In this document: positions 1 through 64,000 of the stretch, piece by piece | How the letters are laid out: each line of letters opens with the position of its first letter | How positions within the stretch are numbered: the stretch's first letter is position 1 | NCBI GenBank assembly: GCA_963924555.1 | Contig: OZ004584.1 | Span: 682,001 to 746,000, forward strand | DNA from: Crambe crambe | Lineage: Eukaryota > Porifera > Demospongiae > Poecilosclerida > Crambeidae | Reading direction: 5' to 3' | DNA: 64,000 bases | Made by a program: the position numbers and the translations under genes | The notes under the pieces: model-generated | What the model saw: the letters and a program-made list of their open reading frames with translations, nothing else | Told to the model about the DNA's origin: nothing | Databases searched by the model: none

Positions 1-80
1 TGTATATCCAGCCAACAAGCCATATCACCATACATACCCAAAGTGGAATTCCAGTGTGGTACATAGCTATTATTAAATTG

Positions 81-460
81 CATGAAAGTGTAGACTGCAC
101 TCTTATAGTGTGCATATATTGGGACAATCTAGTGTACACTGCACACCTATCATAGTAGTGTGCAAAAGTACACTGCACTCTTATAACGTGAGTATAGGTG
201 TACACTGCACACCTATCATAGTAGTATTCAAAATGAAAGTGTAGACTGCACTCTTATAGCGTGAGTATAGGTGTACACTGCACACCTATTCAAAATGAAA
301 GTGTACACTGCACTCTTATAGCGTGAGTATAGGTGTACACTGCACACCTATTAAAAAGGAAAGTGTAGACTGCACTCTTATAGCGTGAGTATAGGGACAA
401 TTCAGTGTATGCTGCACACCTGTAGTGTGCACATATCGGGAAAGTTTAGTGTGCACAGAA
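81..460. repeat. Tandem minisatellite, period about 62 bp
   Basis: Roughly five degenerate units share the cores 'actgcactcttatagcgtg' and 'gtgtacactgcacacct'. Units differ by small indels and substitutions, so this is an aged array. It lies 3' of the COG5 exons, either in a large COG5 intron or beyond that gene. No coding potential is seen in it. Confidence 0.85.
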
Positions 461-697
461 CACTTCCATTATTAGTATAAACCCATAGGTAGAGCTCGTC
501 TATCTGGGGGGAGGAGACTGACCTGCCACCCTCCCCTCTTTACTGAGGGGCCTACAAAAGCTTAAGGGCCTGATCTGGCCCTGGCACTGCATCTGAGGGG
601 TGCATGGTGGACCCAGCACTGGACATACGTAGGTAGGGGAGTGTTTATTTTGCTGAAACAGGGGTGCATTGGACCACACTCCCCAACCACACAGATA

Positions 698-830
698 GTT
701 AGATACCGAGATCAAGGGATCTACGGTCTATTTAGAAACCTGAGAGCCCTGGGCTGTAGCGTCCCGAGTGCAGCTAAGGGCCCAAAGGTTTCTAAACAGA
801 CTGTAGATCCCATTGGTCGAGGTGTCTAAC
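698..830. repeat. Fold-back (MITE-like) element
   Basis: The left arm begins 'gttagataccgagatcaa' and the right arm ends 'ttggtcgaggtgtctaac', its imperfect reverse complement. Inner arms (gggatctac...aaacct at 715-741 and aggttt...gtagatccc at 786-810) also pair. The whole ~133 bp can fold on itself. No clear target duplication is visible. Confidence 0.7.
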
Positions 831-1104
831 TTATTTAGACTATAGCTAACTTACCTCAACACACACTAACCATGGTTTTTAAATGCAACAAACATGAATC
901 AGAGCGCACCTAGAAACAACCGTGGCCACCGCGATGCGCTGCTATAATTGGACCAATTGGAATGACCATCTTTACCGATTCATTCATTGGATTCATCCTA
1001 GGGCAAGTGAATTCTAAGTGTAGTCATATTGACTTTGTATATTTCCCAGTAAAAAAAGAAATTCAATAAAGACTGTAGTTATTACAGGATGCAACAATAT
1101 TTAC

Positions 1105-1956
1105 CTCTTGTCTTCTTTCTTTTGTTCCTCCTGCTGTCCGAAGCCACCATACATGGAGGAGGGTTGGGGCTCAGAACTCCCAAACTTCTCCAGACGTGAA
1201 ATCAGATCCGAAAACACACGCACCAGTTTGGGATAGTCCATCTCGAATACTTGTCGGAGAAATGTGGAGGCTGGGAAGACATATGATTAAAATTCAATGT
1301 ACTGGCTTAGCATTCAAGTCCCACAAATATGTGGATTCCCTGAAATTTCTATATCCAAAAGACAGTATTGCAGTATTAGGGGGAGAACCCTTTTAATCAT
1401 TACAATAGAACCCCCTCCCCAAAATACAAAAACCTCTATAATTATTTAGGACACTTTTTTGAATCCCTTTGCAATACCCTTAATCAGGACACCTCCTTTA
1501 TCAGGATACTTATTACAGGTCCCACATTTACAAGTTTCATTGTATTATTCAAATGAGCATGATATCTAGTCCACTTGCTCACTCGCTCACTCACCTTGTG
1601 CTGCAGCTGAGAATTCTACTCCCAAGTCTTCTGCAACTGTCTCCCAGAAACTGACAAGAAGCTGGTGAGTGCTTTCCTGTGTATATTTGACATGATGCAG
1701 AAGAGGTTTTCCCACCAGATCAGTCTTGCCTTTACAACTATGATACATAATATATATTGTAATACTTACTTCAGATATGTTGTCCAAGAATGATGTCTGC
1801 GTGATGGGGTCTCTTTTCTTGATCAAGACGACATACAGTTGGTAAACCTGTAAACCAAGAGAGAGAGCTTGCAAGTACAGAGTTAGGAGGTATTTGGGCA
1901 AAGCCCCTCTAATTAACTGCTTGATTAAAAGAGATTTGAAATGCTGTAGACCACAC

Positions 1957-2007
<51 letters not shown>

Positions 2008-2506
2008 GACTGTGGACTTTGTAGATGGTGTTACCCAGCTTCTCCAGTCGTGTCCAGAGAGTGGCCTTCCAAGAGGCAGAGGTACTAAGAGTAGGCAGAG
2101 TGGATCGACCAGGACCATTTCCTGCTATAAAGATATACGTAAATCATCATAGAAATGTTTTAAATTATGACAGCTATTTAGTAGTTTGCTATCTATCTAA
2201 TACACACATCATCATTTATGATTCAAGCTTGCCCCTCAAACAATGCCTCCTATCGAGCAGCCACGATGAGCAGCCCTGCTTGCCCCTCATACAATGCCTG
2301 CTATCAAGCAGCCATGATGTACCCTCATTCTCATGTTGTATATATACCTTCTAAGCCTTGTATGAGAGTGGCAGGGTCAAGGGCATTCTGACTCTCGTGC
2401 TGGAGGGCAGTTCTGAAGCCAGTGAGGATGGAATGAAGGGTGGTGGTCAGTTGACCAAGGTTGTAGAACACCTGAAGAGATACACTCACCTGTGTAGGGT
2501 TCTACG

Positions 2507-2596
<90 letters not shown>

Positions 2597-3151
2597 ATCA
2601 ATTGGAATACAGTACAGAATTTCCCAGCTGTAAACCATGATTCAATCATGCAAAGCTTACCATTAGTTCGAGACCTTGCAAAAGCATCCTCTTAGCCTGC
2701 GCCTCCACCTCTCGCCTACTACGATTCAGCCACACCCTCTCTTCCTCAAGCAATTTTATTCCAGTCAGATCACCACTGGAAGTCAAGATATCTGCATGAA
2801 TACACACAATATTATATGTATGCATGAATACATACAGCAATAATATTAATGAAGTATCAATCTTATTCTGTGGATTCAGAGGCTGATTCGTGAAGTTATA
2901 ATAATTATGAAATTAGCTATACCTGGCACTAAAATTGAATTGTTTAAGTATTAAGTATTCTATTCTCGACATTACACATCTCACTCTACTGACCAATTTC
3001 TGAGAATGTCTGTGCTACTTTAGTGATCTCTCGACTGCCACCTTGCATCTGAGACTTGAGGCGTTTGAGGAGGTAGAGCATTCTGATGACTTTACGAAGG
3101 AGATCACATGCCCCCTATAAGACAAAGGGAACAATAGCACCTTAATAGGGA

Positions 3152-3199
<48 letters not shown>

Positions 3200-3814
3200 A
3201 AGTCTTGTGACATCCTCACTTGTAATCTGGAGAGCTGGGCAGTTCTTGAAATGATCTTCTGGTAAGGGTCAACAATCTTACTACTAATCCGTCCCACGGC
3301 AGTTTGTAGAGACTCAATTCGGGTGTGCATCATCTTGAGAACACCTACGTATATACAGTGGGTGCAACACAAGAGATTTTAGCAAATTTTGACCAGGACA
3401 TTTCTCTATGACAAATCTCTGAGGGATTCTTAGATTTCCCCTCATACTGATTAACCACATCAAAGAAAACTAATTCACAACCCACTAAACACTATTAGAA
3501 TATTCATAGCCTGACTTTCCAGTGCCTCTATGCCAGTGGCTTGGGAGAGTAAGTCCTCGTAATTAGTGACCACTTGAGAGTACAGCTCCTTATCCAGCTG
3601 AGTAATCCCATCAGAGAGTTTCGCCAATGTCTCCCCAACCATCTGAGATTGAATGACAGAACTGGCATAGGACTTAGGGTTGAAATTCTCCTGGAATAAG
3701 TTCTGCATGGATGCTATAGAGTTAGAACTATCACGTGATGGCTTATAGACTGCATTCACAGCAATACTTACAGTCTTTCATCAATTCCTCCAATGCACCT
3801 CCAGCTGTCGCCAT
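1105..3814 (-). CDS. COG5: Conserved oligomeric Golgi complex subunit 5 (5' part, runs off window)
   Basis: COG5 is part of lobe B of the COG complex, which tethers vesicles in retrograde intra-Golgi traffic. I read ten exons (minus strand): 3814-3772, 3749-3516, 3344-3220, 3114-2994, 2791-2661, 2501-2348, 2121-2006, 1847-1770, 1676-1595 and 1270-1105. Phases join without a stop. The translation tracks animal COG5 closely: [112 protein letters not shown] and [13 protein letters not shown]. The start Met opens a short 14-codon first coding exon. The last exon ends in phase 2 at a GTAAAT donor, and I find no further COG5 exon down to base 1, so the C-terminal half is outside the window. Confidence 0.93.
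1959..2005. repeat. (CA)n microsatellite containing a COG5 splice donor
   Basis: On the COG5 sense strand this is (GT)n starting exactly at the donor of the exon ending at 2006, so the first GT of the microsatellite is the 5' splice site. Confidence 0.9.
2512..2590. repeat. (GA)n microsatellite; (CT)n pyrimidine tract of COG5
   Basis: About 79 bp of GA. On the COG5 sense strand it reads (CT)n and ends ten bases before the acceptor at 2502, so it can serve as that intron's polypyrimidine tract. Confidence 0.9.
3155..3196. repeat. (CT)n microsatellite in COG5 intron 3
   Basis: Simple CT repeat of about 42 bp between the COG5 exons at 3344-3220 and 3114-2994. Confidence 0.9.
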
Positions 3815-3934
3815 ATTGATGACCTATGACCTTCATTCTGTCGAGTCAGCATTTTGGAACGACCTTTGTTTGCTGAGTCGGCATTATGGGCGTGGTCACC
3901 AAGGGTCATAGTCCTAGCTGTCCGTAGTTTGTCC
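3815..3934. promoter_or_regulatory. Bidirectional promoter between COG5 and the GRAM/CCCH/UFD1 gene
   Basis: Only 120 bp separate the divergent start codons (COG5 ATG at 3814-3812, plus-strand ATG at 3935). This stretch must hold both core promoters and 5' UTRs. There is no TATA box. A direct duplication is visible: 'gagtcagcattttgg' (3843-3857) and 'gagtcggcattatgg'. A nuclear-receptor-type direct repeat sits at 3820-3832. Promoter function is inferred from gene geometry. Confidence 0.6.
3820..3832 (-). promoter_or_regulatory. Perfect DR1 motif (AGGTCA-T-AGGTCA)
   Basis: The minus strand reads AGGTCATAGGTCA, two perfect half-sites spaced by one base, the arrangement bound by RXR/HNF4-type (NR2) receptors. 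Sponges have NR2-type receptors. It lies just upstream of the COG5 start codon. Function is inferred; a 13-bp match can arise by chance. Confidence 0.4.
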
Positions 3935-6900
3935 ATGAACACGATGGATCTTCAAATGGAAGTATCTCTCCTGATCAAAAGATTCCCTGAAAGATCACTG
4001 GAAGACTTGGGACCTCTCATCAAAGGTAATAGTTTGCTTTGCACGAGATTATTAATACAGAACTATCATGATCAAGATTATTACCTAGCTACAAAGATTT
4101 CATGACAGTGATTCTTGTTTTTGCTTTTGAAGATTTCTTCTGTGCTCGGAGTGAGAAACCTGGTATATATTATGGAGGACGGCTGTTTGTGACTCAAAAG
4201 ATGCTTGTCTTTGTGTCGACAAAGTAAGTCTTTATTCATTCATCAGAGTTAATTGGATCGTTACATATGAAGCCACTTTGATGGTTCAACAGTATTCAAA
4301 AGGTTCAAAGATTGAATACATAATACAAACCACCATCTTATTCAAAGAGCCAAATAGAACTATTCACATAGAACAAGGATAGCTTTGGCAAACTTCAAAA
4401 TGTCCTTCTGATTTTTTCTCACAATGTACGTACATTTTTTAGTTTGGACTCGAAAGCACACGACTGTTGCATTCCCATAAAGGATATCACCATGACTACC
4501 ACTATTCACAGACGCATCATCTCTTCACTTGAGGTGCAGTGGACCAAAAGAAAGGTAACCTTTGCTGTCTGATTGTTCTTAAATTGCATACAGAATCTCT
4601 GATGTCCTTTTCCTTCTATAGAATTGCTTCACGAATTTCTACGACTTGAAATCTGTTGAAAGGACACTGAGAGAAGTTCTTTCACCAGAGAAAGTCACAG
4701 TAAAGACATCAGGTGAGTACAAGTGTAGGGTTAGGTATATATAATTAATTACTCACTTTGAAATTCTTGTAGGATCTCTGAAGAAACGGGTGAGGAGGAT
4801 AGCAAGTTTCCCTATTAAAGAACCATCCCACACTTCATCTTCGCAGTCTCTCAAACCTAAGGTGTGTGTCACATAATCATGTCGCATGCTGCATTGCACA
4901 GGGGATCTGACGCAGGACCAAATTAATGTCCAGGCTAAACTGCAGCAGTTGGCCGACCATTTTCCTGTTGATCTGACACTGGTGGTATAAAGAAGTATAG
5001 CAAGATAGCAAGTGTTTGAAATCAGTATCTAATGCCTTCTGTTGTAGTTGGCCCTGTATGCATCATTATGCTCTGGCATAGATTTAATTTATTGAGTCTC
5101 ACACTCTAATATGTACGTACTTTGGTTAGGCAGTTCCAAATGTTTAACGGATTTTTTCTCCTTTCTTATAAGCAGGCAGGACAAAATAAACTTAAACATA
5201 CGTAAACTACCTCAGTATACTACAGTGGCGTAGGAAGATGATTTTGAATAGGGGGGCCACCTAAGTAATAGTCAAGACCCACGCCTATTTACTTGGGGGG
5301 GGGGGGGGGGGGGGAGGGGGGCACTAATGACTAGTTTTTAGAAAAGAATCAAACTCCAAAGTAATTTATTCTTTGTTGGTTTACAACATGGCTAATTCTT
5401 CGTGTATAGGCCTACATAGTTGTTCAATTGACATTCAGTCATAGTACTTGTTAAATAGCTAAGTTTTCATTTGATGAAGGGAAGAAAAAGAGTGTTCTGC
5501 TGTGGCTGAAATGTCAAGTATAATCTAATCAGTTTATCAAATATGCCTTTGTAGATTTCACTTTTATTACAGCTGTGAAGTATCATGCAGTGTAGTATAG
5601 TAGCTATAGCAATTATGCAATCAATAATAAGGGGGGCCCTGCCCCCTGTCTGAAAATAATAGGGGGGGCCCTGGCCCCTGTGGCCCCCCCTGTTCCTACG
5701 CCAGTGTACTATGCATATACTGTAATGGTATCTCAGTATACTATGCATCATACATCTCTTCGAGTTTTGTATGGTCATGTATTCTAGTATACCAAGATAA
5801 ACAGCAGTATTCAAAGATAAACAGCAGTATCATTATAGTATACAAAGATAAACAGCAGTATACTGAGGATATGCAAGTTTAATTCTTTCGAAATAGGGCA
5901 ATGACTGTATATCTCTCCTCCCTTCTACAGCTTGAACCTTGCCCGTACTTCACTAAATGTGGTTTCTGCCCAAGGGGTGTGGTTTGTAAATTGGACCACA
6001 CCTTCCAAACAGACCAAGAGACTGACGTCGTTGCAGGCCAAGACCCCAAAACTGCCTCTAAAGATGCTGATCTTTATTCCACTAACAACACAAGCTCTGA
6101 TTCAGACTCCATCAGCTTCAAAAGGTCACCAATGAAAAAGCCTCACGTTCAACCAATGGCTGAATCAAGAGTGTCTGATTCTGATGACACTGTGAAATAC
6201 CTTCGTAGTATTTCTTCACCAATATTCATTGCAGACTCGAAGTCTGAAACAAAGAAATCATCAAGCGATGAAAGAGAAATATCTGACCAATATCATTTAA
6301 CGTCCAAGGACTTAATCCCAACCACAGATGAAAGCAGTAGCAGCAACTCCAGCTCAAACTTCAAACCTGTAGCCAAAGAACTAACCTTGCCAGAATCATT
6401 CAACTTTAGCACCCAGCTCTCCCACACCTCATCAAGCTCGAATCCTAGCGAAGAGTTCAGAACACCTCCAAGTGATTCTGCTGCTGGACTCTCTTTGCTG
6501 AATAGTGCCAAGAATGTTTTCGTGTTTTCCGCTTCATCTCCAACTTCACCCCCAAAGGGGAAAAGAAAAGACGCCATAGTGGACTTCGTTTTGCCGAAGA
6601 TGGATGACAGAGGGGTAGTGGGAAAGGAGGAGGGGGAGGAGGGGGCTTATCGGTCTGGCAGTGGGGTCGGAGCCAAGGGCAGGGGAGATGCAGCCAGTAA
6701 GGAGATGGAGTTGCTCATTCAGCAACTGGAGTTGGGATCTGATGATGTGAGTTCCGTTTTGTTGTTGTTTTTTCTTGATTTTTGTTGTTTTTTTTTGCTG
6801 TCTTATCTACAGAATAGTCATGTACAGGAATTCCTTTTAAGGAAGCTCTTTTTTTTTTTTTTACAAGGGGTCTGGTTCCAATTGCCCCCTTGATTACTAA

Positions 6901-8053
6901 TTGATTAGTAAATCCATGTAACCATGATTACAGTGATGTCATCATAGGATTCCCTTCATGGAGATCTTGATGTCGAGACCCAGATGAGAATCATAGAATC
7001 GCTATCGTACGGGAAAATTGGTGAGAGCTCTGAAGCTCCTCCCCCTTACTCCTCCCTTGATCACCAGTCATCCTTTTCATCTGAGTCAGAGACACCACCC
7101 GAGGGTGCACATAATACCAAAGAGGGGCGTGGCCATAAGAGACAGCCGTGCTACTATTTCTTGTCAGGTTACTGCAAGAATGGACTCGAGTGTCCGGATT
7201 ACCATGGAATGGATCCAGATGTGGAAGAATTTGAATTTTCCATTCCATCGAGAATTAGAGTCCATTCCGGTTCAGGAATAGGACGCAGTGATATTAATTC
7301 CGGAGACAAGATCATTCTGCCTCCACAGATTTTGATGGCTTGTGAACAGCAAGAATTGTCCTACCCTATAGTAAGTTCAGTGCTCTTCTGCACTTGGAAG
7401 TAAGTTCAGTGTTACAGCAAAAACCTTTCAAGTAAGAGCACCATCACCAGATGTCATCCTCAGCATAAAAACTGAAGAGTCCAGGGGTTTCATGCAGGAA
7501 TTTTGGATAGAGGGGGGACTATGCATGTTGGCGTGCTTGTGTTGAGGAAAAAATGTGATTTTTTAAGACACATTCAGTAATAATTGGTTTTAAGGAGGGA
7601 AATTTCAATCAGAGAGGGGATCTCCCCCTTTCCCCCTCCGCTGTATGAAACCCTGACTGAGTACATTTTAGGTTGTGTATTGCACCATTATGGCATGAAG
7701 TTTTCATGGGATTGAAATTTTTGTGGAACCATATTTATATTTGTCAAAACAATAAAATTCTATACCCCACGAAAATTTCACATACAGATTGAGTTACTGT
7801 TTCTTCTTCAGGCCTTCAGGATGGAGAATAGCATTCTAGGGAAGGTCGTGTATGGAGGTGTGTTGCAGTTCACGAGCCCCTCCCCTGACTCTGCCTACCT
7901 CCCACAGTGGATGATGGAATACCTTGAAGTGCAGGACGGGGAGGAAATCTCGTTTCAACACACAGACTTGCCGAAGGGAACTTTTGTCCAACTGCAACCC
8001 GTATCATCCTCATGGCTGGTATATATACGTTGTTTATTTATTTGTTTTTTTGG

Positions 8054-8087
<34 letters not shown>

Positions 8088-11000
8088 ATCCCAAGCCCCT
8101 CCCCTTTGCTTCCCCCCAGGGCATTCCTTTTGATAAGAGAATGGCAATGATGGAATTCCAGTTGAGAAACTTTCAGGTAGAGTGAAATATGTATTACTAT
8201 AAGGGGGTGTTTTATTCTTGCCCCCCTCATTATACTCTAATGACTACATTACAATGTATTATAAGGGGGTGTTTCATTTTTGCCCCCCTCATTATACTCT
8301 AATGACTACATTACAATAAGGGGGTGTTTTATTCTTGCCCCCCTCTTTATATACTCTTAACGACTTCATTAGACTCTGACTGAGGGTACAAGGGTCACGT
8401 TGACGTATGAACTGAACAAGTACACACTCAAGGTCTTGAAGTGCAAACCTGCGAAAGGTAATTAATTAACCCTTTATTATCTGGTCAAGGTCAAATTAAT
8501 GTTAGGTACCACATCCAGATACAGTGAACTCCCTCTGATCAGGACCCCTGAAATGAGGCCACTCCTATGGACACTTTAAAAGTCCCAATGTACACTTTGT
8601 ACGATAAATCCACCCCTGAAATGAGAGCACCCCTCTAATCAGGACACTTCTGCTGGGAAGAGAGAGAGTCCATTGTAATAATCACTTCCTCATTTTAGTT
8701 TTCGCTAAATTTAATGTGTACCTTTGTTCCTGTACTTTCATAACAGTACCTACCTAATTCCATTCACTGCTCATAGGGATATCAATAGTGGATGCTGATC
8801 TGACCACTGACGTCATAGAACCTGCTGACCTCAATAGATTCGTAAGTGGCTGTGTATGTATGTATGTACTGTGTCTATGTTGTATGAATGAAAGATACAC
8901 TGTCTGTTCTCTATCTAATACTTACTGACAGCACTCCGTGATCGAGGGACAAGCTGAGAACATTGAGATTAATGAACCAAAGAAGTGTGAAGTCAAGTCA
9001 AATGCGTATAGACATTTTGTGCTGGTATGCTATATCATCTCTATAATGTTCACTCTTTTTAACAACTATTTCTTCCTCCCCCTCCCACCCCCTCTCCCTC
9101 TCCGTCCCCTTCTCCCTTCCCTCCCCCTCTCCCTCTCCCTCTCCCTTCCCCTTCCCAGCTCTCCTTACCAGGGAAGCCCATCCCATCAAAAATCAGGATT
9201 GAAGTTCAGAGTTCGTCGGGTGATGCTGACCTCTTTCTGTCGCAGTCCTTTGCTGCCCCCTTGCAGAGTCACTACACGTGGTGCAATCAAGATGTTGGAA
9301 AATCCGTCATACACTTGAATAGTGCTGACGATAAGAACTATGATATCCTCAAGGTGCGTATGTACTTAATATTACAAGAAACAATACTGGAATTATGTAC
9401 ATTTGATACCCTCGACTAACAACCTTCAATTGTTCAGTGAAGATTTCTAGCTTATTTGACTCTTATGGGGGGGATTTGGTGTACTGGTTAAACATTGTTC
9501 TCCCCTTCCTCCTCAGCCTCTCTTTGCTGGAGTAATGGGGGCATTGGAAGATGCTGAATTTACCATCACATTCTTTGACGAAAGCTCACAAGATTCTTCA
9601 GGTTAATATACACACTTATAAACTTATTGTTATTGTGTTTGTTGTTGTTATTGTTTTTGTTATTGTTTTTGTTATTGCCTTTAGCCGGTAGTAATGTGAC
9701 CAGTTCCACCGGCAAGTCAGGATTAACCCTAAGAGGAGTACCCTCCACAGATGATCTCAAGGGGAAACCCACATCCTCTTCACCAGAGCCCCTCCTCCCT
9801 GATCATCAGCAGTGTTCGTACTGTGGGAGTGTCATGCCCTCTCTCAGGCTATTGATGCACGAACGACACTGTGCCCAAAGCACCTTCAAGTGTCCTTTGT
9901 GCCAGTAGGTGGAGAAAGGAGGGATAAGGGGCTGGAATGCAATGTTATTATGTTCCATTAGATTCTACTTCACTGTTCCCTTCCTTTCCTTCTAGACAGC
10001 TGGTCTTCTTTCCTCCTTGCTTGATGTTATACGTAGTTTTCTTCCCTATCTCTTTGCTCTACATCACCATCTTCCTTTCCTCCTCTCAAATCATCTATCT
10101 TCCTTCCCTTCCAGATTGTGCCTGCCTAAGAACAGAGAGAAGAAGCACAACTCCATTGCCCACCAACTCCTTGTCTGTGAATGTGGAGAAGAATATACAC
10201 AGGTTAGTACTCACATATATAAACTCATCCTAGCAGGGCTGGATCCACAGGTGAGGGTTGAGAGGGTTGCACAATAAAATGTAGGCTAACTGTGAATGCA
10301 GGGAAGAATATACATACACAGGTTAGTGCTCACATAAAAACTCATCCTAGCAGGGCTGGATCCAGAGGTAAGGGTTGAGGGGGTTGCACAATAAAATGTA
10401 GGCTCGCTTAAGCTACATAGGAGTTAAAGGAAATCACAGTTAGTGTGCACTGAGTTACATATCTTTTAAAAAAAGTGTAAGTACAGGTCATGTGTACATA
10501 GACTGTTTCTTCTACAGGTCATGTGTACATACGTAGACTGTTTCTTCTTACCATTTTGACCATACGTAGCTTCAGATGATTATTGCTAAGCCACGTTGGA
10601 CTGAGCAACACATGCAATTTTTGGGGGTTCTTCCCTTTACCTATCCACACAGCGCACAGAGTATATTATTATGCCATTTTGGCCTTTTTTTCTTTACTCA
10701 CTCTCTCCTCCATTCCTATAGCTTGCCCTGCACAGACATCAAGAGACGGATTGCTCAAAAAGAACGGTCAAATGTCCTTTCAAATGGTGCAACTTGGTAT
10801 GTATGTATGTATGTATGTATGTATGTATGTATGTATGTATGTATGTATGTATGTATGTATGTACAGGATAATTATTATGTACTTATGATCACATTCTCCC
10901 GCCATTTGAGCGGCTCATTGCATGCTTTCACCTCATCTCATGCAGTCATTTCCCATGGACCAGTTGGCAAGTCATGAGAATATTTGTGGGAGGAAAAAGA

Positions 11001-11372
11001 CGGAGTGCCCTGTTTGCAAGGAGGTATGTGTGTAAAATGTAATGCTGATTCTATAGCATGAAAATTTTTGTGGGGTAAAATTTTTTATGGGGTAAGTGAA
11101 GTAATTCCCACAAATCCATGAAAATTTATCCCACAAATATACAGCATTATATGGTACAGTGTATTTAATTGCATGCCATCATCTATTCTTAGGAGGTGTC
11201 TCATTTGGAGCTTGAAATGCACTTGGAGGCTTTTCACGATGTGGAAGTGGACAAGATTGACTGGGAGAAACCTTTGTCTAGTCAGGTGAGTCAGTGTGTG
11301 CACATGAAGTAAGTGTGGCTTAACTAAGCCATCCTCACATAAAAGAACTTTCATATATGCATGAATGTATCT

Positions 11373-11420
<48 letters not shown>

Positions 11421-11843
11421 TATTTGTTTCTTTGGTCCCACAGGACTTGATATTCAAACACAGTCAGCTGAAGTTCAAATGCACTTGTGGATTGAGCTTT
11501 CAATTTCAGGATGACATGCAAGTCCATCAGGTACTGGGGTACAGACAATCTTTCCAGTAACAAAACGAGTTAAATATATGTTAAGGGGTTTCCTCTTATT
11601 ACATAATTATTATGTAATGGAAGCAACCACTGCAGTATAACCATTCACTTGATACCACCTAGTTAAGTTGAATACTCAAGTGTCATAATCAGAATTTCAG
11701 ACACAGTATTCTTTTATGACCAAATAATGCAGTTAACTGAATGTGCTTTGAGGAGAATGGTTGAGGATGAGATGAGAGCTGAAGGTGGAAAGGAATCGCT
11801 CATTTCCGTTGATGCGGCCACCAACAGTGACATTGTAGGCTAG
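3935..11843 (+). CDS. GRAM-like, CCCH zinc finger, UFD1-fold and TRAF-type zinc finger protein (PRLI-interacting factor K-like)
   Basis: I read 21 exons, about 1083 aa: 3935-4025, 4133-4223, 4443-4554, 4622-4712, 4773-4861, 5931-6746, 6948-7370, 7812-8018, 8120-8176, 8373-8457, 8777-8841, 8932-9024, 9159-9353, 9517-9601, 9685-9904, 10115-10202, 10722-10796, 10946-11023, 11193-11285, 11444-11530 and 11733-11843. Exons 1-5 give a GRAM/PH-like stretch ([23 protein letters not shown]). Exon 6 has a CCCH finger ([14 protein letters not shown]...H) and a Ser-rich linker. Exon 7 has a second CCCH finger ([19 protein letters not shown]). Exons 7-11 give the UFD1 N-domain ([23 protein letters not shown]). 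Later exons give repeated C-x2-C...H-x3/4-C fingers (CSYCGSVMP...HERHC, CPFKWC, CPVCKEE). Plant PRLI-interacting factor K pairs UFD1 with such fingers, which suggests a ubiquitin/p97-linked role. The exon 5-to-6 join is phase-compatible across a 1069-bp intron, but an in-frame ATG at 5901 could start a shorter protein, so the GRAM part may be separate. Confidence 0.72.
5223..5706. mobile_element. Non-autonomous DNA transposon, TIR CAGTGGCGTAGGAA, 5-bp TSD
   Basis: Left end CAGTGGCGTAGGAA, right end TTCCTACGCCAGTG (one mismatch in the inverted repeat). TACTA flanks both sides (5218-5222 and 5707-5711). The interior has long G/C runs and no transposase. It sits in the large intron of the GRAM/UFD1 gene. 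It shares its terminal sequence and 5-bp duplication with the element at 47661-48102. Confidence 0.75.
8177..8372. repeat. Intronic tandem repeat of an acceptor-proximal unit
   Basis: Three copies of a ~60-bp unit (ataagggggtgttt...cccccctcattatactcta atgactacatta) fill the intron. The last copy runs into the real acceptor ('cttcattag'), so the array is built from the 3' splice-site flank. Confidence 0.75.
10183..10405. repeat. Tandem duplication of exon 16 end, donor and intron start
   Basis: The 3' end of exon 16 with its donor (gaagaatatacacag|gttagt) and ~100 bp of intron is repeated once immediately downstream (gaagaatatacatacacag gttagt...). The copy keeps a donor-like site. Confidence 0.8.
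10797..10863. repeat. (GTAT)n microsatellite starting at a splice donor
   Basis: The donor of exon 17 (ends 10796) is the first GTATGT of this tetranucleotide repeat. Confidence 0.9.
11374..11420. repeat. (CA)n microsatellite in intron 19
   Basis: Dinucleotide repeat between exons 19 and 20 of the UFD1-type gene, about 20 bp upstream of the acceptor region. Confidence 0.85.
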
Positions 11844-12020
11844 CTTGCTAGAATCATTCATACGTATGCTGCATCTATTATGGATATCTGGCTTTGTGTG
11901 CGTCATGCATCAGAGTGCCAACTACATTGATTAACTATGAAATCTATCACAATATTAATCACAGCTCTGGAAGTTTAAGATATTTGATAAGAAATAAAGA
12001 ATATATAGTACTAATGACAA

Positions 12021-13785
12021 CTATTTTTTTCGAGCTCCTACCAACAAAATAATTCCCATCAACATTAAAAGTATCAGCACTGCACCTGCTGTAGACCAGA
12101 GACACACAAAAACAGTCAATGAGTTCCTCATTTCAGCATGTGGGACCACTGTTTCATATTTGAGTTCCAAGTAGTAATCTCCTTGACTATAGGGGGGATC
12201 ATTTGGCTCTGGTGAGAGAGCTAGAATTATATCTTGTGACTGCAAGATTCCAAAGTTGCATCTGTCTGTTCCTTCTTTGATGGAGCAGGTCACTGGGTAG
12301 TCGCTGAGGTCATAGTAATACTCAGTCCCAATGATAGAGTACTCTATGTTAGCATCACTATGAATTGTAGTATTCCTTACTATGAACACGTAAGACCCTG
12401 ATGTGTTAGAGACTAAACGGTGAGGCTTTCCATCTTGCACTAGGCACCGACACAGGGGTGGTTCGCAGGTGTTATCAAGCTCAAAGAGGCTTATGTTGTT
12501 TATAAAATCAATCCAGGAGTTGCGACTGTGAATTGTATATGCCAATAACATGCAATCATTTGTTATAGATTGCTGGTTCAAGTTTGAAGCAGTAACGTTA
12601 ACTGTAATGTCCAGTTCAGTCTTGTTCATTACATAATGTATATCCACTAAAGGATCATAAGGAAGAGCTTTTACATTAACATCAATTCTTCGGGAGAGAA
12701 CGGGAAAATTTACACCAACTTTATAAAAATCGATCTTCCTCTTTGTTGAACTGGGAGTTATTATGATATTAATGAAGTCGGAATGCAGATAAAAATGTTT
12801 TGGAACGATTACTGGATCCATCAATTCTGATAAGTGTGTGTTGAAATAGTTGCTTCCAATCAGTAAGAAGCCTTCAGTGTAATTATCAGGTTTGATAATC
12901 TCAGTGTGGATGGTACCTTTTCCAAAGACTCCCTTGTATTTTAAGGAGATCAAGGTAATGAGTGATGCAGTCATGAGGAGAGCTAAAACCAGTATTATTC
13001 CCAGGGATACTCTAGCAGTGCCAACAAAGCATTTTTTCCTGCTGATCCTATTATAGTATGGAGTACTCACTCCTGGCTATAGAAAAGAGAGCAAAAGAAC
13101 AATTCTCTTGTACAGAATGAAATTACTATTATAGTAGCTATGAAATCCCCATACATGTCATGTAATTTTGTGGGCTAAAATTTTTCATGAATGTAATTAT
13201 GGCTATAATTATAATTATTTCACGCTTCAATTTTTTTTTCAAAAGCATGAAAAATTTTCCCCTGTAAATAATTTATGCTAGCTACAATTCAACTACAATT
13301 CTAACATCCTGTAAGCAGTCTCTCGTCATCCCCAGTAGATTCACTCCCTCTCTCTCCTAGAAATAATTGAACGTTAGCTATACAAGTGGGGCTGTTGTCT
13401 AGTTATCATGCAAATCTCGTCCCCAGGCCCCTCCTATATAGGCCCCCTCAACAGCCTGGGGCACATAGCTAGCTAGATACTGACCCTTGAAAGTCTCCTC
13501 GATCTCTCTAGCAAGGTCATTCTCCCTTATTTTCTTCAATGCATCAACTATCATTTGCCATATACTGCTTTCATCAATATCATGGCCTTCATTCTTCAAG
13601 AATTCTTCAAGCATCTTTGTCAAACATTTCTCAGATTCACCATGATTATCACTTTCTATGATCTGTAGCCTATATGGGGGTATCTTTAACTGTGTGCCTA
13701 TAAGATACCATCTAGGAGCAGCCTTAATCAAGTTGCTGAGTAGATCTTTTAGAACTTCACTAGCCATCTTAAAATGATCTTGCAT
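12021..13785 (-). CDS. Death-domain transmembrane protein
   Basis: Two exons: 13785-13485 and 13072-12021, joined in phase 1 (GTCAGT donor; AG acceptor at 13074-13073), 450 aa. Residues ~1-100 read as a Death-fold domain (PRWYLIGTQLKIPPYRLQII, WQMIVDALKKI, DLAREIEETFKG). A basic patch (SRKK) is followed by a membrane span (GIILVLALLMTASLITLI), then ~270 residues with many N-x-S/T sites and Cys pairs, a second span near the C-terminus (VLILLMLMGIILLVG) and a short ARKK tail. The predicted topology is cytosolic Death domain, extracellular loop, cytosolic tail. Without the splice, exon 1 runs on to a stop at 13399 and exon 2 has no ATG (it opens GTG), which supports the join. I do not recognise the ectodomain family. 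A receptor or adaptor role in death or immune signalling is inference. A second Met at codon 7 could be the real start. Confidence 0.72.
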
Positions 13786-15066
13786 TCACCAGATTGTAAA
13801 ATCTGTTGCAGATGAGATCGATCACATGGAATACCCATATTCAGTAGATTTTATATGGCATAATTTATAGTGAGTAGAATTAACAATAGCTTGCTACTCC
13901 ATAGCACAAAGTGCAAGTATGATAATTATTATGAATGGTAAATACCCAATAGGAATGATGAATACAGTATGTTGCAATGGCACTTGATATCAACCACTGC
14001 ATGTATATACAGGAGTCTCATATTGCAGAAGCTAAAAGAAATTATGAAGAACAAAAAGATGTTAGTTAATAAACGGGATCATTGTACCACAAAACACGAC
14101 CTTCAATCAGCACTGGGTAGCTACTTGTTACACATATATGCAGATATTTAAAATTCTTTTTTGATACCACTAGCCATGTATAAGTTATCCTGAATATTAG
14201 AAGAAATAAATACCATTCCTAGACTCACTTGTTCTGAAACATCATTACTCTGAAGAACTCTCATTATTTTCTACAAGTAGCTAATCTATGTCATAAGGTT
14301 CTCTAAAAACTGATAGTTCTAAATCCTTTAATGTCTTATTATTGCACAGGAAACTTTAATAACATGAATTTATAACTTGTTGATATCCATCGAAGAGAGG
14401 ATTTAAGTGAACTCAAGTGATGATTAATTTGTACAAAGAAGATCAAAAGACATCACAGAATGTAAAATCTGCATAATACTTAGTCAAACTGATTTGCAAC
14501 ACTCTCAGCTTTCCAGATGATGGACTAAGGGGTCAGTTATAAAATCTCATTCATATGAGCAGTATTTTGGGTCTGAGTAGAAGTCGGTTACATTACTAGT
14601 GACAGTTGCTTATATCCTGATAGGTGAAGTTCATTAGTATTCCTTTCCTTGTGAAATAAACATCTCCCCTCTGCCCACCATTCAGTGATGCTACCCCCAT
14701 TAGGTACCTATTAAACTACCACCAATGGCCAATGACCAGTAGACTCTGCTGCTAGCTTTTGCTTGCTCTGAAGTTGAAGTTTTTTTAGACTCTAATACTT
14801 CATTGGAATGCCTTTATGTTTGCCCTGAAGTTTATTTACATCATCAGGTTCTAATGTTTGCACTTGTACTTCAGAGAGAGGAGTACTAGATAAATGCTAG
14901 CTACAGCTACGACTAGTCACGGAATTAGCCCCGCCCTTCTAGAGAGCCTGCTAAGTTTAAAGGTCGAATCACACGTGCCTTGTCCGACGTCTGATCGAGC
15001 TGAGAGCCGCTCAGCTAAATTTTCAGTGGTAAATTCTAATGTGAAGTGGTAGAAGATATTCTCGAA
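13786..15066. other. Intergenic, no gene seen
   Basis: AT-rich sequence between the Death-domain gene and PRPF40. I see no conserved reading frame or structured repeat. The last ~150 bp should contain the PRPF40 promoter and 5' UTR; no TATA box is evident. Confidence 0.6.
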
Positions 15067-23317
<8,251 letters not shown>

Positions 23318-25222
23318 GAAGATATGGACTCTTCAGTAACAGTTACGTCTAGAACTCTAATATCTTGCATCACTACTACTATTCTCTCTCTTGCTAACTT
23401 TTTTTCTTTCGAAATGTGAGGCTGATTATTAGGGACATAGCCTTGTTCCAGGCCTTCTTCTAAGAAAGGAAATGCATGTATACATTTTAGCAGGGCCATT
23501 TATGGCATGTGGTGTCCATGGCCCTGAATTTTTGCTGCTATCAATACATAGCACAATACTTTCGTGAAAAGCTCACTGCATTCCTTATATGGACTTAAAC
23601 CCGATACTCTGTTTCTGTTGTATTGTTTACTGACCTCAAGCACTTAAAACATTCTGCAATCTCCTGTATAGCTACATATACAGCTACTCATTTACAATGA
23701 CAACTTTTGTGTCATGTGACATCATGTGACATTACTCATTAACATTGTGATGTTGTGCAATAGACTCCATAAAAAATTTAACAGTTTTCACCAAATTGTG
23801 GGAAATCAAAAATCTCTTTAAAATTTTTTTACGTGACCAATAAGAATCTAAGCATTCATTTTTGACTGTTAGAACCAGATCTGAAGCTCCACTGAAATGA
23901 AATGGTGGGGGGGAAGGTTGGCTAGCTACATTCTTAGCATAAATAACAAAGATAGACTGGTGAGTTTGAGAGGTCAGTCCAACAATAGTCTCTGTGAACC
24001 ATAATCGTCTGGCTAAATAATGTATGCAGTGGAACGTACAGTTCTCTTCTTCTTTTTTTTTAGTACAACCCTTGGTACTAAAGTGAGAGTTGGGACATCT
24101 ACCAAGTGAGTGGAATGGGTGGAGCCATCAAAATTTATAGATTTAACAATTATTGCAAAGTGTGCCATGACTGGCAACTATGAAATTGATGTGTCAACTA
24201 CACAGCCTAGTGCAGTACCTATTCTTTGGAGTGGATGTACGTATACACCACTTGCCTTTTGGGGTGTGTAGAGTAAAACAGATTTTGAAAATGAAATCTA
24301 TGAGCTCAATTTTCACTGATATCAATCTCTGACAGCTCCAAAATATGAAGACTCTGGTTGGTAGTTATAAAGTTTCATAATTCCCATAGACATCGTACTG
24401 TCCTCCATATGGAAATAGTAAGACCATACAAAGCAAGTAATTAGCCCATATAGCTTTCATTTTCAAAATCTCTGTTCTCCCAAAAGTGGGGTATATGCAG
24501 TGTTTAGAGTGTGCACACTGTAGAAAATGTTAAAAGTCACTATATCACTTTTAATTCATTTCTAATTGCTTAGATTTGTCATAATTAATTATCAATCTAC
24601 AGTTATTTTAAATACACAAAATGGTAACCAGACACCTTTGTCCAAACTTTTTTTCCAGGCTGAGGTGGTGGTGTATCCAACTCATCATCTATATCCAAAG
24701 AAGCACTCTCAATGATTGGTTCTTCCTCCTCAGTCAAACCAATCATCACAATCAATATCAACATAGCTACCATCTGGGGGGTAAAAATTAATGTTATTGA
24801 TTTGATTTCAATCTGGTATGATCTAGGCAATACCATGCACTAACTTATAAGTCATTGTTATTAGTCAAATTGCATAGACTACACACACAAAACAAACAAA
24901 CAAACAAAAAAACCTGAATGGTGGTATGGCCATGGCCGTACCAGCCGTAGCAGTGCCTCCGGCCATGGAGAGTTGTCTCCATAATTTTATATACTCGTTT
25001 ACAGAGTCCCCTCCCACCGTCCGTTATTTGGGATATAGAGCTAGATCTTTTGGCGCAAGCTCCACTGTCCATTATCCAGAACTGGGAGGTGTCCACTCTT
25101 CAGGTGTTGCTAATACATTGTAGGATAGGGATTTCAGTTGGTGCACGAAGCAATATCCATTATATTATTAGGTAAATGTCCGCTGTTGGGAGTGTCCAGT
25201 CTACTTATCAATTGCACAATTA
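23318..25222. other. Intergenic; segment duplicated at 29.5-30.9 kb
   Basis: No gene is supported. Bases ~23940-24520 are paralogous to ~29560-30910 (shared tracts such as 'agagttgggacatcta' and 'aagtgtgccatga'). The paralogue carries an extra transposon, while here the target 'gtgcagtac' (24210-24218) is single. Bases ~23400-23475 recur near 27690-27765 (gttccaggccttcttctaa). Confidence 0.7.
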
Positions 25223-25727
25223 TCAGAGAGTGCGCTAGCACTCTCTAAGTAGGGATGGCGGGTCAAAGGTCATAGGACTGTATAAACTAAAAACTCTTCT
25301 TTCTCTTCTACCCTTACTCTATAGGTTCTCAGAAGGCTACAGTGAATTATTATATCTACAAAGAAGAGAGGAGAATGTTCAAAAGCCAAAAATTCATTCG
25401 CTAACATAAGAAAAAAACGAGTTCTAAAATTGACTTTTGTTCTATTTCTTTATCAGAGTGCGCTAGCACTCTCTAAGTAGGGCCAAGGGAGTGAAGTAGG
25501 AATAGTATCTCGTATTTGATGATGGGTAAGGATCACTTCACTAAGTTCACTCTCTTGCATGCAGTTATAATACATATTCCAGCTAGATTTTTGGGCCATA
25601 CTGCTTTGATGCTGCAGTACTTGGTTTTCATAATGAAGCTGCAGTTATAATAGCTATAGCTATGTGCTAAATTTGTGGCCATCCCTACTTCACATTTTTA
25701 TTTCGAAGAAATTTTTTGCATTCACTT
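25223..25727 (-). mobile_element. Helitron-like non-autonomous element carrying a DR1 motif
   Basis: On the minus strand it begins CAAGTGAATGC at 25727 and ends in a hairpin (agagagtgctagcgcactctct) followed by GA, so the last four bases are CTGA. It is preceded by A and followed by T, with no target duplication. A second partial hairpin end lies at 25455-25485. Relatives are at 47.2-47.6 kb and 48.87 kb. No Rep/helicase gene is present. Confidence 0.55.
25260..25272 (+). promoter_or_regulatory. DR1 motif (GGGTCA-A-AGGTCA) inside a repeat
   Basis: Near-canonical HNF4/RXR-type DR1. The same 13 bases occur in the related repeat at 47432-47444. Confidence 0.4.
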
Positions 25728-25743
25728 GTTGATAAATTATATT

Positions 25744-25801
25744 AGGCCAGTGTTAATGACATTCATGTTTCCAGAAACATGAATATTATTAACACTGGCC
25801 T
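25744..25801. repeat. Perfect-looped inverted repeat (hairpin)
   Basis: Two 27-base arms (aggccagtgttaatgac... and ...aacactggcct) with only two mismatches and a 4-base loop. It could be a tiny palindromic MITE or a small-RNA hairpin. It lies 90 bp upstream of the subtilase TATA box. Confidence 0.7.
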
Positions 25802-25887
25802 TAAAGGAATTAGCAATTAATTACTGAATAAGTCTCATGACTGAAGTTGACATACCGGTAGCTAGTTGTGTACATGCACTGGAAGGC

Positions 25888-25894
25888 TATAAAA
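25888..25894 (+). promoter_or_regulatory. TATA box of subtilase gene 1
   Basis: TATAAAA, 65 bp upstream of the start codon. The context 'ggctataaaaatgagct' is conserved upstream of the copies at 28.2 kb and 31.2 kb, so the promoter was duplicated with the gene. Confidence 0.7.
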
Positions 25895-25958
25895 ATGAGC
25901 TTCTAATTGCAATTTACTCAGATAACGGTTGAACACAAGGGCTACAATTTTATCGAAC

Positions 25959-27197
25959 ATGCTGAAAAGATGTCGCTTCCTACCACTATCTTTAAATCAT
26001 TTTATTCGTCCAATGTCCGATGGAACTGATGGAACTGATGAGCCTCACTATACATCAGACGCACAGCCTTCAAAAGAGAGCATTAGGCTCTCTCAGTATC
26101 AATGGCAACCAGCTAATATTTGGTTCAAGAATACAACTCTGCTGCACCCAAACGATGAACAGGATATTGAAAGACAGGCATCCACTGATGAAGAAAATGC
26201 AAAGGAAAAAAGGAAGAAAAAGGCCAACAATAAAGGTCTCACTCCATTCAGCAGTGTTCAAGCTAGTGACATGAAGAAATTCAACACAATACCACAAGGA
26301 CGTGGAACAGTATTAGCTGTTATCGACAGTGGTATTAATGCACAGCATAAAGCATTTGCAAAACCTGGCAAGATAATCGATGCAGTGAATTTCAAAAAAG
26401 ATGGACAAAGTTGCCAAGATGAAACTGGTCATGGTACTGAGTGTGCTGGTATAGCTTGTGGCTTGCCTTTTACATTTAAGATTAAAGGAGAAGAAGAGCA
26501 AACTTTAAGGTCAATAGCCCCAGAAGCAAAATTGATGGTCCTTAAAGTCGCAGACAAAAATGGATATTGTAACACCAGTATTTGTAGAGCAATTGAGTAC
26601 ATCATTCAACATAACAAGAAACAAGAGAAAGAGAAAGTTAATGTCATATCTTTATCTTTTGGCTCACATAAATTCAATGCAGATCTAGCAATGAAAATCC
26701 AACATGCCATCACCAACAATATAATTGTCGTAAGTGCTGCATCTAATCATGGGGCTTCCATAATCAACCCTATCAGCTATCCTGGTAAATTGGGGCATGT
26801 CATTTGTGTTGGAGCCTGCAATGAACGAGGAAAACCTACTGACTTCACTCCAGAGGGACGTGAAATTGACTGTTTGGAACTTGGAGAAAATGTTTGGGTA
26901 CCAACATTTGATGGAGAGCAAAGCATCAGATTGTGTCAAGGGACATCATATTCAGCACCAATAGTTGCTGCCTGCATTTGCCTCATAATCGAAGATATCA
27001 GAAATCTTGCTGATGCTTACAACATTCCTGATCTGTTGGAGAAGTTCCATAACGTTTGGTGCATGAGAGAAATCCTAAAGATGATGGCAGTAAAGCAAGG
27101 ACATCACGACAGAGAAAGAGGGTATGGGAGACTGAACCCTACATTATTTTTCGAAAAGATACCTGAAGAAAAGTTGCGCATACTTCTAAATATTTAA
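25959..27197 (+). CDS. Subtilisin-like serine protease (peptidase S8), intact copy 1
   Basis: Intronless ORF of 412 aa from the ATG at 25959. It has a full S8 catalytic set: Asp123 (VIDSG), His158 (GHGTECAG), oxyanion Asn263 (ASNHG) and Ser330 (GTSYSAP). A ~110-residue N-terminal region rich in Lys/Glu precedes the catalytic domain, and no clear cleavable signal peptide is seen. There is no P-domain or other C-terminal module, so it is shorter than proprotein convertases. It is the best-preserved plus-strand member of a local family: a disabled copy at 28.2 kb, fragments at 27.5, 31.2 and 32.5 kb, and an intact inverted copy at 58.2-59.4 kb. Lack of introns next to intron-rich genes could mean retroposition, horizontal acquisition or spread with repeats. 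Substrate unknown. Confidence 0.92.
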   Translation: MLKRCRFLPLSLNHFIRPMSDGTDGTDEPHYTSDAQPSKESIRLSQYQWQPANIWFKNTTLLHPNDEQDIERQASTDEENAKEKRKKKANNKGLTPFSSVQASDMKKFNTIPQGRGTVLAVIDSGINAQHKAFAKPGKIIDAVNFKKDGQSCQDETGHGTECAGIACGLPFTFKIKGEEEQTLRSIAPEAKLMVLKVADKNGYCNTSICRAIEYIIQHNKKQEKEKVNVISLSFGSHKFNADLAMKIQHAITNNIIVVSAASNHGASIINPISYPGKLGHVICVGACNERGKPTDFTPEGREIDCLELGENVWVPTFDGEQSIRLCQGTSYSAPIVAACICLIIEDIRNLADAYNIPDLLEKFHNVWCMREILKMMAVKQGHHDRERGYGRLNPTLFFEKIPEEKLRILLNI

Positions 27198-28106
27198 CCT
27201 TTAGTATTACATGTACATTATATTCATCTTACAATCATCATTACTTAGTTAAGTCTGAACTGTACAATACTTGTGTGATCATGCATATTAAAATTTAAGA
27301 CTAAGTGAATGTTTCCAATTCAGAAGAGTCGATCCATATATTTCAAAACTGCTAAAAAAAGGTTTGAACATTATCTGTTCACATCATAAGTGTTAGCTGT
27401 TTATTGTTCGATATAATCCTTGATAACCATTCCAGTCCTTTGAGCTTTGCTTCATGACTTTTGTCGATGCTGGCCCAGTCCTTTCGGAGAAACCACACCC
27501 CATCTTCCTCTGCTTTGCTGCTCGCGATCATTATGTTTATTCCCCTTCCCTGCCTGCAATTGCCTCATAATCGAAGACATCAGAAATCTTGCTGATGCGG
27601 CATTCCTGATCTGTTGGAGAAGATGCATAACATTGTTTTTTTTTGCATATTAATGAGATTATCTTGAACTTTTATCATGTGTGATGTCTTCTGAAATGTG
27701 AGGTTGATTATTAGAGACGTCACTACAGCCTCGTTCCAGGCCTTCTTCTAAGGAAGGAAAGCCTGGGAATGAAGTTATACACTCCCAAAACAAGAGCATT
27801 TACTATACCTTCTCCCTGTAAACAGTTTACAAGCTAATTTTTGTTGACATGGATGTGTTTAGTGGTCACGGTTGGCATTCCTTAGATATGTATTGCAAAC
27901 ACAACAGAAAATTTGCATGGCAGAAGCAAAAGAAATAGCTAAATAAATTAATTTATTATTATGAGAAATTCACCAAGTTTTCAAATCTAAAATAGTTTCA
28001 TGTGACCATTGAGTAAACATGTCATTGTGGCACAAACACAGTTGGAGCCTATTAGCCACTTATTTGCTTGTCGAGCTTATTGATTGAGTGCCTGTAGCTA
28101 TTAGGC
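27198..28106. other. Intergenic with duplicated fragments
   Basis: No full gene. It contains a subtilase tail fragment (27540-27640) and a copy of the sequence that follows PRPF40 (27690-27765). Confidence 0.6.
27540..27640 (+). pseudogene. Subtilase C-terminal fragment
   Basis: About 100 bp match the stretch of copy 1 encoding CICLIIEDIRNLADA through LLEK, with a small deletion. No start, promoter or catalytic part. Confidence 0.8.
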
Positions 28107-28113
28107 TATAAAA
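28107..28113 (+). promoter_or_regulatory. TATA box of subtilase pseudogene 2
   Basis: TATAAAA in the same duplicated context as copy 1. Confidence 0.5.
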
Positions 28114-28200
28114 ATGAGCTTGCTGATTGCAATTAACTCTGACAACAACGGCTTTGTTATTATAATTATGTTGAGCATGAAGGCTGCAAGTTTATTGAAC

Positions 28201-29320
28201 ATGCTGAAAATTATGCGCTTCCTACCGCTGTCTTTAAACCGTCCAATATTCATTACAAGCAATGGAAAAAACAAGCCCCGCTACACATCAGATGCACAGA
28301 CTTCAAATGATAGCATTAGGCTCTCTCAGTATCAATGGCAACCAGCTAATATTTGGTTCAAGAATACAACTCTGCTGCACCCAAACGATGAACAGGATAT
28401 TGAAAGACAGGCATCCACTGATGAAGAAGAAAATGTAAAGGAAAAAGGCCAACAATAAAGGTCTCACTCCATTCAGCAATGTTCAAGCCAGTGACATGAA
28501 GAAATTCAACACATTACCACAAGGACGTGGAACAGTATTAGCTGTTATCGACAGCGGTATTTATGCACAGCATAAAGCATTTACAAAACCTGGCAAGATA
28601 ATCGATGCAGTGAATTTCAAAAAAGATGGACAAAGTTGCCAAGATGAAACTGGTCATGATACTGAGTGTGCTGGTATAGCTTGTGGCTTGCCTTTTACAT
28701 TGAAGATTGAAGGAGAAGAGAAATCATTCAAGTCAATAGCCCCAAAAGCAAATTGATGGTCCTTAAAGTTGCTGATAAAAATGGATATTGTCACACCAGT
28801 ATTTGTAAAGCAATTGAGTACATCATTCAACATAACAAGAAGTAAGACAAAGAGAAAGTTGATGTCATATCTTTATCACTTGGCTCTTCAGAATTCGATG
28901 CAGAACTAGCAATGAAAATTCAACACGCCATTACCAACAATATAATTATTGTGAGTGCTGTATCTAATGAAAGAGCTTCCATAATCAACCCTATTGCCTA
29001 TCCTAGTAGGTTGGGACATGCCATTTGTGTTGGAGCTTGCAATGAACAAGGAAAACTTACTGTCTTCACTCCAGAGGGACGTGAAATTGACTGTTTGGAA
29101 CTTGGAGAGAATGTTTGGGTACCAACAATTGATGGAGAGCGAAGCATTGAATCACGTCAAGGGACATCATATTCAGCACCAATAGTTGCCGCCTGCATTT
29201 GCCTCATAATCTGAAGACATCAGAAATCTTGCTGATGCTTATGGCATTCCTGATCTGTTGGAGAAGTTGCATAACATTTGGTGCATGAGGGAGATCCTAA
29301 AGATGATGGCAGTAAGTCCT
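28201..29320 (+). pseudogene. Disabled subtilase copy 2
   Basis: Colinear with copy 1 but broken several times: a deletion in the Lys-rich linker shifts frame and hits a stop at ~28458, a one-base deletion near 28750 ends the second open segment, a TAA occurs near 28843, and a one-base insertion near 29207 shifts frame again. His is kept, but the motif reads GHDTE instead of GHGTE. Homology stops at ~29317, before the C-terminus. The TATA promoter is retained, so it may be transcribed. Confidence 0.9.
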
Positions 29321-29846
29321 TTTCAATTGCCACATGGTCTATCGCCACATGGTCTATCGCACCCACGTATTTGATTAGAATTAATTTGTGTCAAAGTCAC
29401 GTGGAAAATGATTATGATGTAGTCAACATTCCGCATCTTTCACCAGACATATTTTCTCCTTCTCTTCCCCCTACTTCCGCAATACGTCTGGCTCGTGAGA
29501 CTAGCTCTCTCTGATCATCATTTTGAATTTCAATCACAAATTTGCATCACAATTCTTAGAATGAAATAATGAAGATGGATTGATTTTGAGAGGTTTAGTC
29601 TCTGTGAACTATAATCATCTTGCTAAATAATGTGTGCAGTGCAAGTGGAACATACATTTTCATTTTTAGTATGACCCTCGGTACTAAGTGAGAGTTGGGA
29701 CATCTAGCTACTAGCATGGATCAAAATTTATATTGCAAAGTGTGCCATGAGATGAGGGAAGAGGGAAAACATTGAACTGGTAGGTACAGGTATATCCTTG
29801 GAAATTATGAAATTGATGTGTTAACAAGCACAGGCTAGTGCAGTAC

Positions 29847-30632
29847 TAGCCTCGTTCCCAGGCTCTCAGTGAAACGGGAAATGTGGGGGCGGAAAGGAGA
29901 GCCTGGTTTCTACTGCAGACCGGATCCCTCACATTCCGGGGGATTTGGATTCCCTCCGTACTTTCCCGTTTTTGATTTCATCATAATTATTATTATTTTG
30001 TCTAATCAGCGTTTTTTTGTGCAAGATGGCGAGTTCGTTTCTGAGTGTTTCTTCTAGCGTTTCTTCAAGCGATTCAAGTTCCCACTATCCGCAAGCGCTT
30101 TCTCATGCCCTGTCAATGCTTGGTTTACCTGAACTGTTGCTGAAGGAAGAGCAGAAGCTGGCTATCTGAGCTGTATTTGATGGCAAGGATATGTTCGTGT
30201 CCCTGCTCTCAAGGGATCTCCGCAAAGAAGATCTGGCCAGCTCTTTGAAGCTAGTAATGTTTGCAGTTGCCTTCTCCAAGGAAACTATTCTCCTCTTGCA
30301 AGCTTAACAGATGTGTGATGGGAAGGGGTCATCTGGAGCTAGCTCAGGGACATCCAGGAGTTTGTTGATCCTAAAAGCCCATTTCTATGATAATCCAGAA
30401 CTGCTGAACAAGGCAATGGCTGCACTCTGCTCACACAAGCGACATGCAATACGCACGTTTGTACTAATTGTGACGTTTACTTAATAATTACATCATCAAT
30501 CGTGTTATGAATATAATAATAAAAATAATAATTATGTGGTCAAAATTTACACGCCCGTGCGTGCAGTAGAAACCAGGCTCTCCTTTCCACCCCCACATTT
30601 CCCGTTTCACTGAGAGCCTGGGAACGAGGCTA
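29847..30632. mobile_element. Long-TIR DNA transposon with captured gene fragment, 9-bp TSD
   Basis: Near-perfect terminal inverted repeats of about 70 bp start 'tagcctcgttcccaggct' and end with its reverse complement. GTGCAGTAC flanks both sides (29838-29846, 30633-30641). The paralogous segment at 24210-24218 has one GTGCAGTAC and no element, giving a natural empty site. Long TIRs and a 9-bp duplication fit a Mutator-like element. No transposase is seen. The interior carries a broken fragment from ATG 30026 (ALSMLGLPELLLKEEQKLAI, stop, AVFDGKDMFVSL) that resembles the start of a RecQ-type helicase domain. Confidence 0.82.
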
Positions 30633-31140
30633 GTGCAGTACCTAAAGGCAAATGGTCTATACAATCAGTGCAGTCACTCTGAAAGAATTGGGGCGAGAGT
30701 ATAACAGAAATTTTGAAAATGAATGCTATGAGCTCAATTTTCACTGATATCAATCGCTATATAGGCATACCTATATCCAAAATATGAAGACTCTGGTTGG
30801 TAGTTATAAAGCTTCAAAACGTTATAATTCCCATAGACTTTTGTACTGTCCTCCATATAGTTAATTAGAGCAGTAATTAAAGACACTGGTGTTTAGAGTG
30901 TGAAGTAAACAGGTGTATATGCTATATACTAGGATTGGAAACATACTAGGTTGAATTAGCTATGATTGGACACATACAAGTTGACATAGCTTCTAAAGCA
31001 ATTAATCATTAGATAAGCCTTGATCATGATTGAAGTCAACATAGCTAATGAATAAACAACTGTGTTGAAAGGCTACCTATATGTGTATATTAGCTACTTG
31101 AGCTTGCTTGTTGACCAAGTGTGCACGTGCACTGGAAGGC

Positions 31141-31147
31141 TATAAAA
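31141..31147 (+). promoter_or_regulatory. TATA box of subtilase fragment 3
   Basis: TATAAAA in the context 'ggctataaaaatgagct', the same duplicated promoter as copies 1 and 2. Confidence 0.5.
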
Positions 31148-31190
31148 ATGAGCTCTGATTGCAATTTACTCAGATGCAATTTTATCGAAC

Positions 31191-31634
31191 ATGCTGAAAA
31201 GACATTACATCATGCGCTTCCTACCACTGTCTTTATATCGTTTTATTCGTCCGATGTCCAGTGCAAGTTTAAAAAATGAGCCTCGCTATACATCAGATGC
31301 ACAACCTTCAAATGATAGCATTATGCTCTCTCGGTATCAATGGCAACCAGCTAAGACTTGGTTCAAGAGTACAAATCTGCTGCACCTAAACAATGAACAG
31401 GATACTGAAACACAGGTATCCACCAATGAAGAAGAAGAAAAAAGGAAGAAAATGGCAATTTCCAACAATAAAGGTCTCACTCCATTCAGCAATGTTCAAG
31501 CTAGTGGCATGAAGAAATTCAACGCAATACCACAAGGACATGGAGCCCCAAAAGCAAAATTAATGATGCTTATTTGTTTGTTTGTTTGTCTGTTTATACT
31601 TTATGAGGTATATATTGAACTTGATGGATCATAA
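31191..31634 (+). pseudogene. Subtilase copy 3: N-terminus only, with internal deletion
   Basis: The ORF follows the family to IPQGHGAPKAKL. The deletion joins IPQGRG directly to the later PKAKLM, removing Asp and His. It then enters unrelated sequence (LICLFVCLFILYE) that also occurs next to the RAG1-like fragment at 61.4 kb. The promoter is retained, so a ~147-aa chimeric protein is possible but has no catalytic site. Confidence 0.8.
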
Positions 31635-31697
31635 TTATCTAGCAGTGCATGGATATTATAATACTGATCCATTACTAATATTTATTATTATTTATAA

Positions 31698-31935
31698 GGT
31701 ATCGTCTGCATCTGAAGATGAATCTCTCCCAACTCCTGCCAAGGAAAAGTCCTCACACACACGCAGCAAGAGACACAGGACACATTCTCCTTCAGATGAA
31801 CAATCCTCAGACTCCGAACGTGAACGGAAGAAGAAGCACAAAGAAAAAGAAACCCCAAAGAAGAAGAAGAGAAAGAGAAGAAGAAGAATGAAGAAAAGAG
31901 AAGAGAGAAAAGAGAGATTACATGCCACCAAATAA
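31698..31935 (+). pseudogene. Copy of PRPF40 exon 23
   Basis: Encodes SSASEDESLPTPAKEKSS, RSKRHRTHSPSDEQSSDSE and then a drifted Lys/Arg-rich tail ending LHATK, clearly derived from the PRPF40 exon at 22591-22773. The sequence before it ends 'tataag', so an acceptor is still present. No other PRPF40 exon is nearby. Confidence 0.88.
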
Positions 31936-32526
31936 TTACATGTATATACATGTTAAATAAATTAATAAATAATCAAAGCGCCTTTCTTCCCTGCGTACCA
32001 CAGAACTTTGCTGCCATGCTTCACTGCCTTGTTCCAGGCCACATTCTAAGAATGGTGGAAATGCATGTGGTGTCCTAGTTTCATCTACTCTGTTGGTAAC
32101 ACACTCTCTGATTAATGATGTACTTTGCAATCCTTATGTGACACCATGACCATGTCAACTCATTGCGAAATTTCCTTTGTAATTGTTGACAGAGGGAGGG
32201 GGGAGGAGGAGGAGGAATCAGAGGGTAGCCAAACCACTCAAATTGTGATCAGGAAGCATCAAATTTGGAGAATTCCATCACTTCATTATGATATATAATG
32301 TATACACTTTTTATTGGACTGTTGGGAGAACCCTTACTTAATGATCCGTACATAATTGTCAACTCTGACACTACCAAATATCGTGCAATGTCACTGTACA
32401 AAAGTAGCTACTGTAACAGTATCTATGGTCAGATGGTAAACAAGCTACCCTAAACACCAGGCTGTATCTAGTATCACTATAATTTATAATTGGATTTTAG
32501 GCATTAATTTAATTCATGATTGCATT

Positions 32527-33039
32527 ATGCGCTTCCTACTGCTCTCTTTAAACATCCAATGTCCAGTGCAAGTGATAGACAAAACGAGCCTCGCTAAACA
32601 TCAGATGCACAAATTTCAAATGATATATAGCATTAGGCTTTCTCAGTATCAATGGCAACCAGCTAATATTTGGTTCAAGAGTACAAATCTGCTGCACCTA
32701 AACAATGAACAGGATACTGAAACACAGGTATCCACCAATGAAGAAGAAGAAAAAAGGAAGAAAATGGCAATTTCCAACAATAAAGGTCTCACTCCATTCA
32801 GCAATGTTCAAGCTAGTGGCATGAAGAAATTCAACGCAATACCACAAGGACATGGAGCCCCAAAAGCAGAATTAATGAAAGAGATCCAAAAGGAAAGGGG
32901 TGAAGTACGATCCACCAATTTAAAATCAAAATCATGGCTTCCACATTCTGAAGATTGTGAAATTTGTTTGACTGTGTCAGGTGGTGGGAAGCCTAAAAGA
33001 AGGAAAGTAGCATTAGAAGTGAAAGGGCGACCAAGATAA
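32527..33039 (+). pseudogene. Chimera: subtilase N-terminal fragment fused to a RAG1-like segment
   Basis: One open frame of 170 aa. The first ~115 residues follow subtilase copy 3, including the same internal junction (GHGAPKAEL). The rest (WLPHSEDCEICLTV, then KPKRRK) matches the RAG1 region just before its RING finger (W-x-PH-x3-C-x-IC followed by a basic stretch). The frame stops at 33037-33039; the RING part resumes in the +1 frame. Whether it is expressed is unknown. Confidence 0.72.
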
Positions 33040-33040
33040 C

Positions 33041-33505
33041 ATGAATAGATCGATAATGACCAGAGTAGCTGAAATCGATCCACCCCAATTTGTGAATTTC
33101 CAACTACAACCCTCCTATTTCCTTCCCAATTCCATGCTGAATGATTTGCTCTGTTTGAGCTGTTCCTGCATTCCGAATCAACCACTGGAAATAGCAACTT
33201 GCCGGCACTATAATAATATATGTGTACCTTGTATTGTCAGCAGTTGTGAAAGTGGTAGCTCTCTTCTCTGTAACTGCAATGGAAGGTCTATACTGCCTCA
33301 TCACCTGTGCATTCCATCTCCAGTTGTGATGAAAGTATTCAGTAGCCTTTTGGTGAGGTGTAAGAATGACTGTAGAGAAGTGATGCAACTTAAGGATCTG
33401 AAGCTGCATATTACATCAAACTGCACCCATGTTGAAATTCCATCTCCCTCAAAGATCACTGTCAACCATCTCTTGCACACCTCAGACATCCCTACTCAAT
33501 CTTGA
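33041..33505 (+). pseudogene. RAG1 N-terminal-like RING and zinc finger segment (N-RAG)
   Basis: 154-aa frame. Cys/His spacing follows the RAG1 RING (CLSCSCIPNQPLEIATCRH, CVPCI, CNCNGR) and the adjacent C2H2-type finger (LVRCKNDCREVMQLKDLKLH...C). It ends with IPSPSKITVNHLL. The RAG1 core (nonamer binding, DDE) is absent. It is continuous with the preceding frame if one frame shift near 33030 is allowed. Known N-RAG sequences in molluscs and echinoderms likewise lack the core. Called a fragment because of the frame break and missing 5' zinc motif, which lies in part at 61.5 kb. Confidence 0.75.
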
Positions 33506-33925
33506 ATGGAAAAACAAGCAATAGGCTTACTAGTTGATAAATTGATGCCCACCAATGGATTCATTAGTTGTAGGTGGAAAGGTAAGGCACTAAAATTAAT
33601 TCGTTAACCAATTCTATCTTCAAAATTACAATTTACTAGCCGATATCAGTAGTACGTGTGACCACACCCCGAATAGATTCAAGTGAAGCCTCCACACTGT
33701 TAAAAATTCAGGGTTACGATAACCCCAAAATTGGAGTTCCCACGACTGGGCAAATTAAACCCTTATCATTGGGTAACTGTTACCCCTCTGAGGTGTAATG
33801 TAAGTACACCACTGTGGAGTCATGTCAACTCTTTCAAAGTAACAAAAACTCTTTCAACAAAATTAATTTTCAAAATCCAGAGCAAATAAACAATAATAAT
33901 TAGATAAAGTTAACCATGAATACAG

Positions 33926-36900
33926 CTACTGCAAATTAGAACACAGAGTCAATACTGATGTAGGAATTTTACTATTGTCTTTCAATCCTATTACAAAATG
34001 TTGAAGAAATATGTACAGAGCATACATGCTCTTAGGGTATTCCATATTCAACACATAATCTATAACAGCATCCAAAAGGTTCTCACAGGAATACATGAAA
34101 ACACCTTCCACAATCAAATGATACGAATCTTCTGCAGCTAATATATATGGCTCACTCTGACCATAAGCAAGGGAAACTTCTTCGATGTTACAGCATGTCT
34201 ACAACAACAATAATAACAATAATAGTATAAGGGAAAAAGCATTTCGTGAAATGAAAAAAGATGTAGGGATGACCACTGCACAAAAAAGTAAGGAAACAAG
34301 AAGGATGGAATCTTTGTTCTGTATATCCAGCCAACAATCCCTACATATACGTCGGGTAGCTTCAGATTATAGTGTAGTAATGTACGTACATGTAGGGATT
34401 GTTGGCTGGATATACAGAACAAAGATTCCATCCTTCTTGTTTCCTTACTTTTTTGTGCAGTGGTCATCCCTACATCTTTTTTCATTTCACGAAATGCTTT
34501 TTCCCTTACTTGTTCCTGGTCTTTTTTTCCTCTCTTTTATGGTTTTAGCTATGTATAGAGTTCATTCTTCTATGTGTATGCAGGGACAGATGAAAGAAGA
34601 ATAGTTCTCCAATAGCATACCAGCCCAATCACTATCAACGAGTCAAGGTGGAGGTAGAAGATGCTGAAATAGAGTCTACCTTGTTGAATCTAAATCCCCG
34701 AGTCGATACAGTAGTCTATCATCATCATCACTATTCTAGCTACATATACCTATACCTAGCTAGCTAGCTAGAGGCAGCTGAATAATATTATAATTTCGAA
34801 TAATTGGATATCAAATACATGCGCATGCGTATTATAGAAAAGATGGCTTCCTAATTGAATTAGTCGAGTGCTGTGCTCCTTAGTGTCTCCTTTTTCATCG
34901 ACTCTTTCGAGGATCAACGAGTAGAAAAGATCGTAGTTCGTAGAATTTGGAGTGGATTTGTCCAGAAATCATAGCTGTAGCTTGAGTGGTTCGAGAGATA
35001 TGGTTGTCTAAGAAGAATAATAAGAAGAAGAATAATAATAACAAGTAAGGGAAAAAGCATTTCGTGAAATGAAAAAAAGATGTAGGGATGACCACTGCTC
35101 AAAAAAGTAAGGAAACAAGAAGGATGGAAATGGGATCAATCTTTGTTCTGTATATCCAGCCAACAATCCCTACATATACACACATTACTACACTATAATC
35201 TGAAGTTACCTGACGTATATGTAGGGATTGTTGGCTGGATATACAGAACAAAGATTGATCCCATTTCCATCCTTCTTGTTTCCTTACTTTTTTGAGCAGT
35301 GGTCATCCCTACATCTTTTTTTCATTTCACGAAATGCTTTTTCCCTTACTTGTTCCTGGTCTTTTTTCCTCTCTTTTATGGTTTTAGCTATGATTAGAGT
35401 TCATTCTTCTATGTGTATGCAGGGACAGATGAAAGAAGTTCTCCAATAGCATACCAGCCCAATCATTTATCGAGTCAAGGTGTTGTGTTGTTGAGCCGTA
35501 CTTGGAGGTCGAAGATGCTGAAATAGAGTCTACCGCGGTGAATCTAAATCCTCGAATCGATACAGTAGCCTATCATCATCATTATCCAGAGCTAGAGCTA
35601 GCTAGCTAGCTAGCTAGAGACAGCTGAGTAATATTATGATTTCGAATAATTGGATATTGAAATACATGCGCATGCGTATTATAGAAAAGATGGCTTCCTA
35701 ATTGAATTAGTCGAGTGCTGTGCTCCATAGTGTCTCCTTTTTCATCGACTCTTTCGAGGATCAACGAGTAGAAAAGATCGTAGTTGGTAGAATTTGGAGT
35801 GGATTTGTCCAGAAATCATAGCTGTAGCTTGAGTGGTTCGAGAGATATGGTTGTCTAAGAAGAATAATAATAATAAGAAGAAGAATAATAATAATAATAA
35901 TAATAATAGAGAAGAAGAAGAATACAGCGATTTACCTGCTTGCCGTATTTCTGAAACGGTAAGCTCCCTGGTCCTGAAACTTGGTCTGCACATTGTAGTA
36001 GGCTCTAGTAGGCTGGATAATCATTCACAGTAGCTTTTGTTAGGTCTAAGTGGGGGAACTGGAATTTCACTTTTGTATTAGTCTATAGGCGGCGCGCGCG
36101 GCCGTCCGAGTCATCCCTACATAGAGAGTGCTACCGCACTCTCTGATAATAATAGAGAAGAAGAAGAATATAGCGATTTACCTGCTTGCCGTATTTCTGA
36201 AACGGTAAGCTCCCTGGTCCTGAAACTTGGTCTGCACATTGTAGTAGGCTCTAGTAGGCTGGATAATCATTCACAGTAGCTTTTGTTAGGTCTAAGTGGG
36301 GGAACTGGAATTTCACTTTTGTATTAGTCTATAGGCGGCGCGCGCGGCCGTCCGAGTCATCCCTACATAGAGAGTGCTACCGCACTCTCTGATACTGACT
36401 TGACGTTGTATGCATAATTCATAATACGTACATGTTCATAATAGTAAAGAATGCTTTTCTTATTTTTAGAAGACCTCGGATATAAGAAATGTTCCAAGAT
36501 GACAAGAGCCCTACCAACCTCACAATAATGAGATGACTCTGAAATAAGAATATAGATGATTGTATAAATAAATAGTGTATCTGTACGATAGATCCCCTTA
36601 TGCAGGAAGGGTCTCAAGGAATGAGTCAGTACCTTAGCATCATAATGATACATCCCTAGTTATGGAGGTGTTGGGAGTCCATTGAGACCCACTGCACAAG
36701 TGGTATGCAGATATTGTGTAAAAACAGGGCTTGCTCGGTTCAAATTTCTTATGTAGCCATGTTAATTGCCATGAACTATGTATCACTTACCAGTTAGCTT
36801 TTTGGTCAAACTATTACTCGCTTTGGATTCTTTATCACCATATAACAAAATTTTCGGCACCCATACAGTATTCCAATCATTTACAAGAGTGGGAACATCG

Positions 36901-38842
36901 CTGACAGTAATAATCTGTTGAAATTCTCTCCTTACCTAGAAAATGTTTCTAATTAATACCCACCTTTTACTTATTGTTTTCTTAGAAGGATTATTAGTTA
37001 TGGGGGTTAGCTAAGGAATGATGCAATTTATAAATCCTTATCAGGGATCCCAGTTACGATCCAAACAGCTTGGATGGCTGCCCAAGTCAAAATCAGCAAT
37101 TAGGATTACTTTGATGATTTGAACCTAATATAGATGACAACCCCTAACCAGGAAAAAAAAAAACAAAAACAAAAAACACACACTTTCTACACCACATAAA
37201 AGATGACCTAAGAACCCCTTTTTCTGGCGTGGCATAATTGCAAGTTCAGGTATAATTGAACATTTCAATATTGTATGACGTTACATACCCATCTTTGAAA
37301 ACGTAGGCTTGGATATTCAGTTAGTACTTCCTGTACACTTGGTCCATCAGTTGTTATCCACGTTCTTCTAGTTTGTTCTGTGCCATCCACGATATTCTTA
37401 ATCGTTTTAGACTTCAGTTTTTTTCTTTTTTAGCTCCTCCTTCAATAATTTCACATTGGATTTATACTCATCCGTGTCCAGACATGGCTTCTTTCTACAC
37501 AACTGTTCATCATCCTCGTTACCACCCGAGTTATGTCCCTGTTTTTTCTTTCTTTTCCTTAGATTTTTAAATTTTTCTCTCAACCTGTTTCGCCAAGTTG
37601 TCTAAAAATCAATATCATATTATTATGAGGCATCAATACTAAAGTAGTAAAAAAGTAAATCAAGAGCATAGCTCAATGAACTGCATGTACCCATAATGGA
37701 CCCAAACCAGAATCCTAACCAATCCGATATTTTAGTGTGCATTATTTGAAATTAAGTGGCTTACTAATTTTATGAGAATCTACACTTCAAATTTATGGTT
37801 TCAAGAGAAATTTACTGAGATAATTACTTACATATCCACATCCATAATTATCCTTGAGAATTGGGTACTGGCTGATCAAACATTGTGCTAAACTTGTCAA
37901 CTGTTCGGGTGTAGGTTCGATAGTATGCACCATAACAAGGGTAGCAATACTCGAAACAATTTCACATCTCACAGCTTTAGTAATATCCATCTTGTTTTCT
38001 CCTTTCAGAGCACTCATGGTTTTAAGTGAAAATTGTGTAGGGATCTTGAAAGAACTTAACCAATCGAAAATGCTGGCCGAAGAAACCTGTACACAAGGAA
38101 CACTTATGACACCTTCTAAGTCCATGGTATAACCACAGACATCCCTAGTATACCAGGAAGTCCATGGGATCACTCCAGACATACCCAAGTGCATGGAATA
38201 ACCACAGTGTACCCAGCATATGAAATAACAGTGCATACCCAAGTACACAAGATACCCCTAATTAGACAAATGCAATGCAGGGCCTTGGCCCCCAAATCAG
38301 GAATTATTCACTGGGTTGTTCATAACTTGCACTAGGAGCGGAACAGTCAGATTTTTCAGCCAATGCCACATTAAGACCGGAACTGGGTGAAAGCTACATG
38401 TGAACATAAATATATTCCTACATTAATAAAGTAGAACCGATCTTGATATTGCTTACAGTTTGAAATGGAGCACTATTAATACAACTATCAGAATTACCAG
38501 CAACCTGCATAATAAACAACACAAACAACTTGTATTAATTACTTGGTAAATAATATTTTAGCATTAAAACAAGCAATCACAGAATGATAGCCTGACTTTG
38601 GACATGATCAAACAAGCACCTTAGCTCCAGCTTCATGAACTCTTAGATTGGAGTGACTGAAGCTCCACTATATCACCTATAGCTTCCACCATTCTTCCAA
38701 GCTGACTCTCTGATAATTTCAGAAAAGAGGATCCTGATATTTTATTCTTTTCAAAAGCATTAGCTACTTCTTGATCAAAATAGTTAGCAAGATATTCAGA
38801 AAACTCTCTGAAAGAATAGGAAGGGATTAACTTTTCCTCCAT
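33926..38842 (-). CDS. SAMD3-like protein (SAM domain plus conserved C-terminal region)
   Basis: Start at 38842. Exon reading (minus): 38842-~38643 (SAM domain, SFREFSEYLANYFDQEV, LKLSESQLGRMVEAIGD), ~38513-38457, ~38391-38320, 38086-37832 (IFDWLSSFKIPTQFSLKT, TSLAQCLISQYPILKDN), 37601-37289 (TWRNRLREKFKNLRK, then RTWITTDGPSVQEVLTEYP), 36935-36791, 36538-~36450 and 34198-33926 (PYILAAEDSYHLIVEGV, LLDAVIDYVLNMEYPKS). This is the order of SAMD3-like proteins common in cnidarians, fish and sponges. Function is poorly known. Oddities: a one-base excess in a T7/T6 run at 37418-37432 breaks the frame of exon 5, the end of exon 1 lacks a strong donor, and the last intron holds 2 kb of repeats. It may be a pseudogene or carry an assembly error. 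Confidence 0.6.
34229..35041 (+). mobile_element. Truncated copy of the CAAGTAAGGG...CTGA repeat
   Basis: Starts within the fold-back part (aagggaaaaagcatttcg); inverted arms at ~34231-34353 and ~34393-34507 pair over ~120 bp. It continues with the same body as 35042-36146 but stops at an AAT/AAG microsatellite where the next copy begins. It lies in a SAMD3-like intron. Confidence 0.75.
35042..36146 (+). mobile_element. Helitron-like element, full copy A
   Basis: Begins CAAGTAAGGG after an A and ends with hairpin agagagtgctaccgcactctct plus GA, followed by T. It contains a ~125-bp inner inverted repeat and short non-conserved ORFs. Nearly identical to 62677-63756. Confidence 0.7.
36147..36392 (+). 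repeat. Tandem duplicate of the element's 3' end
   Basis: Repeats 35906-36146 almost exactly, from 'aataatagagaagaagaag' to the terminal hairpin and CTGA, again followed by T. It has only the 3' part. Confidence 0.85.
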
Positions 38843-38931
38843 TTTGAAGAAAAAACTGAAATATCGAGCAGCTGCTTTGTGCATGCGCATTATGCCACAC
38901 GTGAGATCTACATGATAAAGTAAGTGAAGGC

Positions 38932-39499
38932 TAGGCACAGGCGGATTATGCCAGCATAAATTTTGGCATAATAGGTACATCATGGCAAAGGGCATAATTT
39001 GGCATAAAAATGGCAATTTTTCTGGCATTACAACCCACTACTGCATGGTCTATTCTTTCTATTCAGCAGTGAATGATTCACAGAATCAACATCACTGTAA
39101 AAACAAATGTGTAAAAACAACCTAAAAATGGGTTGTCTGAGTTGCAATTTGCAACTCATGTGTAAAAACAACCCATTTTTAGGTTATCTGAGCAACTCAG
39201 ATAACCTAAAAATGGGTTGTTTTTACACATTTATTTTTACAGTGATGCATGTGAATGTGATGTAGGTGTTGCATCGTAATTCAGCATCACCACTAGCAGT
39301 GCAACAATTTGGCTGCATCAGAAAGAGTTTTTTCACTGCTTAGTGAAACTTTTGGAAAGAGACAATATGCAATATAATGTTTTGTGTTGGCATATTTGGG
39401 CATAATATTTGGCATAATAGGGCAAAAATATAGTGGCAGTGCTAAAAAGCATAATAGGGGGGGGGGGGGGGGAGGAATTGGCAGAATCCGCCTGTGTCT
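38932..39499. mobile_element. DNA transposon with 20-bp TIR and 10-bp flanking duplication
   Basis: Left end aggcacaggcggattatgcc, right end ggcagaatccgcctgtgtct (two mismatches as inverted repeats). 'agtgaaggct' flanks both sides (38922-38931, 39500-39509). The interior repeats 'ggcataat' and a poly-G run, and holds a nested MITE. No transposase. It lies 90 bp upstream of the SAMD3-like start codon. Confidence 0.8.
39090..39247. mobile_element. Nested palindromic MITE
   Basis: Ends catcactgtaaaaac / tttttacagtgatg. The inner part alternates copies of 'aacctaaaaatgggttgt' in both orientations, so the whole folds into a hairpin. Inserted inside 38932-39499, hence younger than it. Confidence 0.8.
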
Positions 39500-39591
39500 A
39501 GTGAAGGCTGGATCTAAGTAGAATTAACAGACTATTATGTAAGAGTTAATCGAAACATTGGTGTAAAAATTAACTTGTATCACTATAGCAA

Positions 39592-42500
39592 TGTCAACAT
39601 CCGGAACTATTTTTCAATGCCCACTCTGTGCCAGAGTTTCAAGCTACCGAATTTCAATTTCTATTGCCTCACATACGCTTGGTACATTCTATAAGGCCTG
39701 GTTTCTCCCTGCAATGTTCGATAGAAAATTGTACCCGACATTTTACAAATATGAAAACATACGCTAACCACATTTATAGTGATCATGAATGCCTCCCCAA
39801 ACTGCTAGAGACTACCAATCTACTAGCACTCATTACGATCCTGGTGAAATACAGGTTTGTGAGGAGGAAGAAACCCAAGCAGATCAAGAAAATGCTAGCA
39901 TTAATTCTAGAGGCTTACCCCCTCAGTTTGAGTCCATAGCAGCATGCTGGATTTTAAAAATAAGGGAATGTTGCAAGCTAACTCAGTCCACTACTGAAGA
40001 AATTATAGAGAGAGTTACTGATTTAAATCGGTACATTTTGTCAGAAGTATTTTTGGCAGTTAAGTCAGCCTTAACTGAAGCAAGGCTAGACATGGGCAAA
40101 GTTCCAAAGCTGAAAGAAATTTTATCCAAATGGAAAATTTGGTAGGCCATTTAGAAGTGTTGAAAATTCATATATTGCAAAGAAAAGCTTGGATTTGTGG
40201 TATGTTACACACACAGTGTATGTATACCCAAAAATGTGTCATAATGCCTGAGCTGGGCACTGTGAGTAAATGGAAAGGGCATGGCAGAAAAAGAAAATAT
40301 TTGCAAACAAAGGAAGTAATGATGTATGTGCCATTATTAGAACCGATTCAATCCCTCCTACTAGATGATTCTATTTGTAAACAGGTGTGTATGTATGCCC
40401 CTCAACCTATATATATACTAACATACTCTTATTATAGCTCCAAAGGTCTCGTACCGATAGTACTGATGTAATAGCTGACTTCTGTGATGGGCAATTTATA
40501 AAACAAAGTCTTTTTTTCTTCAGCACTACAATTGAACCTGATGATGTAGAGATATGCAATCCGTTAGGTTCCAAGCGGAAGAAGCACAAATTAGGTAACC
40601 AAGCAAAAATTGATGAGATCACTAGCTTAATTACAACTATTTTAGAACAACCTGCCACCTACAATGAGATCTAAAATCAACCACATCAAATTACTTGCAA
40701 TAGTTAAACGAAAGTTCATTGACAAGTACTCTATGAATACAATCCTGAAGCCTATAATGGAGGACATAATGAAACTGGTACAATAGCTAATAGTCCTACT
40801 AAATCAAATGCCATATTTAACCCTTTCCCACAAACAGGAGAATGGAATACAGCTTTTATACAATGGACGAAAAACTATAGTACATGGAACTCTTGTTACA
40901 GTTTGTGCTGATAACCTTGGGAGTTGTGCAGTTGGAGGTTTCAAGGAAGGATCAATTGCTTATAGGTTCTTACTAAATATGAGGATATAAAACTGATTGG
41001 AAGTATCAATAAGCTGATGGTGGGTTCTAAATAGAACGGTCACATTATGTACACAACCCATATTCCCAATGTGACTACTTTTATTACATGTAATAGTGGG
41101 CTTTATTTAAAATATCAAATGTGTAGGCTCATGAAGACCAGTGTGACTTACGTACACCAGATGAACACAATAAACAGTGTACTGAAGTTGAACAGGATAC
41201 AACCAATTCTCTCTCAGTAGAATATGGAATTAATAGTACATGTATCCTAAATGGTTTGAAATATTTTCATACCTGTAATGGAGCACTCATACCAGACATA
41301 ATGCACGATGTGTTGGAAGGAGGATTGCAATACGAGGCCAAGTTGATGCTAAAAAGATTTGTGTATGAAGACAAGTGTTTTACACTGGATGAACTCAACT
41401 TTAGGCTCGAAAATTTTGATTACGGATACATGGACACCAAAAATAGACCCAGCCCAATTACTAGAGAAACACTGACAAATGATAGCAACTCACTCAAACA
41501 AAATGGTAAAATCTTCCCGACTCAATTCTGTCACATTGAAAAAATTATTATTTTTTGAAGCCTCTCAAATGTGGCTCCTCGGTCAGAGTTTACCGTTGTT
41601 GATCGGCTCTTTGGTGTCACCAGATGATGAGTACTGGAAGAATTTCTGTTTACCAACAGAAATTGAAGATGAATTTTCAAATTGGAAACTGCTCAAAACC
41701 AAATGCAGTCACAAACACGTGTGTTTGTAGCCTACGAGGCATCAGACAGCAAAACTAACCTGCATCTCTCCTTGGATGCATACAAGTCACAAGTTGATGA
41801 TTTAAAAAAGCTTGTATGGAGGTACATGCATAATAATAGTACCAGAAGAAAAGGTCTACAGTATATTATAGGAACTCATCAGGTGAAAACCAAATCACAT
41901 GTGTATTCCTATCAGGGGACTACGAGTTTCTTTGTAACTTGTATGGGTTATCAGGAGCAAGTGGTAAGGATATAAGTATATAGTCCTATTCCTTTCAAAT
42001 AATTATCAAAAAATGGGTAGGTCGCCACAATTGTCTCTGGTGCCTCATTAAAAGTGAAGATTTAAAAATCCCAATAGCCGAACGTGGTACCAGCACCAAA
42101 CGAACATTGGAAGGGATCAAGAAGGACTATTCCAACTTCCTTGCTGATGGTGGCAACATCAAGAGGGCCAAAGAATTTAACAATGTTATGGCATCACATA
42201 TCTTTAATATTGAGATCGAATCGGTACCATTACCAAATAATACATAGAGTAAAATACAAATAATATACTAACCTGTCACTTAGGTCTGTCTTCCTGGCTT
42301 ACACATCACTCTTGGTATCTTCTTTCGTCTCTTCACACTATTGGAGGATGAATGTCACGAGCTGGACATACAAATGGCCCTACACTCCTCAAAAGAAGAA
42401 GACTCACCTGGATATGCCAAGTACTGTGACTTGGTAAGGAAGGAAAGGGAGTTGCTGGATATAAAAGACAGCTTTGAACAACATCTGAAGTGGCTTGATC

Positions 42501-43417
42501 AGACTCTGATGCTTTGTGCCCTCAATGCCAGCAGTCCATCAGATCCATCAATCGTATCCGTAACCAAAGCCATCAAAGAGCATAAAGCAATGTTGGATGC
42601 CATAGTAAGTAGTCATACACCTAATAAAATTAAATATATACTCCCTCGATCATAAAGATAACAGAATTATCAGCACTAACAAAAAAGAAGAGCTTTTCAA
42701 GAAAGGATGGCCCTTTTTGTTTGGCACTGGATACAGCATTGATCTCATTCAATGTGCATAGGCAGGCCTATTATGGTGGAACATTTATTGGTAACCACGT
42801 GCATAGAACACTCAAGGTAAACTAAGTATGCACCTTCAAGCAGGTGTTAAAGATGTGTTTGTCAGCAGGAAGTAAATATTTCCACACTCTGCAATTCTGT
42901 TGTTGAGTTGGCCCAGGACAGATGCTCACAACTTCTACCAAAGGCACAATTCATTCAAAAAAACCTTTACTAAGGCATTCAGTTATTTTGCTAGATGTCA
43001 TTCAATATATGACAGCAGTAGGGTTCTGGAAGAGAAGGAAATAGACGAGCTTGGAAAGTAGGATGCCATGAATATACATTGTACAAACCTGTTTTAATTT
43101 CAATAGACTCTAGAATCAAAGACTTCATGGATTTCTACAGGGATTCATTTCCAAATGCGACAGTTCTGCCAAAAATGCACATGCTGGAAGACCACATGGT
43201 TCCGTTCCTGAAAAAATGGAGAGTTGGTTTAGGTTTTCTTGGGGAACAGGGAGCAGAGTCTATTCATGCTCATTTTAATGCCATCAAAAGGAGCTACATC
43301 AATATGCCCAACAGTGTGCAACGTCTGGAGTGCATAATGACAGAGCACTTTAGGCAGATATGTCCTATCAACACATTTAAATTACCTCAGCCTAAACCCA
43401 AACCAAAGGATGTCTAA
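39592..43417 (+). pseudogene. Decayed multi-exon transposon protein gene (C2H2 head, IMHDVLEG motif)
   Basis: Fragments in order follow a family common in cnidarian and sponge genomes: a C2H2-like start (FQCPLCAR, then LPHIRLVHSIRPGFSLQC and HIYSDH), a helical part (ACWILKIRECCKLTQST), WKGHGRKRKYLQ, DDVEICNPLGSKRKKHKL, PDIMHDVLEGGLQYEAKLML, ASQMWLLGQSLPLLIG, VGRHNCLWCLI, and a C-terminal exon (VLPKMHMLEDHMVPFLKKW, GEQGAESIHAHFN). Introns with GT-AG ends remain (e.g. 41504-41562, restoring N-ASQMW). Frame shifts near 39630 and 39790 and missing linkers show decay. I cannot name the superfamily with certainty. No terminal repeats were found. Confidence 0.65.
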
Positions 43418-43440
43418 CACTGAACCAAATAACATGCATA

Positions 43441-43954
43441 TACCGTAATCGTATAAATTTTCGATGGGGTTTTATTTTCGTTTTTTTCGTAGTCGATCAG
43501 AATCCTCGAAAATAATAAACGAAGTCTTAGTACTATGACGTCATATATGACGACGATGCGCATGCGTGTGCGATGCGATATCGATAGCAGCTGGAAAAAA
43601 ACCTGGAGCAGATAGTCCGTGAGACGAAAGTATCATGCTTCATTACCGGGATCATGGCCGTTACCTGTCTCTCTTCTACAACGAAGCGTCTCGCCTTCCG
43701 TAGCAGTCTAGATTTTAGTCTGGCGTCGCCAGCCTAGCCTTCTTTTGGGGGGACTATCTAGATTTCTCTGTAGTAGCCACGAATATAGCCATCATCACTC
43801 GGCCCCAGCAGCAGGCAATGATATAGCTATTATGCGCATGCATTATTTTCCATGTGCTTGCTACGAAAATTAGACCTGCGGAAATTTTTTATTATAGGAA
43901 CAGCTCCGGAAATCACGAAATTTTAAACCTCCGAAAATTTATACGATTACGGTA
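43441..43954. mobile_element. Non-autonomous transposon with 23-bp perfect TIR
   Basis: Both ends carry taccgtaatcgtataaattt (then tcg) in inverted orientation, flanked by TA/TATA. 514 bp, no transposase. The interior contains the palindromic unit 'tagtctggcgtcgccagcc', which also occurs at ~57390. Confidence 0.85.
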
Positions 43955-45320
43955 TACATATGGCTGTAACTCTCTGGAAAAAATTATAAGTAAAATAATA
44001 CTGATATTACCTAGAAGCAGGATGATGGGATTTTCTTTTTCACTGCTATTCTCCTGTCTACAAACTTTCTGGATGGTATAAACAAGAGTTAGACTCCTTC
44101 AAAGTTCAAGCGCGTGTAAATATTCTCACACTTGTTCTTTTTCCCCCGTTTTTTCACCAGTTTGTAGAGCTACTCTTCTTCTCTATTGCCACGTGGCTGG
44201 TAAAGTACTATGACCCCGGAAATGGTCACTAAGTGCATAGTGCTAAACCAGGAAACACCGTTGCTATGGTATTACTAGGCATAGTGAAAAAATTTCATCA
44301 TAGGTGACTTCCCACTTCCTGAAATTTGGCAGGAAGTCAGATAAAGGACTGAAGATACTGTGGAGGCAAGGAAAAAGAAGTGGATAAAAATAATTTTTTT
44401 ACCTAAGGCTAGTTTAAACGCGCATATCTCAAAAATTTATCTTGCGTGAAGTGCCCCCTTTTCCTAAATTGCTTTAAAGTAGGCAAGCGCTCGAGTTGAA
44501 GTGAGCTACCTCACCCGGAACTTATTTCACATCCTACGTGCCCAAATTTCAATCTTCAATTACGGAGGATGTATGAGCATAATGCGCGGAAATAAGGGAA
44601 ATTCCCCACACAACAATAAAAATTCATATTGATGATTTCTACTGAATACAAAGTAGCTACACAGATATTTAGCTAGCTACAGATAGGAAGAGGTTGTGGT
44701 AGGAGCCATCCAACTTCATATGTCAGAAGATCCAGATATGGAGGTGCTGGATGAATTCTATGTCTCCTTCAACCCCAAGACAGTAGTCAAACACAGCCCA
44801 GATCCTACCAGTGTCTAGATTCCAACTCAGGCTAACACCACTTCCACAGGAATCAACCAATACAGCAGAGATAGGATCATAAAACTTAAAAGTACTTTTA
44901 AAACTACTGATGTACAAACATCTATCTACCCAAACTTTACCTGATCATTATTCAGAACTTGTTCCATATCTAGCATGCCTCAGATAACCCAAGCGCTCAA
45001 AGATAACAACGTAGTAAAGCTAAGTCTACTTCTTCTCCACACAGCTGCTACACGATCGAGGTGAGAAAAATTGAATGATGTCATCGCGTTATACGGACTT
45101 ACGTAAGGATTTACGGAGCATTGGGTATTGACCGGAAGCTCAATGTTTGGACGCCGTTTATTGCAAAACGCTTATTCAATCTTTCTCTGAGGTGATTCAC
45201 TTCAAGCGCTTATAGCTGCGCGGTGGTTTAAGATTTAGCCTCAAGCGTAGTATCGGTGAAATTCTAAGGTAATGAGCTATAGCGTGGTATTAATAACTCC
45301 ATTTTAAATTTTTGCGTGAA
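43955..45320. other. Intergenic, no gene seen
   Basis: No conserved frame is recognised. One minus-strand frame at 44917-44723 (64 aa) has no family I know. The phrase 'gcgtgaagtgcccccttttc' occurs twice (~44446 and ~45316), a sign of further repeat sequence. Confidence 0.5.
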
Positions 45321-46130
45321 GTGCCCCCTTTTCAAAGTTGTTGTTCTGACAAGATCCGTGAGGTAAGACTTATGCCAATGATACTATAATACACTAGGGT
45401 ATAGATTTACTGTATGAAAATAAATTTTAGCTCAGATTTTCAAGTTTATTCCTACAAATACTACTGTGGTGGTTAATGGGACTGTAATCCCTCTCACGCT
45501 TGATGGAATCAATTGCTGTTGCCCATTTTCTGATCAAAAGGCATGTAAACTTTAACTTACTAATCTTTGTCAGCTGACTGAGCCGAATTCTTGAGATGGA
45601 TGGTGTCAAAATCCAACAGCCAAAAGCTGGAAGTATTGCAATAATGCTGATGAGGGCGAACTGAGCAGAAACTGGCGGATAACTTTGGGGCAAAATTATC
45701 TAGCTATAATAATAATGAATTTATGTCTAATTTTAATACAAAAAGTCATTCTGGCCTTTCTTTCAAATCAATCACATAAAATTAATGTATAATGAGTAAT
45801 GATAGGTACTCATAGTTATAATTACAAGGAAAAAAGTTATGAATAATTAATAACTTCCTTCCTCAGACTCTCCAACTTCAACTCTCTGACTCTTCACTTC
45901 TTCAATACCTTCCCCTTAGCTTACTTGTACTATTCTGTGAGCTGTAGGGGCAGAACATCACTTTAACTGCCTTGAAAGGAGTGAATATTGATCTCCTTTC
46001 ACGGCCATTAATATAATTAATGCTGCATGCGCGTGCGCATCTGTCAACGCGCCTCGGTTGTGCAGTTCATTGGGCGTTTCCAATCCCGTAAAACCTCTTA
46101 TATCTATGCATAGATATAAGAGGTTTACGG
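45320..46130. repeat. Copy 1 of a ~0.8-1.0 kb repeat
   Basis: Colinear with 46204-47216 except that the latter has an extra ~245 bp. Holds a minus-strand frame (45693-45427) with ALISIIAILPAFGCWI, a possible membrane segment, which I do not recognise. Ends in the palindrome with its inverted partner. Confidence 0.75.
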
Positions 46131-46195
46131 GATTGGAAACGGATCACGTGCTCTCGTTAGCAACTAACAACCGAGGCGCGTTGACAGCTGAATGA
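46030..46195. repeat. Long palindrome at a head-to-head repeat junction
   Basis: Arms 'ctgtcaacgcgcctcggttg' and its reverse complement bracket an inner perfect inverted repeat 'gtttccaatcccgtaaaacc'...'ggtttacgggattggaaac' centred on 'atctatgcatagat'. The repeat end also occurs at 47155-47216 and, inverted, at 62113-62190. Confidence 0.85.
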
Positions 46196-46203
46196 CATAG
46201 CAC

Positions 46204-47216
46204 TTTTGTCAAAGTTGCTGTTCTGACAAGATCCATGAGGTAAGACTTATGCCAATGATACTATAATACACTAGGGCATAGATTTACTGTATGAAATAAA
46301 TTTTAGCTCAGATTTTCAAGTTTAATCCTACAAATACTACTGTAGTGGTTAATGGGACTATAATCCCTCTCACGCTTGATAGAATCAATTGCTGTTGCCC
46401 ATTTTCTTATCAAAAGGCATGTAAACTTTAGCTACATGGAATAGTAATGTTAGTTTTTGTATTAGCTGACATATATTGTCTCTAGCATTTGCAAGTGGTG
46501 TTAAAACTGTAATCCCTCTCCCAAGAAATAGATTAACAATATTGCAACTGTATTAGTTATTTCAGGGAAAGGATAGAACAGTAAATGGAATTGGTGCATT
46601 CGTTTTCTATACAGTAGTCATCCTATGGAGATGGCAAGCTTACTATATTTTCCCCCTAATATCCATAGGGTCCACAGGACAGCTGACTGAGCCGAATTCT
46701 TGAGGTGGATGGTGTCAAAATCCAACAGCCAAAAGCTGGAAGTATTGCAATAATGCTGATGAGGGAGAACTGAGCAGAAACTGGCGGATAACTTTGGGGC
46801 AAAATTATCTAGCTATAATAATGATGAATTTATGTCTAATTTTAATACCAAAAGTCATTCTGACCTTTCTTTCAAATCAATCACATAAAATTAATGTATA
46901 ATGAGCAATGATAGGTACTCATAGTTATAATTACAAGGAAAAAAGTTATGAATAATTAATAACTTCCTTCCTCAGACTCTCCAACTTCAACTCTCTGACT
47001 CTTCACTTCTTCAATACCTTCCCCTTAGCTTACTTGTACTATTCTGTGAGCTGTAGGGGCAGAACATCACTTTAACTGCCTTGAAAGGAGTGAATATTGA
47101 TCTCCTTTCACGGCCATTAATATAATTAATGCTGCATGCGCGTGCGCATCTGTCAACGCGCCTCGGTTGTGCAGTTCATTGGGCGTTTCCAATCCCGTAA
47201 AACCTCTTATATCTAT
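46204..47216. repeat. Copy 2 of the repeat, with the empty insertion site
   Basis: Same sequence as copy 1 plus ~245 bp. Bases 46415-47215 are present in reverse at 62113-64000, where an extra 1080-bp element splits them at the point equivalent to 46659/46660. Confidence 0.85.
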
Positions 47217-47219
47217 GAT

Positions 47220-47394
47220 CTATGATTTCATTTACAAGTTACTGTCCATGCGCATAATTATTGGGATCAAAACACCCGTGATGTAGGGATTGTTTTCATA
47301 CGAGCTAGGCTGCAGTACATTATATAGCCCAGCTAGATTTTAGGCTATCCCTACTTAACCTTTTTATTTAGAAGAAATTTTTTGTGCTCACTTG
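47220..47394 (-). mobile_element. Partial Helitron-like element, head-to-tail with the next
   Basis: Its minus-strand start (CAAGTGAGCAC at 47394) abuts the CTGA end of the neighbouring element at 47395, a head-to-tail tandem. It contains 'tgtagggat' in inverted pairs. Confidence 0.5.
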
Positions 47395-47628
47395 TCAGAG
47401 AGTGCGCTAGCACTCTCTAAGTAGGGATGGCGGGTCAAAGGTCATAAGACTGTATAAACTAAAAACTCTTCTTTCTCTTCTACCCTTACTCTACAGGTTC
47501 TCAGAAGTCTAGAGTGAATTATTATATCTACAAAGAAGAGAGGAGAATATTCCAAAACCAAAAATTCATTCGCTAACATAAGAAAAAAACGATGTCTAAA
47601 ATTGACTTTTGTTCTTTTTCTTTATAAT
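47395..47628 (-). mobile_element. Helitron-like element 3' part with DR1 motif
   Basis: Near-identical to 25223-25455: hairpin at the CTGA end, then 'aagtagggatgg', DR1 at 47432-47444 and a shared ~180-bp body. It is truncated at an AAT microsatellite. Confidence 0.65.
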
Positions 47629-47660
47629 AATAATAATAATAATAATCAGATCGACGTACC

Positions 47661-48102
47661 CAGTGGCGTATCTAGCGAGGTGCTCAGGGTGCTCGAGCAC
47701 CCCCCTCAGCTGCTAGCTAGCTTTTTCAGTAGGCTCGCTTCTATAGTTATCTATCCTAAAGCTGATCATCTAGCAAGCAGTTTAATATTACACTCACAGA
47801 AAGAGCAGCATTGGGTCAGAGTTCAATAATCACATCGGTGAGGCGCATGCGCCCGGCACGTTTTTACCCTAAATAATGCACATCTCGATCTAAAATTTCT
47901 GTGCTTCTTTATTCAGCCTGCACCTCACTTCTGATCCTGTACGCTGGTAAAGTAGGGTAGCTAATACTTAGGCCATCATCTGGGTATAATAAAGAGGATG
48001 TGATTAATCAAAAGTGGGCGTGGTTCGAAAAAATTTCGCGCGCGCTTACGCGCGCATTCTCTATCTAGCACCCTCCTAGCTCAAATTCTAGATACGCCAC
48101 TG
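47661..48102. mobile_element. Non-autonomous transposon, perfect 15-bp TIR CAGTGGCGTATCTAG, 5-bp TSD
   Basis: Perfect inverted ends, GTACC on both sides (47656-47660, 48103-48107), 442 bp, no transposase. Same terminal core and TSD length as the element at 5223-5706. Confidence 0.85.
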
Positions 48103-48873
48103 GTACCGGCTTACTGGCTATAGTCATCAAAATTCTGCTTTGGCCATCTGTTAGAGCGGCACCTAGAGGCTGATCTTTTGCTATTAGTTTTGACTAAGGC
48201 TCTACTTCACTATTCGAGCACTCGGAACACTAGCTAATCTTTCGACGCCATTTTGAAGCGCACGTTGGTAGGGGGCGGGGCTTATGGGCGGAGCCACGTA
48301 AGCTTAGCTAGTAGCTAGCTATTATTCTTATCTGATGATGTTCCAGTCACTCCTTGCTGAATTGCAGTACAGATGCTCATCTTATAGTAGTATTATAGCC
48401 AGTACTTGGCTGTAGTGTAGTCAGCTCACTTCACCATGCCATGCACATGTCCAGTGTTGCCAGGTTGCTCTCTTAAAAAATCCACAGACAGAAAAGGATA
48501 CCATAGACATCCATAGACATCCATAGACAATTTTCTTATCCAAAAATCCACAGATTGTGGATAAATCCATGAACCTGGCAACACTGCATGTCATTAAGCT
48601 ACATTGCTGTTGCTGTAAAGTTTTATATTAAATAATAGACAAAACTTAAATAGCTAAACAAATTCTTCAACCAGAGACTGTGTATGTACCTACAAAAGAA
48701 AAAGATAAGTTTTATGTAGAGCTGGCTTTGTATAGTACTGTACTGTAGACTCGTGTCAAATTAATAATCACTGCATGCATACTCTCAGTTGAAGTGACAG
48801 TCAATACTGCCACTCAATTCTTTACATACACAACTTACATTCAACTTCAAGCACTAAGAAAAAAGGATAGAAA
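48103..48873. other. Intergenic, no gene seen
   Basis: No supported frame. Contains short tandem words such as 'catagacatccatagacat' near 48500. Confidence 0.5.
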
Positions 48874-48980
48874 CAAGTGAATGCAAAAAATTTCTTCTAA
48901 ATAAAAAGGTTAAGTAGGGATAGCTTAAAATCTAGCTGGGCTATATAATGTACTGCAGCCTTGTATGAAAATAATCCCTA
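48874..48980 (+). mobile_element. 5' fragment of a Helitron-like element
   Basis: Begins CAAGTGAATGCAAAAAATTT after an A. It matches the starts of the elements at 25727 (-) and 47394 (-) and ends near 'aatccctacttttac' without a hairpin. Confidence 0.5.
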
Positions 48981-48989
48981 CTTTTACAA

Positions 48990-51900
48990 CTGCCATAGCT
49001 AGCTATAGGTAGTGGATATAAATGCCCAATTAAAGGATTCTCACCTACACATGCCAAGTAAAAGATCAATAAAATACTGGCAAGAAACTCAGGCTCACCT
49101 GCACAAAGTGAAGCTGCAAATGCTATAGAAAACAGACCACAGTCATTACCACTGCTCTGGGTTTGGACATCAATGAAATTAACAGATTTTTTTGTCTTTG
49201 CTGCAGAGGATGGAAGTAAGTTGCTTCTTCGTATGACTGTAGAGTGCACAATTTGGCAGACTGTCATAAACATTAACTGAACCAGAAGAACAGCCATTTG
49301 CTACAGTGATCCAGTGAGAACCATATATGTTCAGAATCTGAATAAAGTTACCCCTCTGAATATCGAATGTACGTGTCATAATAGGCTCTAAACCTCCAAC
49401 ATGCTTATATTTCTCCTTTAATAAGCATTGTGCAGCAGTGACAATGGAATCAGTTAGCCACTTCCCTTTCAATAAGGTACTCTTATCTTCAAGGTATAGG
49501 TTCAGATGTTTTATCCAATACTGGATAGGCCTGTAATTTTCACATTCTTTTGTCAAATCGATAATTTCTGTATTGTCCAAAAAATATTAATATAAAAATA
49601 TCACCAACTCTAGAGTGATAACATAAGCTACCTTTCTGCTGACAATAGTGGACTTTATTTTTCTCTTCATTCTCTGTAGATGATACTTCTTCCTCGGCTA
49701 AATCTATAATGAAGCAAAAAATAGCATAGCTTGCATGAAGTGTAGCTAAAGTCCATTTGCATTCACCTTGCCCCTTAATCATTTACTATAACTGCTATAA
49801 CTTTCTAGATTCTTCAAATTTCAGATAGCAGTTATAGTGAATGACCAAGGGGCTGGGTGTGTTCATGCTGTGTATATATCATGTAGTTCACACAGTTATT
49901 AGCTATTAATAACCTGATTGTATGTGAAGTTCAGGCTCTTCTTTTCTCTTGTGCATGTGCATCAAATGCAATGCCTATTAAAATTAATTAATTATTAGCT
50001 AGCTATTATGTCTATGATAGATTATACCATACCTCATCACTTGTACATTTATAACGATGTTTTGCAATATTTTGAGATATATAACATCCATGGCAAATGA
50101 GAAATGCTAAGAAATAATGATAATCAGTGGACTAGAAACTATATACATGCCGTAACGGTTGCAAATACCTTTATATTCTTGGCACAAACTTTGGACACAA
50201 TATATTCAGTGACAACATGATACTGGTGGCTTGTGAGGCAGGTTATAGAATTGCTCAAATATTTAAGTTCATCTACAAAATAATAATAAATATAGCTAAT
50301 TTCCAGCATTGCAATAGCTATAGCTAGGTAATAACAACTCACTGCGTCTTTTACATGAATAGTTATTGTACTCCTTCTCAGAAGGCTATAAAAACATATA
50401 ACTAAATTAGCTATCTGATACTAGTGTCAACCTTCAAATTATTCATTCTGTCCAATTGCTCTGAAACTAAAGATAGCAATTCATCTTTATTAAGTTGTTG
50501 AAGCACAGGGGATACAGCTTGTTGCTTGTTGATCACCATAGCTATGAAATCAAAATATGCATGGGATACATGCATGAATGCATGGGATACACGCATGAAT
50601 GTATGGCTTTATCTTATTTACCTTGTTTCTGACACTCCATGATAGCTGAAGGTTCTTTGTCAGAAATAGGAACAAAATCTTGAGGAAATCTTTCTGTGTG
50701 TTTAGGACTACTTGTTAGGAATCCTGTTGGTCTGCTTACTTCTTTATTATCCCAAACTTGTGAACTAAGATCTGTGCAAATTTGCCATGTTAAATTTGGA
50801 ATGAAATCATGCATGTAAACTAACCATTAATATTCCTGTCATCACAGCTCCTTGATTTATTTTCAACAGCTTTAAAGAGGGGCATTGGATGTGAATATTG
50901 AGGAGTAGCTTCTGGAATAGGCATGGTATTGCTTCCTGGAGCTTTATTAAAAGTTATAAATTAGCTATGATAATTATTAGCTATATATACGTATATATTA
51001 GGTCACCATTGGTATCATCATAGAATGAGTCATGTAATATTAACCGCTTCTTGGTAACACATGAGGGAGGATTTAGGGGAGATAGTGGAGGTGGAAGTGG
51101 AGGAATGGAGTCATCAGAGAAAGAATTAGCTGGTATCTGTGGTGTTGTCACCAGTGTATTCTCATTTGAAGAGTCGGATGAATGAAGTTGAAAAATGTCG
51201 CTATTATTTTGTAGTATTGGCTTCAATAAAGGACGTGGGTAATATAACTTCAATCTACAACAAATACAAAAACAAAATTAAGGGCTGCATGTGTCTTTTA
51301 CAGTTATATTGAAATGCATCCTTATAACATGATACCTTACCTGCATGAATTAAATGCCTTCTTTAGAATTTTACCACTGGAAGCATTTTCTAGTTGATAT
51401 ACTCCTTTCCCCATATGTTCATTAATTCTGTAGGGGCCCAGCCAACGCTTGGTGAGCTTGTCACCCTTTCGCCCATCACGTACACAATTACGCAGAAGTA
51501 CCAATGCACCTATATCAAGTTTCTGCAGGAAAAACATATCATGATGTCACTGTTATTATTTTTTATTACACACCTTCGCATGGTGGTATTTTTTATCATA
51601 ATCTCTTTTGTAGCGTCCCTGAGCATCCTTTATTTTTTTGTTTGCTTTAGAAAATAGATCTTTCCTCAGTTTCAGCATGTCATCACAGTATTTACTAATA
51701 TTTTGCTTAGCTTCATCATTGCTTGTATCAGTGTCATCGCTCTGAGTGAGTTCCCTTTCAATTGGAAGAATTGGTTTCCTATTTTATTATATGCATGAAG
51801 GTAACACAATAAAACACAAGTAGGAATAGGAAGGCCGGAGGGGCCATGCCCCCCCCCCCCAAACCAAGTCATATATTAATTTGATGATTCATTTTTTACC

Positions 51901-53264
51901 CAGATAGTTATTCTATAGTAATGTCCAGATAAGGACATACCTGCAATACATCAGCTCAAAGGGGGTCACGTCAGTAGATTTCTGTTTTGAAGTCCTATAA
52001 GCAAACAACACACCATCTATAAACTTGTCCCAGTCGTTCTGTTCCTTGCTGACTAGCTTCACAAGAGATCACTGGAGTGTTTGGTTGTATCTTTCAACCA
52101 AACCATTCGTTTGCAGATGATAAGCAGTAGAGATACGGTGATCTGTTTTGAATTTTCTGCAGAGAGTCTTGTTCACTTCATTTACAAACTCTCTGCCCTG
52201 GTCTGATATCAATATCTTTGTACAGCCATATCTAATGTTGGTAATTATAATTAGCACTATTAGCCCATTATAGCAATATGTACCTGCAAACCATCTGATA
52301 TAGGAATAGAGCTACACCATCAGCCTTCTTATCTGGTAGAGCTGCTGCCTCTGGCCATTTGGAAAAAAAGTCCACTAGAGTAATGATGTACTTATTCCCG
52401 GCTTTTGTTTCAGGAAGGGGTCCAATCAAGTCAATACCTACCTAAAAATTTTGGACAAGTCCACCAAAATTGATAAATATATCAAAACTAAAAAAAAACA
52501 ACTACTCAAGCTTTAGGAATGCTGTAGCTAGCTAGCTATAATATATAGCTATATGAAAAAGAGTGCAAGATTCGTCTCAAAACACAAGCTTATAAGGTAG
52601 CTGCACAGAGAGTTTTGCTACCCAATTGATCATGTGTATACAACTGTAGCTATAGCTGTGCTAAATATTTTCATACCTGTCTCCATACTTTTGGCTTGAC
52701 CGGGATAGGGTGAAGTGCTGCACCTTGTTTTACAAATTTTGCATCATTTGTTGTCTGACATACTGGACAAGTTTTGACGTGTTCATCAACATCAGCCCAC
52801 AGACTCTTCCAAAAAAAGTGCTCAGAAATTTTGTAATAAGTTTTATCCCGACCAAGATGGCCACCTACATAAAACAACCAAAAAATTTTTTTAGCTTGCA
52901 GCTGCATGTATTCATGCAACTATTAATTTTGGTTGTAGCTAGTCTATTAACAAAGATTTTTGTCCATAATTATTACAATGCTATGGCTAGTTAGCCATGG
53001 AGTTTTACCTTCAGAAAGTCCATGGCAGGTTTCTAATATCCTCCTCCTTTCCCTGTTTATTCGAGGGACTTGCTTCCAATTCTGGGTCCCACTCTTTTTA
53101 TAGAACAACTGTCCCCTATCCACTTTATAATTATCACTGGCCTTTCTTCTCAGAGCTCTCTTCTGAACTTTGCTGAAGCCCTCAGGATACACATGGTTGA
53201 AAAGAAAATTATATATAGCTTCATAATCATTTAGAATAGTAGTCATCTTAGACACTGATATCAA
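48990..53264 (-). CDS. GINGER/KRBA2-like integrase with C-terminal Ulp1-type protease, intron-containing
   Basis: Integrase exons (minus): 53264-53009, 52864-52677, 52441-52284, 52231-51941, 51778-51574 and 51522-51341. They encode the H2C2 zinc module (GGHLGRDKTYYKISEHFFW, CPVCQ), a DDE core (GIDLIGPLPETKAG; SDQGREFVNEV; TNGLVERYNQTL), FAYRTSKQKSTDVTPFELMY and a GPY/F module (KRWLGPYRINEHMGKGVYQL). Downstream are Ser/Pro-rich linkers (51253-50411), a C/H zinc motif (CHGCYISQNIAKHRYKC, ~50090) and a C48/Ulp1-like protease from ~49580 (GSHWITVANG; VYDSLPN; SSGNDCGLFSIAFAASLCAG) with His, Asp and Cys visible. GINGER1 DNA transposons combine a Gypsy-type integrase with cysteine proteases, so this is a transposon or a tamed descendant. 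A TGA at 52071-52069 interrupts the frame just after the catalytic Glu (QTLQ-stop-SLVKLV). No terminal repeats found. Confidence 0.72.
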
Positions 53265-53380
53265 GTTTTCTGCATCCAGCTATTAATAAAGCTAGTGGCT
53301 ATATAGCTAGCTATGGTTTCTACACCATTCTGATCTTCCCTTTGTCTTGGCGAGGTGGGACACTTCACACTAGAAAGGAG

Positions 53381-53478
53381 GACATTCTACACTAGTGTAG
53401 AGTGTCCCCCGGAGGCTCTCCGCACTAGTGTAGACTGTCCGGGGGGACATTCTGCACGGGGGACATTCTACACTCCGA
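53381..53478. repeat. Short GC-rich repeats upstream of glycosyltransferase 1
   Basis: The words 'gacattctacact', 'actagtgtagagtgtcc' and 'gggggacattct' recur in direct and inverted order over ~100 bp. This is the likely promoter side of the gene at 53554. Confidence 0.6.
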
Positions 53479-53553
53479 CACCGGAACAATAGCCACTGCG
53501 TAGTAATTATCAATTTTACGCGCTGAGGTCTGTTACGCCCCTAGCTACCTGAG

Positions 53554-55017
53554 ATGGAGTTGGATGGTAGTCTCGTTCAGAACAAAGGGTCTCACCAGAA
53601 GAAGGAGCCGGAAGCCAGAAGATGCCACCATGTAAACTTGAAGGTTCTCTTTCTGTTCTCGTTGTGTGTGCTTCTCTTCTATGGCATCAGTAACTGCACA
53701 CAAGGTGTGAAGAACTTCATTTTCACACACATTCCATCTGCTACAGCATCAAAAAAGGGAGGAGCTGCTTCCAACATGGACAATTACATGGATCTGAACT
53801 TTAATCTCCCATGGTTGGGTGGCTTAAGTGCTGATCACTATTCAGGCAGTGATTGGATCCAATTTCTGATCAATTTCACAGCAGTAAATTTGGATCCAAC
53901 CGAGCCGATATTCATAGTGTGTGCTGATGATAACTTCAAAGAAGCCCTTCTCAACTGGTTGATAATCTCTCTCTCATCTGCTTCACAAAATCAGCCACCG
54001 AAAAATATTTTAGCGGTGACGAATACACCCGAGATATGCTCCCTGTTGGAAGAACACAAAGTTAAAGTTTCCTGTTTACTGATGTCAGTGCATGATATCA
54101 GTATCAGTATCAACAAAAAGATCAGCATATTCAGAAGGTTACTGGTCATTCGTTTATCAGTGATGCGTGTTCTTAACCACATGGGTTACGATGTAGTTAA
54201 CATGGATTCCGATGCCATAATGCTGAGGAATTTGGTTCCAGTTCTGAAGCAGCATGGGAACAGTGATGTGGTTGGGACTTTTGGAGGAAAGCGGCCGCTT
54301 CAGTTATTTCAGAAGTGGGGGGTTGTTGTGTGCATGGGAGCAATACTAATAAGAAGTTCCTCAAGAACTGGTAAATAATTATATATAGCTATACAGTGCA
54401 CCAAGTAAAGGACACTTTGGGATCAGCCACTTTGTCCTTTGTAGAGAGGTTATCCTCTTCTTGGAGGTTAAACAAGTACCTAATTTAGTGTCCTTGTTGG
54501 GAGGTTGTCCTTTTCTTGGAGGGAAGTTCCACTGTATAATTAATTCTTCAACTGCAGAGCGTCCAGACCAAGTCCAGGAGAAGTTTGTTGATTTTTTCCC
54601 CTTTTTGCAGAGTTTCTGTGGGAGAGTATGCGCAGGATCGATGAATTCAATGATCAGATACTGTTCAACAAGGCCCTAGATGCAGCCAACATCACGTGGA
54701 AAAGATCATCCACCGAACAAACCCCAACTGACTTAAATATGACAACACACTGGGAAGGTCATTGTTCCAACGGCTTGAAAGTGACACTCCTCCCTCAGGT
54801 AGTAGCTTGTCGCTCCATTTGGTGCGTCAGGGAGATAAAGGATCGAGTGTATGTCTGGCATCATGGCCAGAACAAGCACAAGTTTAGCAACATGAACAGC
54901 AAAGCTCAGGAAGACAGAGTGTGGCTCTTGAGAAGTGATTGGTCCAGTATTGATGGCAAAGGAGTTCATCTCAAAGGACAGTTATGGTTATCAGGAATAA
55001 CTAACCATACCCTATAG
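53554..55017 (+). CDS. Type II membrane nucleotide-diphospho-sugar transferase, paralogue 1
   Basis: Two exons, 53554-54370 and 54611-55017 (phase 1), 407 aa. A short cytosolic tail is followed by a signal-anchor (VLFLFSLCVLLFYGI), a stem, then the catalytic domain. A DxD motif (NMDSDAIML, Asp218/Asp220) sits in the context RLSVMRVLNHMGYDVVNMD, typical of the nucleotide-diphospho-sugar transferase family (PF03407). The C-terminal exon has GLKVTLLPQVVACRS and VWHHGQNKHKF. Predicted Golgi, lumenal catalysis; sugar donor and acceptor unknown. It is in tandem with a second copy 550 bp downstream with the same intron position. Confidence 0.85.
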
Positions 55018-55089
55018 CTATACCTTAGAATAAAATCAATTCATCATCAGTCACACAACAATGAAAATTGCAATTGTCAAATTGAAATA

Positions 55090-55200
55090 GCTAGCTAGCT
55101 AGTTATATAGCTAGCTTGTTTTGTAGCTAGCTTGTTATGATATTGTAGCTAGCTTGTTATGACATTGTAGCTAGCTTGTTATGACATTGTAGCTAGCAAA
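55090..55200. repeat. Short tandem repeat (tagctagcttgttatgacat)n
   Basis: Three to four ~22-bp units between the two glycosyltransferase genes, grading into 'tagc' repeats. Confidence 0.85.
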
Positions 55201-55565
55201 TAATCAATTTTGAAATGTAGCTACAGTACATATAGCTATAAACTTCTTTAGCTATCTATCAGATATTTAAGTGGCTAGTTCCAATATCCACGGATGGTCA
55301 CATCATGCACGTCGAGCATTCTAGAGCTATTAAAAGAATATGCTATAGGGGGATATTACTATTCAGTATTATAATAATTCTCATAATAATTAATATGGTT
55401 TCGTTCAAGCAATGATTTGGCTTCAGTGTTTAATTCCTCCATTGCTATGCTAAGCTGAGTTAGCTGTGTAGCATAACAATGGAGAAGTTAGTTAGATAGA
55501 GAGACTAGACATCCCCAAGCCCAAATTTTTGAAAGACTTGCTCATTAGCAGTAATAATAGTTACA

Positions 55566-57346
55566 ATGTCTAGTTTGAAAGGAGTTTGTAGTATGAGGAG
55601 ATGTCGTGGAGCTTGTCATCAATGGTACGTAATCAGCACAGTTCTGTTTGCATTCTTTCTAGTGATATACAGCATCAATCAAGGAACGGGCACTTGCTAT
55701 TTACTTCCATCTCAATCCAATTGTGGCATCACAATCGATACAAGAGACAGTAGAAATGGTCATTCTCTCACCAGCCAATCGTATAAGGAGATTCTGCACG
55801 ATGTCAACAAGCAAGAAAAAGTAAAGTCTACCATTTCCAGTAGTTTAAAGGAGAAGCAGAGTCTTATCAGAGAGCACAATGTTAAAGATCCGACTCTCAT
55901 AAACCACCAAAGAATCCCAAATGGAGTAGTTAACCGTAACCTTAACACTGAACTTAACACTAACCCTAACACTGATCTTAATACTGGTTTTGATTTCAAT
56001 TTCAGACTCCCTTGGTCTGACAGCATGGAGAAAGCATATCGCTACCAAAATACTCACTGGATTCAATTCCTGACGAAATTCACCAAAAAAGTGAATCCAA
56101 GTGAACCCATTCTGATCGCATGTGCTGATATCAAATTCAAAGAAGCTCTGCTCAATTGGCTGATTTCAGTGCTGGTCCTCCAGAAGGAACCTCCTAAGAA
56201 TATTCTCATTGTGACCAGCAGGGCTAGCATCTGTTCTCTATTGGAGCGTCATGATCTGAGCATCGACTGTTTGACACTGTCAGCTAATGACATCATCTTT
56301 AAATGGAAACACAAACTGAGAAATGGCAGGCCTGTTAAAGCCAGTGCTTTCCAAGAGTTGCTAGTTATTCGTTTGTCTGTAATGCGAGTCCTCAACCATA
56401 TGGGGTATGATGTCATCAACATGGATTCCGATGCCATAATGCTCAAGAATCCCATTCCGGTTCTGGAATCGTACAAGGACAGTGACGTAGTGGGGACCTT
56501 TGGAGGAAGCTTACCCCATGGATTGTTCAGGAGGTGGGGGGTCGTGGTTTGCATGGGAGCAATATTGATACGCAGTACTCCCAAAACAGGTACAACAGCT
56601 AGAGCTAACAAAGAGCAGATCCACAGGGAAACCTCCAAATAAGGGAAACCTCCAAATAAGGGAAATCTCCAAATAAGGGACACTATCCTTTTGTAGAGAG
56701 GTTATCCTCTTTTTGGAGGCTATTGTGTATAATATTGATCGAGTGTGGGTACTTTTAGATTTTCTGTTGTAGAGAATATTTTGAGTTGCAAATTGTGCCC
56801 AAAAAATAATAGTGTTCACTCTTCAACTTTAGGATTAATCACACACAATAAGTTCAATAATTTCAATAAAAGCTATTATAGTTAGCATGTTTTAATGAGA
56901 TAGCTAGCCTTTTCCTTCTTATTGCAGAGCTACTCTGGGAAAGGCTGAGTAACAATAATACCAACAAAATGGATGACCAAGTTCTGTTCAATAAAGCACT
57001 AGAAAAAGCAGGGATCAAGTGGAAGAAAGTCCCAGCTGCTCACACCACTTCTGTCAATGAAAACACCACTACATTCTGGCAAGGTCGTACCTCCAGTGGA
57101 TTAAAAGTGACTCTGCTTCCACAGGAAGCGGCTTGTCGTGGCATTTCATGTGTCCAAGAGATGAAGGAGAATGCTTATATCTGGCACCATGGCAGGAATA
57201 AACACAAGTTTCAAATGATGAGCAGTAAAGCAGAGGAAGATGGGGTGTGGTTCCTCAGAAAGGACTGGGCCAGCATTGATGGGAGTCAAGCAAGGTTCAA
57301 AGGACTAGAATGGTTATTAAGGATATCGCTTCAGAAAATTAACTAG
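55566..57346 (+). CDS. Type II membrane nucleotide-diphospho-sugar transferase, paralogue 2
   Basis: Two exons, 55566-56589 and 56928-57346 (phase 1), 480 aa. Signal-anchor near residue 20-38 (WYVISTVLFAFFLVIYSI). The stem is longer than in paralogue 1 and includes Asn/Thr-rich short repeats (NTELNTNPNTDLNT) made from 'cttaacactaac'-type DNA repeats. DxD at Asp287/Asp289 in the same NMDSDAIML context. The second exon aligns throughout with paralogue 1 (SGLKVTLLPQEAACRG, WHHGRNKHKF). Tandem duplication with a divergent stem is clear; the activity is inferred from the family. Confidence 0.85.
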
Positions 57347-58171
57347 TTAGCTACTAGTAAAACCATTACCTTGCAGACTTTGCACTAGTCTGGCGTCGCC
57401 AGCCCAGCTTTTCTTCTTCTTTTTTTTTTTTTTTTTTTTTGGGGACGGGGAAGAAAAGTGGTCTGATAGAATAAACATCCTGTAATATCATTTAGCTACA
57501 TAGCTAGATTGGATCTAGGGGGTCTGGGAGTATGCATCCTCCGGGAAGATTTTGTCCTTTAGATTGGATCTGGAGACAAATCTGGGTTTATGTCACCAAT
57601 ATTATAAACATTGGCTTGTGCATGTGATGATGAATTTTGGGGGGAAGTTGGGAAGTTTGTGTAGAAGTTTCTACCCTGATTGAATCCTATTGATAATTAG
57701 CTAGCTATATTAATATTCTGCTTATTTTTCTCAGCTAACATGATAAAAAATTCAATAGAATTAGTTCTCATAAAATTAGATTATGAAACAAACCACCTTT
57801 CATTTTGTTTCATAAGCTAATTTTATGTGAATTTTATATCAATATTATTGTAAACATCTAGAATCTACAGAAACAAATTGTTTTGCAATTTCATTTAGGT
57901 TCAGTTCATCTGTCCTTCTGATAAATTGCTTAGCTATTAGCTAATCATGTAGCTACTTATTCTTGCACTTTACATCTGGAAGTAGGATGTTTAGGGGGGC
58001 TGTAGCCCTCCCCCCTGCCCCCTGGTTCCTATGCCTAGCCTAGTGGTAAAATTATTATTATTTTTTCATGAAAATAAATATAATAATGAAGTACAGTATT
58101 GTTTAATATGTCACACAAAATTCTTGATAAAAAGTGGCTAGTCACTCATGGATATATAATTATTATCGGAT
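57347..58171. other. Intergenic with small repeats
   Basis: No gene. Contains the 'tagtctggcgtcgccagcc' palindrome (~57388) with poly-T, a hairpin at 57769-57827 and AT-rich sequence. Confidence 0.6.
57769..57827. repeat. Inverted repeat hairpin
   Basis: Arms 'cataaaattag-attatgaaacaaa' and 'tttgtttcataagctaattttatg' pair almost perfectly around an 11-base loop. Confidence 0.7.
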
Positions 58172-59428
58172 TTAGTAATCTTGCATGCCCGACCCTTTAC
58201 AATAAATATTTTGAAGTATGCGCAGCTTTTCTTCAGGCGTCTTTTTCAAAAATAATGTAGGGTCCAGTCTCCCATACCCTCTTTCTCTGTCGTGATGTCC
58301 TTGCTTTACTGCCATCAACTTTAGGATCTCCCTCATGCACCAAACGTTGTGCAACTTCTCCAACAGATCAGGAATGTTGTAAGCATCAGCAAGATTTCTG
58401 ATATCTTCGATTATGAGGCAAATGCAGGCAGCAACTATTGGTGTTGAATATGATGTTCCATGACATAATTTGACGCTTCGCTCTCCATCAATTGTTGGTG
58501 CTAAAACATTTTCCCCAAGTTCCAAACAGTCAATTTCACGTCCCTCTGGAGTGAAGTTAGTAGGTTTTCCATTTCTATTGCAGGCTCCAACACAAATGAC
58601 ATGCCCCAACTTACTAGGATAGGCAATAGGGTTGATTATGGAAGCTCCTTGATTAGATGCAGCACTTACGACAATTATATTGTTGGTAATGGCATGCTGA
58701 ATTTTCTTTGCTAGCTCTGCATCAAATTCTGAAGAGCCAAGTGATAAAGATATGACATCAACTTTCTCTTTACCTGGTTTACTGTTATGTCGAATGATGT
58801 ATTCAATTGCTTTACAAATACTGGTGTTATATATATCCCCGTTTTTATCAGCAACTTTAAGAATCATCAATTTTGCCTTTGGGGCTGCAGACTTATATTC
58901 TTGCATTTTCTCTTGAATCTTCAATTTAAAAGGCAAACCACAAGCAATGCCAGCACACTCAGTGCCATGACCTATTTCATCTTTGCAATCATATCCATCT
59001 CTTGCAAAATTCACTGCATCAATTATCTTGCCGGGTTTTGCAAATGCTTTATGCTGTGCATTAATACCGCTGTCAATAACAGCTATTACTGTTCCACGTC
59101 CTTGTGGTATTGTGTGGAATTTCTTGTCCCTAGCTTGAACATTGCTGAATGGAGTGAGACTTTTATTACTGGAAATCACATCCTTTCTCTTCCTTTTTGC
59201 TTTTACATTTTCTTCTTCATTGGTGGATGCCTGTGTTTCAGTATCCTGTTCATCGTTTGGGTGCAGCAGAGTTGTATTCTTGAACCAAATATTAGCTGGT
59301 TGCCATTGATACTGAGAGAGCATAATGCTATCATTTGAAGTCTGTGCATCTGATGTGTAGCGAGGCTCGTCACTTGCACTGGACATTGGATGAATAAAGC
59401 GATTTAAAGACAGCAGTAGGAAGCGCAT
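58172..59428 (-). CDS. Subtilisin-like serine protease (peptidase S8), intact inverted copy
   Basis: Intronless, 418 aa. Catalytic set intact: Asp119 (VIDSG), His154 (GHGTECAG), Asn259 (ASNQG) and Ser326 (GTSYSTP). Differs from copy 1 by many substitutions and a longer C-terminus (IYCKGSGMQDY). In parts (MSSAS, DTETQAS) it is closer to the fragments at 31.2 and 32.5 kb than to copy 1, so it may be nearer their source. No TATA context like that of copies 1-3 was found upstream; CG-rich sequence (cgcgcgcgcgtgaacg) lies ~80 bp before the start. Confidence 0.92.
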   Translation of the reverse strand: MRFLLLSLNRFIHPMSSASDEPRYTSDAQTSNDSIMLSQYQWQPANIWFKNTTLLHPNDEQDTETQASTNEEENVKAKRKRKDVISSNKSLTPFSNVQARDKKFHTIPQGRGTVIAVIDSGINAQHKAFAKPGKIIDAVNFARDGYDCKDEIGHGTECAGIACGLPFKLKIQEKMQEYKSAAPKAKLMILKVADKNGDIYNTSICKAIEYIIRHNSKPGKEKVDVISLSLGSSEFDAELAKKIQHAITNNIIVVSAASNQGASIINPIAYPSKLGHVICVGACNRNGKPTNFTPEGREIDCLELGENVLAPTIDGERSVKLCHGTSYSTPIVAACICLIIEDIRNLADAYNIPDLLEKLHNVWCMREILKLMAVKQGHHDRERGYGRLDPTLFLKKTPEEKLRILQNIYCKGSGMQDY

Positions 59429-59585
59429 AATGATGAAAAATCAACTTTCAAGATATTACTAAACAACTGCAACTCGAAAGTCTTACCGCATAAATAAGCC
59501 CCGTTTCGCTTCGCGCGCGCGTGAACGGTGCCGGGTAGCCCAACCATAGATACTATGGCCCAACCATAGATATACTAGACTATTA

Positions 59586-60010
59586 TGCATGTGAACTGAT
59601 GAGGGAAGATGTAATTGTAGCTAGTAATTACTGGTAGCTACACTAGTAAACATGTGAACTGATGAGGGAAGATGTAATTGTAGCTAGTAATTACTGGTAG
59701 CTACACTAGTAAACATGTGAACTGATGAGGGAAGATGTAATTGTAGCTAGTAATTACTGGTAGCTACACTAGTAAACGTGAACTGATGAGGGAAGATGTA
59801 ATTGTAGTAATTACTGGTAGCTACACTAGTAAACATGTGAACTGATGAGGGAAGATGTAATTGTAGTAATTACTGGTAGCTACACTAGTAAACATGTGAA
59901 CTGATGAGGGAAGATGTAATAGTAGTAATTACTGGTAGCTACACTAGTAATTTGTTTACTAGTGTAGCTACCAGTAATTACTACAATCACATCTTCCCTC
60001 ATCAGTTCAC
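59586..60010. repeat. Tandem array of ~57-63-bp units ending in an inverted unit
   Basis: Six direct copies of 'gtgaactgatgagggaagat' ... 'tactggtagctacactagta', then one inverted copy (59949-60010). Single copies recur at 60573-60630 (inverted) and 60839-60905, the ends of a larger fold-back family. Confidence 0.88.
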
Positions 60011-61215
60011 CTGCCTAATTGCAGTAGTTTATACATCTGAGCATGTGCAGACTATTACTGGGGAAGATGTAATATTAGAAATTGCAGTAATTACTGGTAG
60101 TTTACCACTAGAAGTGCATATCATCCTGCATACCTCTGAATGACACTTGCTGTCTTGCACAAAAAATGGTAAGGCCATACGATCTATGGCTACAAGATGA
60201 AGGTATGTTTGCTGCTTGTAAAAGCTATTCAAATTTAGTCAAATTCTACCCTCCCTTCCATTCCGCTTCCCTCCCTCTTCGTACAAAACTATCCTAGGAA
60301 GTACATACAGGTTCAAAGCTACCATACACCAGTGACACCACCTGTATTTGGGTGTCTGACTGGACCACTGGACTGGAGGGAGGGAAATGGAATGGAGGAG
60401 AGGGTATAGCTTGACAAAAAATTTCCAACTAGTAGCAAATTTATTTATTTTGTGCTACGTAGTTCTTACAAGCATATACCTTCATCTAGTAGATTGTATG
60501 GCCTTACCATTTTTTGTGCAAGACAATTGTCATTCAGAGGTAGCAGGATGGTATGCACTTCTAGTGGTAAACAAATTACTAGTGTAGCTACCAGTAATTA
60601 CTACAATTACATCTTCCCTCATCAGTTCGCATGCATAATTGCAGTAGTTTATAAAATTGCACTCCTACATCTGAGCATGTGCAGACTAATATGGATAGCT
60701 TTTACAAGCGGCAAACATACCTTCATCTAGTAGCTATAGATTGTATGGCCTTACCATTTTTGGCACAAGACAACAAGTGTCATTTAGTCTGCACATGCCC
60801 AGATGTAGGAGTGCAATTATAAACTACTGCAATTAGGCATGTGAACTGATGAGGGAAGATGTAATATTAGTAATTGCAGAAATTACTGGTAATACACTAG
60901 TGATTTTTTTTCTTTTTTTTACCACTAGAAGTGCATACCATCCTGCATACCTCTGAATGACACTTGTTGTCTTGTACAAAAAATGGTAAGGCCATAGCTA
61001 CAATCTATAGCTACAAGATGAAGGTATGTTTGCCGCTTGTAAAAGCTATTCAGATTTAGTCAAACTCTACCCTCCATTCCATTCCACTTCCCTCCCTCCC
61101 CATACAGAACTATCCTAGGAAGTACATACAGGTTCAAAGCTACCATACACCAGTGACACCACCTGTATCTGGGTGTCTGACTGCTGGGACCACTGGACTG
61201 GAGGGATGGAGGGGA
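60011..61215. repeat. Duplicated fold-back repeat cluster
   Basis: Bases ~60100-60410 and ~60920-61215 are copies (gtgacaccacctgtat, aatggtaaggccata, gaagtgcata). A third, inverted part lies at ~60480-60780. Short ORFs here are repeat sequence, not genes. Confidence 0.75.
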
Positions 61216-61219
61216 GGGT

Positions 61220-61345
61220 GCAGGATTCTGAGGATTGTTCATCTGAAGGAGAATGTGTCCTGTGTCTCTTGCTGCGTGTGTGTGAGGACTTCCTTGGCAG
61301 GAGTTGGGAGAGATTCATCTTCAGATGCAGACAATACCTTATAAA
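61220..61345 (-). pseudogene. Second copy of part of PRPF40 exon 23
   Basis: The minus strand encodes AKE(-)SSHTRSKRHRTHSP and SDEQSSES, closer to the copy at 31.7 kb than to the parent exon, with a three-base deletion in the first part. Cut off by repeat sequence at ~61220. Confidence 0.85.
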
Positions 61346-61467
61346 CAATAATAAATAGCTATTAGTAATGGATCAGTATTATAATATCCATGCACTGCTA
61401 GATAATTATGATCCATCAAGTTCAATATATACCTCATAAAGTATAAACAGACAAACAAACAAACAAA

Positions 61468-61666
61468 TAAGCATCATTCAAGTAGCAGCTGTTGCACACC
61501 ACTGGAGGGTAGATATTGTCAGATTCAGAAGAGACCTCCAGGCTGAGCACTGATAAGAGGATACCCTTACATGCAGCACTATATTTATTATGTTCATATC
61601 CTTTAGGCTTCTTTCCACACACCCTACATCTATTTTTAATGCACTTTTTATGATGCTCCATAGACA
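61468..61666 (-). pseudogene. RAG1-like N-terminal zinc-binding fragment
   Basis: Open from a good acceptor (tttttttcag) at 61667. Encodes CIKNRCRVCGKKPKGYEHNK and, after a spacer, DNIYPPVVCNSCY. This follows the RAG1 zinc motif CxxCG-x(n)-H ... D-x-I-x-P-x2-x-C-x2-C that precedes the W-x-PH-x3-CxxC segment found at 32.9 kb. It then runs into 'gatgcttatttgtttg', shared with the 31.56-kb chimera, and on to the PRPF40 exon copy. Confidence 0.7.
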
Positions 61667-61669
61667 CTG

Positions 61670-62112
61670 AAAAAAAAATTATAAGTTAAATATTTTATTT
61701 ATAGTATTATAATTTAGACCTTCTTCATTTGTTTTATCAGTGCAATACCTGAATTATTATTGTTAGGTCCAGACCACAAGGAATTTCAAGACGGTGCCTT
61801 CTCCAATGAATACCGATGTTTCATAGATAGTTGCTATGGTATCGATGCGCAGTTGTGTTTAGCGTAAAAACCACTTATGCGCGTGGTTTAGACCGGGTTT
61901 TCCCTTTGTTGTTTGACCTTTTGGGGCTATCTCTAGGGCTTCACAGCAACCGAAAAGGTCACAAAGCCCCTAGCAACTACTGCCCATCGTTGTTATGCAT
62001 AATGTAATTTAATTTTGTTAGACCGGAAATGTTGAACATGGAATTTAATTAAGCGAATTGCCCAGGCAAAACACCCGTGAGGCACTTCCGGAACTCCAGC
62101 GCAAGGGTCTGG
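61670..62112. other. Intergenic, no gene seen
   Basis: No recognised coding sequence. Contains local inverted words (gaccttttggggct / ggtcacaaagcccc). Confidence 0.5.
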
Positions 62113-64000
62113 TAACACCATAGATATAAGAGGTTTTACGGGATTGGAAACGCCCAATGAACTGCACAACCGAGGCGCGTTGACAGATGCGCACGCGCAT
62201 GCAGCATTAATCATATTAATGGCCGTGAAAGGAGATCAATATTCACTCCTTTCAAGGCAGTTAAAGTGATGTTCTGCCCCTACAGCTCACAGAATAGTAC
62301 AAGTAAGCTAAGGGGAAGGTATTGAAGAAGTGAAGAGTCAGAGAGTTGAAGTTGGAGAGTCTGAGGAAGGAAGTTATTAATTATTCATAACTTTTTCCCT
62401 TGTAATTATAACTATGAGTACCTATCATTGCTCATTATACATTAATTGTATGTGATTGATTTGAAAGAAAGGCCAGAATGACTTTTTGTATTAAAATTAG
62501 ACATAAATTCATTATTATTATAGCTAGATAATTTTGCCCCAAAGTTATCCGCCAGTTTCTGCTCAGTTCTCCCTCATCAGCATTATTGCAATACTTCCAG
62601 CTTTTGGCTGTTGGATTTTGACACCATCCATCTCAAGAATTCGGCTCAGTCAGCTGTCCTGTGGACCCTATGGATACAAGTAAGGGAAAAAGCATTTCGT
62701 GAAATGAAAAAAAGATGTAGGGATGACCACTGCTCAAAAAAGTAAGGAAACAAGAAGGATGGAAATGGGATCAATCTTTGTTCTGTATATCCAGCCAACA
62801 ATCCCTACATATACACACATTACTACACTATAATCTGAAGTTACCTGACGTATATGTAGGGATTGTTGGCTGGATATACAGAACAAAGATTGATCCCATT
62901 TCCATCCTTCTTGTTTCCTTACTTTTTTGAGCAGTGGTCATCCCTACATCTTTTTTTCATTTCACGAAATGCTTTTTCCCTTACTTGTTCCTGGTCTTTT
63001 TTCCTCTCTTTTATGGTTTTAGCTATGATTAGAGTTCATTCTTCTATGTGTATGCAGGGACAGATGAAAGAAGTTCTCCAATAGCATACCAGCCCAATCA
63101 TTTATCGAGTCAAGGTGTTGTGTTGTTGAGCCATACTTGGAGGTCGAAGATGCTGAAATAGAGTCTACCGTGGTGAATCTAAATCCCCGAATCGATACAG
63201 TAGTCTATCATCAGCTAGAGCTAGCTAGCTAGCTAGAGACAGCTGAGTAATATTATGATTTCGAATAATTGGATATTGAAATACATGCGCATGCGTATTA
63301 TAGAAAAGATGGCTTCCTAATTGAATTAGTCGAGTGCTGTGCTCCATAGTGTCTCCTTTTTCATCGACTCTTTCGAGGATCAACGAGTAGAAAAGATCGT
63401 AGTTGGTAGAATTTGGAGTGGATTTGTCCAGAAATCATAGCTGTAGCTTGAGTGGTTCGAGAGATATGGTTGTCTAAGAAGAATAATAATAAGAAGAAGA
63501 ATAATAATAATAATAATAGAGAAGAAGAAGAATATAGCGATTTACCTGCTTGCCGTATTTCTGAAACGGTAAGCTCCCTGGTCCTGAAACTTGGTCTGCA
63601 CATTGTAGTAGGCTCTAGTAGGCTGGATAATCATTCACAGTAGCTTTTGTTAGGTCTAAGTGGGGGAACTGGAATTTCACTTTTGTATTAGTCTATAGGC
63701 GGCGCGCGCGGCCGTCCGAGTCATCCCTACATAGAGAGTGCTACCGCACTCTCTGATTAGGGAGGAAATATAGTAAGCTTGCCATCTCCATAGGATGACT
63801 ATTGTATAGAAAACGAATGCACCAATTCCATTTACTGTTCTATCCTTTCCCTGAAACTACTAATACAGTTTCAATATTGTTAATCTATTTCTTGAGAGAG
63901 GGATTACAGTTTTAACACCACTTGCAAATGCTAGAGACAATATACGTCAGCTAATACAAAAACTAACATTACTATTCCATGTAGCTAAAGTTTACATGCC
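62113..64000 (-). repeat. Inverted copy of the 46.2-47.2 kb repeat, split by an insertion
   Basis: 62113-62676 and 63757-64000 are the reverse complement of 47215-46660 and 46659-~46415. The 1080 bp between them is a separate element. Confidence 0.85.
62677..63756 (+). mobile_element. Helitron-like element, full copy B with known empty site
   Basis: Begins CAAGTAAGGG, ends hairpin agagagtgctaccgcactctct plus GA (last bases CTGA). Flanks are ...GGATA and TTAGG...; the empty site (reverse complement around 46660) reads GGATATTAGG, so insertion was between A and T with no duplicated bases. It has an inner ~120-bp inverted repeat and no long ORF. Almost identical to 35042-36146, hence recently active. 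Confidence 0.75.

Follow-up and report, generated by a model that had tools for sequence, protein, structure and literature searches.

A RAG1 N-terminus-like segment very probably belonging to the transposase gene of a rearranged Chapaev-type DNA transposon

We conclude that the RAG1-like segment in the stretch of DNA analysed here (the window, 64,000 nucleotides, C6:682001-746000 in a genome assembly of 143 Mb and 119 contigs) almost certainly comes from a Chapaev-type cut-and-paste DNA transposon, in whose transposase gene it is exon 1; the copy is broken and rearranged. The original prediction was of a RAG1 N-terminus (N-RAG) carrying the non-core module of RAG1 in order, i.e., the N-terminal zinc motifs, a basic stretch, the RING and the next zinc finger, and standing free of any recombinase core. 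The homology to this module is borne out, and the free-standing state is not. This removes the wrong inference that an early animal lineage had a RAG1 N-terminus but no recombinase core with it. Instead, the genome has at least 35 loci with the RAG1 N-terminal module, some about 99% alike, and nearly all of them lie beside a Chapaev transposase.

The two adjacent frames from which the prediction started are present in the window as described, as confirmed by a check of the sequence and its open reading frames. The segment, placed originally at 32878-33505, is there, with limits that need correction: its RAG1-like part begins at 32876 and exon 1 ends at 33581. This exon is damaged, with its coding sequence split across two frames and interrupted by one in-frame stop. 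Taken alone, frame 1 matches Pfam RAG1_imp_bd (PF12560) at E 0.0016 (18.6 bits, below the 23.3-bit cut-off) and finds RAG1 in PDB at E 0.93, behind an unrelated chain at 0.69. Frame 2 has no RING or zf-RAG1 match in Pfam at E ≤ 10, and its AlphaFold model, with a mean pLDDT of 33.4, is too poor for use. The profile matches expected of both frames are thus obtained with their relatives from the same genome and not with the window frames themselves. A search of the genome with RAG1_imp_bd gave at least 29 matches (best E 8.6e-10), and the open frame with exon 1 of a copy at 8.97 Mb on contig C6 reaches E 2.6e-10. At least 41 matches to frame 2 were found at E ≤ 1, and six of them, elsewhere in the genome, align with no fewer than 144 of its 160 residues at 85-99% identity. 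Because these same-genome relatives match RAG1_imp_bd strongly, the RAG1-like identity of the window frames is beyond doubt.

At the level of the family, we used a profile of seven members. Against PDB, this profile is collinear with residues 101-379 of the RAG1 chain (E 1.2e-24), and the top 14 of the 49 distinct sequences listed are RAG1, followed by TRAF6 at 9.2e-8. The alternative of a generic RING and TRAF-type zinc-finger gene, with a chance likeness to RAG1, has a negligible probability. It is in keeping with the matches of TRAF6 and other RING proteins to the profile, with the result of frame 2 alone (by phmmer against PDB, LNX2 at E 0.016 but not RAG1), and with the RING part of the profile, where RAG1 (1rmd, 1.3e-9) is ahead of TRAF6 by only about 70-fold. 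It is contradicted by the profile scores over the whole N-terminus and by the match above cut-off to PF12560, which lies upstream of the RING. Furthermore, the chain 21wb, a RAG1 N-terminus that lacks the RING, is matched at E 1.8e-15, which means that the lead of RAG1 over TRAF6 is due to the N-terminal zinc region and that the profiles score more than a generic RING. Sequence comparison hence supports zinc motifs specific to RAG1.

Among the seven rows of the alignment, Pfam matches at E ≤ 0.1 were found to RAG1_imp_bd in six, to zf-C3HC4 in three and to zf-AD in three. The zf-RAG1 family (PF10426) is absent from the 11 families matched by any of the rows at this threshold; despite this, the profile aligns with residues 18-112 of the 116 of 1rmd. 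The zf-AD (ZAD) matches fall in residues 1-80 of the alignment, where the first zinc motifs are, and this part matches PDB chain 7po9 (LD30467p) at E 0.0069. These matches make a relation of the RAG1/Chapa zinc domain to ZAD possible. No close relatives of the exon-1 protein were found among 9 pattern matches in viral_contigs and 81 in genome_contigs.

The complete form of the element is found on the same contig as the window, at C6:8970550-8974782. This copy has 4,233 bp, the termini CACGGGTGTTTTG and CAAAACACCCGTG, and an ACCC/ACCC target duplication of 4 bp at its flanks. Over the 4.1-4.2 kb that can be aligned, it shares 99.3% identity with the copy on contig C21 and 99.2% with that on C12, and comparison of the copies shows that their likeness reaches far past the 32878-33505 segment. 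The window sequence at 32876-33581 is 96.8% identical to the complete element and 97.9-98.8% identical to the copies on C1 and C20. The same termini are found in the C6, C21 and C5 copies, and in C1 the first base is changed. Both ends could be read in five copies, two of which have matching target duplications (C6, and C21 with GAGG/GAGG), whereas those of C5, C1 and the window do not match; this count excludes C12, where the 5' end is missing, and C20, for which no ends were located in the stretches examined.

The gene of the complete copy was modeled from the genomic sequence as ten predicted exons, separated by introns of 50-60 bp that are GT..AG in nine of nine cases. The predicted protein has 971 residues without a stop, with the RAG1-like part in exon 1, and its residues 1-302 are collinear with the non-core N-terminus of RAG1. 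The C6 copy is the one copy found fully open, since C21 and C12 have a common frameshift in exon 1. In Pfam, the 971-residue protein matches RAG1_imp_bd at E 8.9e-9, above cut-off, and DUF1280 (PF06918) at E 2.0e-14 (54.2 bits, cut-off 25); one open frame by itself gives E 1.3e-14 with DUF1280. It has no match to the RAG1 core, PF12940, at E ≤ 1. The catalytic motifs are D490, D565, C584/C587 [C(2)C], GLH, H893/H898 [H(4)H], and E915 or E919. The second D precedes C(2)C by 19 residues; in H(4)H, the second H precedes the E of GAES by 21. In RAG1, the D-C(2)C and H(4)H-E spacings are similar. Since the transposase profile matched nothing in PDB at E ≤ 10, what we claim for the catalytic part and RAG1 is shared motifs only.

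We assigned the element to Chapaev by its DUF1280 match, termini, target duplications and motifs, set against published descriptions of this group. According to the relevant section of one study, DUF1280 corresponds to Chapaev transposases and is grouped with RAG1 in clade II (PMC3985635). Another lists, in its account of these elements, target duplications of 3-4 bp, CAC/GTG termini, DDE, C(2)C, LH and H(4)H as marks of Chapaev (PMC4079192). Here we find inverted-repeat termini of the type 5'-CAC...GTG-3', a 4-bp target duplication, DDE with C(2)C, LH and H(4)H, and a DUF1280 transposase, as in Chapaev of the CMC group. The TWA target duplication of Chapaev3 is not what we observe, the matching duplications being 4 bp long, ACCC and GAGG. 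The architecture itself is not new. Chapaev transposases with Chapa and a RING are already known in other animals, with lancelet and starlet sea anemone named as hosts in the pertinent passage of Kapitonov and Koonin 2015 (PMC4411706), and, like the present element, they have a RAG1-like N-terminal zinc domain and a RING followed by a Chapaev-type DDE transposase. Our element adds the present genome as a further host. Among the matches listed in a search of titles and abstract starts in open-licence PubMed Central, which did not extend to Repbase, there was no report of a sponge Chapaev with a RAG1-like N-terminus. Because such Chapaev transposases were known, the segment is no evidence for a RAG1 N-terminus existing apart from any transposase, a question that the original prediction had raised.

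The genome-wide distribution of the module bears on the same question. We grouped 37 of the 41 frame 2 matches and 23 of the 29 RAG1_imp_bd matches (taken up to E 0.05, with one at 0.048 also excluded) into 35 N-RAG loci. For comparison, two transposase queries supplied 38 of 43 and 47 of 86 matches, after exclusion of weak matches and second pieces. The genome search scores only the best candidates, and hence all locus counts are lower bounds. At 33 of the 35 loci, the 10 kb downstream contain a same-strand transposase match. By comparison, such matches are found upstream at 1/35 and on the opposite strand at 4/35. N-RAG loci are present elsewhere in the genome, yet nearly all of them are beside a transposase and are not core-less.

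A core-less N-RAG gene, or an element like N-RAG-TP that carries a RAG1 N-terminus without any transposase, could explain why no RAG1 recombinase core (PF12940) was found in the genome, as had been predicted, although this search had no positive control and control genomes gave none either. It could also explain the two loci lacking a downstream transposase match (C1:7499391 and C3:1482162) and a 374-residue open frame at C17:3455274-3456305, which has the RING, the zinc finger and the C terminus of the transposase without the D-D part. We read this last frame as a product of internal deletion. The core-less reading is contradicted, for the window copy and those closely related to it, by the C6 gene, where predicted splicing joins exon 1 and the DUF1280/Chapaev DDE-type domain in one frame, by the 33 loci with a transposase downstream, and by the transposase remnants in the window itself; overall we consider it highly improbable.

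The window copy of the Chapaev-type element is in pieces (Table 1). Of the predicted protein, residues 63-308 are matched at 32875-33604, residues 303-320 at 33640-33693, and residues 1-62 at 61661-61476 on the minus strand. A 5.9-kb segment, common to the C1, C20 and window copies (by direct comparison for C1 and the window, by inference for C20), occupies the place of the 625 bp of the complete element that encode residues ~321-495 and with them the first catalytic D. The transposase remnants that follow correspond to residues 496-958, in pieces, at 41663-43375. A further insertion lies between 44298 and 47225, and the terminal piece beyond it may come from a different copy. As the first catalytic D is missing and the element is interrupted, the window copy should be dead. 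Within the sequence inserted in this copy there are hairpins at 34228-34508 (125-nt arms, 99%) and 35040-35354 (140-nt arms, 100%), with the hairpin region repeated at a spacing of about 0.82-0.85 kb, and the tandem duplication at 35900-36391 is perfect.

Table 1. Pieces of the transposon copy and the adjoining gene fragment in the window
Feature	Position	Strand	Basis or likeness
Truncated subtilase gene piece, stretch before the catalytic domain; outside the element	32440..32875	+	58-67% to neighbouring copies, repeats D1/D2
Rest of exon 1: W-x-PH-x3-CxxC, basic stretch, RING, following zinc finger	32876..33581	+	Protein match (see text)
Intron 1, GT..AG, 58 bp	33582..33639	+	Sequence; equal 58-bp intron in C6, C21 and C12 copies
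Start of exon 2, PISVVRVTTPRIDSSEAS	33640..33694	+	100% to residues 303-320
Insertion with two long hairpins and 246-bp tandem duplication	34230..36391	+	Absent from C1 and C20 copies
Remainder (after 33695-34229) of the 5.9-kb segment	36392..41663	+	Replaces 625 bp of the C6 element
Transposase remnants: GDYEF (second D), CLWC [C(2)C], GLH, HMLEDH [H(4)H], GEQGAES (E)	41664..43442	+	98.7% to C6 element
3' non-coding part of the element	43953..44298	+	99.4% to C6 element 3843-4188
3' terminal piece with TIR CAAAACACCCGTG	47225..47280	+	92.9% to C6 element 4182-4233
TIR and leader at the 5' end of the element, with the ~62 initial codons of exon 1	61478..62079	-	98.8% to C6 element 1-601
5' TIR CACGGGTGTTTTG	62067..62079	-	Exact match

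The displacement of the 5' end has a likely origin in the neighbourhood of the break. Position 32876 is also the point where a copy of a subtilase gene breaks off, and the sequence that follows this point in a sister subtilase copy (31562-31686) is found inverted at 61354-61478, with 98% identity, adjoining the displaced 5' end. Because flipping 32876-61478 restores the subtilase copy and exon 1 together, there was apparently an inversion of ~28.6 kb, either biological or an assembly error. The part of frame 1 upstream of 32876 belongs to a truncated subtilase copy, and frame 1, judging from its neighbouring copies, is a piece of a subtilase gene fused by chance to exon 1. The 32440-32875 piece has no Pfam subtilase match; the full copies at 25926-27194 and 58175-59440 match Peptidase_S8 at E 1.3e-33 and 2.1e-34. 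Local subtilase genes and fragments are found on both strands (25926-27194, 28207-29315, 31152-31631, 32440-32878 and 58175-59440), and on the 115-kb contig C7 subtilase pieces recur three times at a spacing of ~40 kb.

Comparison with known systems shows where the likeness to RAG1 begins and ends. As in vertebrate RAG1 and RAG1L, the element encodes the non-core N-terminal zinc motifs and the RING dimerisation domain, collinear with RAG1 101-379. The relevant section of PMC12730594 gives D, D and E with C(2)C and H(4)H for RAG1, motifs found also in the catalytic part of the element, and describes C(2)C and H(3-4)H as common to CMC and Transib transposases. Unlike in RAG1, this catalytic part is DUF1280/Chapaev, with no match to PF12940. 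Transib and RAG produce 5-bp target duplications, according to the pertinent text of PMC8355894, whereas those of the element are of 4 bp, and Transib, as treated in the corresponding part of PMC7204232, lacks the RAG1-like N-terminus that the element has. N-RAG-TP of Aplysia (Panchin and Moroz 2008) is likewise a mobile element that encodes a RAG1-N-like protein. As summarized in PMC8355894, N-RAG-TP has RAG1-N-like sequence throughout and nothing else, in contrast with the present element, which has its own transposase in the same predicted gene.

These results could have consequences for the origin of RAG1. Should the host be a sponge, the architecture that joins a RAG1 N-terminus to Chapaev would have a wider known range, and trees built separately for the module and for the catalytic domain could be used to study where the RAG1 N-terminus came from. 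We tentatively suggest, as a possibility that we rate a little below even, that in this case the whole non-core module of RAG1 and a CMC-type transposase were already united outside Eumetazoa, or else the module was transferred horizontally to sponges. The RAG1 N-terminus would then have been taken from Chapaev-like transposases, or be shared with them by descent, and core-less N-RAG such as N-RAG-TP of Aplysia may be Chapaev minus its transposase. Outside Bilateria, RAG1L-RAG2L pairs are described from cnidarians, and Porifera are absent from the main text of the source (PMC7204232, in its relevant part).

How would such an element work? The transposase would bind the CAC...GTG ends, and the D-D-E residues around the C(2)C/H(4)H zinc site would cut and rejoin the DNA, resulting in cut-and-paste transposition at these ends by the D-D-E domain. 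By analogy with what is thought for RAG1, the RAG1-like zinc motifs and the RING could provide dimerisation, contacts with DNA or proteins, and perhaps ubiquitin-ligase activity.

We also considered how the copies have evolved. Between deep subfamilies, three pairs compared over the N-RAG exon (285-296 codons) have pN of 0.37-0.41 and pS of 0.75-0.78, near or past saturation, and two further pairs with the locus L008 (168-170 codons) have pN of 0.38-0.39 and pS of 0.70-0.86. The exon thus seems to be held under constraint at this depth. Among close pairs, the eight that yield a dN/dS value have 0.41-0.83, and one further pair is identical. These values fit an N-terminus kept by selection during transposon activity and decaying afterwards, and the copies that are ~99% alike point to recent movement. 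Contig C3 has 17 of the 35 N-RAG/Chapaev loci, against 2.4 expected from its length, all but one at 0.69-3.97 Mb, and this region is possibly an accumulation site of old transposons.

Some of these copies could have been domesticated, with the N-RAG exon now serving as a host RING protein, which we regard as very unlikely. The excess of loci on C3 and the constraint in deep pairs would agree with it, as would the lower frequency of C3 matches with in-match stops in the N-RAG search (5/22) than in the transposase-exon search (14/23). However, the contrast in stops is not clean, since there are introns within the span of the transposase query and frameshifts interrupt the matches. Moreover, the dN/dS of the close pairs is as expected for decay after insertion, and an active transposase lineage would also leave constraint between subfamilies.

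Two loci with N-RAG and a transposase, C1:195846-199143 and C3:8868729-8872019, have identical scores for RAG1_imp_bd and for one of the two transposase queries. One is near the start of C1 and the other in the last megabase of C3, and the identity of their scores suggests a duplicated segment. Finally, the window has two related open frames, at 53545-54375 and 55533-56639, with matches to Nucleotid_trans (PF03407) at E 7e-6 and 5.4e-9.
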